Below, one piece after another: positions 1 to 64,000 of a stretch of 64,000 nt of DNA (the first letter of the stretch is position 1; each line of letters opens with the position of its first letter). The notes under the pieces are model-generated. The model worked only from the letters and a program-made list of their open reading frames with translations. It had not been told where the DNA came from and made no database searches. The translations under genes were made by a program, and so were the position numbers. The stretch is from Dasania sp. GY-MA-18 (GTDB lineage Bacteria > Pseudomonadota > Gammaproteobacteria > Pseudomonadales > Dasaniaceae): NCBI RefSeq assembly GCF_024734385.1, contig NZ_JANHAP010000007.1:178418-242417 (forward strand), written 5' to 3'.

Positions 1-2
1 GC

Positions 3-1685
3 GCGGTAGAAAGCTCAACTTCGGCATTGGTAGTGGTAAACGATGCCTTGGCCGTGATTTATGGCAATAGCAAGGCGCAGGAGCTGTTGGATAGGCAGGG
101 TGTAAGTTTAGTAGGGTTAAGTTTACGCGATATTGCCGTGTCTAAAGACTCTGCTTCTGAACATTTTCACCTATTAAACGCGATTGCTAAAAAGAAAAAC
201 TGGCGCGGTGAATTAGAGTTAATGAGCAAGGACGGTGAAAGCAGGTGGTTATTAGCCACGCTATCGCCTATGAACAGCAAGGCCGATACAGTTAATGAGT
301 TTGTGTTGGTCTGTGATGATGTTAGCGAGTTGAAGGCCGCCCATAAAGAAATGGAGCGCATGGCTTTTTATGACTCTTTAACAGGCTTGGTTAATCGCCG
401 CCTTTATAAAGAGCGTTTATCACAAAGTATATTGTCAGCTCAGCGCTATCAAACAGAGTTGGCGGTACTGTTTTTAGACTTGGATAGATTTAAGTTAATT
501 AACGATACCCTGGGGCATGAGGTGGGTGATCAACTATTAAAAGAGGTGGCGAGCTGCTTAGAGTCTTGTGTGGGTGAGGGCGATACCGTCGCCAGATTAG
601 GTGGCGACGAGTTTACCATATTGCTGAATGATGTGGCCGGTAGAGATGCAGTCATAGAAACCGCCAAAAAAATTATTGCGGCGGTGCGCTCGCCTATAGT
701 TATAGGGCAAGAAACCATTAGCGTCACCACTAGCATAGGCATTAGCCTGTTTCCCGAAAATTGTGAGGAAGGCTCGCAGTTAATGAAAATGGCTGACATG
801 GCCATGTATAACGCTAAAACCAAAGGTAGAAACTCCTTTGATTTTTACCACAAAAATTTAGATATATTCAGCAAAGAGCGCTTGGGTTTAGAGCATGACT
901 TGAGGCAGGCTTTAGACAATAAAGAATTTATTATTCACTACCAGCCTATTATTAATTCTAAAACCCAGCGTATTACCTCGGTAGAGGCCTTAATACGCTG
1001 GCAGCATCCTAGCAAGGGCCTAATTCAGCCCTTAGATTTTATCCCTATAGCCGAAGACATAGGCATTATTAATGATATTGGTGCCTGGGTATTGCTAAAG
1101 GCCTGTACTGATTTAAAAGCAATGCAGCAATTACAGCCGCAACTGAAAATGTCGGTTAATTTGGCGGCCAGTCAGTTTAATGCGGTAAATTTTGTAGAGA
1201 AAATTGCTGAGGCTTTATTGGCTGCCGAGGTCTCGGGTGAATCGCTGATTTTAGAAATTACCGAAAGCATGTTGATACAGGATATAGAACACTCCGTAGA
1301 AGTGCTGCACAATATCCGCGCGCAGGGGGTGTCTATATCTATAGATGATTTTGGTACGGGTTATTCATCGCTGGGTTATTTAAAGCGCCTGCCTATAGAT
1401 AATATAAAAATAGATAAAACCTTTGTTGAGCATATACACACCGATAAGCATGACTGTGATTTAACCACAGCAGTTATCGATATGGCCCATAGCTTAAAGC
1501 TTAATGTAATCGCCGAAGGGGTAGAGCAACAGGCGCAGGAAGATATATTAAGCCAGCACGGCTGTGAATATTATCAGGGCTTTTTGTATGCTCACCCCTG
1601 CGGTGTTGATGATATGAATAGCTTGCTACAAGGCCGCATAGAGGGTGAGCTAAGTATCAACCCTGGCAATGTCAGCAATTTGTAA
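3..1685 (+). CDS. PAS-GGDEF-EAL cyclic-di-GMP enzyme, 5' end outside window
   Basis: The frame is open to the first base, so the N-terminus is cut off by the window edge; the TTG at 27 is not a convincing start. The visible part begins inside a PAS domain, followed by GGDEF (motif about residues 192-196 counted from the TTG at 27) and EAL (motif about 320-322). The phosphodiesterase site looks intact: EALIRW, DDFGTGYSSL, the KIDKTF strand and EGVE are all present. The cyclase motif GGDEF is intact, but no RxxD inhibitory site precedes it. It makes and/or breaks cyclic di-GMP in the cytoplasm. It aligns from its first visible residue with the PAS domain of the protein at 45205-48216 (AVESSTSA versus AVENSSSA), so the missing part probably carries similar sensor domains. 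It converges on the LysR gene with two bases between stop codons and no visible terminator. Confidence 0.93.
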   Translation, partial: AVESSTSALVVVNDALAVIYGNSKAQELLDRQGVSLVGLSLRDIAVSKDSASEHFHLLNAIAKKKNWRGELELMSKDGESRWLLATLSPMNSKADTVNEFVLVCDDVSELKAAHKEMERMAFYDSLTGLVNRRLYKERLSQSILSAQRYQTELAVLFLDLDRFKLINDTLGHEVGDQLLKEVASCLESCVGEGDTVARLGGDEFTILLNDVAGRDAVIETAKKIIAAVRSPIVIGQETISVTTSIGISLFPENCEEGSQLMKMADMAMYNAKTKGRNSFDFYHKNLDIFSKERLGLEHDLRQALDNKEFIIHYQPIINSKTQRITSVEALIRWQHPSKGLIQPLDFIPIAEDIGIINDIGAWVLLKACTDLKAMQQLQPQLKMSVNLAASQFNAVNFVEKIAEALLAAEVSGESLILEITESMLIQDIEHSVEVLHNIRAQGVSISIDDFGTGYSSLGYLKRLPIDNIKIDKTFVEHIHTDKHDCDLTTAVIDMAHSLKLNVIAEGVEQQAQEDILSQHGCEYYQGFLYAHPCGVDDMNSLLQGRIEGELSINPGNVSNL

Positions 1686-1687
1686 GG

Positions 1688-2584
1688 CTAGGCGTGAAAG
1701 TTTTCCTTACAAAATTCCAGAAAAACTTCCGAGCGCTTGGGTAGGCGCACATTGGCAGCCCTAGCGACTACCAGTGATAAGGGCCTGGCATTTTCGGCCA
1801 GAGGTATAGCGACGATGCTGGAGCCGTCGTAGCATATATTGGTTTGCGGCGATAAATTCACTATAGAGTAACCATAGCCATTGCCCACTAAGCTGCGCAC
1901 TAACTCATAGCTGCCGGTGCGGTGGCGAATTTGCGGCTTAAAGCCGTGGCCATCAAACAGCGATTGGAAATACTCTCGGCTATGGGGTAAATCGAGTAGC
2001 ACCATGGTTTCGTGCTCTAAGTCTTTAAACTTCAAGCTTTTCTTTTTCGCTAGCTCATGGTCGGCGGGTAGTAATACCTTGGGGGTGAGCTGCGCCAGCT
2101 CATGTATTTTAATTCTATCGCCTAGGCCCAAATCATACACAAAGGCCAGCTCGGTTTTACCCGAGAGTAGCGATTGGCTGATCTCTTCTATATTGCCTTC
2201 ATTCAGTACAAAGCTAACGTCGGGGTAGAGTTCATTAAACTGGTTTATGAGCTTGGGTATGTATAACGGGGCTAAAGTCACAAAGCAGCCTAGGTTAATC
2301 TCCCCCGATAGCGACTGGCTATGCTCTTTAATATGGGTTTGCACGTCTTCCGCATGGCGCAGTAGCTGGGTGGCTTCAGTGAGCAAATCGCTGCCGGCCT
2401 GGGTTAGCGATACCCCTTTGGCGTGATGGCGTATAAGTAGCTGTACACCAAAGTATTCTTCCAGTTGATTGATGGCATTGGAGATGGCCGGCTGGGATAC
2501 AAACAGGTGTTCGCTGGCAGTCGTGACATTGCCGTATTCCGCCACGGCGAGGAAATAACGTAGTTGTTTGAGGGTAAATTTCAT
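1688..2584 (-). CDS. LysR-family transcriptional regulator
   Basis: 298 residues, the usual LysR length. An N-terminal winged helix-turn-helix (about residues 3-62, with the hallmark LKQLRYFLAVAEYGN and QPAISNAINQLE) is followed by a substrate-binding-like effector domain. It is transcribed away from the class III aminotransferase at 2790, with 205 bp between the start codons, which is the classic arrangement for a LysR activator and its target. It is clearly paralogous to the LysR protein at 17500-18405 along its whole length (shared HAKGVSLT, GCFVTLAP, LDLP.SREYF and RTGSYELVRS blocks), so both may sense related ligands. The effector is unknown. Its 3' end abuts the convergent GGDEF-EAL gene. 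Confidence 0.93.
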   Translation of the reverse strand: MKFTLKQLRYFLAVAEYGNVTTASEHLFVSQPAISNAINQLEEYFGVQLLIRHHAKGVSLTQAGSDLLTEATQLLRHAEDVQTHIKEHSQSLSGEINLGCFVTLAPLYIPKLINQFNELYPDVSFVLNEGNIEEISQSLLSGKTELAFVYDLGLGDRIKIHELAQLTPKVLLPADHELAKKKSLKFKDLEHETMVLLDLPHSREYFQSLFDGHGFKPQIRHRTGSYELVRSLVGNGYGYSIVNLSPQTNICYDGSSIVAIPLAENARPLSLVVARAANVRLPKRSEVFLEFCKENFHA

Positions 2585-2789
2585 AATAATTAGTTATTTC
2601 TTGAACAGATATGATCAAAGAATATTATCTATCAAGGGATTTAGCTAGCCAGATTTGCATAATAAAAACTTATTTAAGGTAGATAAATAAAATATTTTAC
2701 AGATTTAGTCACAGTATTCACACTCGGTTACAGATTTTGATTTCATCCTGTGAACTAAGGGGTGATAGATGATGATTAACCAATATTAG

Positions 2790-4202
2790 GTGACACAAGT
2801 GAAAGACTTTTCTAAGTATCAAACCCAAGAGCTGCATGCCAAAGACCTAAAACACAATATGCACCCCTTTACCGATTTTGCCACTTTTAAAGAGGAAGGC
2901 TCTTTGATTATGGCTGAGTCTGAAGGTGCCTATGTGTATGACACCGAAGGTAATAAGTACCTGGATGGTATCGCTGGGCTCTGGTGTGTAAACATAGGCT
3001 ACGCTAACGAAGAAATGGGCGAGGCCATGGCCGAGCAAACACGCCGTATCCCCTATTACTCTAGCTTTGGTCACCTAACTACCCCACCTGCGGTAGAGTT
3101 GTCAGAAAAGCTGGTATCACTAGCGCCTAGTAATTTAAACCATGTGTTTTATGGCACTGGCGGCTCCATGTCTAATGACACCGCCGTACGTATGATACAT
3201 TTTTACTTTAACCGCCTAGGTAAAAAAGATAAAAAACAAATCATTACTCGCACCGACGGTTACCACGGCAGCACTTACTTGGCCATGAGCTTAACGGGTG
3301 TTGAATACGACCATATCGGTTTTGATTTGGCCCCGGACTTAGTACACCGCGTATCGGCCCCCAATGTTTACCGCCGCCCAGATGGTATGACCGAAGCTGA
3401 GTTTTGTGACTTTTTAGTAGACGAGCTAGAGCAAAAAATCTTAGCCATAGGCCCAGAGCGGGTAGCGGCTTTCTTTGCTGAGCCTATAGCGGGTGCCGGT
3501 GGTGTGTTAGTTCCACCTGCGGGCTACCACAAGCGCATTGCCGACGTCTGTAAAAAATACGAAGTATTTTTGGTGTCGGATGAAGTGGTTACCGCTTTTG
3601 GCCGCTTAGGTGAAATGTTTAGCTCTGAAAGCGTGTTTGGTTTTCAGCCTGATATCATCACCTGTGCCAAGGGTTTGACTTCAGGTTATATTCCACTGTC
3701 GGCTAATTTAATCTCCGATGAAATTTACGATGTTATCAGTGTGCCGCAGGCTAAGGGCGCTATGTTTACTCATGGTTTCACTTACTCGGGCCACCCGGTT
3801 AGCTGTGCAGTAGGTTTAAAAAATATAGAGATTATGGAACGCATGGATTTATGTAACCATGTTAAAAAAGTGGGTAAGTATTTTGAAAACCAACTTAAAG
3901 AAAAAATCTCTAGCTTGCCTATAGTGGGCGATGTTCGCGGTAGTCACTTTATGATGTGCGTAGAAAACGTAGCCAATAAAGAAACTAAAGAGCTGCTACC
4001 TGCAGAAGCTGAAATTGGTAACCGCATAGCTGCCAAGTGTGAAGAGGCAGGTGTGTTGATACGCCCCTTAGCGCACAAAAACATTATGTCTCCGCCATTA
4101 ATTTTAAATGTGCAAGAGGTGGATACTATCGTAGAAACCCTACACAAAGGTATTTGCGATGTGCAGGATGAGTTGATTCGCGAAGGCTTGTGGAAAGGCT
4201 AG
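2790..4202 (+). CDS. Class III pyridoxal-phosphate aminotransferase (omega-amine/amino-acid type)
   Basis: 470 residues, the normal size for class III omega-aminotransferases. The fold-type I PLP features are visible: a GGS phosphate-binding turn near residue 127, the SDEVVTAFGR block with the cofactor-binding Asp, and the Schiff-base lysine at K294 in CAKGLTSGY. It probably moves an amino group from a diamine, polyamine product or omega-amino acid to pyruvate or a 2-oxo acid; the closest type I recognise is SpuC/GABA-like. I chose the GTG start at 2790 (MTQVKDF) because the paralogue at 13499-14890 also begins MTQ; a second GTG lies at 2799. It is divergent from a LysR gene and ends at a strong terminator. 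Three such enzymes are encoded here; this one and the one at 13499 are the closest pair. The exact substrate cannot be told. Confidence 0.92.
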   Translation: MTQVKDFSKYQTQELHAKDLKHNMHPFTDFATFKEEGSLIMAESEGAYVYDTEGNKYLDGIAGLWCVNIGYANEEMGEAMAEQTRRIPYYSSFGHLTTPPAVELSEKLVSLAPSNLNHVFYGTGGSMSNDTAVRMIHFYFNRLGKKDKKQIITRTDGYHGSTYLAMSLTGVEYDHIGFDLAPDLVHRVSAPNVYRRPDGMTEAEFCDFLVDELEQKILAIGPERVAAFFAEPIAGAGGVLVPPAGYHKRIADVCKKYEVFLVSDEVVTAFGRLGEMFSSESVFGFQPDIITCAKGLTSGYIPLSANLISDEIYDVISVPQAKGAMFTHGFTYSGHPVSCAVGLKNIEIMERMDLCNHVKKVGKYFENQLKEKISSLPIVGDVRGSHFMMCVENVANKETKELLPAEAEIGNRIAAKCEEAGVLIRPLAHKNIMSPPLILNVQEVDTIVETLHKGICDVQDELIREGLWKG

Positions 4203-4220
4203 TATAGCTTCTGTTCGTCA

Positions 4221-4253
4221 GGCCCATAGGTGTTGCACTTATGGGCCTTTTTT
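4221..4253 (+). terminator. Rho-independent terminator after the aminotransferase
   Basis: Perfect 8-bp stem, GGCCCATA paired with TATGGGCC, with an 11-base loop and a run of six T residues, starting 18 bases after the stop codon at 4202. It ends the monocistronic aminotransferase transcript. Confidence 0.9.
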
Positions 4254-4293
4254 ATACCGCTTTAAATATTTTGCTTGGTGAGTTAGCGGGTGC

Positions 4294-5862
4294 TTATTGC
4301 TCAAATAACTTCACTAAGGGCGCTAGCTCTGTTTCGTAATGTCGCCAGTGCTGTTGGCTGCTGCGGTAAATTTTTTGTTTTACCTGTGCCGCACTGGGGG
4401 TAGAGACTGCGTGTTTGGATTGGTGGAAGTCCAGTAGTTGTGGCTGCCAGTCTAAGTTTAAAAAACGCATTAGCGCTTGGCTTTGGGCAATGGGGTCGCT
4501 AACCAACTCATCATAGTGCAGGGTATAAAACCGCTGAGGTAGGCACTGCTGCCAGTGGTCAGTAAGCTCTTTGTAGCCTTGGTAGTAATGCCCTAGGTCT
4601 GTTAGTGAATAGCTGTAGTTGGCCGAGTTAAAGCGAAACAGGTGCTTATAGTTGCTAAAGCAGGCATCCATAGGGTTGCGCCTAATATGCACAAACTTGG
4701 CCTGTGGTATGGCCTTGGCAATTGCGCCTACTAATATAAAGTTAAAAGGGTATTTGTCTATAAAATAAGGGGTGTTGCCCGCTAGGGGGATGCAGCTTTG
4801 TAAGTAGAGCTTGCCCAGTAGTGCGTGATTCACATTTGCAAGATTTTGGTAGCGCTCTATGCCGCTATGTTGTGGATTAAGCTGGCTGCAGGCGGCTTCA
4901 AAAAAACGATTAAAGTGTAGTAGCTCGCCAGCAGTACTAAGCTGTGGGCTGCCATTGATAATTTGTTCTACCAAGGTGGTGCCGGTGCGAGGCAGGCCTA
5001 CAATAAAAATGGGCTGGGCCGGATGGCTGTGGTTAGTTGCGGGCTGCTGTAAAAACGCTTGTGTATAGCTGCTGGCGAGGTGTTTAAAAAGAGCTAAGTC
5101 ATCCTCTACCTCATAAGGGTGTAGTTGTTGATAGGCCAGGCTGCCTTGCTGCAAGTGTTGAAAGCTGCTGCGGTAGTCCTGTTGTTTTTCTTTGATTCTA
5201 GCTAGGGCGTAATGTAGGTAAATCTGTGCATTGGCATTGTTGCTATTATCGCTTAGCTTTTTTTCTAACTGTTTAATAGTCAGTTCTGGTGTGTCTAGCG
5301 TTAATTGGCTGAGCTGCCAGCAGGCCATATAGTCTTGGGGATTATGCTCTATGGCTAGGTTTAAATGCTTAAGCGCTTTTTTGTTTTGGTTATAAAGCTG
5401 GTATATCACCCCTAAGTCATTGTGAATATTGGCAGGGGCTTGATGCTTGCTGCTAAGGCTGGCGGCTTTGCTATAAAACGCTAAGGCCTGCTTAAAATCT
5501 TTGAGTTTTCTATAGGTGGTGGCAATAAGTATTAGGGTTTCAGTGGTGTTTATGCTGTTTATATCTAAATCATCGACAATTTCTTTAGCCATGCTCAGGG
5601 CGTGGCATGAAATATTAACGATGGCATTGCCATGGCTAAGCAGCTTGGCTTGGTAGGCTAGGTAGTGCTTGTTATTGGCTGCTAGTTTTATCGCTGACTC
5701 TAGGCAGAAATAGGCTTTGCCTAAATTATTAAGGCGTTCGTACACTATAGCGGTTAAAAACCAGCTGGGGGCATGCCTGGGGTGTTTTTGTAACTCGCTT
5801 TGCAGCTGTGACAAGGCAGCTTCTAGTTCGCCATTATCAATTAGCTTTAATACATCACTCAT
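4294..5862 (-). CDS. TPR-sulfotransferase fusion protein
   Basis: 522 residues. The N-terminal half (about 1-260) is a series of tetratricopeptide helices (for example LGVIYQLYNQNKKALKHL). The C-terminal half is a PAPS-dependent sulfotransferase domain: the 5'-phosphosulfate loop GLPRTGTTLVEQII near residue 289 and the 3'-phosphate motif HIRRNPMDACFSNY. The family transfers sulfate from PAPS to a hydroxyl group; TPRs usually dock a protein or peptide partner. There is no signal peptide, so it should be cytoplasmic. It is divergent from the TonB receptor at 6146 across a 283-bp spacer. A longer relative lies at 32318-34315, also near a TonB receptor. The acceptor is unknown. Confidence 0.88.
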   Translation of the reverse strand: MSDVLKLIDNGELEAALSQLQSELQKHPRHAPSWFLTAIVYERLNNLGKAYFCLESAIKLAANNKHYLAYQAKLLSHGNAIVNISCHALSMAKEIVDDLDINSINTTETLILIATTYRKLKDFKQALAFYSKAASLSSKHQAPANIHNDLGVIYQLYNQNKKALKHLNLAIEHNPQDYMACWQLSQLTLDTPELTIKQLEKKLSDNSNNANAQIYLHYALARIKEKQQDYRSSFQHLQQGSLAYQQLHPYEVEDDLALFKHLASSYTQAFLQQPATNHSHPAQPIFIVGLPRTGTTLVEQIINGSPQLSTAGELLHFNRFFEAACSQLNPQHSGIERYQNLANVNHALLGKLYLQSCIPLAGNTPYFIDKYPFNFILVGAIAKAIPQAKFVHIRRNPMDACFSNYKHLFRFNSANYSYSLTDLGHYYQGYKELTDHWQQCLPQRFYTLHYDELVSDPIAQSQALMRFLNLDWQPQLLDFHQSKHAVSTPSAAQVKQKIYRSSQQHWRHYETELAPLVKLFEQ

Positions 5863-6145
5863 GCTCTGATCTTTTTGTTAGGGGCTATGCCGCAGTATAA
5901 ACACACTCTAAGCTTTTCTGACAAGCCGCTGTTATGTAAAAAGATGCATACATAAGTTTAATGTATCTAGTCTTAAATAAAATAGTATTTTAAATAATCG
6001 TTATCCATCCGTAGTCTGAAATGATTGCAAAGCAAGGTGCAGTTTACTTTTAGGTTTGTTTTGCATCGTGTTAAAGGTGTTTTATAAAAGCTGTAATCAT
6101 CTTTTATGACAAGAGTTATAAATAAAAAATAATGTGGGATAGATA

Positions 6146-8539
6146 ATGAAAAATACAGTGAATTTAAAAAAACTGTCGCTGGCAGTTTCTATGGCCGTTG
6201 CAGCACAAGCCGCGATAACGCCGCTGGCTCATGCCTTGCAAATGGAAGAAGTGGCGGTTACTGCCCGTAAACAAACTGAGTCAGCGCAAGATGTGCCTAT
6301 TGCGATTAGCGCTTTCTCTGGCGACTTAATGACCGACTTAGGGGTTTCTGAGTCCGGCGATATAGCTTTGTTTACCCCTAACTTTACTTGGCATACCGAG
6401 TTTGGCCGCGCTTCACCACAGCCTTATATGCGCGGCATAGGTACCAATAACTTCTCCCCTATTAACAACGGCCCTATCGCTATTTATCAAGATAACGTGT
6501 TTATAGGCCCCAATGTGGCGCAGGGTTTTGCTACCTTTGATGTAGAGCGTGTAGAGGTGCTAAAAGGCCCGCAGGGCACGTTATATGGCCGTAACTCTAC
6601 TGGTGGTTTAATTAATTTTATTTCCGTGAAACCAGAGATAGGCGCGGGTGTCACCGGTTATGTTAACGCCGAGATAGGTAGCCATAACACCCGCAATATT
6701 GAGGGTGCGGTTGGTTTTGACTTGGGCGATTCTGCTGCTGGCCGTGTCTCGTTTTTACGTGCTGAAAATGACGGTTACACGAAAAACATTAACCCTGAAA
6801 GCAGCGGCGATGCTGGCATAGTCGATGATATAGCGCTGCGTGCCCAGTTATTGGTTGATGCGGCCGATGGCTTGAGCATATTAACCAATGTGCATTACGG
6901 TAAGGCTGACCCCGATACTGCGCCGTTTAAAAATGTAGGCCTGCAAGACCCTAACAGCTATAACCCGGCTACCTATTCTTTTGAAGATCCCTGCGCCAAT
7001 CCCGGACTGGGTAGCGGTTGTACGGATTTGTACACCGGCTTTGTAGACAACAAAGACCTGTACAAAACTTCTAAGGCTGATGACTCTGAAGAAGTTAAAA
7101 CGGTAGGTATATTTGTTAACGTTGATTACGATATCGATGGTGAAAAATCGCTGCACTCTATCACCTCTTATGACGAGGCCGAGCTGCGTCGCTTTGATGA
7201 TGTTGATGATGGTGCTATAGGCTTAGAGAACGATTACTACGCTGATGATTTTACTTGGTACAGCCAAGAGTTGCGTTTATCCAGCAACACTGATGAGAGC
7301 ATTTGGCATGCCGGTGCTTACTATTACCACGAAACCGCCGAAGGTACTCAAATTTGGACCAACCCCATTTTTGGTGCCGGTGAAGGTAATGAGCACGAGA
7401 TTGAAACTACCAGCTATGCCTTTTTTGGCCAGTACGGTACCGACCTAAGCGAGCGCTGGAGCTTTACCGGTGGCCTGCGTTGGACTTACGAAGAAAAAGA
7501 CATCAAAAAATACAATGGCTTTATGCCGTTAATTAGCAACCCCGGTAACTACGGTGACGGTGTTTTATATTCTTTAGCTGAAGCTAGAGCCGCTGGTGGC
7601 ATAGATGAGTCTTACGGTATTACTGTAGGTACCCCGCGCGCCAAAGACTGGGACGAAATTACCGGCCGTATCTCGTTTGATTACCGCACCGATAACGACA
7701 ACCTGGTTTATATTTCGCTATCGCGCGGCTTTAAAGGTGGCGATGTAAATGGCGCGGCCTTCTTAGATGATTATATTCCCACTACAGCTGGCGATAATGG
7801 TCTTAACCCCGGCTGTGAGTTGGCGGCAGGTTCTACCCGCTGTGCCGATTCGGTAGCGGCTTTCCAAGCCAAGCTAGAGCCGGTAGACCCGGAGCTATTG
7901 GATGCCTTTGAAATCGGTTTTAAAGGTGATTTCTTAGATGGCAACCTGCGTGTTAACGGTGCGGTGTTTTACTACGATTATCAAGATCAGCAAAACACCA
8001 TACTGTTTCAGGTACCTGGCGTAACGGGGCCTCAGGGCAGCACCACGGTATTGGCTAATGCGGCCAGCACCGAGATGCCCGGCCTGGAATTTGAAATTAT
8101 CGCCACTCCCACAGAGAATTGGTACTTGCAGTTTAACGGTGGTTGGTTAGATGCCGAATACGATGATTTTGGCGACAACACCGGCAACCAGATTTCATTA
8201 ACGCCTAAAACACAGTTCTCTGGTTTGGTGCGCTATGACTTTAATCTGGAGAGCGGTGCCATAATTGCTGTGCAAACCGATGTGTCATGGCAGAGCAAAA
8301 CCTACTTCCAGCCCACTAATAAAGAGCACTTAGAGCAAGACGCTTATGCCCTGTGGGGTGCGCGTTTCTCTTATACCTCTTCGGATGATCGCTGGACTAC
8401 AGCGCTGTTTGCCAAAAACCTGGGTGATAAAGAGTACTTCGGTTCTGGCTTTGATGTTAGCTCACTGGGCTACCTTGCTCTTAAACCCGGCGCTCCTCGC
8501 TATATAGGTTTAAGTGTGGACTATAAATTTGGGGGCTAA
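6146..8539 (+). CDS. TonB-dependent outer-membrane receptor (tandem copy 1)
   Basis: 797 residues. An N-terminal signal peptide (basic start, hydrophobic core, cleavage likely near ALA/HA around residue 30) leads to a plug domain starting EEVAVTARKQ, with the conserved run VERVEVLKGPQGTLYGRNS at about residues 133-151, and a long C-terminal beta barrel ending in an aromatic-rich strand (YIGLSVDYKFGG). This is the plug type found in large receptor families of marine and soil oligotrophs, moving a substrate across the outer membrane using TonB energy. It is followed by a near-copy at 8872. The divergent upstream neighbour is a TPR-sulfotransferase. The ligand is unknown; the neighbourhood argues for a nitrogenous organic compound rather than a siderophore. 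Confidence 0.94.
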   Translation: MKNTVNLKKLSLAVSMAVAAQAAITPLAHALQMEEVAVTARKQTESAQDVPIAISAFSGDLMTDLGVSESGDIALFTPNFTWHTEFGRASPQPYMRGIGTNNFSPINNGPIAIYQDNVFIGPNVAQGFATFDVERVEVLKGPQGTLYGRNSTGGLINFISVKPEIGAGVTGYVNAEIGSHNTRNIEGAVGFDLGDSAAGRVSFLRAENDGYTKNINPESSGDAGIVDDIALRAQLLVDAADGLSILTNVHYGKADPDTAPFKNVGLQDPNSYNPATYSFEDPCANPGLGSGCTDLYTGFVDNKDLYKTSKADDSEEVKTVGIFVNVDYDIDGEKSLHSITSYDEAELRRFDDVDDGAIGLENDYYADDFTWYSQELRLSSNTDESIWHAGAYYYHETAEGTQIWTNPIFGAGEGNEHEIETTSYAFFGQYGTDLSERWSFTGGLRWTYEEKDIKKYNGFMPLISNPGNYGDGVLYSLAEARAAGGIDESYGITVGTPRAKDWDEITGRISFDYRTDNDNLVYISLSRGFKGGDVNGAAFLDDYIPTTAGDNGLNPGCELAAGSTRCADSVAAFQAKLEPVDPELLDAFEIGFKGDFLDGNLRVNGAVFYYDYQDQQNTILFQVPGVTGPQGSTTVLANAASTEMPGLEFEIIATPTENWYLQFNGGWLDAEYDDFGDNTGNQISLTPKTQFSGLVRYDFNLESGAIIAVQTDVSWQSKTYFQPTNKEHLEQDAYALWGARFSYTSSDDRWTTALFAKNLGDKEYFGSGFDVSSLGYLALKPGAPRYIGLSVDYKFGG

Positions 8540-8871
8540 TACTGAGCAGCCGTATTAGCTGATTAGATAGTCGACAATAAAGAGTAAGGTGTTTGGGTTA
8601 GGGTAGTTGCTGTGAGGGCGTCAACCCTAGCCCCTTTTTTTATAAGTGATAGCTGGTGTTTGAGCGGCTACTCATGTTCACAGCCGCTAGCAATAGCGGT
8701 CAATATTAAGATAAATTTAAGTTATCTTATACCTATCTATTTTGTATTTTAACTATCCCCCCATCTCATGCACTCTCAGGTAGTACACATGGGTTAAGCG
8801 CATTCCTTAGCGTTAAAGCTTTCCTAAGGTATCGCTATAAGCCACTGCATAATAATTAAAAGGGTGGGGAT
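8540..8871. other. Intergenic region between the tandem TonB receptors
   Basis: 332 bases without a gene. The first 100 bases hold a terminator for the upstream receptor. The rest is AT-rich and probably carries an independent promoter for the second receptor; a GTTATC element lies near 8721, but I can assign no operator. The start codon at 8872 is preceded by AAAAGGGTGGGG. Confidence 0.6.
8595..8641 (+). terminator. Rho-independent terminator after TonB receptor 1
   Basis: Ten-base stem GGGTTAGGGT paired with ACCCTAGCCC (one wobble pair) followed by seven T residues. It implies that the two receptors are transcribed at least partly separately. Confidence 0.85.
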
Positions 8872-11253
8872 ATGATAAATAAAGTACTCAATAAAAAATT
8901 ACCGCTAGCCGTTGCCGTGGGCCTAGGCGCGCAGGCGCTATTGGCACCACTGGCCCATTCATTAGCGCTAGAAGAGTTAATCGTTTCTGCCCGTAAACAG
9001 GCCGAAACAGCGCAAGATGTACCCATAGCCGTTACCGCCATTTCCGGCGATATGATGACCAGCTTAGGGGTGAGTGAGGCAGGCGACATCGCCTTATATA
9101 CGCCCAACTTTACTTGGCATACCGAGTTTGGCCGCGCCTCGCCGCAGCCCTATATGCGCGGCATAGGCACCAATAATTTTGCCCCTATTAACAACGGCCC
9201 CATCGCCATTTATCAAGACGGTGTGTTTATAGGCCCTAATATTGCGCAAGGTTTTGCCACCTTTGATGTAGAGCGGGTAGAGGTGTTAAAAGGCCCGCAA
9301 GGTACTTTATATGGCCGTAACTCTACCGGTGGTTTAATTAATTTTATCTCTGTTAAGCCTGAGATAGGTCAAGAGCCTTCAGGTTATATCAATGTAGAAG
9401 TCGGCAGCCACGACACCAAAAACTTTGAAGGTGCTTTTGGTTTTAGTATGGGTGATCAGTTTGCTGGTCGCGTATCGGTGCTGCGCGCCACCAGTGATGG
9501 CCCTTTCGATAATATCAACCCTGAAAGCAATGGCGAGGCGGGCCAGATAGATGATTTTGCCGCCCGCGCTCAGTTGCTATTTGATAATAACGAGGGCCTA
9601 ACCATATTAACGAATTACCACTACGGTAAGGCCGAGCCCGATACCGCGCCCTTTAAACAATTGAGCCTGCAAGATGCCGCCGATCCCTCCCAGCCCTGTG
9701 CTAACCCCGGTGTGGGCCGCACGGGCTGTAGTGATATTTATACCGGCTTTGTGGAAGACAGTGATATTTTCAAAACTCAAAAAGCCGATGACTTTGAGCA
9801 TGTGGATACCGAAGGGTTATTGGTACGTATAGATTATGAAATCAATTACGACATGTCGCTTTATTCGGCCTCTTCCTACGATGAAGCCTCGCTGCGCCGC
9901 TATGATGACACCGATGACGGCCCCTTTGGTTTAGAGAATGATTACTACGCCGATGATTTTCGTTGGTATAGCCAAGAGCTGGGTATAGCTAACCAAAGTG
10001 ATACCGCCATGTGGCACTTGGGTACCTATTACTACAACGAAAAAGTACATGGTGCGCAACTGTGGACTAACCCTATCTTTGGCACCGGCGAAGGTAACGA
10101 GCATGAAATAGAAACCACCAGCTATGCCCTGTTTGGCCAGTACGATTATGACTTTAATGAAACCTGGGGGGCGACCATAGGCTTGCGTTGGAGCTATGAA
10201 GAAAAAGAAGTACATAAATACAATGGCTTTTTACCCTTTATTAACAACCCCGGTAACGAGGGCGATGGCCCTATCTTTTCATTGGCCGATGCCCGTGCTG
10301 CCGGTGGTATAGACGAGTCTCACGGTGTGACCGTGGGCACGCCTACCGCCAAAGATTGGGACGAAATTACCGGCCGTATTTCGGTGGATTACAACACCGA
10401 AGAGGGGCACTTAATCTACGCTTCTATAGCTAGAGGCTTTAAGGGCGGCGATGTTAATGGTGCGGCTTTTATGGATGAATATGTACCCGCAGGTGTTAAT
10501 GGCTGTAGTGCTGGCGACCCCATCAACCCAACCGCAGCAGGCTCTACTCGCTGTCAAAGTTCGGTAGATGCTTTTAATGCCAAGCTGGAGCCGGTAGATC
10601 CTGAATTATTGGATGCTATAGAAATAGGATTTAAAGGCGACTTTATGGACGGTGCCTTGCGCGTTAATGGCGCGGTGTTTTATTACGAATACACCGACCA
10701 GCAAAACACCAACCTAATCCCCGTACCTGGCGCGGCGGCGGGTGGCGGTAATACCACCTCGCTGACTAATGCCGGTGAAACTAAAATGCCCGGTATGGAG
10801 ATTGAGGTGATAGCAACACCTAATGATGCCTGGTATTTACAATTTAATGCCGGTTGGTTGGATGCTGAATACGATAAATTTGAGCCCGATAACTCGGGTA
10901 ATCAAATTTCATTGACACCAAAATCGCAGTTTTCAGGCTTGGTGCGTTACGACATAGAGCTGGATAGCGGGGCCATAGTGGCCTTGCAAACCGATGTGTC
11001 CTGGCAGAGCAAAACCTATTTCCAGCCTACTAATGAGAAGTTTTTAGAAGAAGATGCCTACGCCCTGTGGGGCGCGCGGGTGTCCTACCGCTCGGCCGAT
11101 AGCCGCTGGACTACCGCTTTGTTTGCCAAAAACCTAACGGATAAAGAGTACTATGGCTCGGGCTTTCAGCTGGACTTTTTGGGTACCAAACAAGTTAAGC
11201 CCGGTGCGCCTCGTTACATAGGCCTAAGTGTTAATTATCAGTTTGGTCAATAA
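8872..11253 (+). CDS. TonB-dependent outer-membrane receptor (tandem copy 2)
   Basis: 793 residues with the same layout as the receptor at 6146: signal peptide (to about residue 31), plug with VERVEVLKGPQGTLYGRNS, and a beta barrel ending in an aromatic-rich strand. The two proteins are almost identical through the plug and much of the barrel and diverge in short patches with small insertions (the 'LQDAADPSQP' versus 'LQDPNSYNPAT' region, and a segment near residue 540), as expected for a tandem duplication whose extracellular loops have drifted. It ends at a strong terminator before the convergent ferredoxin reductase. Ligand unknown. Confidence 0.94.
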   Translation: MINKVLNKKLPLAVAVGLGAQALLAPLAHSLALEELIVSARKQAETAQDVPIAVTAISGDMMTSLGVSEAGDIALYTPNFTWHTEFGRASPQPYMRGIGTNNFAPINNGPIAIYQDGVFIGPNIAQGFATFDVERVEVLKGPQGTLYGRNSTGGLINFISVKPEIGQEPSGYINVEVGSHDTKNFEGAFGFSMGDQFAGRVSVLRATSDGPFDNINPESNGEAGQIDDFAARAQLLFDNNEGLTILTNYHYGKAEPDTAPFKQLSLQDAADPSQPCANPGVGRTGCSDIYTGFVEDSDIFKTQKADDFEHVDTEGLLVRIDYEINYDMSLYSASSYDEASLRRYDDTDDGPFGLENDYYADDFRWYSQELGIANQSDTAMWHLGTYYYNEKVHGAQLWTNPIFGTGEGNEHEIETTSYALFGQYDYDFNETWGATIGLRWSYEEKEVHKYNGFLPFINNPGNEGDGPIFSLADARAAGGIDESHGVTVGTPTAKDWDEITGRISVDYNTEEGHLIYASIARGFKGGDVNGAAFMDEYVPAGVNGCSAGDPINPTAAGSTRCQSSVDAFNAKLEPVDPELLDAIEIGFKGDFMDGALRVNGAVFYYEYTDQQNTNLIPVPGAAAGGGNTTSLTNAGETKMPGMEIEVIATPNDAWYLQFNAGWLDAEYDKFEPDNSGNQISLTPKSQFSGLVRYDIELDSGAIVALQTDVSWQSKTYFQPTNEKFLEEDAYALWGARVSYRSADSRWTTALFAKNLTDKEYYGSGFQLDFLGTKQVKPGAPRYIGLSVNYQFGQ

Positions 11254-11285
11254 GCGACATTAGTGCCTCAGTATTGTTGCCCGTT

Positions 11286-11326
11286 AACCGAGCCCGCTAA
11301 GACTCAGAGCCGGCTCGGTTTTTTTT
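11286..11326 (+). terminator. Rho-independent terminator after TonB receptor 2
   Basis: Nine-base perfect stem AACCGAGCC / GGCTCGGTT with a 17-base loop, merging into eight T residues. It separates the receptor from the convergent ferredoxin reductase. Confidence 0.9.
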
Positions 11327-11504
11327 ATGGGCAGCAAAATGTGGTAAATAAGTATCATCCTATGAGCAGCTCACCTATTGGCCTGGGAAAGGCTTTCTCT
11401 TGCCCCGAGGGGGCAGTTAATGTGGTATATAAGAGCAATATTTCGTTAGTCAGATTGAGAGGGGGTGGCCAGCCGGTGCTGATAACCGACTGGGGGGGGG
11501 AAGC

Positions 11505-12734
11505 TTATTCCGCAAAGTCCATTAGTTGTTTCGGTGTAATGGTTTCATCGGCAAGTAGTTTTGGCGGGATAGAAAGATTCTTATTGATTATTTGCTTGGC
11601 AAGCATAAATTCTTGAGGCCTGTTAACGCAGTCTGCGGCAATAACTTTTCCCTCTTTCAGATAAAAGGCTGAAAAGCTGCGATTGGTATTTGGGTTTCCG
11701 CGTAACACCATTTCATCATGGTTTTGATTAAGGCCAACCATCTGAAGTTTTAAGTCATATTGATCTGACCAAAACCAGGGGGCGGTATTATGAATATTGC
11801 GGTTATTACATATGCTTGATGCAGCTGTTTTGGCTTGCTCATTAGCATTCGCTACTGACTCTAAGCGTGTGTACTGTTGATAAAAAGGATTAAAGTAGTT
11901 GGCGCAGTCACCAGCAGAAAACACATCTGGGTCTATGGTTTGGCAGTGCTGGTTAACAACTATCCCATTCATTATCTCCAGGCCCACCTCGTTGGCTAGC
12001 TCTATGTTAGGAGTTACTCCAATGCCAATAATAACAAGATCTGCGTCATATACGCGGCCGTCTTCGCAGATAACCTTGTTGACTCTGTCAATTCCTGTTA
12101 AAGCAGAAACAGTAACGCCTGTTTTAATGCTTACGCCTTGTTCTTCATGAATGCGGGTGTAAAACTCAGATAGCGCTGGGGCGGCAACGCGAGCGAGTAT
12201 GCGCGGAGCCATTTCTAATACGGTAACATCAAGGCCTATGCTTTTTAGCATGGCGGCAGTTTCTAAACCTATATAGCCGCCACCTACAATAATGGCTTTA
12301 TGATATTGGTCAATAGAGTTTTTAATTACGTTGACGTCATCAATGGAGCGAAGATAGGCGACGCCTTTTAGCTTAGATCCAGGGATGTTAAATTTTCTAG
12401 CTCTTGAGCCAGTGCAAATGGCTAGCTTGTTATAAGAAAGTTTTTCTTCGTTTTCTAGTGTCACCGTCTTGTTTTTTCTGTCAATGGCTTTTACGGTTGA
12501 GTTTAGTCTTACTTCAATATTATTTTTTTTATAAAATTCATCTGGTCTTATCAGTATGTCTTTAGGTGATTTCTTTCCTAAAAGAAAGTCTTTAGAAAGA
12601 GGCGGGCGGTGATAAGGTGGGTGTGATTCGTTGCTGACTATAGTGATGTTGCCTTCCCATCCCTCTTGTATAAGACTGGAGGCTAGCTGAGATGCGGTGT
12701 GGCTTCCTCCTATAATAATGCATGTTTTAAGCAT
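11505..12734 (-). CDS. NAD(P)H-dependent ferredoxin reductase (putidaredoxin-reductase type)
   Basis: 409 residues, the normal length for FAD-containing ferredoxin reductases of oxygenase systems (CamA/AlkT-like). A FAD-binding Rossmann motif lies at the N-terminus (IIGGSHTASQLASSL), the family block HPPYHRPPLSKDFL follows at about residues 38-51, and a second Rossmann motif for NAD(P)H is near residue 150 (IIVGGGYIGLETAAML). A conserved SAGDCA block (FAD contact) is near residue 270. It would pass electrons from NAD(P)H to the ferredoxin encoded divergently at 13060 and on to the Rieske oxygenase at 16205. Codon use is clearly more AT-rich than in the TonB receptors. Nine G residues lie just after its stop codon. 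Confidence 0.92.
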   Translation of the reverse strand: MLKTCIIIGGSHTASQLASSLIQEGWEGNITIVSNESHPPYHRPPLSKDFLLGKKSPKDILIRPDEFYKKNNIEVRLNSTVKAIDRKNKTVTLENEEKLSYNKLAICTGSRARKFNIPGSKLKGVAYLRSIDDVNVIKNSIDQYHKAIIVGGGYIGLETAAMLKSIGLDVTVLEMAPRILARVAAPALSEFYTRIHEEQGVSIKTGVTVSALTGIDRVNKVICEDGRVYDADLVIIGIGVTPNIELANEVGLEIMNGIVVNQHCQTIDPDVFSAGDCANYFNPFYQQYTRLESVANANEQAKTAASSICNNRNIHNTAPWFWSDQYDLKLQMVGLNQNHDEMVLRGNPNTNRSFSAFYLKEGKVIAADCVNRPQEFMLAKQIINKNLSIPPKLLADETITPKQLMDFAE

Positions 12735-13059
12735 GTTGTTCTCTTTGTTGAAGTTGGTTTTTTGATTGGTTATTTGTATTGTGTTTTATGTTTTTGGGTT
12801 TGTATAATATTAAAATAAATGTTGTGTAATAACTTTTCTTTATCTTTATGTGTTGCCTGTTGATAAAGAGTTATTATTGCAATAAAAAGATAATAATATT
12901 TTACAGTCCTGTGTTATCTATTGATAATTTCCTTTCTTCAGTCATCTCTATTAAAAGCAGAATGATTTTATGGTTGTTAATGTTTTTTAGTGAAAAGCTA
13001 TGTGGCTTTTTAGATGCTGAATTTTCTTGTTTTTATTATAAATGCTTAAGGTGCTAATT
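12735..13059. promoter_or_regulatory. AT-rich divergent promoter region between ferredoxin reductase and ferredoxin
   Basis: 325 very AT-rich bases between two divergent start codons. The clearest element is TTATCTATTGATAA at 12914-12927, a perfect 5-bp inverted repeat with a four-base centre that also fits the LysR T-N11-A pattern. Several TATAAT-like boxes occur (for example around 12808 and 12894), but I cannot choose the active ones. An open frame at 12848-13057 has no ribosome site or protein-like composition and I do not call it. Confidence 0.5.
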
Positions 13060-13380
13060 ATGGTTGCTGTTAAATATGTTCAGCATGATGGTTTTGAGTG
13101 TGATGTTGATATTCCTGCTGGAAATACAGTTATGCAAGGAGCTGTGTCGAATATGATAGAGGGGATAGTTGCTGAATGTGGTGGTGCTGGTGCATGTGCA
13201 ACTTGCCATTGCTATGTGGGCGAAGAGTGGTTGGAGAAAGTCGCTGATGCAAATGAGATAGAGAAAGAAACTTTAGAAATGGTTGGCTGTGTTAGGAGTG
13301 GGAGTCGGCTAAGCTGTCAAATAAAAGTAACAGAAGATATGGATGGGCTAATAATTTATATTCCTGAATCCCAATATTAG
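13060..13380 (+). CDS. 2Fe-2S ferredoxin, adrenodoxin/putidaredoxin type
   Basis: 106 residues from the ATG at 13060, which has an AAGGTG ribosome site six bases upstream; an in-frame ATG at 13042 has none. The four cluster cysteines are C40, C46, C49 and C86 (C-x5-C-x2-C ... C), matching putidaredoxin spacing. It is a small acidic cytoplasmic electron carrier between the divergent reductase (11505-12734) and an oxygenase. The nearest oxygenase is the Rieske protein at 16205-17365, and no other ferredoxin of this type is in the window. Base composition is AT-rich like its neighbours. Confidence 0.93.
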   Translation: MVAVKYVQHDGFECDVDIPAGNTVMQGAVSNMIEGIVAECGGAGACATCHCYVGEEWLEKVADANEIEKETLEMVGCVRSGSRLSCQIKVTEDMDGLIIYIPESQY

Positions 13381-13440
13381 GGGGGGTATGGATAAGAATA
13401 TAGCCGCTTTCTGTGTTTATATAAACTTGTAGTTTGGTGG

Positions 13441-13487
13441 CTCGCTCTATTAACGGCCTCTATGTTTGAGGTTGTTAATAGAGCGAG
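13441..13487. terminator. Bidirectional hairpin between ferredoxin and aminotransferase
   Basis: Perfect 14-bp inverted repeat CTCGCTCTATTAAC / GTTAATAGAGCGAG with a 19-base spacer that contains a further CCTC/GAGG pairing. It lies between two convergent genes and probably ends both transcripts, though flanking T runs are poor. Confidence 0.65.
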
Positions 13488-13498
13488 GGGGGATAGTA

Positions 13499-14890
13499 TT
13501 ATAGGTAGCCCTCTTCTTTTAGGTCGTGAGTGGTTTCAATAATACTTTCTCTTAAAATAGAGACTAGTACATCTATTTGAGTTTTGCTCATGGTGAGCGG
13601 AGGAGATAATACGTTCATGTGTGCGAGAGGTCGAACAATTAGCCCTCTTTTTTGGCAGCGCTTTGAAATTCTATCGCCAACAGCTGCTTTCGGAGGAAAT
13701 AGCTCTTTAGTTTCTTTGTTGGCAACGCTTTCAAGACAAATCATAAAGCGCTTTCCTCGTACATCGCCAATGATGGGTAGGCTAGCTAAGGATTTCAGCT
13801 CTTCTTCAAAGTAGTCGCCGGCATTTTTTGCATGTTGACAGATGCTTTCTTTTTCTAAAATCTCGATGTTTTTTAGTGCTGCAGCACAAGATACCGGATG
13901 ACCGGAGTAGGTGAATCCATGAGTGAAAAGTGAGCCTTCTGCTTGAGGTACGCTAATAACATCATAAATTTTATCGGAAAGAATCGTTGCTCCTAACGCG
14001 GCATAGCCAGAAGTTAGCCCTTTAGCACAGGTAATCATGTCTGGCACTATGCCAAATTCATCCTCTGAGGCGAAAAAATGACCCAGCCGACCAAAAGCTG
14101 TAACCACTTCATCCGAAACATAAAGAACATCATATTTTCGGCAGACATCTAAAGTACGTTTATGATAACCCTGTGGCGGCACAATAACACCGCCAGCGCC
14201 TAATATAGGTTCGGCAAAAAATAATGCCACGTTATCAGGCCCCAATTCTAATATTTTGTCCTCTAGCTCTTGTACTAAATGATCGCAGAAAGCTTCGGTG
14301 CTCATACCTTCTGGTCGTCGGTAGGGGTTGGGGCAAGAAATGTTATGCACTAAGTCTTCGTGTTGGTCAAAGCCTATGTGATCAAATTTGACGCCGGTAA
14401 TAGACATTGTCATATAGGTGCTACCATGATAGCCATCTATGCGTGATATGATTTTTTTCTTCGATGTTTTACCTAGCTGGTTAAAGTAAAAGTGAGCAAT
14501 GCGCACAGCGGTGTCATTGGCGACTGAGCCTCCGCAGCCATAAAAAACATGATTGAGAGTGTCGGGCGCTAATTCGGCAAGCTTGGCAGCAAGCTCTGCT
14601 GCTGGCGGGGTTGTAACATGACCAAAAGGGGTATAAAAACAAAGTTCTAGTGCCTGGTCGGCCATTGCTTGAGCGATTTCTTTACGGCCGTAGTCAACAT
14701 TAACGCACCATAGCCCGCCAATTCCATCTATATACTTTTTCCCATCAGAATCTCTAACGTAGATATCTTCAGAGTCAGCCATAACTAACGACCCTTCCTT
14801 GTTAAAGGTTGAGAAATCAGTAAATGGATGTATAAAGTGGTCTTTATCCTTTTTGCGTAAAGCTTCCGTGTTATATTTAAGTTGAGTCAT
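13499..14890 (-). CDS. Class III pyridoxal-phosphate aminotransferase (omega-amine/amino-acid type)
   Basis: 463 residues from the ATG at 14890, preceded by GGAG nine bases upstream; the in-frame ATG at 14905 has no ribosome site. It is a close paralogue of the enzyme at 2790-4202 across its full length, with the same HPFTDF N-terminal block, GGS turn, SDEVVTAFGR cofactor block and Schiff-base lysine at K290 (CAKGLTSGY). It lies downstream of the MFS transporter and Rieske oxygenase on the same strand (40-bp gap to the transporter), suggesting an operon in which the oxygenase product is transaminated. The sequence is AT-richer than its paralogue. Substrate unproven. Confidence 0.92.
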   Translation of the reverse strand: MTQLKYNTEALRKKDKDHFIHPFTDFSTFNKEGSLVMADSEDIYVRDSDGKKYIDGIGGLWCVNVDYGRKEIAQAMADQALELCFYTPFGHVTTPPAAELAAKLAELAPDTLNHVFYGCGGSVANDTAVRIAHFYFNQLGKTSKKKIISRIDGYHGSTYMTMSITGVKFDHIGFDQHEDLVHNISCPNPYRRPEGMSTEAFCDHLVQELEDKILELGPDNVALFFAEPILGAGGVIVPPQGYHKRTLDVCRKYDVLYVSDEVVTAFGRLGHFFASEDEFGIVPDMITCAKGLTSGYAALGATILSDKIYDVISVPQAEGSLFTHGFTYSGHPVSCAAALKNIEILEKESICQHAKNAGDYFEEELKSLASLPIIGDVRGKRFMICLESVANKETKELFPPKAAVGDRISKRCQKRGLIVRPLAHMNVLSPPLTMSKTQIDVLVSILRESIIETTHDLKEEGYL

Positions 14891-14929
14891 TAAAACAGGC
14901 TCCATAATTATCGGTAGTGATTATTGTTG

Positions 14930-16129
14930 CTATCTAACTAAAGGTGATTGGTAGATTTTTTTGAATTGGTATAGCGCTGGCGAAATGCAAATCGTTGCGG
15001 CGGTCAGTAGCGCCATGCCAAAAAACAATACGGGGTGATAAGATTGGCTAGTTAATTGTTGGTTGACATTATTACCAACGAGCAGGGCGGCTATAAAAGG
15101 CCCAGTTACTAAAGCTATTCCTATTGCACCATTGCCTAAGGCTAGAGAGCTGCCGCTGGGGTCTGAGTCTGACAGTATGCCTAAAAGATAGGGTAGTACG
15201 CAGTTCCATACACCAAATAATAAAAATATGGCAGTGGCATAGTTGTAAAAAGTTTGTTGCTCCAGTTTAAGCATTAGCAAAGAGATTATTAGTACAGCAT
15301 TACCCAATAAAATGGGAAGCATGCGGCCGTATCTAGTGCTTAATTTGGCAGCAATTAGCCCACCTAATATTCCACCTATCATGGATAGTGATAGGCTTAA
15401 GCTGGTTTTATCAATGCTTAGCCCGCCTGCTCGGCCTAATAGCTCTGCATAGGTGTAGGGGGCCATCAGGCCGCATTCAAATAAAAAGAGTGCCAGCATG
15501 CCCCAGGCTGCGATTTTATAGTTGCCTGCTTTTTTTGACGGTGCGTGTGGTGTTGCTTGCTGTGATCTGTTGCTGGGCACGTAACCCATAAATAATAAAC
15601 CTGTGATACATAAAAGGCTAAACAATAGAAAAATGCCGTCGATGCCGTAGTGCTGGTTAATACTTGGGAATAAATAGAAACACATCCCAGAAATAATGCT
15701 TTGTGCGACTAGCCACCAGCCATAAGCTGAATCAGAATCATGCATTTTTCCTATAGTGGCTAGCAGTATTGCAGTGACAGTGCCAGCCCCTAAGCCAGAA
15801 AGTAATCTGGCAGCCATTATCAGATAATAGTCGTTACAAATAATAGACAAACCATTAGCTAAGGCCATTAATAATAGGGCCTTTGTACATAAAGAACGCC
15901 ATGAAAGCTTTCTCATTATTAAAAAAGATAAGAATGTACCCAAGGTGTAACCGGCCATATCAGCACTGGCAATAAATCCTGCCTTTTGCGGACTGACGTT
16001 GTAAGATTCAACAATGCCAGAAACCAGTACGGGAACCATAATAATGATTACAAAGGGTATGGAGCATAATGTGGTTATTACTAATATGGATATTTTGCTA
16101 TTAAGATCAGCTGTGTTTTTGTAGTTCAT
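14930..16129 (-). CDS. Major facilitator superfamily transporter
   Basis: 399 residues with about twelve hydrophobic segments; the first helix follows a short polar N-terminus, and a central polar loop near residues 190-205 (SNRSQQATPHAPSKK) separates the two six-helix halves. This size and plan are typical of single-polypeptide MFS carriers of the inner membrane. It lies between the Rieske oxygenase and the aminotransferase on the same strand, so uptake of the pathway substrate is the likely role, but export cannot be excluded. It shares general architecture with the MFS carrier at 49454-50608. Confidence 0.88.
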   Translation of the reverse strand: MNYKNTADLNSKISILVITTLCSIPFVIIIMVPVLVSGIVESYNVSPQKAGFIASADMAGYTLGTFLSFLIMRKLSWRSLCTKALLLMALANGLSIICNDYYLIMAARLLSGLGAGTVTAILLATIGKMHDSDSAYGWWLVAQSIISGMCFYLFPSINQHYGIDGIFLLFSLLCITGLLFMGYVPSNRSQQATPHAPSKKAGNYKIAAWGMLALFLFECGLMAPYTYAELLGRAGGLSIDKTSLSLSLSMIGGILGGLIAAKLSTRYGRMLPILLGNAVLIISLLMLKLEQQTFYNYATAIFLLFGVWNCVLPYLLGILSDSDPSGSSLALGNGAIGIALVTGPFIAALLVGNNVNQQLTSQSYHPVLFFGMALLTAATICISPALYQFKKIYQSPLVR

Positions 16130-16148
16130 GTGACAGACCTTGGTTTTT

Positions 16149-16182
16149 ATACCGTCTATCGCCAGTTGTCGATAGACGGTAT
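16149..16182. promoter_or_regulatory. 13-bp inverted repeat between Rieske oxygenase and MFS gene
   Basis: Perfect arms ATACCGTCTATCG and CGATAGACGGTAT with an eight-base spacer. It sits 20 bases upstream of the MFS start and 22 bases past the Rieske stop. On the coding (minus) strand the stem is followed by A rather than T residues, so it is not a standard terminator for this operon; it could be an mRNA-processing or stability hairpin, or a protein site. Confidence 0.55.
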
Positions 16183-16204
16183 TTCTGTTTTTAATCAGGC
16201 ATTT

Positions 16205-17365
16205 TTAATTTAGCTTTCTTGCTAAATATTGATAAAACTCCAGGTTAGACTCTTCCAGTCTGCATAAAGGCCCGCCGCCAGATAGCATACCCTTGGCTCC
16301 CCTAAAAATACCTTCTACAACAAGTTTGTCTTCCTCATTGACAGAGTTGAAAAAGCTAATAGTTTTTTCTATAAAGTCTTTTTTATCTTCTTCGGTTTTT
16401 TCGGCTAAAACTTCAGGGGCAATGCTAACTCCATAGCGCACTTGTACTTTGTCTACGCCTTTGGGTTGTAGCGATAGGTACCAAAAATAATCGGGGGCTA
16501 CAGCAATTAAATGTGATGGATAAATGCTGGCGAGAACGGTAGTGTTGCGCCACTGGCCTGTTAAGGCTGTATTGTCGGGATGGGCTATGCCGGCAACGCC
16601 TTCTTTTTTTCTGATCAGGTGATAATTAAAATGCTCTGTGCCTGGGGTCATTTCCATATCTGCCAGAGGCGATATAGGCCCTATTGTTCCCCTATGCGCT
16701 CTGGGTAGGTGGTAGCTTTCCATAAAGTTTTCGGCCAGGCATTTCCAGTTAGTATCCCAGGTGCTGTCGGACTGTGTTATTTGTACATAGTTTTCCATAT
16801 GGTAGGGAGCCAGTATTTCACGTAAGGGCTCTAGCTGATCGCTGATGGCTGAGGCATCGTCGTTCAAGGTGACATATATCCAGCCCTCCCATAGTTCAGT
16901 TCTAACTTCGGGCAGGCGATGTTCGCTGGGGTCAAAGCCCTCGCGGCAATGCATTTCTGGGCCGCGCACTAACTGGCCATCGGTTTGATAAGTCCAGGCG
17001 TGATAGGGGCATACAATGGGCCGGGTTTGTTTGCCTTTGCCTTCCAGCAATACCATCAGTCTATGCAGGCAAACATTGGAGTAACTGCGAATTTCATTAT
17101 CAGCGTTACGTATGGTGTAAATGGGTTGCTCTGCGATCTCGGAGGTTAGATAGTCGCCAGCTTCGGGTAGCTCGCAGCTGCGGCCTATGCATATCCAGTC
17201 TGTTCGAAATATCTTTTCAAGCTCCAGCTGATTAAAGGCCTGTGAGGTATACGCTTGAGGGGAAAGAGAGTGGGCTTTCTGGATATTTTTATTGGCGTTT
17301 TCACTAATCTCATCAAGTAGTTGCTGTAGTGGTTTGTTGGCTGCACTGCTAGTTTTCATTGTCAT
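16205..17365 (-). CDS. Rieske non-heme iron oxygenase, alpha subunit
   Basis: 386 residues from the ATG at 17365, with AAAGG five bases upstream (a GTG at 17371 overlaps this site and is less likely). The N-terminal Rieske domain has cluster ligands C99, H101, C119 and H122 (CLHR ... CPYHAW). The C-terminal catalytic domain has mononuclear-iron histidines H219 and H224 in ENFMESYHLPRAH. The residue bridging the two metal centres is Glu (E216) rather than the usual Asp, a trait known from carnitine monooxygenase and shared by betaine-type enzymes. It probably hydroxylates a quaternary or N-methylated amine, leading to demethylation or C-N cleavage, with electrons from the ferredoxin/reductase pair nearby. 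A LysR gene is divergent at 17500. Confidence 0.9.
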   Translation of the reverse strand: MTMKTSSAANKPLQQLLDEISENANKNIQKAHSLSPQAYTSQAFNQLELEKIFRTDWICIGRSCELPEAGDYLTSEIAEQPIYTIRNADNEIRSYSNVCLHRLMVLLEGKGKQTRPIVCPYHAWTYQTDGQLVRGPEMHCREGFDPSEHRLPEVRTELWEGWIYVTLNDDASAISDQLEPLREILAPYHMENYVQITQSDSTWDTNWKCLAENFMESYHLPRAHRGTIGPISPLADMEMTPGTEHFNYHLIRKKEGVAGIAHPDNTALTGQWRNTTVLASIYPSHLIAVAPDYFWYLSLQPKGVDKVQVRYGVSIAPEVLAEKTEEDKKDFIEKTISFFNSVNEEDKLVVEGIFRGAKGMLSGGGPLCRLEESNLEFYQYLARKLN

Positions 17366-17499
17366 CGACACCTTTATCGTCGTTACTCTATAAGCCCTGT
17401 TGTTTGGCTTATGGTTGGTGATGTATTGAAAACTTAGTTTGCTGACTGCCCAGTCATTTGTATAATATTAAATAATCAGTCCTGCGATAAATTTTAATT

Positions 17500-18405
17500 A
17501 TGACTATGAACTTAAAGCAATTACGCTATTTTTTGGCGGTGGTAGAAGTGGGCAATGTCACTAAGGCTAGCCAGAACTTATATATCTCCCAGCCAGCAAT
17601 ATCGAATGCAATCAAACAGTTGGAAGATTATCTGGATGTTCAGCTATTGATTCGTTCTCATGCTAAAGGGGTATCACTAACCGAGGCCGGTAAAGATCTT
17701 GCCGTAAAGGCGAAAGCATTACTGAGTTATGCTGAGGATGTTGAAAATCAAGTGCGTGATTTGGGGCAGGCGTTAAGTGGAGAGCTCTCTATTGGTTGTT
17801 TTGTTACTTTGGCTCCTTTTCTTCTGCCGGGTTTAATGAAAGCTTTAAAAGAGCAGTACCCCAAGGTTAGTTTGAAAGTGCTAGAGGGTAATGCTGAGCA
17901 GTTGCAAGCGGCACTGATGAACGGCGATATAGAGCTGGCGCTTATGTATGACCTGGCTTTAAACCCCAGCCTGGATATTAAAGTTAAGAAGGTAGCGCCG
18001 CCCTATGTTGTGCTTCCTGCAAATCATACCCTGGCTCAAAATGAAAAAGTAAAGCTAAGTGAGCTGAAGGACATGCCCTATATTCTGTTAGATTTGCCAT
18101 TAAGCCGAGAGTACTTTTTATCTATCTTTGATGCTGCCGATATTATCCCTAATATTTTTATGCGTACGGGTAGTTATGAGTTGGTGCGCTCTATGGTGGC
18201 GGCGGAGCAAGGCTATTCTGTTCTGGCTATGCGTCCCCAGCATGCCACAACCTATTATGGCGAGGGGGAGGTTGCATGTGTTGCATTACAAAACCCCTGT
18301 GCTGATATTGCGGTGGTGTTGGCAGCTGTAGAGGGCTTGCGATTATCTCGTAAGGCCGAGGCGTTTAAGGAAATTTGTTCTGACTTGCTAGCACTGCAGG
18401 GGTGA
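17500..18405 (+). CDS. LysR-family transcriptional regulator
   Basis: 301 residues: a winged helix-turn-helix at about residues 4-63 (LKQLRYFLAVVEVGN, QPAISNAIKQLE) and a LysR effector-binding domain. It is divergent from the Rieske oxygenase at 16205-17365, with 134 bp between starts, so it probably controls the oxygenase-transporter-aminotransferase operon. It is a close paralogue of the LysR protein at 1688-2584, which sits next to a paralogous aminotransferase, so the regulator and aminotransferase look duplicated together. Start alternatives are ATG 17500 and ATG 17506; neither has a strong ribosome site. Confidence 0.93.
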   Translation: MTMNLKQLRYFLAVVEVGNVTKASQNLYISQPAISNAIKQLEDYLDVQLLIRSHAKGVSLTEAGKDLAVKAKALLSYAEDVENQVRDLGQALSGELSIGCFVTLAPFLLPGLMKALKEQYPKVSLKVLEGNAEQLQAALMNGDIELALMYDLALNPSLDIKVKKVAPPYVVLPANHTLAQNEKVKLSELKDMPYILLDLPLSREYFLSIFDAADIIPNIFMRTGSYELVRSMVAAEQGYSVLAMRPQHATTYYGEGEVACVALQNPCADIAVVLAAVEGLRLSRKAEAFKEICSDLLALQG

Positions 18406-18713
18406 GTTGTTTAAACATGCCGCTAAATTAAGAATAAGTAAAATAGTCTTGGTATATAGAGGGTTGGGCAGCATCTTTGCTCAATCGCTATTCTATCGTA
18501 TTGATAATAAAGGATTATTTCCCTTTACCGATAATTGTGCCTGGCTGAGAAACGCTGGGTGGGCGGTGTTTTGATCAGGATTTAAATAGTTTTTAGTTAT
18601 CTATGACAACATCTTTTTATATTTTAAATATGCTAGCAAATCACGCACACTCGATGCATCAAGGGTTTAACAGCCCAATTATTACCGCAAGATAATAAAG
18701 AGCGAGCCTGTCC
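18406..18713. promoter_or_regulatory. Intergenic region upstream of the aldehyde dehydrogenase operon
   Basis: 308 bases without a gene. It holds TATCGTATTGATA at 18494-18506, a T-N11-A element resembling the one at 12914-12927, so a shared regulator is possible. I see no terminator for the LysR gene. The start codon at 18714 has only a weak GAGCGAG-type ribosome site. Confidence 0.4.
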
Positions 18714-20210
18714 ATGTCCGATTACAGCTACGAGTATTGGCAAACCCAAGCCAAAAACATCCAATTCAAAAACCAGTCTTTTATTAACGGTGAATACCGT
18801 GCCGCCCAGTCGGGTGCAACTTACGATGTTATTAGCCCGGCTAGCGAAGAGTTGCTCGCGCAGGTTAGTGCCTGTGATGAGGCGGATGTGGATGCCGCGG
18901 TAGCTTGTGCCCGCAGCAGCTTTGATAGCGGCGTATGGGCAAACCGTTCACCTGCTGAGCGCAAGGCGGTGGTGCTAAAGCTGGCCCAGCTTATTCTTGA
19001 GCATAAAGACGAATTAGCACTGTTAGAAACCTTAGATATGGGTAAGCCTGTCATGGATGCCCTTAATGTTGATGTAATGGGTGCCTCTGCCATCCTGGCT
19101 TGGTATGCCGAAGCAGCAGATAAAATTTACGACGAAATCGCCCCTACCGGCGACACCGCTTTAGCCACCATGACCCGCGAAGCCATAGGCGTAGTGGCGG
19201 CTATAGTGCCTTGGAACTTCCCCCTAGATATTGCCATTTGGAAGCTAGGCCCAGCCTTGGTTGCGGGCAACAGCGTGATTATTAAGCCTGCGGAGCAGTC
19301 ACCCCATTCGGTGCTGCGTTTAGCGGAGCTGGCTATAGAGGCGGGTGTACCCAAGGGCGTATTTAACGTGGTCACCGGCTACGGCCATGTGGCTGGTAAG
19401 GCGCTGGGCTTACATAACGATGTAGATGTTGCCACATTTACTGGCTCTACTGAGGTGGGCAAACTATTTTTACGTTATAGCAGCGAATCAAACATGAAGC
19501 CCGTGTGGTTAGAAACCGGCGGTAAAAGCCCCAATATTATTTTTGCCGACTGTGAGAATTTAGATAAAGCGGCGGATAAAGCGGCTTTTGGTATTTTCTT
19601 TAATCAGGGCGAAGTGTGCTCAGCTAACTCACGCTTATTGGTTGAAAATTCGATTAAAGATCAGTTTGTAGAAAAAATGGTAGCTCGCGCCAAGGCGGTA
19701 GTATTAGGTGATCCACTTAATCCAGAAACCACCATGGGGCCTATAGTCAATCGCAAGCAGGCCGACCGCATGCTGTCATTGATAGAGCAAGGTAAAAAAG
19801 AAGGCGGCAAGCTAGTGGCAGGCGGTACTAATAGCAGCATAAACGGCTCTTCCTTATATGTGCAGCCCACCATTTTTGATGGTGTTAATAATGATATGAC
19901 TATAGCCCGCGAAGAAATTTTTGGCCCAGTATTATCGGTGATAGGTTTCGACACCGAAGAGGAAGCCATCGCCATCGCCAACGACACACCTTATGGTTTG
20001 GCGGCCTCGGTATGGACGGATAGTTTAAATAGAGCGCATCGAGTCGCGAAAAAAATCAAGGCCGGTACGGTGTCGGTCAATACCGTTGACGCCCTAAGCC
20101 CCATGACCCCCTTTGGCGGTTTTAAACAGTCGGGCATAGGTAGGGATTTATCGATACATGCTTTTGATAAGTTCACGCAAGTGAAAACCACTTGGATAGA
20201 CTTTAGTTAA
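18714..20210 (+). CDS. PuuC-like NAD(P)-dependent aldehyde dehydrogenase
   Basis: 498 residues, full length for the family. The catalytic cysteine is C302 (QGEVCSAN), the general base Glu is near E267 (LETGGKSPN), and the cofactor-binding VPWNFP and FTGSTEVG motifs are present. From memory the whole sequence, including the YWQ.QA start and the KTIW/KTTW end, resembles gamma-glutamyl-gamma-aminobutyraldehyde dehydrogenase (PuuC) of the putrescine pathway. It would oxidise an amino- or gamma-glutamylamino-aldehyde to the acid. It is the first gene of an operon with an APC permease (24-bp gap) and aspartase. With the ligase at 41198 it suggests a gamma-glutamylated amine route, but other omega-aminoaldehydes remain possible. 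Confidence 0.93.
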   Translation: MSDYSYEYWQTQAKNIQFKNQSFINGEYRAAQSGATYDVISPASEELLAQVSACDEADVDAAVACARSSFDSGVWANRSPAERKAVVLKLAQLILEHKDELALLETLDMGKPVMDALNVDVMGASAILAWYAEAADKIYDEIAPTGDTALATMTREAIGVVAAIVPWNFPLDIAIWKLGPALVAGNSVIIKPAEQSPHSVLRLAELAIEAGVPKGVFNVVTGYGHVAGKALGLHNDVDVATFTGSTEVGKLFLRYSSESNMKPVWLETGGKSPNIIFADCENLDKAADKAAFGIFFNQGEVCSANSRLLVENSIKDQFVEKMVARAKAVVLGDPLNPETTMGPIVNRKQADRMLSLIEQGKKEGGKLVAGGTNSSINGSSLYVQPTIFDGVNNDMTIAREEIFGPVLSVIGFDTEEEAIAIANDTPYGLAASVWTDSLNRAHRVAKKIKAGTVSVNTVDALSPMTPFGGFKQSGIGRDLSIHAFDKFTQVKTTWIDFS

Positions 20211-20234
20211 GCTAAGCGCAGCCAGGGTATGAAA

Positions 20235-21626
20235 ATGAAACAAGAAACCATAATAAAAAAAGACAGTTTTAAACGTACCCTGGGCTTTAAGGCTTTATTA
20301 GCCGTAGCCATAGGGTTAGTGGTATCACAGGGTGTGATGGTGATTATGCTGCAGGGTGCAGGCTTTGCAGGGCTGGGTTTTTTTATTGCCATGGCTATAG
20401 GTTATTTGCTGGCAGTGTCCTATGTGTTTTCGTTTTCGGAGCTGGCTTTAATGTTTCCGCGCGCGGGCACCTTAAGTACCTATACCGAAGTAGCCATAGG
20501 GCATTTCCCCGCCATAGTTTCAGTGTTTTCTGGTTATGTAGTGGTGGCTATGTTTGCCACCTCTGCCGAGCTAGTGTTGATAGATTTATTACTGGAGCAT
20601 TTATTCCCCGGCTTAATACCACCTTATGTGGTGGCCTTTGGTATGTTGCTGCTATTTACGCTGCTAAACATTAAAGGGGTAGATATCTTCGCCAAGTTAC
20701 AATCGGTGCTGGCCTATACCATGATACTGTTTTTGTTATTAATCGGTGGTGTCGCCTCCTATGGTGGTATAGCGGAGCCGCAGGCGGGTATTAATCTTAC
20801 TGAAAACATCAACCCCATGGGCATAGGTGTCTTATCTTTAGTGGCTTTGGCCGTGTGGGGCTTTGTGGGTGCAGAGTTTGTTTGCCCATTAGTGGAAGAG
20901 ACCAAACAGCCCGAAAAAAATGTCCCCAGGTCTATGCTGGCTGGGGTTAGCATTATTTTTGTGATTTATATTTTATATTGCTTGGGGGCCATGTTATTTG
21001 TGCCCGGTGAAACTTTGGCCTCTGCCGCTTTGCCACACTTAGAGTTTGTAAAAGCCGTATTTGGTGAGCAAGGCCTGGTGTTTTTAACCGTTGCTGCTAT
21101 TACGGCAACTTGCAGCACGGTTAATACTTCTTTGGCAGCTGTGCCGCGCATGATTTACGGCATGGCCCACAACGGCCAAACTTTCTCCGCATTTAAAACC
21201 TTACACAAAAAGTATCAAACCCCTTGGATTGCAATTGTGTTTATTGCGGCGGTTACTGGCTTGCCCATATTGATTTATGGTCGCAATGCCGATGCGATTT
21301 TACTGTTGCTAACCGGTGCGGCTATCTCGTGGTTAGTGGCTTATATTATTGCCCATGTGGATGTTATCGTGCTGCGCTATCGCCTGCCTAATCAGTCTCG
21401 TCCTTTTAAAACTCCTTTTTATCCGCTGCCACAGATATTGGGCATAGCGGGCATGATCTACGGCATTATTTATGCGGCTCCCTCTGAAGAGTTGGAGTTT
21501 CAAATTATGATGATAGCCGGTTCAGTTTTGTTAATAGGTTGTGTGTTGGCTGCCTTATGGGTGAAGTTGGTGATGAAGCGAGGGCTATTTGAGCCCAGCA
21601 CCGTAAGCGAAGCGCTAAACGACTAG
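20235..21626 (+). CDS. APC-superfamily amino acid/amine permease
   Basis: 463 residues from the ATG at 20235, which has AGGG seven bases upstream (the ATG at 20229 overlaps that site). About twelve hydrophobic helices follow a short basic N-terminus. The first helix contains the GLVVSQGV segment where APC carriers bind the backbone of their substrate, and the helix-6 region (about 195-215) holds WGFVGAEF. The protein would import an amino acid, amine or polyamine by proton or sodium coupling at the inner membrane. It lies between a PuuC-like dehydrogenase and an aspartase, which argues for an amine or acidic amino acid, possibly both roles in one pathway. Confidence 0.9.
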   Translation: MKQETIIKKDSFKRTLGFKALLAVAIGLVVSQGVMVIMLQGAGFAGLGFFIAMAIGYLLAVSYVFSFSELALMFPRAGTLSTYTEVAIGHFPAIVSVFSGYVVVAMFATSAELVLIDLLLEHLFPGLIPPYVVAFGMLLLFTLLNIKGVDIFAKLQSVLAYTMILFLLLIGGVASYGGIAEPQAGINLTENINPMGIGVLSLVALAVWGFVGAEFVCPLVEETKQPEKNVPRSMLAGVSIIFVIYILYCLGAMLFVPGETLASAALPHLEFVKAVFGEQGLVFLTVAAITATCSTVNTSLAAVPRMIYGMAHNGQTFSAFKTLHKKYQTPWIAIVFIAAVTGLPILIYGRNADAILLLLTGAAISWLVAYIIAHVDVIVLRYRLPNQSRPFKTPFYPLPQILGIAGMIYGIIYAAPSEELEFQIMMIAGSVLLIGCVLAALWVKLVMKRGLFEPSTVSEALND

Positions 21627-21720
21627 CCAGTATTGATAAACAGGCTGGCGCTTCTAGTCAGCCTTTGATGATTTGTTGTGAATGTGTTTTTTATAATTAC
21701 GTGTATCGTAAGAGGTTATT

Positions 21721-23145
21721 GTGTCTAAGAAAAAATCCAATATTCGTGTTGAGTCTGATCTTTTGGGTGAGCGCAAGCTACCTTGGGATGTCTATTACGG
21801 TGTGCAAACGCTGCGCGCCGTAGAAAACTTTTCGATTAGCCATATCAAAGTAGGAGACTTTCCTCACTTTGTTAAAGCTTTAGCCATGGTAAAAAAGGCC
21901 TGTGTTAAAGCTAATTTAAAACTGGGCTTAATCGATAAAAAAATTGCCACGGCCATTGCCAGTGCCTGCGACGATGTTATTGCTGGTCACTATAACGATC
22001 AATTTGTGGTGGATATGATACAAGGCGGAGCAGGCACCTCCACCAATATGAATGCCAATGAGGTGATTGCCAACCGAGCGCTAGAGATACTAGGGCATGA
22101 GAAGGGCCGCTACGACATAGTTAACCCCAATAATCATGTTAACTTGTCGCAGTCTACTAACGATGTTTACCCCACGGCTATACGCCTGTGCTTAATTTTA
22201 AGTGCGCCGGAGTTATACGAAGCTATTGCGGGTTTAGGTTATCAATGCAAGCAGCGAGCGGTAGATTTTTCGGATGTGATAAAAATGGGCCGCACCCAGT
22301 TGCAAGATGCTGTGCCCATTACCTTAGGCCAAGAGTTTGAGGCCTACTACGCCAACTTAAAAGAAGATTTAGAAAAGCTTAAAGAAGTGGCGGGCAGTTT
22401 TAGAGAAATTAATTTAGGCGCTACCGCTATAGGTACCGGCATTAATACCGACCCTGAGTACTCCAGCTTGGCTATAGAAGAGCTGTGCTGGATAGCTGAT
22501 ATGCACTTTATCAAGGCTAGTAACCTGATAGAAGCTACCAGTGATATGGGTGACTTTGTGCTGCTGTCTAGCTTGTTAAAGCGCACGGCGATTAAAGTTT
22601 CAAAAATGTGTAATGATTTACGTTTGATGAGCAGTGGCCCAAGGGCGGGCTTAAATGAAATCAATTTACCTGCTATGCAACCTGGTTCATCCATCATGCC
22701 GGGCAAGGTTAACCCGGTAATCCCCGAAGTGGTGAATCAGGTTGCTTACCAAGTTATAGGCAACGATTTAACCGTGACCATGGCCGCCGAAGCAGGGCAG
22801 TTAGAGTTAAATGTGATGGAGCCGGTTATAGTCTTTAATATTTTGCGCTCTATGCAGTTTTTAACCAATGCGTTAAATACCCTGTCGGCTAAATGCGTAG
22901 CCGGTATTACTGCTAATAGAGAGCACTGCAAAAACATGGTGTATAACAGCATAGGTATAGTGACGGCGGTTAACCCTTACTTGGGTTATCAAACGTCAAC
23001 ACGCATAGCAAAAGAGGCCCTAGATACTGGGGCCAATATTATTGACTTGATTAAGCGCGACGCCTTATTAACTGATAAGCAGTTGGCGGATATTTTGAAG
23101 CCAGAAAATATGACCCAGCCGCGTAGGCAAACGCTAACGACTTAG
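21721..23145 (+). CDS. aspA: Aspartate ammonia-lyase
   Basis: 474 residues, the usual length for aspartase. The superfamily signature GSSIMPGKVNP, with the catalytic loop serine, is near residues 321-332; GTSTNMNANEVIANRA near residue 102 and NLSQSTNDVYPTA near 140 are also present. It converts L-aspartate to fumarate and ammonia. A class II fumarase is the main alternative, but the MNANEVI and QLQDAVP contexts fit aspartase better. GTG start at 21721 with AAGAGG upstream. It is the third gene after the aldehyde dehydrogenase and permease, before a strong terminator, so it may release ammonia and feed carbon to the TCA cycle at the end of the pathway. Confidence 0.9.
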   Translation: MSKKKSNIRVESDLLGERKLPWDVYYGVQTLRAVENFSISHIKVGDFPHFVKALAMVKKACVKANLKLGLIDKKIATAIASACDDVIAGHYNDQFVVDMIQGGAGTSTNMNANEVIANRALEILGHEKGRYDIVNPNNHVNLSQSTNDVYPTAIRLCLILSAPELYEAIAGLGYQCKQRAVDFSDVIKMGRTQLQDAVPITLGQEFEAYYANLKEDLEKLKEVAGSFREINLGATAIGTGINTDPEYSSLAIEELCWIADMHFIKASNLIEATSDMGDFVLLSSLLKRTAIKVSKMCNDLRLMSSGPRAGLNEINLPAMQPGSSIMPGKVNPVIPEVVNQVAYQVIGNDLTVTMAAEAGQLELNVMEPVIVFNILRSMQFLTNALNTLSAKCVAGITANREHCKNMVYNSIGIVTAVNPYLGYQTSTRIAKEALDTGANIIDLIKRDALLTDKQLADILKPENMTQPRRQTLTT

Positions 23146-23180
23146 TGGTCTATTGCTAACGGTAAAAAGTTAGTTGATTA

Positions 23181-23216
23181 AAAAGGCTTGTATACCAAGG
23201 TATGCAGGCCTTTTTT
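23181..23216 (+). terminator. Rho-independent terminator of the dehydrogenase-permease-aspartase operon
   Basis: Twelve-base stem GGCTTGTATACC / GGTATGCAGGCC (two wobble pairs), two-base loop, flanked by A residues on the left and six T residues on the right. Confidence 0.9.
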
Positions 23217-23425
23217 GTGTGCGTTGAAGGTGATTTTTATAACTGCGCTAAGGAGTCACTTTGTTGGAGTAAATACCTGACAGTAAAGGTTTAACCATAC
23301 TGGTATTGCAAGGCATAGTTTGATTTAGATTAGCTAGAGAAAACGGATAGAGAAAATAGATTGAGAAATTAGAGAGAGAAGATGGACCCTCACACTAGCA
23401 TTGCGCAACAGATATTTCACTAGGC

Positions 23426-23457
23426 AAAAAAAGGGCGAGCCATAAGGCTCACCCTTT
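23426..23457 (-). terminator. Rho-independent terminator of the flavin monooxygenase gene
   Basis: Stem GGGCGAGCC / GGCTCACCC with one mismatch and an ATAA loop, with seven A residues on its left, which is a T run in the minus-strand transcript. Confidence 0.85.
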
Positions 23458-23478
23458 GCCAATCCCAATCACTACAGC

Positions 23479-24738
23479 TTAACGCTGTGAGGGATCTTTA
23501 TAGTTGGAGTAGGTAAGTTGCGTGGCGATATGGCCAGCAATATGTTTAGCATCATGCCAAACACCCCAGATAAAAGTTGAGCCACGGCGTGATAACCAGG
23601 GTAGGCCCACAAAATAAACTCCCGGCTCGCTAGAAACACCACGCTGATGTTTAGGCTTACCTTGTTCGTCAAAAGCGTTTACTTTTAACCAACTGTAATC
23701 AACAGCATAACCTGTTGCCCAGATGATGCTGGTTACACCGGCTTCGGCTAGATCCAGCTCTAGTAAAGGATTGCTTAGGCAGTCGGGGTCGGCTAGCATT
23801 TTTCTGGCTTCGGGCTCTTCGGGTAGATCTAGGCCATTGCGCTCTATATAAGCATCGGCGGCATCTAACAACTCTAAATAATTTTTGTCGCCGTTGGCTA
23901 TGTTCTCTACCAAGTCAGGCTGTAAAGTCACGCGGGTGTTATCAAAAGATTTAGTCATACCCAGTAAGGTAATGCCCTGGTGAGCTAACTCGCGGAAGTC
24001 TACGGTTTTGCCGCCATGGGCGCCACTGACGGCGATGGTGACATGCTCGGTGCCAGGCTTCATTGCTTCTGCATCCCATTCACCTAATACACCTAACCAC
24101 CAGCAAAAATCACGGCCGCGGTAAGCGCGTGGGGGTCTATCGTGAGGGCCTACCGAAAGATAAACTTTTTTACCTGCGCGTTGCAGTTCGTCAGCGATTT
24201 GTACGCCCGAAGACCCCGCGCCTATTACCATCACGTTACCCGCTGGTAGCTGCTCGGGGTTGTAATAATCTGCCGAGTGTATTTGTTGAATATTGTCATA
24301 CTGTGGCGCAATGGGTGGGATAACTGGGCGCTGGAAAGGCCCTGTTGCGGCCACCACGCGATTGGCTTCGATAACGCCTTCTGAGGTTTCAATCGTGAAG
24401 CCGGGCTTGCCAACATTGCGTTCAACTTTTTTAACCTCTACGCCGGTACGTATGGGGGCGTTAAACTTTTTGGCATAGGCTTCAAAATAATCGGCAATAC
24501 GATCTTTGGGCGCAAAAGCGTCGGGGTCTACGTCGTCAAAATCTAAACCGGGAAAACGGTCATGCCAGGCAGGGCCATTAGCGACTAGTGAGTCCCAGCG
24601 GCCAGTGCGCCATTTTTCGGCAATGCGATTGCGTTCTAAAACGATGTGGGGCACATCTAGCTTGCTCAAGTGTTCGCTCATGGCTACACCGGCTTGGCCG
24701 CCGCCAACAACAAGTGTATCTGTTTTTTCAACTGTCAT
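23479..24738 (-). CDS. FAD/NAD(P)-dependent monooxygenase, CzcO/FMO-like
   Basis: 419 residues. Two Rossmann motifs: FAD at the N-terminus (VVGGGQAGVAMSEHL, about residues 10-24) and NAD(P)H near residue 170 (VIGAGSSGVQIADEL). Between them a substrate-domain ATGPFQRP segment corresponds to the flavin-monooxygenase ATG motif, and a second ATGY lies near residue 340. It resembles single-component flavin monooxygenases that N- or S-oxygenate small nucleophiles, although many relatives are annotated only as NAD(P)-binding oxidoreductases. It is monocistronic with its own terminator. Setting among amine genes makes N-oxygenation of an amine attractive, but this is inference. Confidence 0.85.
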   Translation of the reverse strand: MTVEKTDTLVVGGGQAGVAMSEHLSKLDVPHIVLERNRIAEKWRTGRWDSLVANGPAWHDRFPGLDFDDVDPDAFAPKDRIADYFEAYAKKFNAPIRTGVEVKKVERNVGKPGFTIETSEGVIEANRVVAATGPFQRPVIPPIAPQYDNIQQIHSADYYNPEQLPAGNVMVIGAGSSGVQIADELQRAGKKVYLSVGPHDRPPRAYRGRDFCWWLGVLGEWDAEAMKPGTEHVTIAVSGAHGGKTVDFRELAHQGITLLGMTKSFDNTRVTLQPDLVENIANGDKNYLELLDAADAYIERNGLDLPEEPEARKMLADPDCLSNPLLELDLAEAGVTSIIWATGYAVDYSWLKVNAFDEQGKPKHQRGVSSEPGVYFVGLPWLSRRGSTFIWGVWHDAKHIAGHIATQLTYSNYKDPSQR

Positions 24739-25364
24739 GTCTGTGTCCTTTATAAGTACTTTATCTATTTTTCAAGCTAATACTGGCGTAAATGTTTTTT
24801 GCATAGGGCGTTTTAATGGCGCCGTATGCGGTTAATCTTGTTTGCAAACTAGCGTTAGGCGGCCGGTATGGTCATCACTGGGCTGCCGTTCTATCTAGGC
24901 CTATATGCAGCTCGAAGAGTGCTTATGGTGTGGCAAGTAGATAGTGGTAATAGCCTGCTTTGATTGCTGATTTAGCTTATGAGGAAATGCTGCATTGGTA
25001 AAATATCATTAACTTTCTAAGTGTATTAAAAAAAGTAATCCAGAGATGGCTGGGTTTAAAGTCAATACATATGGGTATAGATAAGCGCTAAGCCCTGTTG
25101 TTTTTAAGCTACGGTTTAGGGTATAGCTGGCGTTAGCTGGTGAATTAGCTAAGGTTATCTAATTGATCAGTTAATAATATTTTATTAATTAACTGCAGCT
25201 ACTTATTCTTGCGCCAAGTCATAACAACCGCGGCATGCAAACCGGCTGCTAAACCTAGCCTGCGAGTTGCATGTTGCCAGTCCAATTTGATGCGAATTTG
25301 CAGGCTCGCTACTGAGTCATTTAATAGCGGCACTGCCCAGCATTAATTTTTAGAGGAAACAGCA
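24739..25364. promoter_or_regulatory. Long intergenic region between monooxygenase and RidA operon
   Basis: 626 bases containing divergent promoters, with no plausible gene on either strand. The part nearest the RidA operon holds TTATCTAATTGATCA (25153-25167), similar to elements at 12914 and 18494, followed at once by an AT-rich inverted repeat CAGTTAAT / ATTAACTG (25168-25195). These are the best operator candidates. The length is unusual for this compact window, so a small RNA or riboswitch cannot be excluded, though I recognise none. Confidence 0.4.
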
Positions 25365-25775
25365 ATGCCTACACACGAACGGATAAGAATGTTCAATACT
25401 AAAGAGACCTACCCCAACCAAAAGTTGGATAATGATCTCTGTCAGGCGGTTAGGGCGGGAAATACCGTTTACGTCCGCGGCCAAGTAGGAACAGACTTTG
25501 AAGGAAACTTGGTTGGCTTGGGCGATCCTGCCGCCCAGGCCGAGCAAGCCATGAAAAACGTTAAGCAGCTGTTGGAAGAAGCTGGCTCTGATTTAACTCA
25601 TATTGTTAAAACCACGACCTATATTACAGATCCGCGTTTTCGTGAAGATGTCTACGGTGAAGTGGGCAAGTGGTTAAAAGGGGTATACCCCATCTCTACT
25701 GGATTGGTGGTGTCGGGTTTAGCTCAGCCCCAATGGTTGATGGAAATCGATGTGATTGCGGTAATACCCGATTAA
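25365..25775 (+). CDS. RidA-family protein (YjgF/YER057c/UK114), divergent subfamily
   Basis: 136 residues, ATG at 25365 with AGAGGAAA upstream. The fold is recognisable from GQVGTDFEGNLVG, AMKNVKQLLEEAGS, the TTTYITD strand and the EIDVIAV end. True RidA hydrolyses reactive enamine/imine intermediates using an arginine in a P-A-R-S-T segment; here the corresponding place reads YPISTG, so that arginine seems missing. The protein therefore belongs to a Rid subgroup with another activity, probably acting on a deamination or C-N intermediate. It is the first gene of an operon with a DUF1028 protein and an M20 hydrolase. Confidence 0.9.
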   Translation: MPTHERIRMFNTKETYPNQKLDNDLCQAVRAGNTVYVRGQVGTDFEGNLVGLGDPAAQAEQAMKNVKQLLEEAGSDLTHIVKTTTYITDPRFREDVYGEVGKWLKGVYPISTGLVVSGLAQPQWLMEIDVIAVIPD

Positions 25776-25870
25776 TAGAGTCCACGCTAAACATTTGTGG
25801 ATAATTAACTCCCTAACCAGGCCATTATTTGCATCGCCTGGTTTTGTGTTTACAAGCTATAGGAATTGAT

Positions 25871-26557
25871 ATGACCTTCTCTTTAGTCGCGAGATGCCCC
25901 GACAGCGGTATGTTTGGCACTGTGGTAACTTCATCCAGTATTTGTGTGGCTAGCCGCTGCTCTTTTGTAAGGCCTGCGGTGGGTGCCGCGCAAAGCCAAA
26001 ACATTACCGACCCCGAGTTAGGCCCCAGATTGTTGGATTTATGTGAGCAGGGTTTATCTGCCCAAGAGGCCATGGCGCAGGTAGTGAAAGAGACCGAAAA
26101 AGTGCAATGGCGCCAGCTCGGTGTGGTTGATAAAAACGGTGGTACGGCTTGCTTTAGTGGCAGCGAAACTTTAGGCATACACGCCATGGCAGAGGGTAAA
26201 GACTGTGTGGCTATGGGTAATATGCTAGCCAATACCGAAATACCCGCAGCCATGGTGGCAGCTTTTGAGCAAGCGGTAGGCACATTAGCAGAGCGTTTAT
26301 TAATGGGTATAGAGGCTGGTTTGGCAGCCGGTGGGGAGGCCGGCCCCATACACTCTGCCGGTTTATTAGTTGCCACCGCCGATATGAGCTGGCCGGTGGT
26401 TAACTTGCGAGTGGATTGGGAAGACGAGCCCGATTATGCCATTGCCAAATTGCGCAGCGTTTGGAGCAATTACCTGCCACAAATGCAAGCTTACATAGTC
26501 CGCTCAGTAACCCCTGAAAACTCAGATCCCTATGGTGTGCCCGGAGATCCGGCTTAA
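25871..26557 (+). CDS. DUF1028 family protein (Ntn-hydrolase-like)
   Basis: 228 residues from ATG 25871 with AGGAA upstream; the longer reading from 25829 adds 14 residues without a ribosome site. The start TFSLVARCPDSGMFG, the following RCSFVRPAVGA block, and the GNMLAN segment are typical of DUF1028, a family of unknown reaction related in fold to N-terminal nucleophile hydrolases. In that fold the residue after Met, here Thr2, would be the nucleophile once Met1 is removed; that is inference. It is the middle gene between a RidA-like protein and an M20 deacylase, so an amide- or imine-processing role fits. Confidence 0.88.
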   Translation: MTFSLVARCPDSGMFGTVVTSSSICVASRCSFVRPAVGAAQSQNITDPELGPRLLDLCEQGLSAQEAMAQVVKETEKVQWRQLGVVDKNGGTACFSGSETLGIHAMAEGKDCVAMGNMLANTEIPAAMVAAFEQAVGTLAERLLMGIEAGLAAGGEAGPIHSAGLLVATADMSWPVVNLRVDWEDEPDYAIAKLRSVWSNYLPQMQAYIVRSVTPENSDPYGVPGDPA

Positions 26558-26596
26558 GCACATCACAGGTACAGCCTTTAAGTGTTAAGAGATAAT

Positions 26597-27754
26597 ATGG
26601 CCGATATAGCAAGCATAGAATTAATAGAAAAGTTGATACAGTTTGATACCACCAGCTATAAATCCAATTTAGAACTGATTGAATTTGTACGCGATTATCT
26701 ACTCAGTTTTGGCGTAGAGTCGCAACTGGTATACAACCCCGAGCAAAGCAAAGCTAATTTATACGCCACCATAGGGCCGCAAGATAAACCCGGCGTGATG
26801 CTATCCGGCCATACCGACGTGGTGCCGGTTACCGGCCAAAACTGGCATACCGATCCATTTACCGTGGTAGAAAAGGATGGCCTGCTCTACGGCCGCGGCA
26901 CCGCGGATATGAAAAGCTTTATCGCCATAGCTTTAGCTTTTGTGCCAGAAATGCAGCGTGCTAATTTAACAACGCCTATACATTTAGCCTTTTCTTTTGA
27001 TGAAGAAATAGGCTGTGTAGGCGTTAGGCATTTATTAACAATGATGGAGGATATGCCGCTGCGCCCCGCCATGTGCATAGTGGGTGAGCCTACCAGCATG
27101 CAGGTGGTTAATGCCCATAAAGGCAAGCTGGCGCACAGGGTTACAGTTAATGGCTTGGAGGCGCATTCCAGTTTGCCACATATAGGCGTTAATGCTGTGG
27201 ACTATGCTGCCGAGCTGGTGGTATTTATCCGCCGCTTGGCGCAAGATTTAGCTGAACAAGGGCCTTTTGAAGAGGGCTTTGAGGTGACTTATACCACCTT
27301 GCACACTGGCAAAATCGCTGGTGGCACCGCTTTAAATATAGTGCCCAAGCAATGCACTTTTGATTTTGAAATACGCAACATCCCCGGCCAAGACCCGCAG
27401 CCCTTATTTGAACGCATACAGCAATTTGCTATTACCGAGTTAGAACCGCAAATGAAAAAACTGGATGCCAGTTGTGGCTTTGAGTTTGAGCAACTATCCG
27501 GTTACCCCGGTATGTTTACCCCGGCCGATGCCGAAGTGGTTAACTTTGTGCAAAGCTTAAGTGATGTGCAAGGCCTAAAGAAAATCACCTTTGGTACCGA
27601 GGGCGGTTTATTCACCCAGCGCTTAGGCATACCTACGGTGGTATGCGGCCCCGGTAATATAGAGCAGGCCCATAAGCCCAATGAGTTTATCGCCGTAGAC
27701 CAGGTGGCTGCCATGAATGCTTTTATGCGTAGGTTGATCGCGGCTTTGTCCTAA
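26597..27754 (+). CDS. argE: M20-family deacylase, acetylornithine deacetylase-like
   Basis: 385 residues from ATG 26597 with AAGAGA upstream (a GTG at 26582 is less likely). Zinc-peptidase motifs are all present: metal ligands in SGHTDVVPV, GRGTADMKSF, the DEEIGCVG catalytic Glu pair and VGEPTS, with a C-terminal HKPNEF histidine. The overall sequence fits acetylornithine deacetylase, which hydrolyses N2-acetyl-L-ornithine. Its place in a RidA/DUF1028 operon within a catabolic region suggests that it may act on another N-acyl or carbamoyl amino acid, so the gene symbol gives the family rather than a proven role. The operon ends at a terminator shared with the convergent TonB receptor. Confidence 0.85.
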   Translation: MADIASIELIEKLIQFDTTSYKSNLELIEFVRDYLLSFGVESQLVYNPEQSKANLYATIGPQDKPGVMLSGHTDVVPVTGQNWHTDPFTVVEKDGLLYGRGTADMKSFIAIALAFVPEMQRANLTTPIHLAFSFDEEIGCVGVRHLLTMMEDMPLRPAMCIVGEPTSMQVVNAHKGKLAHRVTVNGLEAHSSLPHIGVNAVDYAAELVVFIRRLAQDLAEQGPFEEGFEVTYTTLHTGKIAGGTALNIVPKQCTFDFEIRNIPGQDPQPLFERIQQFAITELEPQMKKLDASCGFEFEQLSGYPGMFTPADAEVVNFVQSLSDVQGLKKITFGTEGGLFTQRLGIPTVVCGPGNIEQAHKPNEFIAVDQVAAMNAFMRRLIAALS

Positions 27755-27793
27755 CTGCTTGTGGGTAGAGTCGCAAGGTAAAAATAGCAGATG

Positions 27794-27823
27794 AAAAAAA
27801 ACCCCTTTGATAAGGGGTTTTTT
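27794..27823. terminator. Bidirectional terminator between M20 deacylase and TonB receptor
   Basis: Stem ACCCCTT / AAGGGGT with a four-base loop, flanked by eight A residues on the left and six T residues on the right, so it can act on both convergent transcripts. Confidence 0.9.
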
Positions 27824-27845
27824 GGTTTTTAGTCAGGGGTAAATA

Positions 27846-30410
27846 TTAGAAACTACGCCTTACCGTTAAGGTTAGGTTTCTGGGTTTGTTGATAGAAACC
27901 CGTTGCGTAGTACCCCAGCGTTGGTTAAAGAATTGCTGAGCCCTCTCATCGGTGATGTTTTCCAGTTTAAGGCTGCCGCTCCACTCCTCGTTGGACATGC
28001 CTATGGCAAAGTCCATAGTTTCATAGCTTTCTTGCTTAACCACTGAGCCTTTAATTGCTGTGGCGCCTAAACCTTCAATAGAGTTGACGGAGTCACCATA
28101 GTAGCTGTAATCAAACTTCACATAGGGGTCCATACCAAACCATTGGTTTTGGAAGTTATACTCTAGCCCTAAGCTACCTTTTTGATCCGGTGAAATTGGC
28201 AGTCTGGTGCCATCTTCTACCTGTGCAACAACAACAGGTGCGCCATCAATTTGCGAAATAACGGTATCATCTTTCGATAAGGCCGCGTCAAGATAGGAGT
28301 GAGTTAAGCTGGCCTCTAGGCCCTCAGTGATGGCAAAAATAATTTCAGTTTCTAGCCCCTCAATCTCGGCTTCAGCAAAATTTATCACGCCAGTGGAGAA
28401 TACATCTTCTTGCGGATCATCCACTTGCAGCTGTATATCTTCCCAAGTCATCTGATAATAGGTCATGTTAACGCGCAGTCGGTTATCCATCCATGACGTT
28501 TTAAAGCCGACTTCATGGTTGATCAGGAAGTCAGAGTCATATGAATCAGGAATCACCGATCGTTGTTTGACCGAATTGCCGCCACCACTGCGGAAACCTT
28601 CAGAGTAAGTGGCAAAGACCATTTTGTCGTAGTCTATATAGTATTTAACACCTAGTTTTCCAACGAAACCGTCTTCAGATACTTTGTCGTCTCCGACGTT
28701 GTTAACTAAATCTTCGGAAAAAATTGGGTCCCTGTCATCAGGGGCTAAGCCCCCTTGGAATAGTTTACGGTCACGTTTGTTTTCGTACCAGCGACCACCT
28801 ACGGTAACGGTAAAGTCTTCAGTTAGGTCTATATTGGCTTCACCAAATATTGCCATGTCTTCGATTTCAGAGTCATAAACACCAAAGAACCAATTGTTGG
28901 TGTTACTCCAAGATCCGTAATCCTTTCCATTGAGGGAGTGTTGCTCGCACGCATAGTAAGCGGGGTGGGCGTTTGGTGTGGCGTCGTAATTAGCCCCAAT
29001 CCTATCACCGTTGGAGTCACGTTCAAATTCGGCACAGGCAAGATTGTTAAGATAGTAGAATGCTTTAGTATCTTCAAAACCTTCATTGACGCCTGATCTA
29101 AATACCGTACGGCTGGTAGTCTTGTTATAAAAAATACCAGCTATGGCATTCCACTCACCATCGTCACCTTCAAACTTTAAGCGGGCCTCTAGGCTAAAGC
29201 GATCTTCTTCGGAGTCTTCAGTCGCCTTACCTCTAGGATCACCGCTAAAATCCGTTGGGCTATAATTATTGATATTGCCAAAATCATAAAACATGAAATC
29301 GACATCGTAATAGGCGGGAGGATTGCTTGTATTGTAATTAACTTGGTCCCGGTCAGAAATACTCTGAAAGTCTGCAAAGTAATCTGTAGAGTCTGCTTGA
29401 TAAAAGCTGTCGCGCTCAAAATAAGCTGCACTGACTACTAGTTCAGCAAAACCTAAGTCGCCTTCAAGCGTTAAGCCGATTTGATACCACTCGTCTTCAG
29501 AGTATTCATCGTTATAGCGTACATGCTCAAGTTCGCCTACATCTAGATTGGTGTCACCAAAACCATCAAGCTCGGTTTTTTGGTATACCACCATGGCATC
29601 CATTAACCAATCGTCGTTGATATCCCAGTGTAAGGCGGCTCTAGCACCGCTTTCTGTGCCAGAGTTGATATTTTTTTCAAGGTTGTCGCGGTTGTCAAAC
29701 GTGCCGCCGGGGCTGTATAGGCCCCCAGGGCTGCTCTGTAAGACATTGTCTATATAGCCAGCTTCTTCAAAACTAAAGCCAACTAGGCGTATGGCCATAT
29801 TGTCATTAATTGGTATGTTGACCATGGCGCTAATGCCACCTTCGTCACTGCCGTGCTCTACATGACCCAGTTCGCCTTCGATCCAGGCACTAAAGCCGGA
29901 GGGATCTGCCTTATTGGTAATAATGCGAAGCGCGCCTGATTGTGAAGAGTCTCCAAATAACGTGCCCTGTGGGCCGCTCAAGGCTTCAAGGCGCTCTATA
30001 TCAATCATGCGTGGGTTGGCATTAGCACCGTCAGAGGTGATGGGCTGCTCATCCAAATACACCGAGCTGGATGAGTTAGTGCCAAAAGAAATAGGGGAGG
30101 TAGCCACACCGCGGAACACTACCGAGGTGCCACCGGGTTCACGCCGTGAAAAAGATAGAGCCGGGATTTTTTTGGCATATTCATCTATGCCTACAAACCC
30201 TTGTTTTTCAATATCAGCTGTAGTGAACGCAGTAATCGCCTGCGGTACATCTTGCAGGTTTTGCATCTCCTTGGTCGAAGTTACGATCACTTCTTCTAGT
30301 ACCGGAGCGGCGTGGGCGGTTTGTAAAGCAAAGACCGAGCTAGATATAAGTGCGGCTAGGGTCTTGCGTCTATAGGGTAGGGCGTTAGTAGGGGGGAGCT
30401 TGTCTTTCAT
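27846..30410 (-). CDS. TonB-dependent outer-membrane receptor
   Basis: 854 residues from ATG 30410 with GGAGATATA upstream (ATG 30428 lacks a site). A signal peptide ends near AHA (about residue 34), followed by a plug with EEVIVTSTKEMQNLQDVP, the VEDLEALSGPQGTLFG-like segment (here IERLEALSGPQGTLFGDSS) and a barrel ending TLTVRRSF. It is clearly different from the tandem pair at 6146/8872 and rich in acidic loop residues, so it should take another ligand. Head-to-head with it across about 300 bp are the hydroxylase-like and propeller-like genes, and a TPR-sulfotransferase follows them; this echoes the receptor/sulfotransferase pairing at 4294-6146. Confidence 0.93.
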   Translation of the reverse strand: MKDKLPPTNALPYRRKTLAALISSSVFALQTAHAAPVLEEVIVTSTKEMQNLQDVPQAITAFTTADIEKQGFVGIDEYAKKIPALSFSRREPGGTSVVFRGVATSPISFGTNSSSSVYLDEQPITSDGANANPRMIDIERLEALSGPQGTLFGDSSQSGALRIITNKADPSGFSAWIEGELGHVEHGSDEGGISAMVNIPINDNMAIRLVGFSFEEAGYIDNVLQSSPGGLYSPGGTFDNRDNLEKNINSGTESGARAALHWDINDDWLMDAMVVYQKTELDGFGDTNLDVGELEHVRYNDEYSEDEWYQIGLTLEGDLGFAELVVSAAYFERDSFYQADSTDYFADFQSISDRDQVNYNTSNPPAYYDVDFMFYDFGNINNYSPTDFSGDPRGKATEDSEEDRFSLEARLKFEGDDGEWNAIAGIFYNKTTSRTVFRSGVNEGFEDTKAFYYLNNLACAEFERDSNGDRIGANYDATPNAHPAYYACEQHSLNGKDYGSWSNTNNWFFGVYDSEIEDMAIFGEANIDLTEDFTVTVGGRWYENKRDRKLFQGGLAPDDRDPIFSEDLVNNVGDDKVSEDGFVGKLGVKYYIDYDKMVFATYSEGFRSGGGNSVKQRSVIPDSYDSDFLINHEVGFKTSWMDNRLRVNMTYYQMTWEDIQLQVDDPQEDVFSTGVINFAEAEIEGLETEIIFAITEGLEASLTHSYLDAALSKDDTVISQIDGAPVVVAQVEDGTRLPISPDQKGSLGLEYNFQNQWFGMDPYVKFDYSYYGDSVNSIEGLGATAIKGSVVKQESYETMDFAIGMSNEEWSGSLKLENITDERAQQFFNQRWGTTQRVSINKPRNLTLTVRRSF

Positions 30411-30718
30411 TATATCTCCAGTGTGCATTTATTGTTATAGGTTCGTACCTTTTTTCACCTTAGTTGATTATTTTTTGATTGCCAATAGCAGAGTATTAAA
30501 TAAACATAGTGAATGCCTGTTCAGTCAGTAAAATCGTTGGAAACACTGTATTTACAGAGGTACATAGAGCCCAAAACTGGGCCGTATTCCGCTAGCTATG
30601 AAATTTTTTCATATAGCTATGGATAGTTTTAATAGCGCTTAGTAATTTACAGTTGACCTGGCTGGCTGCGGTGATTATGGTTTTGGCAGTGATAATAATA
30701 AAGAGTAGGAGAAAGGTG

Positions 30719-31303
30719 ATGGATATAGGTGTTGCGCTGCGGGATTTAGGCCAAGTGGATAGCACTGCCCTAATCGAACGCGTATTGGGGTTTGATGAGC
30801 AAGCATGGGTAGAGAACTCTTATAGGCAAAAGCAATACGACGTCCATACGTTGACGGAGTCGGTGGTGATGATTTTTACCGATGGTAAAGGCTGGCCCAA
30901 TATAGAAGTGTCCAAAGAGTCAGGGTGGGACTTATTGGCCGACGTGGCTATGCCCTTAATGCATAAAATAATTGAACGGCATTACCCACCGGGTGGTACG
31001 ATTATCCGCGCTATGGCTGCCAAACTGTTAGTAGGCGGAGTTATTAAGCCCCATGTTGATGCCCACCCTTCCTTTCATGTGGGGCATAGAATTCATATTC
31101 CCATTACCACTAATTCGCGGGTGCGTTTTATGATAGACGGCAAGCCTAATCGTTTAGCGGTGGGCAACGCCTATGAAATCAATAATCAAAAGCAGCACAG
31201 CGTTATGAACAAGGGTAAGGAAGATAGAATTACTTTCATTTTTGATTATGTACCTCCAGAACAATTGCAAAGAATGCAGCAAATGCAACAGGCCAGCCAA
31301 TAA
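30719..31303 (+). CDS. Aspartyl/asparaginyl beta-hydroxylase-like 2-oxoglutarate dioxygenase
   Basis: 194 residues from ATG 30719, which has AGGAG seven bases upstream. The jelly-roll iron site is visible: H112-x-D114 (PHVDAHPS), distal H160 (KQHSVMN) and the 2-oxoglutarate-binding Arg near R170 (DRITFIFDY). The family hydroxylates Asp/Asn side chains or, in LpxO, lipid A acyl chains. The same frame extends upstream to a TTG at 30653, adding about 22 residues that form a hydrophobic helix plus KSRRK, like a membrane anchor, but without a ribosome site. It is 25 bp from the next gene. The target may be a peptide linked to the neighbouring TonB receptor or sulfotransferase, by inference only. 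Confidence 0.82.
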   Translation: MDIGVALRDLGQVDSTALIERVLGFDEQAWVENSYRQKQYDVHTLTESVVMIFTDGKGWPNIEVSKESGWDLLADVAMPLMHKIIERHYPPGGTIIRAMAAKLLVGGVIKPHVDAHPSFHVGHRIHIPITTNSRVRFMIDGKPNRLAVGNAYEINNQKQHSVMNKGKEDRITFIFDYVPPEQLQRMQQMQQASQ

Positions 31304-31328
31304 TATATAAACCAGATTTGAGAGTATT

Positions 31329-32252
31329 ATGACTAAATTAATTGCTACCTCGGTAGTGCGTGGCAGTCATCAGGGTGAAAGCCACGGCGGTGTCTATTTA
31401 GTAGATTTTGATAATGAAAAAACCGTGCAGGTGGTAGATTGGAATACTGCCGATATAGATTGGCAGGGACGTGGTTGGGATAGGGGCTTGCGCGGCATAG
31501 CCTTTGATGGTGACAGAGTTTTTATTGCCGCCAGTAATGAATTATTTGAGTACACCCCAGACTTTAAACAAGTAGCCTCCTATAAATGCCCGGCGCTAAT
31601 GCACTGCCATGAGATTTTTGTATATAAGCGCCGTTTGTATTTAACCTCTACTGGCTTTGATGCGATTTTGGCTTTCGATTTAGATAACAACCAGTTTTGT
31701 TTTGGCTTACAAATAAAAGAGTTGTCCAATGGTGGCGGCTATGGCGGCGGCACTTTTAATCCCAACTTAGCCAAGGCAGTTTCACAAAGTAATGAGCTGC
31801 ATTTTAATAATGTGTATTGTGATGCTAAAGGCTTGTATCTTAGCGGCTTAAAAACTCGCGGCCTCTTACGCTTTGATGGTCGGCGGGTAGAAAAAATTAT
31901 GTCGCTACCCAAAGGTATGCACAATGCCAGACCGTATCGCAATGGCGTCATTTTCAATGATACTGCCTCAGATGTAGTGCGTTACGTGATAGAAGATGAT
32001 GAGCATCTGTGTTTTAAAGTGCCGCAATATGCCCCAGAAAAATTATTAAACACCGAGATGGATGACACCCGCATAGCTAGGGCAGGCTTTGGTCGCGGCC
32101 TCTGTGATGTGGGTAACGGAGTGATAGCGGCTGGCTCGTCACCGTCAACCATTGCCTTGCATAACGTCGATACCCGTAAGACCTTTGCGCAGGTTAACCT
32201 AACCATGGATATACGTAATGCTATACATGGTTTGGAAGTGTGGCCGTTTTAG
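31329..32252 (+). CDS. Conserved propeller-like protein of unknown function (possibly TIGR03032/DUF4915-like)
   Basis: 307 residues without signal peptide or membrane segment. Repeated strands with Asp/Gly turns (GIAFDGDRVFIAA, HEIFVYKRRLYLTST, NNVYCDAKGLYLSGL, ARPYRNGVIFND) suggest a beta-propeller. It has the feel of the TIGR03032/DUF4915 group often found near TPR-sulfotransferases, but I am not certain. It sits 25 bp after the hydroxylase-like gene in an evident operon and is convergent with a TPR-sulfotransferase. Conserved HCHE and GGGYGGG segments could form a ligand or metal site. No reaction can be assigned. Confidence 0.75.
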   Translation: MTKLIATSVVRGSHQGESHGGVYLVDFDNEKTVQVVDWNTADIDWQGRGWDRGLRGIAFDGDRVFIAASNELFEYTPDFKQVASYKCPALMHCHEIFVYKRRLYLTSTGFDAILAFDLDNNQFCFGLQIKELSNGGGYGGGTFNPNLAKAVSQSNELHFNNVYCDAKGLYLSGLKTRGLLRFDGRRVEKIMSLPKGMHNARPYRNGVIFNDTASDVVRYVIEDDEHLCFKVPQYAPEKLLNTEMDDTRIARAGFGRGLCDVGNGVIAAGSSPSTIALHNVDTRKTFAQVNLTMDIRNAIHGLEVWPF

Positions 32253-32258
32253 CAGTCT

Positions 32259-32321
32259 CTAGTCGCTAGTTCAAAGTCTCTAGTTTTTTCTAGCGACTAG
32301 AGGCTATGAACTAGCGACTAG
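32259..32321. terminator. Long hairpin between convergent genes, built from CTAGTCGCTAG-type repeats
   Basis: Outer arms CTAGTCGCTAGTTCA (32259-32273) and TGAACTAGCGACTAG (32307-32321) are perfect complements, and pairing continues inwards for about ten more bases with one mismatch and wobble pairs around a TTTTTTC loop region. It overlaps the stop codon of the minus-strand gene. It probably terminates both convergent transcripts; its internal repeats suggest a repeated element rather than a simple terminator. Confidence 0.7.
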
Positions 32322-34315
32322 CCTAGATATTTCTCATACCTAGGCAATATATCCTCCAATACCTCTTTAAGCTCGCCTAGTTCTGATTCATAGCGGCGCC
32401 ATTTGCCTATGCTGCGGGTGTATATGGGTTGGCGTACTTGTTCGGAGCTGGGCGTGCGTATGGCTCTGTCAGTGTTGTGGAAGTTTAGGCAGGCGTCTTC
32501 CCAGGGCAGTTCTAAATAATCCAGTATACGGCGTACCTGGCCTTCTAAATCGGCCACGGTTTCTTCGTATTGGCAGGTTAATATTTTACCGGGCATTACT
32601 TCATGCCAGTGATCCATTAGGCGTTGGTATTGTAGGTAATATTCACCTATGTCGGTTTGATCGTAGGAAAAAGTCTGGCCGTTTGCATAGAGCTGGCGCA
32701 GGTTGCCTACGCAGGCATCCATGGGGTTACGCCTGGCATCTATTATTTTGGCGTTGGGTAATATGCAGTGTAAAAAACCTAGGTGTGGGAAGTTGTTAGG
32801 CATTTTATCAATAAAATAGGGTTTGTTTTCTAGGCGATGAGTCTGCGCTGCGTCTAAGTAATCTTGCCCTAGCTTTTTTAGATGACGTTCTTGCAGCTCC
32901 ATAACGGCTTCGGGGTAGTTGACGCCATCTATTCTATTCTTATTTAAAGACAGCGCTGTTCTATTTAGGTAGGGGAGTTCAGCAGTGCCTTCTACCATGC
33001 TATGACTGGCTATAATTTGTTCTAGTAGTGTGGATCCCGAGCGCGGTAGGCCTACAATAAAAATAGGCGCTGGATCTGAATTTCCATTTTGGCTTAATGT
33101 ATTAATATTCTCAGCATTAAAGGTTTGAATAATTCTATCATTAGTAACCTCGGTGTGAACTGGGTCGTAGTTAATTAAATTTCTTTGTTCGCTATTACCC
33201 AACTGATAATAGTGCCACGCTTTGTTATATTCTTTTCTATCGTCGTGAGCTTTTCCTAGAGCGAATAAAAAATTAACTCTAGACACAGGATTGAGGTCCT
33301 CTTTTTTACTTTCGCTAATCATTGTTTCTATTTGAGGGTCGGTAAATTTATAAGTTTTTAAATTAGCTAAGCTCCAGTAAGTCTCCCCGCTGCTGGGTAA
33401 TACTTCTATACATTTTTCATACGCGGCTATGCCCTCCTGCAGCTGACCTATAGTTTTTAAGTTATGCCCTAAATTTAATAAGGCGCCTGGGTGGTTGGGG
33501 GCCAGCTCTAGACATTTTTTATACATAGCTATGGCTTCATCTAGCTCGGCAATGGGGGCCAGCGTGCTAGCAAGTTGCATGTAGGGCATAGGGCGATTGG
33601 GGGCTATACTGATGGCATGCCTAAACTGAGTTATGGCTTCTGCATAACGGTTTTGATCTTTGTATAGCTTTCCTAAGTCCATCACGGCTAATAAAAAATC
33701 CGGCGCTAATTTTATCGCTTTTTTTAGAAAACGCTCGGCATCATCATAATGGTTTTGAGTGCTTGCAATCTGTGATAAAAAGCGTAGGGCATCGACATTA
33801 TTTGGGTTTTTTTTAAGCACTTGGCGATAGCCTTTCTCGGCATCGTCGAGTTTTCCTTCTTTTTGAGCTTTAGCGGCTTTCGCCATGGCTTTTCGTTCTG
33901 GCGATAAGTTGAAGGCCTGTTCGTAAGCTTTGTCCGCCTCTCTGCCTCGGCCTAAGTTGGCTAGTGTTTTGCCTAGGTTAAAATAAGCATCTGCCAGGCT
34001 AGGGTCCAAGCGCACAGCTTTTTCTAAGTAAGATAAGGCTTCATCAAAGCGCTCCTCGGTGACCATTAATATTCCTAAGTCTTCATAGGGCTTGGCAAAA
34101 GTAGGAGCTAAATCTATAGCCTGTTTTAGGTTACGCTCGGCTTTTTCTATGTCATTGATTTGAAGATAAATCGCCCCCAGTAGAGCGATCATGTTGACGT
34201 CTTCATTATTACGCTCTATGGCTCGCAGGCATAAGTCTATGGCTTTTTGTGCCTTGCCAGTGTTGAGATATTCGATGGCTTCATTAAAAACTTCTTGGGA
34301 GGCGGTAGTTTGCAT
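32318..34315 (-). CDS. TPR-sulfotransferase fusion protein, long form
   Basis: 665 residues. About ten tetratricopeptide repeats fill residues 1-360 (for example AYFNLGKTLANLGRGREADKAY), followed by a PAPS-dependent sulfotransferase domain with the 5'-phosphosulfate loop GLPRSGSTLLEQII near residue 421 and 3'-phosphate motif DARRNPMDACVGNL. It would sulfate a hydroxyl on a peptide or small molecule held by the TPR array. Its C-terminal domain is closely related to the protein at 4294-5862 (shared RRNPMDAC, YFIDK.P.NF and IYR/IYTRS.Q-type blocks). It lies 135 bp downstream of the MATE gene and is convergent with the propeller-like gene. Acceptor unknown. Confidence 0.9.
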   Translation of the reverse strand: MQTTASQEVFNEAIEYLNTGKAQKAIDLCLRAIERNNEDVNMIALLGAIYLQINDIEKAERNLKQAIDLAPTFAKPYEDLGILMVTEERFDEALSYLEKAVRLDPSLADAYFNLGKTLANLGRGREADKAYEQAFNLSPERKAMAKAAKAQKEGKLDDAEKGYRQVLKKNPNNVDALRFLSQIASTQNHYDDAERFLKKAIKLAPDFLLAVMDLGKLYKDQNRYAEAITQFRHAISIAPNRPMPYMQLASTLAPIAELDEAIAMYKKCLELAPNHPGALLNLGHNLKTIGQLQEGIAAYEKCIEVLPSSGETYWSLANLKTYKFTDPQIETMISESKKEDLNPVSRVNFLFALGKAHDDRKEYNKAWHYYQLGNSEQRNLINYDPVHTEVTNDRIIQTFNAENINTLSQNGNSDPAPIFIVGLPRSGSTLLEQIIASHSMVEGTAELPYLNRTALSLNKNRIDGVNYPEAVMELQERHLKKLGQDYLDAAQTHRLENKPYFIDKMPNNFPHLGFLHCILPNAKIIDARRNPMDACVGNLRQLYANGQTFSYDQTDIGEYYLQYQRLMDHWHEVMPGKILTCQYEETVADLEGQVRRILDYLELPWEDACLNFHNTDRAIRTPSSEQVRQPIYTRSIGKWRRYESELGELKEVLEDILPRYEKYLG

Positions 34316-34450
34316 GGGCTACTTCTCGGTTTTGTTGCAGGGTGTGGTACGTATTTTTATCGTTATTGTGTCGCATCTACAGGTTTGCTTGCGATGCATT
34401 AGCCCGATAATAAAACGATAGCAACTGAATAGCTAGGGTACTTGTGTAAG

Positions 34451-35803
34451 CTATAGCTCTACGGGCTGGTGCTGGTGCCTGGCGTATTTGCAGCGTGAAA
34501 GCAGTGCTATAGCCAACAGGCAGGTTATCGCTTCGGCTAGCGGTATGGCCAAGTAAATCCCCTTGTTGCCCAGCCATAGTGGCAGGGTAAACAAAAATAT
34601 CACAGGTAATATTAAGCTGCGGGCCAGTGCTAGTATGGCCGAAGGTGTGGGTTGGTGTATGGCAGTAAAGTAAGAGGTAAAGGCAATATTAGCGCCCACA
34701 AATAAAAAGGTAGGCCAAAAATAACCAATAAAAGTTTTTGCTATGGCTATGGTCTGGGTTTCATCAGCTTGTAGAAATAACGCAATGATAGGGTCTGGGC
34801 TTAGCAGTAGCACCAGGCAGAAAACTGCACCCACAATAATAGATGAGGAGATGGCTATGTTGAGGTACTTGCGTATATTGCCGTAGTTTTTTGCGCCTAA
34901 GTTTTTGCTAATGGTGGGCTGCAGTGCCTCGCTAAAACCGTAGGAGATCATTACCCCTAAATACAGTACATAAATAATAACGGTAAAGGCGGCTATACCC
35001 TCGGTGCCTAGCTGGGTGATGATTATCCAGTTAAATAGCAGGGTGACTATGCCTACCGAGACTTCGTTGGTGAATTCTGAAATACCATTGATGGCGGCTT
35101 TTAGCACCGGCATCCAAGAGCCTTGCAGTTTAACAAATCTGAGTTTGGCTGCTTTTGAAAAAGGGTGTGGCAGCAGTATAAAAATAATAATGCAGCCCGA
35201 TAGGCCGGTAGCTAGTGCCGCCCCAGCCAGACCTTTATCCATTACTACTATAAACAGCCAGTCCAATAGCACATTGAGTGCGGCGCTAATCATAAAAGCG
35301 CTAGAGCTAAGTAAGGGGCGGCCATCGGCTACCACAAAATAGCTTAGCGCTGCGCCCACCATAATCATGGGGGTGAACAGTAACTGTAAAAATAAATAAG
35401 TATCGACTAATGGTAGTATCTCGGCAGTGGCTCCCAGGGCTTTGGCGACGGGGTTGATAAAAATCATGCCGGGTAGGCATAGCATCAGGCTAAGCAGCAG
35501 TACCGTGAGTATGATTTTAGTGAAACTATCAGAGGCGGCCTGCGGATTGTTCTCGCCTAAAAATTTACCGGCTACCACTGAGCCGCCTACCGCTAACATA
35601 AAGACTATGGCATAGATAAGGGTGGAGGCGGGTATGGTGAGGTTAATGGCGGCCAGTGCTTCTTTGCCTACATAGTTGCCCACAAACATGGCGTCTATCA
35701 TTTGCGCCGAGGAGATAGAGAGTAGCCCCAGCACCGAGGGTATGGCGTAACGAAAAAAGACGGCGCTGGGCTTGCCGGTAATGGGGTCGTATTTATCCGT
35801 CAT
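34451..35803 (-). CDS. MATE-family efflux transporter
   Basis: 450 residues with about twelve transmembrane helices in two homologous halves; the start AVFFRYAIPSVLGLLSISSAQMIDAMFVGNYVG-like region (residues 13-45) is typical of the MATE/multidrug extrusion family. It would export an organic cation or drug in exchange for sodium or protons. It follows the TetR gene by 24 bp on the same strand, so regulator and exporter are co-transcribed. If the repressor senses the amine substrate, the pump may clear excess or toxic amine. Confidence 0.9.
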   Translation of the reverse strand: MTDKYDPITGKPSAVFFRYAIPSVLGLLSISSAQMIDAMFVGNYVGKEALAAINLTIPASTLIYAIVFMLAVGGSVVAGKFLGENNPQAASDSFTKIILTVLLLSLMLCLPGMIFINPVAKALGATAEILPLVDTYLFLQLLFTPMIMVGAALSYFVVADGRPLLSSSAFMISAALNVLLDWLFIVVMDKGLAGAALATGLSGCIIIFILLPHPFSKAAKLRFVKLQGSWMPVLKAAINGISEFTNEVSVGIVTLLFNWIIITQLGTEGIAAFTVIIYVLYLGVMISYGFSEALQPTISKNLGAKNYGNIRKYLNIAISSSIIVGAVFCLVLLLSPDPIIALFLQADETQTIAIAKTFIGYFWPTFLFVGANIAFTSYFTAIHQPTPSAILALARSLILPVIFLFTLPLWLGNKGIYLAIPLAEAITCLLAIALLSRCKYARHQHQPVEL

Positions 35804-35827
35804 GGTATGGAGCCTGTGCTGTGTGCT

Positions 35828-36469
35828 TTATAAGTCTATGTGCTGCGGAAACATCGCTGCTAAATAGGCTCTGGCCACGCGTTTGGCATTTTTGCGATTA
35901 AAGGCGGCGGGGGTGATTAATAGGTCTAACCACAGGCCTTCGACTATGGCGGTATAGCCCTTGGTAACAGTGTCGGCATCGGGGCCCTGGTAGTTGCCTT
36001 CTTCAATAATCTCTTGAAACAGGGTACTAATAGAGGACTCAGTGGCGGAGTCTGATTCCGCGCAGATTTTTTGGTAAGTGGGGCGGGACTTGGCCTCGCC
36101 CCAAAAGCCAAACCACACCGCCAGTTTATCTTTTTGGCAGACCTTGGCACTAAAGTCGAAAGCCAGGTGATCTTCTAAAATCTCTTGCGTGGTTTTAGTG
36201 CTACGCTTCTTGAGTATCTTGGCTTGGCCTTCATTGTATTCGTCCACCACAAAGCGCAGGGTTTCTACTAATAGATTGTTTTTACTCTGAAAATGTAAGT
36301 TGACTATGCCTAGACTCAGCCCTGCCTCGGTGGTGATGTCGGCCATGGTGATATTGGATAGGCCTTTATTGGCGATGCAGCTAATCGTGGCTTTGATCAA
36401 CTGTATGCGGCGGTCCTGTTTAGGCATGGCGCGGCGCTTGCGGCTAGGGCTGGCGGTGGTTTTAGTCAT
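35828..36469 (-). CDS. TetR-family repressor, BetI-like
   Basis: 213 residues. Helix-turn-helix at about residues 20-66 (RRIQLIKATISCIANKGL, SLGIVNLHFQSKNNLL). The ligand domain has the pattern of the choline-sensing repressor BetI: AVWFGFWGEAKSRP near residue 116 and IVEGLWLDLL near residue 182 parallel BetI's W..FW and IDGLWL blocks. That similarity is from memory, so the ligand is only suggested to be a quaternary or methylated amine. It is transcribed with the MATE gene and away from the FAD/GcvT cassette, and a palindromic operator lies between, so it probably controls both sides. Confidence 0.9.
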   Translation of the reverse strand: MTKTTASPSRKRRAMPKQDRRIQLIKATISCIANKGLSNITMADITTEAGLSLGIVNLHFQSKNNLLVETLRFVVDEYNEGQAKILKKRSTKTTQEILEDHLAFDFSAKVCQKDKLAVWFGFWGEAKSRPTYQKICAESDSATESSISTLFQEIIEEGNYQGPDADTVTKGYTAIVEGLWLDLLITPAAFNRKNAKRVARAYLAAMFPQHIDL

Positions 36470-36622
36470 GTGTGGCTGGTCCGGGTCCAGTTGTTATTAG
36501 GTAATAAAGCTATAGGCCAATAGGGCGCAAATAGCGGCCATTATATCCGATCATCGGGCTAATGGGGGTAGCTTGTGTGGAAACAATACACTGTATAGCT
36601 AATGTTGCTCTATATATCAATG

Positions 36623-36636
36623 AATGAACGTTCATT
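36623..36636. promoter_or_regulatory. Palindromic TetR-type operator
   Basis: AATGAACGTTCATT is a perfect 14-bp palindrome located 154 bp upstream of the TetR start codon and about 100 bp upstream of the FAD oxidoreductase start at 36736. Its form is typical of TetR-family sites, so the divergent BetI-like repressor is the obvious binder. Confidence 0.8.
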
Positions 36637-36735
36637 AACTTGTAGACAGCTAAAAAAAGTCGTGGCATGCTTTATCGCGTTAGAACTAATAACTACAAAA
36701 CGTACTAAATGGCCCGAATTAAAGGAGTCCAAAGA

Positions 36736-38355
36736 GTGAAAAAATATGATGCTATAGTCATCGGTGCAGGGCATAACGGCCTCACCAATGCAGCATACCT
36801 AGCGAAGGCTGGGTTAGATGTATTGGTGTTGGAGATGAACTCCTACATCGGTGGTGCCACGGTTAGCCGTGAGCTGCACAAAGATTGGAAGTACACCAAC
36901 TGTTCTTATGTGTGCGGTCTGTTAAGGCCCGAAATTAACCGCGACCTAGAATTGCCCCGTCACGGCCTGCAAGTCGTGCCCTATGGTGGCGGTGTGACCT
37001 TTATGGAAAATGGCGACTACTATGGCAACTTCTCTGACCATAATCGCCAGCACCGTGAAATGGCCAGGCACTCAGTACGCGATGCCAATGCTTACGAGCG
37101 TTACGGCGCCGACGTAACCAAACAAACCCGCCTTATACGTAAATTTTTATTGCGCACGCCACCCGATCCCGCCTCTTGGAAAATGAGCGACATCAAAGAG
37201 ATGATGGTGCTGGCCAAAACCGTGATGGATATGAAAACCGATGTTAACTTTGGCGATACGCTAAAGTACTGGACCAAGTCGGTGGGCGACTTTTTGGATG
37301 AGTATTTTGAGTCCGACATTATTAAAGCCCACTTAGGCGGCACCGGCATCATCGGTACCGCGTTGGGGGTTTACTCGCCGGGTACAGCTTATGTATTGCT
37401 GCATCACTATATGGGCGACGTAGATGGCACCGCTGGCGCTTGGGGTTTTACCCGTGGTGGCATGGGCGCGGTGGCCAATGCTTTGGCTAGCTCTTTTAAA
37501 TCCTTTGGCGGCGAGATACGTACCGATGCCAAAGTAAAACAAATTATGGTTAGAAACGGTAAGACTACCGGTGTGGCCTTAGAGGATGGCACGGAGTTTT
37601 ACGCCGACATCGTGGTGTCTAACCTAGAGGCCAAGCGTACCTTCTTGGGCATTATGGATGAGAAAGACCTGCCTGAGTACGTAATAGAAAGAGCCAAAAA
37701 CTTTAAGTCGCGGGGCTCTTCCGGCAAGGTTAATATTGCCTTAGATGGCCTGCCCACTTTCCCTGCGCTCCCCAAGGGCACGCCACTGATGGCCGGTGAC
37801 TTTCACTTTACCGATTCGTTAACGCGTATGGAAAAAGCCTACGACGATTGGAAAGATGGTAACTTCTCGCGCGACCCCTATGTGGATACCTTAATCCCCA
37901 CTTTAACAGACCCCACCATGGCGCCTCCGGGTAAGCATATGATGACCTGTTTTGTGCAGTACTGTCCGCCTAAAATACAGGGCCGTGAGTGGACGGATGC
38001 CGATAGAGATGCCTTTGGCCAAACGGTTATTGACCAGGTCGCGAATTACAGCCCCGATTTTAAAGATTTAATTTTACACGCGGAAGTTCGTACCCCCCGT
38101 GAAATTGAAGCCGAGATAGGCTTAACCGAAGGTAATATATTCCAAGGTGAATTAACTTTCGATCAGCTGTTCTCAAATAGACCCTTCCCTGGATACGGTC
38201 AGTATAGAGGCCCGGTTAAAGGCATGTATATGTGTGGCTCCAGCACCCACCCCGGTGGTGGTGTAATGGCGGCACCTGGTGCCAATGCCGCGCGTGAAAT
38301 ACTGATAGATTTAAAACGAAATAATACAGTTCCAGAGGGCTATGCAGATGACTAA
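36736..38355 (+). CDS. PYROXD2/phytoene-desaturase-like FAD oxidoreductase (cassette A, first subunit)
   Basis: 539 residues from the GTG at 36736, with GGAG eight bases upstream; the paralogue at 54672-56288 also starts at KKYDAIVIGAGHNG, supporting this over the ATG at 36709. The FAD-binding Rossmann motif VIGAGHNGLTNAAYL is at residues 6-20, and the C-terminal FAD clamp YMCGSSTHPGGGVMAAPGAN is near 500. The fold is the amine-oxidase/phytoene-desaturase type closest to PYROXD2. It would oxidise a C-N or C-C bond. It is the first gene of a tight operon with a second such protein (8-bp overlap) and a GcvT-like protein. Substrate unproven; regulation by the BetI-like repressor is likely. Confidence 0.88.
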   Translation: MKKYDAIVIGAGHNGLTNAAYLAKAGLDVLVLEMNSYIGGATVSRELHKDWKYTNCSYVCGLLRPEINRDLELPRHGLQVVPYGGGVTFMENGDYYGNFSDHNRQHREMARHSVRDANAYERYGADVTKQTRLIRKFLLRTPPDPASWKMSDIKEMMVLAKTVMDMKTDVNFGDTLKYWTKSVGDFLDEYFESDIIKAHLGGTGIIGTALGVYSPGTAYVLLHHYMGDVDGTAGAWGFTRGGMGAVANALASSFKSFGGEIRTDAKVKQIMVRNGKTTGVALEDGTEFYADIVVSNLEAKRTFLGIMDEKDLPEYVIERAKNFKSRGSSGKVNIALDGLPTFPALPKGTPLMAGDFHFTDSLTRMEKAYDDWKDGNFSRDPYVDTLIPTLTDPTMAPPGKHMMTCFVQYCPPKIQGREWTDADRDAFGQTVIDQVANYSPDFKDLILHAEVRTPREIEAEIGLTEGNIFQGELTFDQLFSNRPFPGYGQYRGPVKGMYMCGSSTHPGGGVMAAPGANAAREILIDLKRNNTVPEGYADD

Positions 38356-39913
38356 ATCATACGATGTCGTGATGGTCGGTGGTGGCCATAACGGTTTAAT
38401 TTGTGCGACCTATTTGGCAAAAGCCGGTCGCCGAGTATTGGTGTTAGAGGCCAATGAACAATTGGGCGGCGGTGCTGCTACCCGTGAATTTCACCCGGGC
38501 TTTTCAGTGTCGGCTTGTGCGCAGTGGATGTACTCCCTAAACCCCACCATTGCCAAGGATTTAAATTTAGCTAGCCATGGTTTGCAATACGCGGCTAAAA
38601 ATTTACATTCTATCGCTTTGGCCAAAGATGCTAAGCACGTCACCATTACCGGTGAAGGCGGAGTGGAAGGTGTGTCGGCGCAAGATAAAGCCGCCTACAG
38701 GGAATTTCGCCGTAAAATGGGCAAGTTTTCTAAATTATTAGATAAGCTCTTTACCGTGCGCCCACCGAAAGTGATAGAAAACAATTGGACCGACCGCATC
38801 AACCTTTTAAAAATAGGTTTAGGTGTTAAGTTATTAGGCAAGGCCGACATGTACGAGTTACTGCGTCTGGGCTTAATCAATATGTTTGATGTGATGGAAG
38901 AAACTTTTGATGATGAACTATTAAAATCATTAATCAGTTTTGATGGCGTATTAGGCGCACACATGGGGCCGCGCTCACCGGGTACGGTTTACGGTTACTT
39001 ATACCGCCACATGGGTGATGTTTACGGCTTTAACGGCCCAGCCTTAGTAAAAGGTGGTATGGGTAGCGTAGGTGTGGCCCTGGCCAATGCTGCTACGGCT
39101 GCCGGCGTAGAAATACGCAGTGCCGCCAGAGTAAAAAGCATAGACCTAACCGCCGAGCGCGCTAGCGGCGTAACCTTAGAAAATGGCGAAAGCATTAGCG
39201 CTACCCTAGTGGTATCCAATGCCGATCCTAAAACCACCTTTAATAACTTAGTGGGTAGACGCAACCTAGAAACGAATACCGTACGCCGGGTTAAAAACTT
39301 CCGCACCAAAGCTAGTGCCGCCAAATTACATCTAGCGTTAGATGGCTTGCCAGAGTTTACCGGCCTAAGCGCTGGGCAAGTGGGCAACCGCTTAGTGATA
39401 GCACCGGATATGCATCACATAGAGCGCGCGTTTAACTGTGCGAAGTATGGTGAGTTTTCCACGGCGCCGGTGTTGGATATCAGCATAGCCACCGTGCACG
39501 ATAAAGGTTTGGCGCCTGAGGGTAAGCATGTGTTGTCGGCGATAGTGCAGTTTGCGCCGGGGCAATTAAAAGCAGGTTGGACGGAAGCAACTAAAAATGC
39601 CTTTAAAGAATTAGCCATCAATACCATTGCTGATTATGCCCCCGGTATTAAAGAGCTAATCATTGCCAGCGAATTGTTAACCCCTGCTGATTTAGAGGGT
39701 GAATACAATATGACCGATGGCCACTGGCATCACGGTGATATTAGCTTGGATCAAGTAGTCATGATGCGACCCTTCCCAGGCTCGGAGCAATACGGCACGC
39801 CAGTTGATGGCCTCTACCTTTGCGGTGCTGGTGCACATCCGGGTGGTAATGTGATGGGCTTGGCGGGTAAAAATGCTGCCAATGAAATTATAAAAAGAGG
39901 AGGTTCCGCATGA
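38348..39913 (+). CDS. PYROXD2/phytoene-desaturase-like FAD oxidoreductase (cassette A, second subunit)
   Basis: 521 residues from ATG 38348 (GAGGG eight bases upstream; ATG 38342 is too close to it). FAD motif VGGGHNGLICATYLAKAG near residue 10 and C-terminal LCGAGAHPGGNVMGLAGKN near 495. It is homologous to the first subunit but clearly a different subfamily, with its direct counterpart at 53129-54679 in cassette B. It overlaps its upstream neighbour by eight bases and the downstream GcvT-like gene by four bases (ATGA), implying translational coupling and probably a heteromeric complex. Confidence 0.88.
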   Translation: MTKSYDVVMVGGGHNGLICATYLAKAGRRVLVLEANEQLGGGAATREFHPGFSVSACAQWMYSLNPTIAKDLNLASHGLQYAAKNLHSIALAKDAKHVTITGEGGVEGVSAQDKAAYREFRRKMGKFSKLLDKLFTVRPPKVIENNWTDRINLLKIGLGVKLLGKADMYELLRLGLINMFDVMEETFDDELLKSLISFDGVLGAHMGPRSPGTVYGYLYRHMGDVYGFNGPALVKGGMGSVGVALANAATAAGVEIRSAARVKSIDLTAERASGVTLENGESISATLVVSNADPKTTFNNLVGRRNLETNTVRRVKNFRTKASAAKLHLALDGLPEFTGLSAGQVGNRLVIAPDMHHIERAFNCAKYGEFSTAPVLDISIATVHDKGLAPEGKHVLSAIVQFAPGQLKAGWTEATKNAFKELAINTIADYAPGIKELIIASELLTPADLEGEYNMTDGHWHHGDISLDQVVMMRPFPGSEQYGTPVDGLYLCGAGAHPGGNVMGLAGKNAANEIIKRGGSA

Positions 39914-41115
39914 GTGAGGTCAGCGTTCAACAAGCTAATGATAGAGAAACGATGTTAATACATACACCGTTTCATTCGCGCTCTTCAGCCTTAAACAAAT
40001 TGAACTCGTGGGAAAACTGGAAAGGCTTTATGGTTGCCCATGAATACGATGATTATGAGTTAGAGTACTTTGCCATACGCAGCCAAACCGGTGTTATGGA
40101 CTTAACCCCCATGACCAAGTACCGCATCACCGGCCCCGATGCAGAAGCTTATTTAAATCGGCTGGTGACGCGCGACGTCACTAAAATTAAAGTGGGCCGC
40201 GTAGGCTACACCGTGTGGTGTAACTCTGATGGCCAGGTGATGGACGACGGCACGATTTTTCACTTAGCGGAAGATGAGTACCGTTTATGCTCCTACACCC
40301 ATTGCATAGACTGGTTAATGTGGTCGGCCGAAGGCTTTGATGTAGAGATAGTTGATGAAACCAAACAGGTAGCCGCACTGGCGGTGCAAGGCCCCACCTC
40401 TTGCTCTTGCCTAATGGCCATGGGTTTAGAAGGTATAGAAAATCTTAAGCCTTTTGGTCTCACCACCTTCCCATTTGAAGGCGGTGAGTTAATGGTTAGC
40501 CGCACCGGTTTTACGGGTGACTTAGGTTATGAGCTATGGGTAGAGCCTGCACTAGCCGAAGCGCTATGGGATCAGTTATTTGCCGCGGGTAAGCAATACC
40601 TGATCCGCCCCTTTGGTTTATACGCCTTGGATATGGCGCGCAAAGAGGCTGGCTTTATACAGGCCGCGGTAGACTTTGTGCCCGCCGAAGACCAGGTGCG
40701 CGTAGGCAGAACCCGCTCGCCTTTTGAGATAGGCTTGGGTTGGTTGGTGGATTTTAACAAGCCCTTTTTCAATGGCCGCAAGGCTTTGCTTAAAGAGAAA
40801 GAAAACGGTTCCCGCTATCGTTTTGTGATGTTAGATATTGAAGGTAATAAGCCGGCTAACAACTCTTTTATACTCAACAAAAAAGGTAAAGTCATAGGCA
40901 CTGTCACCTCGGCAGGCTGGTGCCCCAGCGCCAAGGCCAATGTGGCCTTTGGGCAGGTGGATGCCAAGTACGGCGAGATAGGTGAAGAGTTAATTACCGA
41001 GATATATTACGAGCGTGAGCTACACTGGACTAAGGTATTAGCTAAAAGCGTGGTAGTAAAAGGGCCTATGTACGATCCCCCAAGAAGAAGAGCAACACCG
41101 CCGGCACCCTTTTAA
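39910..41115 (+). CDS. GcvT/DmdA-like folate-binding aminomethyltransferase family protein (cassette A)
   Basis: 401 residues, ATG 39910 with GAGGAGG upstream. It shows the glycine-cleavage T-protein fold: YFAIRSQTGVMDLTPM near residue 52, YLNRLVTRDVTKIKVGRVGYT near 80, the VMDDGTI acidic pair near 114, SRTGFTGDLGYELW near 198 and PFEIGLGWLVDF near 272. The family transfers a methyl, methylene or aminomethyl group to tetrahydrofolate; relatives include dimethylsulfoniopropionate demethylase and the folate domain of sarcosine/dimethylglycine dehydrogenases. Coupled to two FAD oxidoreductases, it could capture the one-carbon unit released by oxidative demethylation. Its counterpart is at 51903-53126. 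Confidence 0.88.
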   Translation: MSEVSVQQANDRETMLIHTPFHSRSSALNKLNSWENWKGFMVAHEYDDYELEYFAIRSQTGVMDLTPMTKYRITGPDAEAYLNRLVTRDVTKIKVGRVGYTVWCNSDGQVMDDGTIFHLAEDEYRLCSYTHCIDWLMWSAEGFDVEIVDETKQVAALAVQGPTSCSCLMAMGLEGIENLKPFGLTTFPFEGGELMVSRTGFTGDLGYELWVEPALAEALWDQLFAAGKQYLIRPFGLYALDMARKEAGFIQAAVDFVPAEDQVRVGRTRSPFEIGLGWLVDFNKPFFNGRKALLKEKENGSRYRFVMLDIEGNKPANNSFILNKKGKVIGTVTSAGWCPSAKANVAFGQVDAKYGEIGEELITEIYYERELHWTKVLAKSVVVKGPMYDPPRRRATPPAPF

Positions 41116-41197
41116 TAGCGGCGCCCAGTGTTGTGGTTTAGCGAGCCGCTCTGTTGAGAGCGGCTGCATTTTATACGTATGTGATGGTTAAAAAATT

Positions 41198-42586
41198 ATG
41201 AGCAAAACAGCAAACCCTGAGTTAGAGGCTTTTTTAGAGAACAACCCCGAGATACAAATGCTGGAGGTGCTAATACCGGATATGAACGGTATTTTGCGCA
41301 CTAAACGTATACCTCGCTTGGAGTTTGCGACCTTCTTTAAAGGAAACTTAAAAGCCGTTACCACTATGCCGTTAGTCAATACTATGGGTGATTACAACAC
41401 CGATATAGGCAAAGAGTACCTCAGTGGCGACCCTGATAAATCCATGAAGGCCATACCCAATACCCTGGCAACTGTGCCCTGGTTAAAATCGCCCACCGGT
41501 CAGGTGATGGCGAGCATTACTAACCTCGATGGTACGCCGGGCATGTATGACCCCAGAAATATTTTAGAAAAACTATTGCAAGACCGTTTCTACGCCAAAG
41601 GTTTAAAACCCATAGTGGCAACCGAAATGGAATTTTACTTGCTGGAGCAAAGTGATGATGCCAAGCCCAGAGTTAAGCTAGGCCGCATACATGGCACCGG
41701 TTTAAAACAGCAGGGCGTGCAATATGCCATGGCCGATGAGTTGTGGGAAAACGACGAGTTCTTAAATGACGTACGCTTAGCCTGTGAGTTGCAGGGCGTG
41801 CCTATGACCACCATACATTCCGAGTTTTCGCCCGGCCAGTTAGAAATTAACGTGCATCATGTAGAGGATCCACTGGTAGCCTGTGACCACGCCGTGTTAC
41901 TAAAGCGCATTATTAAAGGCGTGGCCTTACAACACGGTATGGCGGCCTGCTTTATGGCCAAGCCCTATGCCGAGCTAGCGGGCAATGGCATGCACATGCA
42001 TGTTAGCGTGTACGATAAAGACGGTAATAATATTTTTGTTGAGCCCGGCTCAGAGCAAGTGCCACCACTAAACGATACCATGCGCCACGCTATTGGTGGC
42101 CTGGCCGATACCATGTCGGATTGCATGGCGGTGTTTGCGCCTAATGCCAACTCCTACCGCCGTTTGGTGCCGGGTGCCTATGCGCCGGTGTCTACCGCCT
42201 GGGGTTACAACCACCGCGATGTGTCGCTGCGCATACCCACATCGGGCAGCAAAGACTTACGCATAGAGCATAGGGTAGCCGGTGCCGACACCAACCCTTA
42301 CCTCGCCATGGCCTGTGTATTAATGGGCATAGATTACGGCATGGAAAATAAATGCCAGCCCCATGGCGAGATGGTGCAAGGGGGTGAATTTTTAGGTGAG
42401 ATGGATGTAGACATCCCCATCACTTGGGAAGCCGCACTGGACGCCTTTGATGCCAGCACTATTGTTAAGGGCTATTTGGGTGAGGAATACTGCGGTTTGT
42501 TTTCGCAGATACGCCGCGATGAATGCGATGCCTTCCGTGCCATCGTATCCAATGTGGATTACGAGTGGTATTTACGAGCGGTTTAA
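41198..42586 (+). CDS. Glutamine-synthetase-like gamma-glutamyl-amine ligase (PuuA type)
   Basis: 462 residues. The GlnA fold is clear: beta-grasp region to about residue 110, then ATP/metal motifs EMEFYLLE near 148, the EFSPGQLEIN segment near 208, GNGMHMHVS near 266, PNANSYRRLVPGAYAP near 315 and RIEHRVAGADTNPYLA near 350. The sequence resembles gamma-glutamylpolyamine synthetase PuuA more than true glutamine synthetase. It would use ATP to join glutamate to an amine. It lies 82 bp after the GcvT-like gene, so probably in the same operon. The PuuC-like dehydrogenase at 18714 and the amidotransferase at 58991 could supply later steps. The amine substrate is unknown. Confidence 0.9.
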   Translation: MSKTANPELEAFLENNPEIQMLEVLIPDMNGILRTKRIPRLEFATFFKGNLKAVTTMPLVNTMGDYNTDIGKEYLSGDPDKSMKAIPNTLATVPWLKSPTGQVMASITNLDGTPGMYDPRNILEKLLQDRFYAKGLKPIVATEMEFYLLEQSDDAKPRVKLGRIHGTGLKQQGVQYAMADELWENDEFLNDVRLACELQGVPMTTIHSEFSPGQLEINVHHVEDPLVACDHAVLLKRIIKGVALQHGMAACFMAKPYAELAGNGMHMHVSVYDKDGNNIFVEPGSEQVPPLNDTMRHAIGGLADTMSDCMAVFAPNANSYRRLVPGAYAPVSTAWGYNHRDVSLRIPTSGSKDLRIEHRVAGADTNPYLAMACVLMGIDYGMENKCQPHGEMVQGGEFLGEMDVDIPITWEAALDAFDASTIVKGYLGEEYCGLFSQIRRDECDAFRAIVSNVDYEWYLRAV

Positions 42587-42597
42587 ACTTCCAGGTC

Positions 42598-42730
42598 ACT
42601 CCGGCGAAAGCCGGAGTCTAAAGGATAGGATGTACAGGATAGAACTAACTATTTTAATCCTGCGCCATATAGCTAGATGTGTTCCATTCGGATGTTTATG
42701 TTTTCGTGGATGCCGGGTAGTAGCCCGGCA
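42598..42730. repeat. Pair of extragenic palindromes after the ligase gene
   Basis: Two GC-rich hairpins: ACTCCGGC-GAAA-GCCGGAGT (42598-42617, eight-base stem with GAAA tetraloop) and TGCCGGG-TAGTAG-CCCGGCA (42711-42730). The first resembles widespread REP-like palindromes; another CCGGAGT lies near 42772. There is no T run, so they are repeats or mRNA-end stabilisers rather than classic terminators. The open frame across 42447-42779 is not protein-like. Confidence 0.6.
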
Positions 42731-42852
42731 GAGCCTGCCCCATAAGCAAAGTGAATGTTTTGGGCATGACCGGAGTTAAAGTTTTTGCTTTTACATTCTT
42801 GCCGCTTAAAGCTTAATACTTACAGCTCAGCCTCAAAGAGGCTGCTTTCCTA

Positions 42853-43599
42853 ATGACCACTCTAACCGAACAAACCCGCAAAGTTGCCCAGCAATACCGT
42901 AAGTTTTGGCAGCAGGGCGATCTGGACGGCATACTCTCTATACTCTCACCCAATGCCGAATACATTACCTTTTCTGGGGCCAAACAAGTGCGCGCTAAAG
43001 ACGTGCAAACCTACGTTAAAATTTCCTTGCCTACCGCACTGCTAGATTATATTTATCACGATGAAGTAAGAGTGGATGGCGATACTGCTTTTTCTACTTA
43101 TAGCTTTGTTTATATCTCGCCCATTAGTGGCAAAAAAAGTAGTTGCCGTGGCTGTGACGTGATGACTATACGCGATGGCAAAATCATACGCGTGCACGAA
43201 TACAGTTCTTTTGCTGAGCTGGGCAAAGAGGGCGGGCGCAGTGATTTGGGTAAAATCGCCTTAGATGAGGCTAGCATTAATGCGATAGTAAGAGACACCC
43301 AGGCGTATTTTAAAACTCAGCCCTACTTAAACCCTGAGCTGAGTTTAGACGATGTGGCTAAGGCCACAGGCTACAGCCGTAATCAGCTATCTTATGTGTT
43401 TAACCAGGTTTTTGACTTGTCGTTTTATCAATATATTAATAACGCCAGAGTTGATTATTTTATTAGCCAATTACAGCAGCCCTGCCGCAATATTACCGCA
43501 TTAGCGACGGAGTCTGGCTTTAGTTCTATGACGACTTTTTATAAGTTTTTTAAACAAAAAACCGATTTAACCCCCAAACTTTATATGCAACAGCTATAA
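42853..43599 (+). CDS. SnoaL-like domain fused to an AraC DNA-binding domain
   Basis: 248 residues. Residues 1-125 form a SnoaL/NTF2-like cone (start QYRKFWQQGDLDGILSILSP, later VMTIRDGKIIRVHEY), a fold that usually binds a small hydrophobic or polar ligand. Residues 150-248 form an AraC-type double helix-turn-helix (LSLDDVAKATGYSRNQLSYVF and ITALATESGFSSMTTFYKFFK). AraC regulators normally carry a cupin or OruR-type sensor, so this sensor is unusual. It lies between the ligase and the Rieske oxygenase gene on the same strand and probably activates the oxygenase at 43720. Confidence 0.85.
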   Translation: MTTLTEQTRKVAQQYRKFWQQGDLDGILSILSPNAEYITFSGAKQVRAKDVQTYVKISLPTALLDYIYHDEVRVDGDTAFSTYSFVYISPISGKKSSCRGCDVMTIRDGKIIRVHEYSSFAELGKEGGRSDLGKIALDEASINAIVRDTQAYFKTQPYLNPELSLDDVAKATGYSRNQLSYVFNQVFDLSFYQYINNARVDYFISQLQQPCRNITALATESGFSSMTTFYKFFKQKTDLTPKLYMQQL

Positions 43600-43719
43600 A
43601 GCCCAATTATTTTTTACACCCGCTCCCGCTAGTAAGACATAGCCCTAGTTAATTTATATTCTACTATTGATTATCAAACCTGTGCCTAGCATGCTTAAAG
43701 TCAGTTAGGGGAGTGAAAT

Positions 43720-44874
43720 ATGTCTAAACAAGAATTGCGATACAACGGCCTCACCGAACTCAAAGAAACCCTGCCGGTAGACTGGTATTTTGACCCAGCA
43801 CACTACCAGCGTGAGCTGGAGGTGATTTGGTATAAAAACTGGGTTTACGTCTGCAGAGCTGACGCCTTGGCTCAGCCTCGCGCTTTTCGCACCCAGCAAA
43901 TTGGTAGCCAAAATATTTTAGTGTTGCGTACCGAAGAGGGCAGCTTGCAAGCCTTCCACAATACCTGTCGCCACAGAGGTTCGGTATTAGTAACAGAAAC
44001 CGAAGGTGTGATGCGCTCTAAAAATATTATGTGCCCCTATCATAATTGGACCTATAACCAGCAGGGTGAATTAATTCGTACCCCTTCAAAGCAGTGCCCT
44101 AGCGCATTCAACATGGCTGAACACTCACTGTATGACGTAGCCGTGGTGGACTGGAATGGCTTTGTGTTTGTTAATTTAGCGGGCCAAGATGCCCAAGCTA
44201 TAGAGCAATGCATAGGTGCAGGCGCTAATGCCTTTGCCAATTGGCCGGCGGCAGATTTAAAAGTGGGGGCCAGCTATAGCAAAACCATGGACTGCAACTG
44301 GAAAGTATTTTGGGAAAATTATAATGAGTGCCTACACTGCCCCGGCGTACACAAAGATTTAAGTAAACTGGTACCCATTTACCGCCGCAACTACATGACA
44401 CCCTATGACGATCCTAACTGGCAACAAAACCTCACTAGCGACGACCCTGCTCTGCGTGGTGGTATGCGTACTGGGGCGCAAACCTGGACTACAGATGGTC
44501 AGCCTATAGGCAATGTATTCCCCAATTTAAGTGATGAGGAAAGAGCGCGCGCCTTTACCTATGTGGATGTGCAGCCAACAGCCTTTATTGTCGGCCACGT
44601 CGACTATATGCGTATTGTGCGCATTATGCCGCTAGGCCCAGAGAAAACCGAAATACAGGCCGAGTGGCTGTTTATGGAAGAAACTTTAAATGACCCAAAC
44701 GTAGATATTGCCCCCGCAGTAGATTTTGTGAAACAGGTGATGGCCGAAGATGCCCATGTCTCGGAGTTAAACCAAGCGGGTATGCGCTCTATACGCCATA
44801 AAAAAGGCAGCTTAATGCCCGAGGAGTATGCGGTGCATGATTTTCAAAACTGGGTGAGGGCGCAGTTGCGCTAA
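43720..44874 (+). CDS. Rieske non-heme iron oxygenase, alpha subunit
   Basis: 384 residues; ATG 43720 with AGGGGAGTG upstream. Rieske cluster ligands C83, H85, C105 and H108 (CRHRG ... CPYHNW). Catalytic iron ligands H206 and H211 in ENYNECLHCPGVH, with Glu E203 at the usual bridging-Asp position, as in carnitine/betaine-type enzymes. It should monooxygenate a quaternary or N-methylated amine. Associated with cassette A and preceded by the SnoaL-AraC regulator gene; no reductase or ferredoxin follows, so it must borrow electrons, perhaps from the pair at 11505/13060. An ATTGATTATCAA element (43670-43681) lies upstream and may be a regulator site. Confidence 0.9.
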   Translation: MSKQELRYNGLTELKETLPVDWYFDPAHYQRELEVIWYKNWVYVCRADALAQPRAFRTQQIGSQNILVLRTEEGSLQAFHNTCRHRGSVLVTETEGVMRSKNIMCPYHNWTYNQQGELIRTPSKQCPSAFNMAEHSLYDVAVVDWNGFVFVNLAGQDAQAIEQCIGAGANAFANWPAADLKVGASYSKTMDCNWKVFWENYNECLHCPGVHKDLSKLVPIYRRNYMTPYDDPNWQQNLTSDDPALRGGMRTGAQTWTTDGQPIGNVFPNLSDEERARAFTYVDVQPTAFIVGHVDYMRIVRIMPLGPEKTEIQAEWLFMEETLNDPNVDIAPAVDFVKQVMAEDAHVSELNQAGMRSIRHKKGSLMPEEYAVHDFQNWVRAQLR

Positions 44875-45204
44875 GCCCTCATTATTTGCTTTTCAGTTAA
44901 TGCGGGAGATGGCAGGCTGCCCACTAGTGATAGGTGGTGGCTTGCTGTGCTATTAACGCTAGTATTGGCAATGCCTGCTGCCCTGTGAGCTTGGCCTAGC
45001 TCTTAGTCTAAGCCCAGGCCTTGCTATTATTGTCTTTGCTGTTGCAGCCCAATATATACCATTAAGGTTATAGTGGTATAAGTTATATAGTCTAAAATGT
45101 TAATGGCTTTACTATAGTCCTAAGCGGCGCCTGCGCGCCTGCCTAGGTATTAGTTAGCCGCTATACTCATTATTTTTGGATGTTAACTTAGGTATTGGCT
45201 TGCT
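44875..45204. other. Intergenic region between Rieske oxygenase and XRE-GGDEF-EAL gene
   Basis: 330 bases without a gene. It contains an imperfect inverted repeat TATACCATTA ... TAGTGGTATA around 45056-45082 that may mark an operator for the downstream gene, and a short GGCGCC/GGCGCGC-rich patch near 45126. No terminator is obvious. Confidence 0.4.
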
Positions 45205-48200
45205 ATGGCCCAACCCCGTAAAAATTTTTCTAACTATATCGTCGATATCTGTACTTCGCAGCGTATTGCTATGCGCCTCAGTCAGGGGCAGTTAGCGCAT
45301 ATGTGCGGGCTAGAGCTTAAGCAAGTGCAGGATTTTGAACAAGGTTTAGACAATCTGTCGCTAGCGCAGCTGGAAATACTGCTCAACACCCTCAATATAC
45401 AGTGCCTACTCAATGAATACAGCCAGGGGCCAGATGAAGATTTACGCCGTCAGCGCGAGTCCTTGCAGAAAAAAGCACTACGGCAGCTAGCTAAATCCGA
45501 TGCCATTATCAACGGCTATATAGAGCAGGCCGTGCAGTTAATATGTAAAACAACCTCACAGGTTTTACATGCAGAATTTACGGGGGCTTGGTTGCTGAAT
45601 GAAGATAAGAATTACCTCAATTGTATAGATGAATATGTGTTGAGCCAGGATTTACACGAACCTGAATATGAATACTCTGCAGAAGAGTTTCCAGCCTGGT
45701 TTGCCGAGTTTGAAGGTCGCAGATCCTTGGTGCACGATACGGTTACCGAGTCTAACTATGCTACCCAGCAAGAGTTTGATGAAGAACGTAAGCAGTGGAA
45801 TATTAAGTCGTCTATAGAAAGCACAGTCATTGAAAATGGCGAAATTATCGGTGTGATCACCAGCGAGGATATTGTAGAACGAAGCTGGACTGTGGATGAA
45901 ATCAGCTTTCACAATCAGGTTGCCGATTTAATTATGCTAACGGTAAGAAACAGCAACTACCGTAAGATGCAAGAAAGTTTTGATCAAAAGAATCAGCTTA
46001 TGCAACGGCATCATAATGCGGTTTTCACCCTGATGCATGATGAGTCTATAGCCGAAGGTGTTATACAAGAGGGCTGTGATCAAATAACCAAAGTGGTTGG
46101 TGAGCAAGTGGCGCCCGAGGCTTATTCGGTTTGTATATGGCTGTTAGCCAGTGATGATCACAGCATGAAATGTGTGAGTGCTTATCTGGCTACACAAAAA
46201 ACGCACGATAAAAATAGTGCACGTTATGATTATACGCTGCAAAGCTACCCTAATTATATTAAAGCCTTGGAAAAAAATCGCCTTATCTGTAGTGCGAATG
46301 TTTATGAAAGTGAGGCCTACAGTGATTTTGCGGATACCCTGTTAATGGCAGACGGTATTGTCTCTTCGGCCAGCGTGGGGGTGTATGTATACGGCAAGCT
46401 CGTAGGGGGTGTATGTATAGACTACTGTGAGCTGCACCAGTGGAGTTCAGAAGAGGAAGGATTGCTTTCGGATATAAGCAACCAAGTTTCTTTGCTGGTT
46501 TTAAATCACGAGCGCAAGAAGTCCAGTCACCAGCTACATATGCTGTCGCGCGCGGTAGAAAATAGCTCCAGTGCTGTTTTTATTGCACAGCAAGATAGGC
46601 GTATTAATTACTGTAATAATCAGTTTTTAAAATTATTAAACAAAGATGCCTCGCAAATATTAGGGCTAAAGGTTAACGAGTTGCCATTTTCAGATAGCTC
46701 AGTTGATGATGCAGTTGCTATGCTTAATGCCATTGCTAAAAACGAAGCCTGGCGCGGCGAGTTAGAATTTAAAAGAGAACACGACCATGCCTTGTGGATT
46801 TTGTTTTCAATTACCCCAGTAGTTAATAATGAGCGGGGCGTTATAGAGTATGTGGGGGTGTGTGAAGACATAAGTAATATTAAGTTAGCTCACCAAGAGA
46901 TGGAGCAGCTAGCCTTCTATGATCCGTTAACGGGCTTGGTCAATAGGCGCTTATTTAAAGAGCGTTTAAAGCAGCATATTAGTTTTGCCAAGCGCCATGG
47001 TACCCAGGCAGCCATTTTATACTTGGATTTAGATAGATTTAAAGTGGTTAATGATACCTTGGGGCATGATGTAGGTGATCAGCTACTGGTGGCTATTGCT
47101 GATAGGCTAAAGACTTCCATGCGCGAGCAAGACACCGTGGCTAGATTAGGTGGCGATGAGTTTACCGTGCTGGTCCCCGATATAAAAAATATCTCTGATG
47201 TAGAGGCCTTAGCCAGAAAAATCATTGCCGTAATTCAAAAGCCAATAGCTGTGGCAGGTAAAAAATTATCCACCACGACCAGTATAGGCGTTAGCCTTTA
47301 TCCTGATCACGAAAAAGATTCTATAGAGTTGATGAAAATGGCAGATATGGCCATGTATCACGCGAAGAGCGAGGGGCGCAATAACTACCAAATCTACAAT
47401 GAGCGCATTAATATGTTTAGCGCTGATTATTTGGATATGGAAAATGATTTACGGCAAGCCCTGGTTAATAAAGAATTTGTGCTGTATTACCAGCCCATTA
47501 TCGATGCTAAAACCCATCGTATCCATAAGTTAGAGGCGCTAATACGCTGGCAGCATCCCACTAAGGGCCTGTTGTCACCGGTGGTATTTATACCGGTCGC
47601 CGAAGAGCTGGGGTTAATAGAAGGTATAGGAGCCTGGGTGTTGGAGCAGGCCTGTACAGATCTAGTGCAAATGCATAAGACCCACCCTGAGGTTCAGATG
47701 GCGGTCAATTTAACTGCGGGAGAATTCTCAAACCCGGAATTGGTTAAAAAAGTTAAATCCGTGTTGGATAAAACGGGCTTGCCAGGTCGTTTCTTAACAC
47801 TGGAAATCACCGAGTCTATGTTGATTTCGCAATTAGAAAAAGCCATTAACACCCTTAAAGGGCTAAAGAAAATGGGTATAGTCATCGCCATAGACGATTT
47901 TGGTACAGGCTATTCATCGTTAAGTTATTTAAAACGTTTGCCCTTAGATTTCTTGAAGGTAGACCGCTCTTTTGTGAAGGATATTCCAGAAGATAATAAT
48001 GATATGGAAATCACCGCGGCAGTAATTTCTATGGCTCAAAAACTACATCTACAAGTGGTTGCCGAAGGGGTGGAGACCGAAGAGCAGTTGCGTTTTTTGG
48101 AAGGTAATAGTTGTAACTATTATCAGGGCTATTTATTTTCTAAGCCCAAACCCTACGCAGAGTTAGAGACTGTTTTCACAGAGATGCTGACTAAGCTTGA

Positions 48201-48216
48201 TCAAGAAGTTTTATAA
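45205..48216 (+). CDS. XRE-GAF-GAF-PAS-GGDEF-EAL multidomain cyclic-di-GMP protein
   Basis: 1003 residues. In order: an XRE/Cro-type helix-turn-helix (about 12-70, LSQGQLAHMCGLELKQVQDFEQG), two GAF-like sensor domains (about 95-255 and 265-435), a PAS domain (about 445-565), GGDEF (motif near 650) and EAL (motif near 776). The cyclase I-site RxxD (REQD) precedes GGDEF, and the EAL site is complete (EALIRW, DDFGTGYSSL, KVDRSF, EGVE), so both activities are plausible. An XRE head on such a protein is uncommon and could allow direct DNA binding or only dimerisation. The tail is paralogous to the truncated protein at 3-1685. Its link to the catabolic genes is unclear. Confidence 0.92.
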   Translation: MAQPRKNFSNYIVDICTSQRIAMRLSQGQLAHMCGLELKQVQDFEQGLDNLSLAQLEILLNTLNIQCLLNEYSQGPDEDLRRQRESLQKKALRQLAKSDAIINGYIEQAVQLICKTTSQVLHAEFTGAWLLNEDKNYLNCIDEYVLSQDLHEPEYEYSAEEFPAWFAEFEGRRSLVHDTVTESNYATQQEFDEERKQWNIKSSIESTVIENGEIIGVITSEDIVERSWTVDEISFHNQVADLIMLTVRNSNYRKMQESFDQKNQLMQRHHNAVFTLMHDESIAEGVIQEGCDQITKVVGEQVAPEAYSVCIWLLASDDHSMKCVSAYLATQKTHDKNSARYDYTLQSYPNYIKALEKNRLICSANVYESEAYSDFADTLLMADGIVSSASVGVYVYGKLVGGVCIDYCELHQWSSEEEGLLSDISNQVSLLVLNHERKKSSHQLHMLSRAVENSSSAVFIAQQDRRINYCNNQFLKLLNKDASQILGLKVNELPFSDSSVDDAVAMLNAIAKNEAWRGELEFKREHDHALWILFSITPVVNNERGVIEYVGVCEDISNIKLAHQEMEQLAFYDPLTGLVNRRLFKERLKQHISFAKRHGTQAAILYLDLDRFKVVNDTLGHDVGDQLLVAIADRLKTSMREQDTVARLGGDEFTVLVPDIKNISDVEALARKIIAVIQKPIAVAGKKLSTTTSIGVSLYPDHEKDSIELMKMADMAMYHAKSEGRNNYQIYNERINMFSADYLDMENDLRQALVNKEFVLYYQPIIDAKTHRIHKLEALIRWQHPTKGLLSPVVFIPVAEELGLIEGIGAWVLEQACTDLVQMHKTHPEVQMAVNLTAGEFSNPELVKKVKSVLDKTGLPGRFLTLEITESMLISQLEKAINTLKGLKKMGIVIAIDDFGTGYSSLSYLKRLPLDFLKVDRSFVKDIPEDNNDMEITAAVISMAQKLHLQVVAEGVETEEQLRFLEGNSCNYYQGYLFSKPKPYAELETVFTEMLTKLDQEVL

Positions 48217-48267
48217 AAATAACAGCCCTGTAGCTGCTGTTGATTTAAAATAAATGGTTGTTTGTGT

Positions 48268-49320
48268 TTAGCTGTTGCTGCGCCGGTACTCTATCGGCGT
48301 CATGTCGCACCAGCGTTTAAAGGCTCGGTCAAAGGCGCTGCTTTCAGAATAGCCTAACAAATAAGCTATTTCTGTTGCGGCTAAGCTGGTGTTGGTTAAA
48401 TAATGAGTGGCCAAGCTTTTTCGGGTGGCGTCTAACAGTTGGCTGTAGTTATAGCCCTGTTCTGATAGCCTGCGTTGCAAGGTTCTGGCTGTAAGATGTA
48501 GCGTGCTGGCCATATCTTCTATACTGGGTAGTGCTTCGGGTAATGAAGCTACTATGCTTTGCTGCACCTTTTCTATTAAAGAATCTTCACTGTTGTCGGT
48601 GACTTTATCTATACGGCGTAGTGCTTCTTCCAGCGTATTGGCCAATGGCTCATTGGCGTTAATAATGCTTAAGTCTAAGGTGGACTTGTCAAAAATGATT
48701 TTATTAGTAGCTTGGTTAAACAGTAGTTGCTCGCAAATAAGGCGCTTATGTTCACTGGTATCTTCGGGTTCTGCATGTTGAAAATGCGCTGCCAGTGGGC
48801 GCCAGTCCGCCTGCGCTAATTTTCTAATTAGGTAAACGCTATACATGCAGCTGATTTCTGAATCTTGGCGGCTATAGCTGAGGTTCTGCGATAGGATACG
48901 ATAGGACAGTTGAACCAGATCGCTAGTAATGTTCAGCGCTACCTCTATATTAGATTGATATAAATGGTAATAGCGGGTATGTAGCTTTAAGGCCTGGCCT
49001 ACAGTGGCGATACTATTAATGGCATAGCCTAAAATCCCTAAGTCGCTAAATGCTAGCTCCTCGTAAATGTGTAAGCCTATATTAGGATCTTGGCAGTCTA
49101 TGGCGGCTTGCTCCAGAATGTTTTGAAAACATTCCATAGTAATATCGCCCTCGCTTGCAAAGCTTTCTTCAGCTAATGCGTATAGCTTGAGATATTGCTT
49201 AGCCTGTATCGGGTGGTGCTTATGCAAATAGCGAAAAACCGGTACCAGAAAACGGCTGCTAATGGTAGGCGTAGTAAGTGAGCTGCTAAGGGGTAGAGGG
49301 CGCTTGTTATTTTTAGCCAT
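48268..49320 (-). CDS. AraC-family regulator with OruR/arabinose-binding-like N-terminal domain
   Basis: 350 residues. Residues 20-220 match the AraC_N type seen in OruR/ArgR-like regulators (LGILGYAINSIATVGQALKLHTRYYHLY); residues 255-345 hold the AraC helix-turn-helix pair (DMASTLHLTARTLQRRL and ATEIAYLLGYSESSAFDRAFKRW). It is divergent from the MFS-DmpA pair, with about 130 bp between starts, and so probably controls it. It belongs to the same subfamily as the regulator at 56409-57458. Ligand unknown. Confidence 0.9.
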   Translation of the reverse strand: MAKNNKRPLPLSSSLTTPTISSRFLVPVFRYLHKHHPIQAKQYLKLYALAEESFASEGDITMECFQNILEQAAIDCQDPNIGLHIYEELAFSDLGILGYAINSIATVGQALKLHTRYYHLYQSNIEVALNITSDLVQLSYRILSQNLSYSRQDSEISCMYSVYLIRKLAQADWRPLAAHFQHAEPEDTSEHKRLICEQLLFNQATNKIIFDKSTLDLSIINANEPLANTLEEALRRIDKVTDNSEDSLIEKVQQSIVASLPEALPSIEDMASTLHLTARTLQRRLSEQGYNYSQLLDATRKSLATHYLTNTSLAATEIAYLLGYSESSAFDRAFKRWCDMTPIEYRRSNS

Positions 49321-49453
49321 GTTGTTTAAGAGCCCCTACACACTACGTGCCAATGTTGTCATCTGTGGTCAATATTAATACCCAGAGATAGATGATAATA
49401 CAAGCGTATTAGGGCGCAACTGAAAGCTAGATAATAAATAGAGCTTGATCACC

Positions 49454-50608
49454 ATGAGTACAGAAGCCTTGGCTATTAAATCCCCGCTAGTGATTGCTGC
49501 AGTGGTTTTTATGACGGTAGTTTCTGCTGCAGGTTTTTTGTTGCTGCCTTTATTGGTGGGTACAGTTAGCAGCGCCTTATCGTTTAATGATAAGGAGTTA
49601 GGTTATTTATCTTCATTTGTATTGTTGGCTTCTGCCATTAGTTCGGTAGGGGCTGTATTTTGGGTGAGAAAAATCAATTGGCGCTTAGCGGGGGCAGTAT
49701 CTTTTGGGTTTATGATATTAGGCCACAGTGTGGCTATTTTTTCTGAACAGGCAATGCTTACCGTGCTGGCATTAGCGCTAGCCAGTTTTGGTGGTGGCTC
49801 AGCCTACTCTTTAATGTTGACGGTGCTCTCGGACAGCAGCCAGCCCGATAGAAATTTTGGATTTTCCATCGCAGCGCAAGTGGCTTTTCAGGTGTTAGGT
49901 TTGGCGCTGTTACCGGGGCTAATTGCGCAAACGGGCTTGTTGGGTTTGTTGACAGTGCTATTGTTGTTAGATTTTGTGGCTATGCTGGCGGTGTTGTTAT
50001 TACCTGGCGCTGGCAAAACAGTATCGCAGTTAATAAAGCTAAGTAGCATTATGCAGCCCGGCTCTTTATTAGCTTTAATGGGCTGCTTCTTTTTCTTTTT
50101 TAATGTCGGCTGCTACTGGACCTATATAGAGCGCATGGGGGCGGCGTCTGGTTTGGCTGCTAGCTTTATGGGCTGGGGTTTGTCTATAGGTGTGGCAGTG
50201 GGTATTGCCGGTGCTTTATTAGCGGCATGGAAGGGCGAACGCTATGGCCGTGGTATCCCTTTAGCCATAGGTGCGGTGGGTACGGTGATTGCGGTGTTAA
50301 TGTTGGCGGGGGTGATTACTGAGGCACTATTTATTGCCAGTGCAGCCTTGTATAACTTTGTGTGGAATTATTCGCTGGCCTATCAGTATGCGGCAGTAAA
50401 TGCGGTAGATCGTTCGGGCTGCAGTGTTGCAGTGGCACCTGCCTTTCACTCTATGGGGGCGGCACTGGGGCCTGGGTTGGCGGCCTTATTAATGGTGCAG
50501 GGTGATTTTAGCGCGGTGTTGTGGTTGATTACGGTTTCCGTGTTATTGAGCTTGTGTTGCTTTGTAATGGCCTTTGCTCTGGGCAAAAAAACACTAGCGG
50601 TTATTTGA
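49454..50608 (+). CDS. Major facilitator superfamily transporter
   Basis: 384 residues from ATG 49454 (a TTG at 49445 is less likely). About twelve hydrophobic helices in two halves, with a short polar linker near residue 190-200 (PGAGKTVSQLIKLSS). Inner-membrane carrier. It is 31 bp before the DmpA-type peptidase, so they form an operon, divergent from an AraC regulator. Uptake of a peptide-like, amide or ester substrate for the peptidase is the simplest model; direction is not visible in the sequence. Confidence 0.87.
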   Translation: MSTEALAIKSPLVIAAVVFMTVVSAAGFLLLPLLVGTVSSALSFNDKELGYLSSFVLLASAISSVGAVFWVRKINWRLAGAVSFGFMILGHSVAIFSEQAMLTVLALALASFGGGSAYSLMLTVLSDSSQPDRNFGFSIAAQVAFQVLGLALLPGLIAQTGLLGLLTVLLLLDFVAMLAVLLLPGAGKTVSQLIKLSSIMQPGSLLALMGCFFFFFNVGCYWTYIERMGAASGLAASFMGWGLSIGVAVGIAGALLAAWKGERYGRGIPLAIGAVGTVIAVLMLAGVITEALFIASAALYNFVWNYSLAYQYAAVNAVDRSGCSVAVAPAFHSMGAALGPGLAALLMVQGDFSAVLWLITVSVLLSLCCFVMAFALGKKTLAVI

Positions 50609-50639
50609 TAGCTATAAAAACAGGATAAGTGAGCAAACT

Positions 50640-51782
50640 ATGTCGGTTAAGCAACAAACTACGAAGGCAAAAAAACGCGCCCGCGATTTGGGCCTACCCT
50701 TTAAAGGTCAACCTGGGCCTTACAATGCCATCAGCGATGTGGCTGGGGTAGAGGTAGGTTTTACCACGGTACAAAAATCTCACCCGCATTTAGAGGTGGG
50801 GGTAGGGCCTATTAATACCGGCGTGACTGCCATATTACCCCGCGGCCGCGAAAAAAATCCCCAGCCGGTATGGGCGGCCACCTTTGATTTAAACGGTAAT
50901 GGTGAAATGACCGGCAGCCACTGGATAGACGATGCCGGTTATTTTTTTGGCCCGGTTTGCATTACTAATACTCACAGCGTAGGCATGGTGCATCACGCCA
51001 CGACCAAATGGATGATACAGCAATACCCCGACATGTTTATTGCTGGTCACGGCTGGGCCATGCCGGTAGTGGCTGAAACCTATGATGGCCCCACCAATGA
51101 TATTTGCGGCCAGCATATTAACGCGCAGCATGTTATGGATGCGCTTAACAGCGCCGCTACCGGGCCAGTAGCCGAAGGTAACGTAGGCGGCGGCACGGGT
51201 ATGCAAACCTATGAGTTTAAAGGCGGCACTGGCACCAGCTCGCGCGTTTTTAAAGCGGCAGCGCAACAATTCACTGTAGGGGTATTGGTGCAATCCAATT
51301 TTGGTATGCGCAGTGAGTGTAATTTATTTGGGGTGCCGGTAGGTGAGCATTTAACCGAGGGGGCCTGGCTAAGTGAGGTCATGGGCCACGAGCAGGGATC
51401 TATTATTGTCAATATCGCCACCGATGCGCCGCTGTCCTCATCGCAGCTTAAGCGACTCGCTAAACGCGGCGCTATGGGCATAGCCAGAACTGGCTCACCC
51501 GGTGGCCATCACTCTGGCGATTTGGTGCTGGCCTTTTCCGTAGCCAATGGTTTAGAGCTGCCCAAGCAGGGCCAGCCGCAACCGGCCAGTTTTAAATTAG
51601 ATGTGCTCAATGAAGAATATTTAGATAGCTTATATTTAGCGGCAGTACAGGCAGTAGAAGAGGCCATTATTAATGCCATGGTTGCCGCTGAGACTATGGC
51701 GGTGGTTAAACCGGCAGGCTATATATTGCCAGCTATAGATCACCAGGCTTTGGCCGCTTTAATAAAGCAATACCATGGTTAA
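50640..51782 (+). CDS. DmpA/P1-family self-processing aminopeptidase or D-esterase
   Basis: 380 residues, full length for the family. Conserved blocks: NAISDVAGVEVGFTTV near residue 25, GNVGGGTGM near residue 180, FGMRSECNLFGVPVG near residue 222, and the self-cleavage site Gly253-Ser254 in HEQGSIIVNIATDAPLS, where Ser254 becomes the N-terminal nucleophile. Members hydrolyse N-terminal amino acids, beta-peptides, D-amino-acid esters or amides. No signal peptide, so cytoplasmic. It follows the MFS gene by 31 bp. Context suggests cleavage of an amide or beta-amino-acyl linkage in an amine-containing nutrient, which remains inference. Confidence 0.9.
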   Translation: MSVKQQTTKAKKRARDLGLPFKGQPGPYNAISDVAGVEVGFTTVQKSHPHLEVGVGPINTGVTAILPRGREKNPQPVWAATFDLNGNGEMTGSHWIDDAGYFFGPVCITNTHSVGMVHHATTKWMIQQYPDMFIAGHGWAMPVVAETYDGPTNDICGQHINAQHVMDALNSAATGPVAEGNVGGGTGMQTYEFKGGTGTSSRVFKAAAQQFTVGVLVQSNFGMRSECNLFGVPVGEHLTEGAWLSEVMGHEQGSIIVNIATDAPLSSSQLKRLAKRGAMGIARTGSPGGHHSGDLVLAFSVANGLELPKQGQPQPASFKLDVLNEEYLDSLYLAAVQAVEEAIINAMVAAETMAVVKPAGYILPAIDHQALAALIKQYHG

Positions 51783-51849
51783 GTGCTATGCGGTAGGTAA
51801 TGGCCTGCAGCTACCGGTTAGCATCATGGTTATTGATAAACCAAAAAAA

Positions 51850-51875
51850 GCCCGCATAGTAAAACTGATGCGGGC
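51850..51875 (-). terminator. Rho-independent terminator of cassette B
   Basis: Stem GCCCGCAT / ATGCGGGC with a ten-base loop; seven A residues on its left form the T run of the minus-strand transcript. Confidence 0.9.
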
Positions 51876-51902
51876 AAAGAGTGACCATTGTTGCTGTTTG
51901 GC

Positions 51903-53126
51903 TTAAGTATCCGCAGGCGGCGTTTGCTTGGCTCTAGCGGGGGCCCAAAAAGGTTTTGTTTTTTTAGTGCATTTGCACACTTTACGTATCCAACGTAATT
52001 CTTTTTGGTGATACACCTCGGCATAAATAGGGCCGTCGGCATATTTCCCTTCTACCAATCCCAAAGCGATATTGGCTTTAACCACCGGCGACCACATGGC
52101 CGAGGTGACATAGCCAATTTGTTTTTGGCAGGCCGCATCGCGGTATAAAATGGCGCTTTCGGCGGCTTTGTTGCCTTCTATATCCAGTTTTAATAAGCGT
52201 CTATGTTTACCCGCTTGTTTTTCTTTTAATAAAGCGGCCCTGCCGGTGAAGTGGCCTTTGTTAAAATTCACTATCCAGCTTAATGCCATTTCAAAAGGCG
52301 AGTGATCGTTGCCCTTATCCATGGTGTGTAAGGCGGGGTGAAAGTCCACGTAAGGGCTTAAAAAGCCAGCTTCTAGGCGCGCTTTTTCCAGCGATTCTAA
52401 ACCTAAGGGCTGCACGCCAAAGATTTTGCCGGTACTAAATACATCATCCCAAAGGGCAATAGCATTTTTAGGGTCTATCCATAATTCATAGCCCAGGTCG
52501 CCGGTAAAGCCAGTGCGGGAAATCATGATTTCGCCATCCAGGTAAGGGAACTTGACTATGTCAAAAGGCTTGGCATTTTCAATGCCTTTAAACCCCATGG
52601 CTTTTAATAGCGCGCAGGAGGTGGGGCCTTGTATAGCCAGTGCCGCAAGTTCGTGGCTCATGTCGGTAATGTCAACATGGTCGAAACCGACTTTGGCTAA
52701 TTGAAACCAATCCATATTCGGCTCGGCACAGGTGAGCATGAATTCATCCTGTGACAAGCGAAATATAGTGCCGTCATCAATGATGCGGCCAGCATCGGTA
52801 CACCAAATATTGTATTGCACTGTATTAACCGGGTGCTTAGTCACATCGCGGGTCACCATGCGGTTAAGCATGGCTTCGGCGTCTGGGCCTTTAAAGCGAT
52901 ACTTGTTCATGGGCGATACGTCTAACACGCCGCAAGTGTTGCGGGTAGAGAAGTATTCTAAGTGCTCGTCCCTATAATAATTGGCGGCTAAAAAGCCATT
53001 CCACTCCTCCCATGCCTGGTTAAAGTTTAAGGGCGATGTGCGCTCGTGAAAAGGCGAACCCAGCGAACCGTTGGGTACGTGAGCAATCTGCTCGGGCTTT
53101 AATAAATTTGCGATAGTTAGAGGCAT
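51903..53126 (-). CDS. GcvT/DmdA-like folate-binding aminomethyltransferase family protein (cassette B)
   Basis: 407 residues, GAGGAGAAATA ribosome site before ATG 53126. Clear homologue of 39910-41115 along its length: YFSTRNTCGVLDVSPMNKY, MLNRMVTRDVTKHPVNTVQYN, the RIIDDGTI acidic pair, SRTGFTGDLGYELW and PFEMALSWIVNF. The C-terminal tail carries several Cys and Lys residues (KVCKCTKKTKP) absent from the other copy. It lies two bases after the second FAD oxidoreductase gene and ends the operon before a terminator. Role as in cassette A: probably takes a one-carbon unit to tetrahydrofolate. Confidence 0.88.
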   Translation of the reverse strand: MPLTIANLLKPEQIAHVPNGSLGSPFHERTSPLNFNQAWEEWNGFLAANYYRDEHLEYFSTRNTCGVLDVSPMNKYRFKGPDAEAMLNRMVTRDVTKHPVNTVQYNIWCTDAGRIIDDGTIFRLSQDEFMLTCAEPNMDWFQLAKVGFDHVDITDMSHELAALAIQGPTSCALLKAMGFKGIENAKPFDIVKFPYLDGEIMISRTGFTGDLGYELWIDPKNAIALWDDVFSTGKIFGVQPLGLESLEKARLEAGFLSPYVDFHPALHTMDKGNDHSPFEMALSWIVNFNKGHFTGRAALLKEKQAGKHRRLLKLDIEGNKAAESAILYRDAACQKQIGYVTSAMWSPVVKANIALGLVEGKYADGPIYAEVYHQKELRWIRKVCKCTKKTKPFWAPARAKQTPPADT

Positions 53127-53128
53127 GC

Positions 53129-54679
53129 TTATTTCTCCTCTTTGAGTATGTAGTTAGCAGCGTTGGCACCGGCTGCGCCCATGATGCCGCCACCCGGATG
53201 GGAGCCAGCACCGCAATTATAAAAGCCTGCAACCGGCGACTTATATTGTGAGGCCCCGTAAGCAGGGCGGTTCATCCACCAAGCATCAATCGCAAACTCA
53301 CCGTGGTGCCAGTGGCCGCCGGTAACGCGAAATTGCTGTTCTAAATCTACCGGGGTGAGTAATTCGCTGGCCACAATTTGTGAGCGTATATCGGGTGCGT
53401 ATTGCTCTAAGGTTTTTATAACGTTTTCTAGCAGTGTGCTGCGATGGGCATCCCAACCGCCTGCTATATCGTAGGGTGTGTATTGCACTTGTATAGAAAC
53501 TACATGCTTACCCGCCTCAGCCAAACTGTTATCGTGCAGTGAGGGCACAATAACTTCTAATGCTAAATCTTCGCCTAAGCCTTTGTACTTAGCCTGGTCA
53601 AACGCGTTTTCTATGTATTGCATAGTCGGCGCAATAATTATGCGGCCATTGGCTTTGTTTAGGCCAGTAAACTTAGGCTCAGCATTTAAGGCCAAATGTA
53701 CTTTTGACACCAGGCCGTTCATGCGCAGGCGGTTGATGCGTTGGGTAAACTCCACATCTAAATGCTGAACACCTAGCAGCTTAAAGAAACTGGTTTTAGG
53801 ATCAGTGTTAGAAATAATATGGTTGGCAGAAATGCTTTCACCATTTTCTAAACTAACACCCGTGGCCTGCATATCTTGAACAATAACGCTGGCCACAGGG
53901 CTGCCTGTGCGTATTTCTGCGCCATAGGCTTTAGCAGATTTTGCTAAGGCGTTAATTAAACCGCCTACGCCACCTTTGGGTAAAGGCAGTTCGCCATTAC
54001 CAGACATATCGCCAGACATTTTTAACAGTTGGTTAAGCACGGCATTGTTAGGCGAGCGCGGTGCCAGCTTATTACCCACGTTGTAATCCCAGCTTAAGGC
54101 GGCTTTTAATAATGGGGTTTCAAAAAACTCATCCATCATGTCTTGCGCGGGTAGGAAAATCATACGCATAAATTCGCGCATATCGGTTTTACCTAAGCTG
54201 CGTACTTTAAGGCCAAACATGCCCAGCGTGGATGCATCTTTAAAGCCGCCATCGGTCATTACCGGTGGCGTTTTATGCCAGGTGGCATCCATGGTATCGG
54301 CAAAGCGGCCTAGTAAGCGCTTATAGGCTTGGTAGGATTCGGCATCTGCTGCACTGGCACCTTGCACCTCGCCATTGGCGATAGTGATGTGCTGGCCTGC
54401 CGGTGACAATGCCACCGTGGCTAAAGAGTTAGCCGCTAGTTCAAAGCCGTGTTTACGTAGCTGTAAGTCATTAACTAACTTGTTGGTGAGCTGCGGCAGT
54501 GTGTGTGCCACCGAGGCTTTAAAGCCGGGGGCAAACTCTCTAGTGGCGCCTAAGCCGCCTAGTTGCTCTGCGGCTTCTAATACCAGAACTTTTTTACCCG
54601 CTTTGGCTAAGTAGCCTGCGCAAGCGAGACCGTTGTGGCCGCCACCAATAATGATGGCGTCATAATGTTTATTATTCAT
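53129..54679 (-). CDS. PYROXD2/phytoene-desaturase-like FAD oxidoreductase (cassette B, second subunit)
   Basis: 516 residues. FAD motif IIGGGHNGLACAGYLAKAG near residue 10; C-terminal NCGAGSHPGGGIMGAAGAN near 490. Its best relative here is 38348-39913 (shared TREF.PGF, RSPG/RSPN, NADPKT/NTDPKTSF and DGHWHHG/GGHWHHGEF blocks). It overlaps the first FAD gene by eight bases and is separated from the GcvT-like gene by two bases, the same tight layout as cassette A. Confidence 0.88.
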   Translation of the reverse strand: MNNKHYDAIIIGGGHNGLACAGYLAKAGKKVLVLEAAEQLGGLGATREFAPGFKASVAHTLPQLTNKLVNDLQLRKHGFELAANSLATVALSPAGQHITIANGEVQGASAADAESYQAYKRLLGRFADTMDATWHKTPPVMTDGGFKDASTLGMFGLKVRSLGKTDMREFMRMIFLPAQDMMDEFFETPLLKAALSWDYNVGNKLAPRSPNNAVLNQLLKMSGDMSGNGELPLPKGGVGGLINALAKSAKAYGAEIRTGSPVASVIVQDMQATGVSLENGESISANHIISNTDPKTSFFKLLGVQHLDVEFTQRINRLRMNGLVSKVHLALNAEPKFTGLNKANGRIIIAPTMQYIENAFDQAKYKGLGEDLALEVIVPSLHDNSLAEAGKHVVSIQVQYTPYDIAGGWDAHRSTLLENVIKTLEQYAPDIRSQIVASELLTPVDLEQQFRVTGGHWHHGEFAIDAWWMNRPAYGASQYKSPVAGFYNCGAGSHPGGGIMGAAGANAANYILKEEK

Positions 54680-56288
54680 CGACGTCGTCCTTAGGAACTG
54701 TGTTGGGGCGTTTTAAATCCAGTAAAATTTCACGGGCCGCGTTAGCGCCGCAGGCTGAGGATACGCCGCCGCCGGGGTGGCTACCTGAACCGCACATATA
54801 CATACCTTTGGCGGGGCCGCGGTACTGTGAGTAGCCTGGGAAGGGGCGGTTAAACATCAGCTGGTCTAAGGTGAGCTCGCCCTGGAAAATATTACCTTCG
54901 GTTAGCCCTACTTCGTTTTCAATTTCATAGGGGGTGCGTACTTCTTTATGCACAATAAAATCGCGGAAGTTGGGGCTGTACTGGCTGATTTGGTTTATCA
55001 CCGTTTCACCAAAGGCCTCGCGTTTTTCTGGCGTCCAACCGCCTTCAATTTCTGCTGGGCAGTATTGAATAAAACAAGAAACAAAATAGTTACCCGGTGC
55101 GGCGTGAGTTGGGTCCCAAATAGAAGACTGGGTCATTTCAATAAAGGGATCTTCCGACCAGCGGCCGTGCTTCCAATCATCGTAGGCTTTTTCCATGCGG
55201 TCGCGGGTATCCAAAAACTGCATAGAGCCGTTGCGCAACATATGATCTTTGGGCATAGAGGGCCAGTCAGGCATGCCGTTTAAGGCGATGTTGACCTTGC
55301 CTGATGAGCCGCGAATTTTAAAGTTGGTGGCTTTTTTGTGCAGGTCTTCGGGTATGTCTTCCCTGTTCATAATCTTGGTAAAGGTACGTTTAGGATCAAG
55401 ATTAGAAACCACTATGTCTGCGTAAATCTCGTTGCCATTTTCTAAGGCGACACCGCGGGCTTTGTTGTTTTTAACAATGATTTTATCCACCGGCGCATTT
55501 GTCATAATCTCACCGCCGTGCTCTTTAAGGGCGCTGGCGATGGCATTGGAGATAGCACCCATACCACCACGGGCCAAGCCCCATGCACCTACCGCGCCGT
55601 CTACGTCACCCATTACATGGTGCAGTAATACATAGGCGGTGCCCGGTGAGTACACGCCCAGTGCGGTGCCGATAATGCTGGAGGTGGCTAAGGTGGTTTT
55701 AATCAGTTCGTTTTCAAAGTATTCATCCAAAAAGTCACCGCAGCTCATAGTCATAAAGCGGATAAATTCGCAAATATCTTTTTCGCTCATGTCTAAAAAC
55801 TTTTTCGCCATAAAGGCCATTTCGCTGATGTCGCGCGGCTTAAAAGACGTAGGGTCGGCTGGGGTGCGCAACATAAAGTGGCGAATAAACTTTGCGTAGC
55901 GCATCAAGTCGGAATAAAAACGATTGGAAGCATCGGCGTCGCGCTTAGAGTGACGCGCGTACTCACGGTACATCATGGCGTGATCGTGATACTCGGCTAT
56001 GTAATCACCGTTGCGGGCAAAGTTGGTATTGCCGGAATAGGGCACTACCATTAAGCCGTGGCGGGTTAAATCCAAGTCGCGGTGTATGGATTGGCGCAGC
56101 AGGCTACACACATAGGAGCAGTTTGAATAAATCCAGCCCGGGTGTAGCTCGCGGCTTACCGCGGCGCCGCCTATATAGTCATTTTTTTCTACCACCAACA
56201 CGTTCAAGCCAGACTTGGCGAGATACGCGGCATTGGTTAGGCCGTTGTGGCCAGCTCCAATAACAATGGCATCATATTTTTTAGCCAT
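54672..56288 (-). CDS. PYROXD2/phytoene-desaturase-like FAD oxidoreductase (cassette B, first subunit)
   Basis: 538 residues from ATG 56288, with GAGGAAG upstream; a longer reading to 56453 would add 55 low-quality residues overlapping the divergent gene. FAD motif VIGAGHNGLTNAAYLAKSG at residues 7-25; C-terminal YMCGSGSHPGGGVSSACGAN near 500. It is closely similar to 36736-38355 (shared VSRELH, NCSYVC.LLR, YSPGTAYVLLHH, TEGNIFQGELT.DQL). First gene of cassette B, divergent from the AraC regulator at 56409 with 120 bp between starts. Confidence 0.9.
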   Translation of the reverse strand: MAKKYDAIVIGAGHNGLTNAAYLAKSGLNVLVVEKNDYIGGAAVSRELHPGWIYSNCSYVCSLLRQSIHRDLDLTRHGLMVVPYSGNTNFARNGDYIAEYHDHAMMYREYARHSKRDADASNRFYSDLMRYAKFIRHFMLRTPADPTSFKPRDISEMAFMAKKFLDMSEKDICEFIRFMTMSCGDFLDEYFENELIKTTLATSSIIGTALGVYSPGTAYVLLHHVMGDVDGAVGAWGLARGGMGAISNAIASALKEHGGEIMTNAPVDKIIVKNNKARGVALENGNEIYADIVVSNLDPKRTFTKIMNREDIPEDLHKKATNFKIRGSSGKVNIALNGMPDWPSMPKDHMLRNGSMQFLDTRDRMEKAYDDWKHGRWSEDPFIEMTQSSIWDPTHAAPGNYFVSCFIQYCPAEIEGGWTPEKREAFGETVINQISQYSPNFRDFIVHKEVRTPYEIENEVGLTEGNIFQGELTLDQLMFNRPFPGYSQYRGPAKGMYMCGSGSHPGGGVSSACGANAAREILLDLKRPNTVPKDDVDE

Positions 56289-56408
56289 GGGATGTGATCT
56301 TCCTCTTCTTGTTTGATGTTTGAGCAAAGCATACGCAATCAAATCTGGCTTATGCAGAGCGCATAGTGGACAATGAGGGGATATAAAGGGACATAAAGGA
56401 GGCCGAAA

Positions 56409-57458
56409 ATGACCCGCTCCAAACCACAACCCGCCGTGACTGAGCAAAAACAACTACTGCACAGTCATGAAATTCAGCTACTTATTGCCGAACTGGTGCA
56501 GCAGCAAGCCGTGCCCTTAGAGTTGATACTAGAAGATACCGGAGTAAGTGCCAGAGCCTTGGAGAATCCCTCTTTAAGGCTGACCCTAGAACAGGAGCTG
56601 GCGCTGTATAAGCGTATTGCTAGCCTTAATACCAACCCCTTGTTAGCGCATAGAACAGGGGTAAAGCTGGGCCTGCCTAATTACGGTATTTTGGGTTATG
56701 CCATGGTGGCTTCACCCACTTTGCGCGACGCCTTGCAGCTAATGGTAGAGTTTGCTCCCTTGGTGAGCTGGGCTGCGCACAGTGTGTTGACTCAGGAAAG
56801 CTACCGTGGCGAGGCCTGCCTGTGCCTGACCATACATCCCACGCCCTCCGACGAGCGCACGTCGGTATTAGAGGTAGAGAGCACCTTTGCCTCTTTGCAA
56901 ACAGTGTTTAATGAGTTGGTGGCCGAGCGGGTTAGCTTTAACCGGGTGACCTACAGCCACCCTTGCCCAGTGCCCGATAGCCAGCCCTATGAAGAATTGT
57001 TCCAGTGCCCGGTAGATTTTTCTCAGCCCAAAAATAGCCTCTACCTGAGCAAAGCCCTATTGGCGCGGCGGCTGCCGCATGCCCAGCCCGAGCACGCTAG
57101 CCTATTAAAGGATTTATGCGCTGAGACACTGATTAGCCTACGCCAGGATAGGGGGCTGGTAGCGGCAATTAAGGCCTATATAGATGGCTATGAGCAAGGT
57201 GTACCCAGCCTGGATGAAACAGCCCAGTACTTTCATCAATCCTCTCGCACCCTGCGGCGGCATCTGCAGGCTCAGGGGCTATCCTTTAGAGGCTTGATTG
57301 ATGAGGCGCGCTATAGCTCGGCCAAACGCTACCTTAGCTCTACCAATTTAACAGTAGAAATTATAGGAAAAACATTAGGTTACGCTGATGTGCGCAGTTT
57401 TCGCACAGCCTTTAAGCGCTGGTCGGGGATGTCGCCAGCTGCCTACCGCGGGCGTTAG
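56409..57458 (+). CDS. AraC-family regulator with OruR/arabinose-binding-like N-terminal domain
   Basis: 349 residues. N-terminal OruR-type sensor (GLPNYGILGYAMVASPTLRDALQL near residues 97-120) and C-terminal AraC helix-turn-helix pair (SLDETAQYFHQSSRTLRRHL and IIGKTLGYADVRSFRTAFKRW). GGAGG ribosome site before the ATG. It is divergent from cassette B and 125 bp upstream of the Rieske gene on its own strand, so it is well placed to control both. Same subfamily as 48268-49320. Confidence 0.9.
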   Translation: MTRSKPQPAVTEQKQLLHSHEIQLLIAELVQQQAVPLELILEDTGVSARALENPSLRLTLEQELALYKRIASLNTNPLLAHRTGVKLGLPNYGILGYAMVASPTLRDALQLMVEFAPLVSWAAHSVLTQESYRGEACLCLTIHPTPSDERTSVLEVESTFASLQTVFNELVAERVSFNRVTYSHPCPVPDSQPYEELFQCPVDFSQPKNSLYLSKALLARRLPHAQPEHASLLKDLCAETLISLRQDRGLVAAIKAYIDGYEQGVPSLDETAQYFHQSSRTLRRHLQAQGLSFRGLIDEARYSSAKRYLSSTNLTVEIIGKTLGYADVRSFRTAFKRWSGMSPAAYRGR

Positions 57459-57583
57459 AAACAGTATTGTGATAACTGGCATTAAATGATCGTACAGAAA
57501 ACTATATACGTATTTAAATTGCTGTAGTATAGTTTTTCACCAGATATAAAGAGCTAATAGCAGCCGTTTAACTAAGGTGAGTG

Positions 57584-58843
57584 ATGATGAAATTTATAGC
57601 GACTGATGTAACCGATTCCAAAGATAAAATGAAGGCCATGGTAGCCGAGCAATTAAAAAAGAAAGGCTTTGCTATCAACCCGTATTTTTATCGCTCGCAT
57701 GTGACCTACCAGGCTGAGCTGGAAAACATATTGTTTAAAAGCTGGCTCTATGCCGGGCATATCAGCCAAATCCCCAATAATGGTGATTACTTTTTATTTG
57801 AGTTGGCGGAAGACTCCATCATTATCAGCCGCGACCAAAATGGTGAAGTGCAGGCACTCATGAACATTTGCCGTCACCGTGGTGCTCGCGTTTGTGAAGA
57901 GCACAGCGGCAACCGTAAAACTTTTGTTTGCCCCTATCACGGCTGGGTATTTAACACCGACGGTTCTCTAAAAATGGCTAGAGCCATGGAAATGAAAGAA
58001 GGCTTTGACCCTAAAGATTACGGCCTTAAAAAAGCGAGGCTGGAAATTTTTGAAGGCCTGATTTTTGTTAACACCGACCCCAATGCCGCCGACTTTAAAG
58101 CGCCTTTAGAAAAACTGCGGGTGCCGCTATCGGCCTACGATTTACCTAACGCTAAAATCGCTCACAGCCACACCTATAAAATTGATGCTAATTGGAAGCT
58201 GGCAATAGAAAACTATCAAGAGTGTTATCACTGTGCGACCTCCCACAGGCAATATGCCAAGCTACACAGCTTAAAGGATTTAGAAGAAAAATCAGCGCCT
58301 ATTAACGAGGCCATGCATGCGCGCTCAGAAGCAATGACAGGCTTACCCGGCTTAACGGTAGATTTTTATGAAGCCTGTAATTATGCCAACGGTTTTGGCG
58401 CTGACGTTTATCACAGCCGTTACGCTCTATATGATGATTTTAAAACCGGCAGTCGCGATGGCCAGCCCGTGGCACCCTTAATGGGCAGCTTTAAAGGCTA
58501 CGATGGCGGCGCCGGTGATTTTCAAATGGGGCCGCTGTGCTTTATGTTGAATTATCCCGATCACTGTGTGTTGTATCGTTTTACTCCCCGTGGCTTAACC
58601 CAAACCGATTTAGAGGTAGTTTGGTTTGTGAAAGGTGATGCCGTAGAGGGCAAAGACTACGATAAAGATGAGGTCACTTACCTGTGGCATCACACCACCC
58701 TGGAAGACGAGTATATTATTACGCGCAACAGCGAGGGGGTGAACTCACACTTCTTTGAACCAGGGCCTTATCACCCCGAGTTTGAAGAACCCTGCATAGA
58801 ATTTATTGACTGGTATTTAACAACCCTGCATCAATCAGCGTAA
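57584..58843 (+). CDS. Rieske non-heme iron oxygenase, alpha subunit
   Basis: 419 residues from ATG 57584 (AAGG six bases upstream; GTG 57581 and ATG 57587 are alternatives). Rieske ligands C96, H98, C116 and H119 (CRHRGARVC ... CPYHGW). Catalytic histidines H216 and H221 in ENYQECYHCATSH with Glu E213 in the bridging position. It is longer than the other two oxygenases and distinct from both. It is linked to cassette B through the AraC gene and followed by an amidotransferase and aminotransferase. A quaternary or N-methylated amine substrate is likely by family; electrons would come from an unlinked reductase. Confidence 0.9.
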   Translation: MMKFIATDVTDSKDKMKAMVAEQLKKKGFAINPYFYRSHVTYQAELENILFKSWLYAGHISQIPNNGDYFLFELAEDSIIISRDQNGEVQALMNICRHRGARVCEEHSGNRKTFVCPYHGWVFNTDGSLKMARAMEMKEGFDPKDYGLKKARLEIFEGLIFVNTDPNAADFKAPLEKLRVPLSAYDLPNAKIAHSHTYKIDANWKLAIENYQECYHCATSHRQYAKLHSLKDLEEKSAPINEAMHARSEAMTGLPGLTVDFYEACNYANGFGADVYHSRYALYDDFKTGSRDGQPVAPLMGSFKGYDGGAGDFQMGPLCFMLNYPDHCVLYRFTPRGLTQTDLEVVWFVKGDAVEGKDYDKDEVTYLWHHTTLEDEYIITRNSEGVNSHFFEPGPYHPEFEEPCIEFIDWYLTTLHQSA

Positions 58844-58864
58844 GTTATTAGCAGTATCAATTTT

Positions 58865-58886
58865 AAGCCCGCCTTTGCGCGGGCTT
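58865..58886 (+). terminator. Probable terminator after the Rieske gene
   Basis: Stem AAGCCCGC / GCGGGCTT with a six-base loop and only a short T run, so a weak terminator allowing some read-through to the amidotransferase gene. Confidence 0.6.
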
Positions 58887-58990
58887 TGCTATTACAGGCC
58901 AGTAAAGCTGGCGGAAAATGCTTGTGAAAAAATACGCAACAGCTAGGCTGTAATCAGCCTATTAGTTAAAAGTCATTATTGAGGTAAGTT

Positions 58991-59701
58991 TTGAAAAAAG
59001 AAGTACTTATTTTTTTGCATATGAATGACGAGCACCCCGGTTATATTGCCGATTTTCTCGCGGCCAACAATATTCCCTATAGAGTCATACGCAGTTATAA
59101 CAACGAGCTGATACCGCAATTAGACGACAGCATGGCAGGCCTGGTATTTATGGGCGGTATAATGAGTGCCAATGATGACTTGCCCTGGATAAAACAAGAG
59201 CTGCGCTTAATTGAGCAGGCACTGGCTGCGGATGTGCCACTATTAGGGCATTGTTTGGGAGGGCAGCTAATTAGTAAAGTTTTAGGTCAAAGTATTAGTA
59301 AAAGCCCTGTTGCCGAAGTGGGCTGGCATAGGTGCCAAACACAGGATAACGCCATTGCTAAAGAGTGGTTAGGCGATTTAGATAATTTCCAAATGTTTCA
59401 CTGGCATTACGAAACCTTTTCTATACCTGAGCAAGCTACCCATATTTTTGCTACGCCACATTGTCGCAATCAGGCTTATGTTTACCGTGATAATGTATTG
59501 GCTATGCAATGTCATGTAGAGATGACAGCGCCTTTAGTGGTGTCGTGGGTAGACTCTTGGCCTGAAGGCTTGGTTAACGTGAGTGATAGTGAGCAAAATA
59601 TCATGCAAATAAAAGCGGATTTAAGCACTAAGATCGCGGAGATTAATATTGTGGCCGAGCAACTTTATAGCCGCTGGATACAGTCTTTAAAATCTTACTG
59701 A
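58991..59701 (+). CDS. Class I glutamine amidotransferase domain protein
   Basis: 236 residues, TTG start with GAGG six bases upstream. The nucleophile elbow GHCLGGQ (C88) and the partner pair H175-x-E177 (CHVEM) give a complete GATase1 triad. The domain hydrolyses glutamine or a gamma-glutamyl amide; stand-alone versions include gamma-glutamyl hydrolases. Here it lies between a Rieske oxygenase and an aminotransferase and could release a gamma-glutamyl group attached by the ligase at 41198, playing the part PuuD has in putrescine breakdown although it is not of the PuuD subfamily. This role is inference. Confidence 0.88.
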   Translation: MKKEVLIFLHMNDEHPGYIADFLAANNIPYRVIRSYNNELIPQLDDSMAGLVFMGGIMSANDDLPWIKQELRLIEQALAADVPLLGHCLGGQLISKVLGQSISKSPVAEVGWHRCQTQDNAIAKEWLGDLDNFQMFHWHYETFSIPEQATHIFATPHCRNQAYVYRDNVLAMQCHVEMTAPLVVSWVDSWPEGLVNVSDSEQNIMQIKADLSTKIAEINIVAEQLYSRWIQSLKSY

Positions 59702-59753
59702 TGCAGCGCTTGCAGTCTTACACCCAACAAATTAAACATTAGTGAGAACAGTG

Positions 59754-61139
59754 ATGAGTAAAAATAGAGATTTATTTAACAAACATTTATTACACCCCTG
59801 GGGTAACCTGCCCGAGTTAGGCGAAGATGAATCCATCTCGGTAATAGTAAAAGGCGAAGGTGCTTATATTTACGATGAAGAGGGTAATAAGTTACTGGAT
59901 GGCCCTGCCGGTATGTGGTGTATGCAAACCGGCTATGGCCGTAAAGAAATTGCCGATGCCATAGCAAAGCAGGTGATGGAGCTGGGCTATGCGACCTCGT
60001 TTACCGTGACTAACCCTGTGGAGGCAGAATTAGCACAACGTATAGCCTCACAAACACCCGGAGATTTAAACCGCATCTTTTTTACTACCGGTGGCTCTAC
60101 AGCGGTAGATTCGGCCTTACGTTTATGCCAGTTGGCTAATAATATTAAAGGCCAGCCACAGCGTAAGCATATTCTTACCCGCGAGAAAGCCTATCATGGC
60201 AGCACATTTTTAGGTGCCTCGGTCACGGGTAAAGAGCGCGATAAATCTGCCATGGATGTGTATCAAGATTATGTGCATTTTTTAAGTGTGCCCTGCCAAT
60301 ATCACCACCCCGATTTTGATTCGGAAGCAGACTTTTGTGATTTTCTAATCCAAGAGTTAGAAGACAAAATCGCCGAGCTAGGCCCTGAGAACGTGATGTG
60401 CATGATAGCCGAGCCGGTATTGGGTTCGGGTGGCGTGGTGGTGCCTCCGGCCGATTATAATCGTCGCTGTTGTGAAACCGTACAAAAGCATGGCATTTAT
60501 TATATTGCCGATGAAGTGGTTACCGCCTTTGGCCGCTTGGGCCATTGGTTTGCCTCAGAGAAAGTATTTAATACCAGCCCAGATATTATTACGTTTGCCA
60601 AGGGTATTACCTCCGGCTATGTACCCTTAGGAGGCTATGCCGTTTCGGATAAATTTATGGAGGCAATCAGTGGCGACAATGCCAAGGGGCGTATTTATTC
60701 TAATGGTTATACCTGGTCTGGCGCACCTGTGCCCTGTGCCGCGGCATTAGCCAGCTGGGATATTATTGAGAATGAAAAAATTCTTGATAATGTGCATGAA
60801 GTTGGCCCGTATTTTCAAGAGCAATTACGCACTTTAAAAGATATACCTTTAGTCGGTGATGTGCGCGGCATAGGCATGATGGCCGCAGTAGAAATGACCT
60901 TGCAAGGTCACACCGGCAGCCGTGAAGATTTATTAGCAAAAGATTATGCCATAGGCGCTATGGTGGATGATTACTGCCACCAGTTTGGCTTGTTAGTGCG
61001 GCCTTTTATTAATGTTTGCATTATGTCGCCGCCGTTAATCTTAACCAAGGCACAGGTGGATGATTTGGTGTTAGCTATGCGCAAGGCCTTAGAGCTAACT
61101 TTAAATGATTTGCGCGAGCAGGGTATTTGGGTGGATTAA
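59754..61139 (+). CDS. Class III pyridoxal-phosphate aminotransferase (omega-amine/amino-acid type)
   Basis: 461 residues from ATG 59754 (GTG 59742 is an alternative with no site). GGSTAVDSALR cofactor turn near residue 115, ADEVVTAFGRLGHWF near 250 and Schiff-base lysine K283 (FAKGITSGY). It is related to, but more distant from, the enzymes at 2790 and 13499, which resemble each other. It follows the amidotransferase and probably deaminates an amine or omega-amino acid released in the cassette B pathway. Ends at a strong terminator. Confidence 0.92.
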   Translation: MSKNRDLFNKHLLHPWGNLPELGEDESISVIVKGEGAYIYDEEGNKLLDGPAGMWCMQTGYGRKEIADAIAKQVMELGYATSFTVTNPVEAELAQRIASQTPGDLNRIFFTTGGSTAVDSALRLCQLANNIKGQPQRKHILTREKAYHGSTFLGASVTGKERDKSAMDVYQDYVHFLSVPCQYHHPDFDSEADFCDFLIQELEDKIAELGPENVMCMIAEPVLGSGGVVVPPADYNRRCCETVQKHGIYYIADEVVTAFGRLGHWFASEKVFNTSPDIITFAKGITSGYVPLGGYAVSDKFMEAISGDNAKGRIYSNGYTWSGAPVPCAAALASWDIIENEKILDNVHEVGPYFQEQLRTLKDIPLVGDVRGIGMMAAVEMTLQGHTGSREDLLAKDYAIGAMVDDYCHQFGLLVRPFINVCIMSPPLILTKAQVDDLVLAMRKALELTLNDLREQGIWVD

Positions 61140-61178
61140 GCGCTAGTGCTTGAGGGTATAGTTTTACGATTAAGATCT

Positions 61179-61209
61179 GCCGGTACTTTATTAAGTGCCG
61201 GCATTTTTT
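61179..61209 (+). terminator. Rho-independent terminator after the aminotransferase
   Basis: Ten-base stem GCCGGTACTT / AAGTGCCGGC (one wobble pair), four-base loop, then six T residues after one A. Confidence 0.92.
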
Positions 61210-61233
61210 ATCGCCCAAATTGGCTATACACAT

Positions 61234-61647
61234 TTATAAATGCATTTCACCGGCGCGTTCGGGCTGGTAGAGCACTTCAATAATTTCCACTTGCAGTTGG
61301 CCGCCGCCTGGCTTGGGCCATTGTATTTGATCGCCTTCAGCTAAACCTAACAGGGCGCTGCCTACTGGGGCGAGTATTGAGATTTTACCCTGTTGGCCAT
61401 CACTGTCTTGCGGGTAAACCAGAGTCAGCGAAAACTCTTTGTTAGACGACGCCACTTTAAATCTAACGGTAGAGTTCATAGTGACTATGTTGCTAGGCAT
61501 GTCCTCTGGGGCAAGGATTTCGGCGCGTGCCAACTCGTCGACTAAATCATCAATGCCTGGGGCGGTGTCTTGCTTCATGTTGTCTATCATTTTTTCTAAA
61601 CGTGATAGGTCTAAAGATGAAACAGTGATTTTAGGTTTGGTGTCCAT
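61234..61647 (-). CDS. rnk: Nucleoside diphosphate kinase regulator Rnk
   Basis: 137 residues from ATG 61647 (AGGA five bases upstream; a TTG at 61662 overlaps this site). It has the Rnk N-terminal coiled coil (DLSRLEKMIDNM, DDLVDELARAEIL) and a GreA/GreB-like C-terminal domain (MNSTVRFKV, LVYPQD, ISILAPVGSALLGLAEGDQI, VLYQPERAG). Rnk binds RNA polymerase through its secondary channel and affects nucleotide pools and stress gene expression. Single gene, convergent with the aminotransferase terminator. Confidence 0.94.
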   Translation of the reverse strand: MDTKPKITVSSLDLSRLEKMIDNMKQDTAPGIDDLVDELARAEILAPEDMPSNIVTMNSTVRFKVASSNKEFSLTLVYPQDSDGQQGKISILAPVGSALLGLAEGDQIQWPKPGGGQLQVEIIEVLYQPERAGEMHL

Positions 61648-61880
61648 GATGTTCCTACTCAATGTGGTGGTTGTTAATCACCCAAGCTTATATGGTTATA
61701 GTGGCTTAGCCAGTTAACCGTGAGCTGTAGCTGAGGCTAAAACAGAACTGGGCTATATTAGCGACAGGCTACAAATTAAGTAGCGAATGTAGCATGTTAG
61801 TTGCTGTTTATTAAGATGATTTCAAATTCAATTATTACGTCGGCAATTGGCTATGGCGGCTGTGAGGTAAACCGCCAGGC

Positions 61881-61912
61881 AAAAAAATACCGGGCTAGCC
61901 CGGTATTTTTTT
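61881..61912. terminator. Palindromic bidirectional terminator downstream of bacterioferritin
   Basis: A fully symmetric 32-base element: seven A residues, ATACCGGGC mirrored by GCCCGGTAT, then seven T residues. It ends the bacterioferritin transcript and insulates rnk's upstream region. Confidence 0.9.
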
Positions 61913-61928
61913 ATAGGGTGCAGCTTGC

Positions 61929-62399
61929 TTATTTATTGATCATGCTTTGTTGGTAATTTTCTATACCAACCTTGTCGATAAGGCTCAGCTGAGTTTCCAG
62001 CCAGTCTACGTGCTCTTCTTCCGATTCCAGTATGTCTTGCAGCAGGTCGCGGCTAACATAGTCCCTAATGGATTCGCAGTATTCTATGCCATCGCGTAAG
62101 TCGGGTATGGCTTTTAATTCCAGTTTTAAATCGCATTCCAGCATTTCTTTGGTGTTTTCGCCTATAAAGAGTTTGCCTAAGTCTTGTAGGTTGGGCAGCC
62201 CCTCTAAAAATAAAATACGCTCGATAAGCAGATCGGCGTGTTTCATTTCGTCTATAGACTCTTCGTATTCATGGTCGGCCAGCTCTTTTAAGCCCCAATC
62301 CTTGTACATGCGCGAGTGTAAAAAGTACTGGTTAATGGCAACTAGCTCGTTACCTAGAGCTTTATTAAGAAACGTAATGACTTTGGGGTCGCCTTTCAT
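61929..62399 (-). CDS. bfr: Bacterioferritin
   Basis: 156 residues, typical length. Ferroxidase ligands are present at E18, E51, H54, E94, E127 and H130, and the heme-ligand methionine at M52. The 24-mer shell stores iron in the cytoplasm after oxidising ferrous iron. It is 154 bp from the Bfd gene upstream on the same strand, which supplies electrons for iron release. A Fur-like site lies upstream of Bfd. Confidence 0.96.
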
Positions 62400-62553
62400 G
62401 GTCGCATCCTGTTGGCTGATAAAGTGATAAAAATATCAGTAAAAGTCTGCGCGGAAAGTACGGCTCTGTCAAACAGAGATTGGGAGGTTTACCGTTTAAT
62501 AATTAACAATAAAAATGCGAATACATCGCATTTGTTTTAAGTCTGTATAAGGC

Positions 62554-62757
62554 TTAGCTTACCGCGTAAAACAACTGCTCGTTGTCTACTTGGTTTTGTA
62601 GGCTTTCGTTAAAAATTTCACGGGCGATAATGCCACACTTGCCACACTGCGAGGCCAGATTTAACTCTTTGCGAACTTGGCCAAAGCTTTTGCCGCCATT
62701 GGCCACGGCTTCGCGTATTTGGCTGTCGGTAACGGATTTGCAAAGGCAAATATACAT
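62554..62757 (-). CDS. bfd: Bacterioferritin-associated ferredoxin
   Basis: 67 residues. The 2Fe-2S ligands are C4, C6, C38 and C41 in the CLC ... CGKC pattern specific to Bfd, within the BFD-like helix-turn fold. Bfd docks on bacterioferritin and reduces its core to release iron. Same strand as bfr. Transcription is probably iron-repressed through the Fur-like site at 62893-62917. Confidence 0.95.
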   Translation of the reverse strand: MYICLCKSVTDSQIREAVANGGKSFGQVRKELNLASQCGKCGIIAREIFNESLQNQVDNEQLFYAVS

Positions 62758-63215
62758 GTGCGTGTCTCTCTAACGGTCTGTAACTAGCGTCTGTAATGTG
62801 CGCTCACCATGGCTGGCTAACGGTGCATTGCCCACAGTGGCTACTAAGCGCTGCTGGGGCAGGGTAGCCGGCAATGTGCTAAAGTTAATCTAAATGAGAA
62901 TCGTTGTCAATATCATTAAGTGCTTTATTTGGTTAATAAGTAAACGCTAGGTGTGGCAGGCGTATTGATAGTTTTAAACTATTAAGTCGATTTAAAAAAA
63001 TGGGTGGGCTTGGGCGGGCGGGCTGTGTACTATCACAAGCCCTTAGCTAGGCTTGGCAGTGGCGTAAGCCGCTATTGCTGGGTGCAAACTAGCCGCTATA
63101 GTCACTGTAGCGTAATGAAAGGCTGTTACGGTTATTCAGGGGCTTTTTAAGGGTGGCCTTAAAGGGCAGGAATAACCGCAAATAATGTAAACATAACTTT
63201 TTGGAGGCTCGAACA
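62758..63215. promoter_or_regulatory. Divergent regulatory region between bfd and peroxiredoxin
   Basis: 458 bases without a gene. It contains the Fur-like element at 62893-62917 and a G-quadruplex-type motif at 63002-63022, plus promoters for both divergent genes that I cannot place exactly. Confidence 0.6.
62893..62917. promoter_or_regulatory. Candidate Fur box upstream of bfd
   Basis: AATGAGAATCGTTGTC followed by AATATCATT: an ATGAGAAT half and an ATATCATT half in Fur-box arrangement, with mismatches in the centre. Its place 136 bp before the iron-release gene bfd supports the call. Confidence 0.6.
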
Positions 63216-63818
63216 ATGAGTGTACTCGTTGGCAAACCCGCACCGGATTTTACTTGCAGCGCTGTTTTAGGTAATGGCGAGATAGTTGATGGTTTTAACC
63301 TAACTGAAACCATCAAAGGCAAGATAGGCTTGGTGTTTTTCTACCCCTTAGACTTCACTTTTGTGTGCCCTTCAGAGCTATTAGCGGTAGACCACCGCAT
63401 GGCCAAGTTTAAAGAGCTGGGTGTAGAGGTTATTGGTGTATCTATAGACTCGCACTTCACTCACAACGCCTGGCGCAACACGCCTATCAACAAAGGCGGC
63501 ATAGGCCCTGTAGGCTACACCTTGGCAGCCGATATTAACCATGATATCTGTCGCGCTTACGATGTTGAGTCGGTTGATGGCGTTGCATTCCGCGGTGCGT
63601 TTATTATCGATAAAGAAGGCATAGTGCGTTCACAAACTGTTAACGACCTACCTTTAGGCCGTAACTTTGACGACTTTATCCGTGTTATCGAAGCCCTACA
63701 ATTCCACGAAGAGCATGGCGAAGTTTGCCCAGCTGGTTGGAACAAAGGCGACAAGGGTATGGATGCATCACCTGAAGGTGTTGCCGCTTACCTAAGCGAG
63801 AATGCTGATAAGCTTTAA
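63216..63818 (+). CDS. Typical 2-Cys peroxiredoxin (AhpC/Prx1 type)
   Basis: 200 residues from ATG 63216 with GGAGG eight bases upstream; TTG 63201 would overlap that site. Peroxidatic cysteine C51 in DFTFVCPSEL and resolving cysteine C171 in GEVCPAGW, with the conserved GVSIDSHFTHNAW block. It reduces hydrogen and organic peroxides in the cytoplasm, using a thioredoxin- or AhpF-type donor. Divergent from the iron genes, consistent with oxidative-stress defence. Confidence 0.95.
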   Translation: MSVLVGKPAPDFTCSAVLGNGEIVDGFNLTETIKGKIGLVFFYPLDFTFVCPSELLAVDHRMAKFKELGVEVIGVSIDSHFTHNAWRNTPINKGGIGPVGYTLAADINHDICRAYDVESVDGVAFRGAFIIDKEGIVRSQTVNDLPLGRNFDDFIRVIEALQFHEEHGEVCPAGWNKGDKGMDASPEGVAAYLSENADKL

Positions 63819-63823
63819 GTAAA

Positions 63824-63865
63824 AAGCTGCAAGCTGCAAGCTGCAAGCTGCAAGTTGTAAGCTGT
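63824..63865. repeat. Six tandem heptamers after the peroxiredoxin gene
   Basis: Four perfect AAGCTGC units followed by AAGTTGT and AAGCTGT, starting six bases after the stop codon at 63818. Simple-sequence array; could be an IS target scar or repeat-bearing transcript end. Confidence 0.85.
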
Positions 63866-63878
63866 AAGAAAAGTGATG

Positions 63879-64000
63879 TGACCCACATAAAACGGACACT
63901 TAGATTGCAGCTTTATAGCAGAGCATTGGCACCTGATTCAAGGTGCCATGTACTCGCCACGTGTTATAAAAGTCATTAATGTAGGACTGCACCAAGCGTT
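63879..64000 (-). mobile_element. End of an IS3-like insertion sequence with transposase C-terminus, cut by window
   Basis: The minus-strand frame from the window edge to a stop at 63900-63902 reads SYINDFYNTWRVHGTLNQVP..., which matches the usual C-terminal end of IS3-family DDE transposases (YI.FYN..R.H..L). Just outside it, TGACCCACATAAAACGGACA (63879-63898) looks like an IS3-type terminal repeat. Only about 33 codons are visible, so whether the element is intact is unknown. Confidence 0.55.

What the first reader, a model, noticed from the sequence alone, without database searches (positions are those of the whole stretch)
36736..41115. Translationally coupled FAD-FAD-GcvT cassette A, a possible undescribed oxidative demethylase complex
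Two different PYROXD2-like FAD oxidoreductases overlap by eight bases, and the second overlaps a GcvT/DmdA-like folate-binding gene by four. Known amine demethylases such as sarcosine and dimethylglycine dehydrogenases fuse or pair a FAD oxidase with a GcvT-like folate domain; here the FAD part is of another family and present as two proteins. The layout suggests a heteromeric complex that oxidises an N-methyl (or related) group and hands formaldehyde-level carbon to tetrahydrofolate. I know of no characterised enzyme with this composition.
Basis: partly seen in the sequence, partly recalled or inferred. Interest (0 to 1): 0.82.

Follow-up and report, generated by a model that had tools for sequence, protein, structure and literature searches.

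The report
Twin-flavoprotein folate N-demethylase module
Three tightly overlapping genes for two different flavin enzymes and a protein of the folate-binding GcvT type, kept together in many marine and plant-associated bacteria, are predicted to strip methyl groups from an unidentified nitrogen compound and would likely hand the carbon to folate.

Summary
Observation confirmed. FADa (36736-38355), FADb (38348-39913) and a GcvT-fold protein (39910-41115) overlap by 8 and 4 bases; a diverged second trio lies at 51903-56288. In two genome searches with FADa alone, all 24 other copies listed (10 in a Pseudomonadota sample, 14 in relatives) sit beside FADb and GcvT, in nine families, three in permuted order. 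New here: 37 of 40 gaps between FADa and a divergent BetI-like repressor gene hold a TGAA-N2/N6-TTCA operator-like motif (shuffled mean 0.42). In three of five relatives' genomes its exact long form occurs once, before FADa; in two Dasania genomes it also precedes two DAO-family oxidase genes, whose homologue is inside the SAR92 cluster. Recurrent neighbours (Rieske oxygenases, omega-aminotransferases, polyamine-type ABC transporters) point to N-methylated amine catabolism. The flavoproteins are CrtO-like, not the DAO type of known GcvT-linked demethylases; the GcvT is nearest TMAO demethylase. Best reading: a folate-coupled oxidative N-demethylase acting after a Rieske enzyme. Complex, folate use and substrate are untested. 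Glycine betaine is less likely: the genome has a separate soxBDAG. New variant of a known kind.

The parts
36736..38355 (+). FADa of cassette A: CrtO/PYROXD2-like FAD oxidoreductase, 539 aa (GTG start; alternative ATG 36709)
38348..39913 (+). FADb of cassette A: second CrtO-like FAD oxidoreductase, 521 aa (alternative ATG 38342)
39910..41115 (+). GcvT-fold protein of cassette A, nearest to the GcvT domain of TMAO demethylase
36619..36636 (.). Operator-like site AATGAATGAACGTTCATT, about 100 bases before FADa, between it and the BetI-like gene
35828..36469 (-). BetI-like TetR repressor, divergent from cassette A
   Evidence: PF13977 met, BetI cut-offs not met; a BetI-like gene lies by the trio in 10 of 10 phylum-sample loci, in one (L091) not divergent
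41198..42586 (+). Glutamine-synthetase-like ligase (GlnA, PuuA and GlnIII models all below cut-off), probably a gamma-glutamyl-amine ligase
   Evidence: homologue near the trio in 22 of 47 genome loci
42853..43599 (+). SnoaL-like domain fused to an AraC-type DNA-binding domain (probable regulator)
43720..44874 (+). Rieske oxygenase alpha subunit (GbcA-like, below cut-off)
51903..53126 (-). GcvT-fold protein of cassette B
53129..54679 (-). FADb of cassette B
54672..56288 (-). FADa of cassette B (start by homology; longest open frame begins 56453)
56409..57458 (+). AraC-family regulator, divergent from cassette B; homologues in 4 of 13 relatives' loci, each with a B-type trio
57581..58843 (+). 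Rieske oxygenase alpha subunit; nearest solved relatives include 4qup, named a demethylase; homologue inside the SAR92 cluster
58991..59701 (+). Class I glutamine-amidotransferase-like hydrolase, homologue inside the SAR92 cluster
59742..61139 (+). Class III omega-aminotransferase (PRK07036 model met), homologue inside the SAR92 cluster

Best explanation
Two different CrtO-like FAD oxidoreductases and a GcvT-fold protein are encoded side by side here and beside all 24 other FADa copies listed by two genome searches, and together they would likely act as a folate-coupled oxidative N-demethylase for a methylated amine. Shown: gene order, overlaps, family assignments, conservation of the trio, recurrent neighbours, and a conserved operator-like site. 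Inferred: (1) a Rieske oxygenase removes the first methyl from a quaternary or highly methylated amine; (2) FADa and/or FADb oxidise a remaining N-methyl to the iminium/formaldehyde level; (3) the GcvT protein receives that one-carbon unit and forms 5,10-methylene-THF; (4) the freed amine goes on by transamination (omega-aminotransferase) or gamma-glutamylation plus DAO oxidase plus GATase; (5) the BetI-like repressor senses the amine and controls cassette A through the AATGAATG-N4-TTCATT site. The substrate class judged most likely is an N-methylated diamine, polyamine or omega-amino acid, because many versions carry a polyamine-type ABC importer and Puu/Spu-like genes. Why two FAD proteins are needed is unknown; one may be catalytic and the other an electron-transfer or structural partner, or each may act on a different methylation state.
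Against: No biochemical data. Leu240 and Phe117 replace two THF contacts of E. coli GcvT; the paper on Tdm suggests folate use there is probably vestigial (passages). Seven of the ten phylum-sample genomes belong to one family (f209), and near relatives recur among the loci, so tallies are not independent. This genome lacks a close homologue of the polyamine-type binding protein (best 28%), which weakens the polyamine reading for this strain. The exact operator-like sites precede only 2 of the 4 DAO homologues with 35% identity or more, and one exact site has no clear target. In G631 the control pattern hit twice against once for the site. FADa model is poor (pLDDT 68). Distantly related CrtO-like FADs occur without GcvT and one beside a single gcvT, so two FADs are not always needed. 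Similarity of the three proteins' distance matrices (Mantel r 0.92-0.97) is confounded by species descent.
Confidence: 0.58

Rival explanations
1. The GcvT protein only scavenges formaldehyde released by the Rieske demethylases (as proposed for DmmD), while FADa and FADb oxidise other C-N bonds of the demethylated amine; the three are pathway neighbours, not one enzyme.
For: DmmD as a formaldehyde scavenger is discussed in PMC5520151 (passages); Rieske genes recur beside the trio; putrescine oxidase and MAO share the FADb fold; CrtO-like FADs exist without GcvT.
Against: No Rieske gene was detected near the trio in 3 of 10 extended phylum-sample loci (one of them cut by a contig end) whereas the trio was complete in 10 of 10; conserved overlaps of the three genes.
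Confidence: 0.2
2. The GcvT protein works like DMSP demethylase, a direct methyl transfer from an onium compound to THF without redox, and the two FADs act on other steps such as desaturation of the carbon chain.
For: DmdA belongs to the same fold; the SAR92 cluster carries a CoA ligase whose nearest solved relative is a DMSP lyase and an acyl-CoA dehydrogenase; a Fuscovulum version carries a DMSP-lyase-family gene, with a homologue in G537.
Against: DmdA model score 136 against a cut-off of 410, below the scores for TMAO demethylase (263 of 1100) and GcvT (218 of 300); DmdA is not known to need flavoproteins (recalled).
Confidence: 0.1
3. The cassette is a glycine betaine/dimethylglycine or sarcosine route.
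For: BetI-like regulator and GbcA-like Rieske subunits.
Against: The genome has a separate soxBDAG with L-serine ammonia-lyase, all above NCBIfam cut-offs, and on the same contig C21 a true GcvT and another GbcA-like gene, itself below the GbcA cut-off; none of the window's three Rieske proteins nor the BetI-like protein reaches its glycine-betaine or BetI model cut-off.
Confidence: 0.06
4. The FADs are carotenoid enzymes and GcvT a housekeeping gene placed nearby.
For: Database names 'phytoene dehydrogenase-like'; best models CrtO and CrtI.
Against: CrtO 271 of 1000 and CrtI family 111 of 238 for FADa, below cut-offs; a true GcvT lies elsewhere; frequent co-occurrence with amine genes.
Confidence: 0.02

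Closest known systems
Dimethylglycine dehydrogenase/oxidase and sarcosine dehydrogenase
   Same: FAD amine oxidation linked to a GcvT-fold folate domain (4p9s and 1pj5 among the GcvT matches)
   Different: There a DAO-family FAD domain is fused to the GcvT domain (recalled); here two CrtO-like FAD proteins are separate genes.
Heterotetrameric sarcosine oxidase SoxBDAG and MgdABCD
   Same: Multi-gene FAD plus GcvT-domain system
   Different: SoxA model not met by the trio GcvT; the genome has a true soxBDAG elsewhere.
TMAO demethylase Tdm
   Same: Closest GcvT domain (E 1.1e-49; best model), with Leu and Phe at the same two folate-contact positions by alignment
   Different: Tdm has DUF1989-type metal-binding domains; no flavin (recalled).
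Dimethylamine monooxygenase DmmDABC
   Same: A separate GcvT-like protein (DmmD) in the operon of a demethylase
   Different: No DmmABC gene noticed among the neighbours; the DmmD-like protein beside a Paracoccus DmmA gene is 29% identical.
LSD1/KDM1 histone demethylase
   Same: FAD amine oxidase, N-demethylation with THF reported as acceptor
   Different: One protein, protein substrate, no GcvT partner (recalled).
Puu/Spu polyamine catabolism
   Same: PuuA-like ligase, GATase, class III aminotransferase, DAO oxidase and PotFGHI-like importer in the SAR92 version
   Different: The PuuA, PotF, PotG and PotI models are below cut-off, only the broader potA subfamily is met by the ATPase; demethylation genes are added.

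Membership tests
Glycine cleavage T protein (GcvT) | Score above gcvT model cut-offs (TIGR00528 236, NF001567 300) | tested here: not met
   167 and 218 bits
GCV_T fold (PF01571/PF08669) | Pfam gathering scores | tested here: met
   199.9 of 25.6 and 36.1 of 25.9
TMAO demethylase | Full-length model score and N-terminal metal domains | tested here: not met
   263 of 1100; only model positions 380-761 match
DMSP demethylase DmdA | NF009133 cut-off 410 | tested here: not met
   136 bits
Heterotetrameric sarcosine oxidase | SoxA model cut-off 1164 and SoxB/D/G partners | tested here: not met
   134 bits for the trio GcvT; the cassette genes are other families; true soxBDAG elsewhere
Dimethylglycine dehydrogenase type | DAO-type FAD domain fused to GcvT | tested here: not met
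   The GcvT gene is 401 aa with GCV_T domains only; open frames of FADa homologues are 538-676 aa, too short for a fusion
CrtO/CrtI carotenoid enzymes | Model cut-offs 1000 and 238 | tested here: not met
   FADa 271 and 111; FADb 248 and 134
Flavin amine oxidase superfamily (PF01593) | Pfam gathering score 19.8 | tested here: met
   60.4 and 69.3 bits; fold match for FADb
Folate-coupled oxidative N-demethylase (functional class) | THF-dependent conversion of N-CH3 to methylene-THF | not testable with these tools
   No activity data
Folate-coupled oxidative N-demethylase (functional class) | Folate-site residues of GcvT | tested here: inconclusive
   DD pair, Glu208, Arg244 and Glu246 kept; Leu240 and Phe117 replace two E. 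coli contacts
BetI repressor | NCBIfam BetI cut-offs 118 and 201 | tested here: not met
   106.5 and 105.4 bits; the TetR_C_6 domain is met
Glycine betaine monooxygenase GbcA | NF058607 cut-off 670 | tested here: not met
   168, 162 and 279 bits for the three window Rieske proteins
Gamma-glutamylputrescine synthetase PuuA | NF045547 cut-off 650 | tested here: not met
   205 bits

The most novel reading that the evidence does not exclude
An undescribed regulon, run by a BetI-like repressor through an AATGAATG-N4-TTCATT operator, equips marine gammaproteobacteria and rhizobia to eat N-methylated polyamines (for instance methylated polyamines from diatom silica), and its core is a three-protein flavin-flavin-folate channelling complex that evolved independently of the DAO-type demethylases.
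Probability: 0.17. Interest if true: 0.85.

Novelty: new variant of a known kind. Interest (0 to 1): 0.66.

Why it matters
SAR92, Halieaceae and Woeseiaceae genomes and rhizobial plasmids carry this module, so an unknown methylated nitrogen compound may be a shared food source in sea and rhizosphere. A second flavoprotein family coupled to a GcvT protein would be a separate evolutionary solution to oxidative demethylation. The conserved operator-like site gives a direct handle: the inducer of the repressor should reveal the substrate class.

Tried and rejected
Homarine as a lead: the 2026 Nat Microbiol paper is not held; a passage in another paper says that Mgd takes part in homarine use (PMC13390433); the homarine gene list was not seen, so homarine or a like compound is not excluded. 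Paper searches for this gene combination: 20 of 88 papers listed; none; 1; 3; nothing listed fits, judged by titles and abstract starts. (20 of 19,929 and 8 of 8 listed) showed no paper on homarine catabolism genes by title; others (12 of 31; 10 of 34) none on catabolism of methylated polyamines. Most subscription papers are missing from the library, so novelty in print is not established. Read as passages only: PMC12817926, PMC13390433, PMC12560246, PMC8437039, PMC5520151, PMC12206195, PMC4406087. PMC12206195 speaks of methylated long-chain polyamines in diatoms, which is the source of the diatom example.

Plasmid FAD hits at 37-38%: of three looked at, one sits beside gcvT and two do not. 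A site search with up to two mismatches in the window is no better than chance as a whole (6 found, 6.0 expected). FADa fold not used (poor model). A stretch at about 254-269 of GcvT looked trio-specific against Tdm and T protein, but the DmmD-like protein has one of like length, so it was dropped. Rows dropped: nine gaps of 500-1500 bases were left out and added. In the genomes that one search lists (31 of 398) only three candidates each were scored, so further copies may be missed.
Full report
Observation. The three genes are present at the stated coordinates with the stated overlaps. FADa begins at GTG 36736 behind an AAAGGAG sequence; its database entry is 539 aa. FADb begins at ATG 38348 (8-base overlap) or 38342 (14 bases). 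GcvT begins at ATG 39910 (4-base overlap). The window very probably comes from the genus Dasania: FADa is 95% identical to a Dasania marina protein on a contig of 1,008,263 bases, and the same-genus genome G614 has a contig of that length carrying a 95% identical copy.

A second trio, cassette B, lies on the minus strand at 51903-56288 (62%, 44% and 50% identical to A). Around both cassettes are two Rieske oxygenase genes, a glutamine-synthetase-like gene, a class I GATase-like gene, a class III aminotransferase, and BetI-like and AraC-type regulators. A further Rieske gene, a class III aminotransferase and an aldehyde dehydrogenase nearest PuuC (below cut-off) lie at 13.5-20.2 kb. Three of the six PF00848 Rieske subunits of the 3.8 Mb genome are in this window.

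Conservation. A scan of named genomes with the GcvT found 47 loci. In 44 both FADa and FADb lie upstream, complete or cut by a contig end; of the other three, two begin at a contig end inside GcvT (L043, L051) and one is a 5'-truncated GcvT without FADs (L046). That scan is biased to close GcvT relatives, so FADa alone was then used. In 398 Pseudomonadota genomes 10 besides this one have it at E up to 1e-140 (few candidates per genome were scored), and in 57 genomes of relatives 7 others have it, with 14 copies. All 24 copies have FADb and GcvT on the same strand within 4 kb. Nine families are covered (one of them the window's own), but seven of the ten phylum-sample genomes are one family. 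Seven plasmids have FADa at 59.8-64.1% identity and a GcvT match; six were fetched (L063-L068) and all six have the trio, with FADb of L067 in two frames. Of 77 trios counted (the window's two included, a broken FADa of L041 counted twice), 74 have the order FADa-FADb-GcvT, two FADb-FADa-GcvT and one GcvT-FADa-FADb; 76 have the same A/B label for all three members. Conserved company with changed order argues for joint function rather than frozen order.

Overlap positions recur in the loci, the plasmids and the window: a start at -8 or -14 in 49 of 50 FADa/FADb pairs, at -4 in 47 of 53 FADb/GcvT pairs; the six exceptions to the latter are cassette B, L032 (minus strand), L036 and the Woeseiaceae loci L045, L047 and L048.

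Neighbours. In the SAR92-type cluster (L022) the order is two PotI/PotH-like permeases, a PotG-like ATPase, a PotF-like binding protein, an acyl-CoA dehydrogenase and the BetI-like repressor on one strand, then FADa, FADb, GcvT, an ADP-forming CoA ligase (best match among solved structures: the DMSP lyase 7cm9), GS-like ligase, Rieske, DAO oxidase, GATase, class III aminotransferase and ureohydrolase on the other. The ATPase meets the polyamine potA subfamily cut-off and the aminotransferase the PRK07036 one; the binding protein, the permease scanned, the GS-like ligase and the Rieske protein do not reach the named models' cut-offs. In 47 genome loci, many cut by contig ends: Rieske 36, BetI-like 23, polyamine-type SBP 18, class III aminotransferase 22, GS-like 22, CoA ligase 22, acyl-CoA dehydrogenase 22, DAO 18, GATase 14, ureohydrolase 12. 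In the phylum sample with extended flanks: BetI-like 10 of 10 (in G234 not divergent), SBP 8 of 10, Rieske 7 of 10, aminotransferase 7 of 10 nearby and an eighth (G234) 28 kb away. In the 13 relatives' loci these are fewer: BetI-like 7, Rieske 5, SBP 2, aminotransferase 4, partly because several are B-type. The six plasmid loci have BetI-like, Rieske and SBP in 6 of 6 and aminotransferase in 5 of 6 by tblastn, the sixth by annotation. In this genome the closest SBP is only 28% identical, so the importer is not part of the Dasania version.

Regulation. The BetI/FADa gap holds AATGAATGAACGTTCATT at 36619-36636. TGAA-N2-or-N6-TTCA occurs in 37 of 40 gaps up to 1500 bases between FADa and a divergent BetI-like gene; base-shuffled gaps give a mean of 0.42, at most 4. 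For gaps under 500 bases it is 28 of 31, with 0.30 from shuffles and 0.61 from the loci's own background. The three without it are L013, L015 (near variant GAATGATCATTC) and L065. The loci include near relatives, so the 40 are not independent, but gamma- and alphaproteobacterial loci share the motif. The longer form ATGAATGNNNNTTCAT occurs exactly at four places in this genome; with up to one mismatch there are 7 forward and 7 reverse matches against 1 and 2 for the control. The four are before FADa; before a DAO gene on C15; before a DAO gene on C9 that is 58-60% identical to the SAR92 cluster's DAO; and at C9:204028, whose target is unclear. Two further DAO homologues of 44% and 35% have no exact site. 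In the second Dasania genome the same four kinds of place recur. In G625, G661 and G631 the only exact site lies 66-164 bases before FADa; G616 has one before FADa and one elsewhere without a cluster-type target; control hits were 0 in G614, G625 and G661, 1 in G616 and 2 in G631. So an oxidase that is inside the cluster in SAR92 is tied to cassette A by a shared site in Dasania. That the BetI-like protein binds the site is inferred.

Mechanism. Likely steps: Rieske removal of a first methyl; flavin oxidation of a remaining N-methyl; capture by GcvT as methylene-THF; transamination or gamma-glutamylation of the freed amine. LSD1, an FAD amine oxidase reported to bind THF and yield methylene-THF (PMC4406087, passages), is a precedent for the chemistry. 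Glycine betaine is disfavoured because soxBDAG with L-serine ammonia-lyase, a true GcvT and another GbcA-like gene (below cut-off) sit on contig C21. A carnitine-like or CoA-dependent variant is possible: a Shinella sumterensis plasmid has one CrtO-like FAD next to gcvT together with a CoA ligase, an enoyl-CoA hydratase, a 3-hydroxyacyl-CoA dehydrogenase and a 3-keto-5-aminohexanoate cleavage protein.

Novelty. FAD plus GcvT demethylases are known; this uses another flavoprotein family, as two proteins, with its own regulator and operator-like site. Nothing listed describes it (listings only, 24 papers seen in all), and the library lacks most subscription papers. I file it as a new variant of a known kind.

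Noticed in passing
L129 (Shinella sumterensis plasmid) 4995-7746: A single CrtO-like FAD gene directly before gcvT, with CoA ligase, enoyl-CoA hydratase, 3-hydroxyacyl-CoA dehydrogenase and a 3-keto-5-aminohexanoate cleavage protein gene: a one-FAD version of the module.
   Followed up: partly
L140 9805 and L141 9832: Exact copies of the cassette A operator-like site before two DAO-family oxidase genes far from the window; the same in the second Dasania genome (L153, L154).
   Followed up: yes
L128 4029-9086 and L155: A further exact operator-like site in a region with a third GcvT-like gene (37% identical), a long aminotransferase gene (804 aa) and a PotD/PotF-like binding protein; present in both Dasania genomes, target unclear.
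   Followed up: partly
L064 18392-18637 and other rhizobial loci: A small protein of about 81 aa follows GcvT in several rhizobial loci (tblastn); no Pfam match. Possibly an extra subunit.
   Followed up: partly
L047 9568-9978: A 136-aa open frame without Pfam match between FADb and GcvT in Woeseiaceae (also L045).
   Followed up: partly
window 13499-23145: A second amine-catabolism cluster: class III aminotransferase, MFS transporter, Rieske oxygenase, LysR regulator, aldehyde dehydrogenase nearest PuuC, amino-acid permease and aspartate ammonia-lyase.
   Followed up: partly
window 42853-43599: SnoaL-like domain fused to an AraC DNA-binding domain, between cassette A and a Rieske gene.
   Followed up: no
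window 4294-5862 and 32318-34315: Two TPR-repeat proteins with C-terminal sulfotransferase domains.
   Followed up: no
L067, L041, L046: Broken or truncated members: FADb in two frames (L067), FADa in two pieces (L041), 5'-truncated GcvT without FADs (L046).
   Followed up: no
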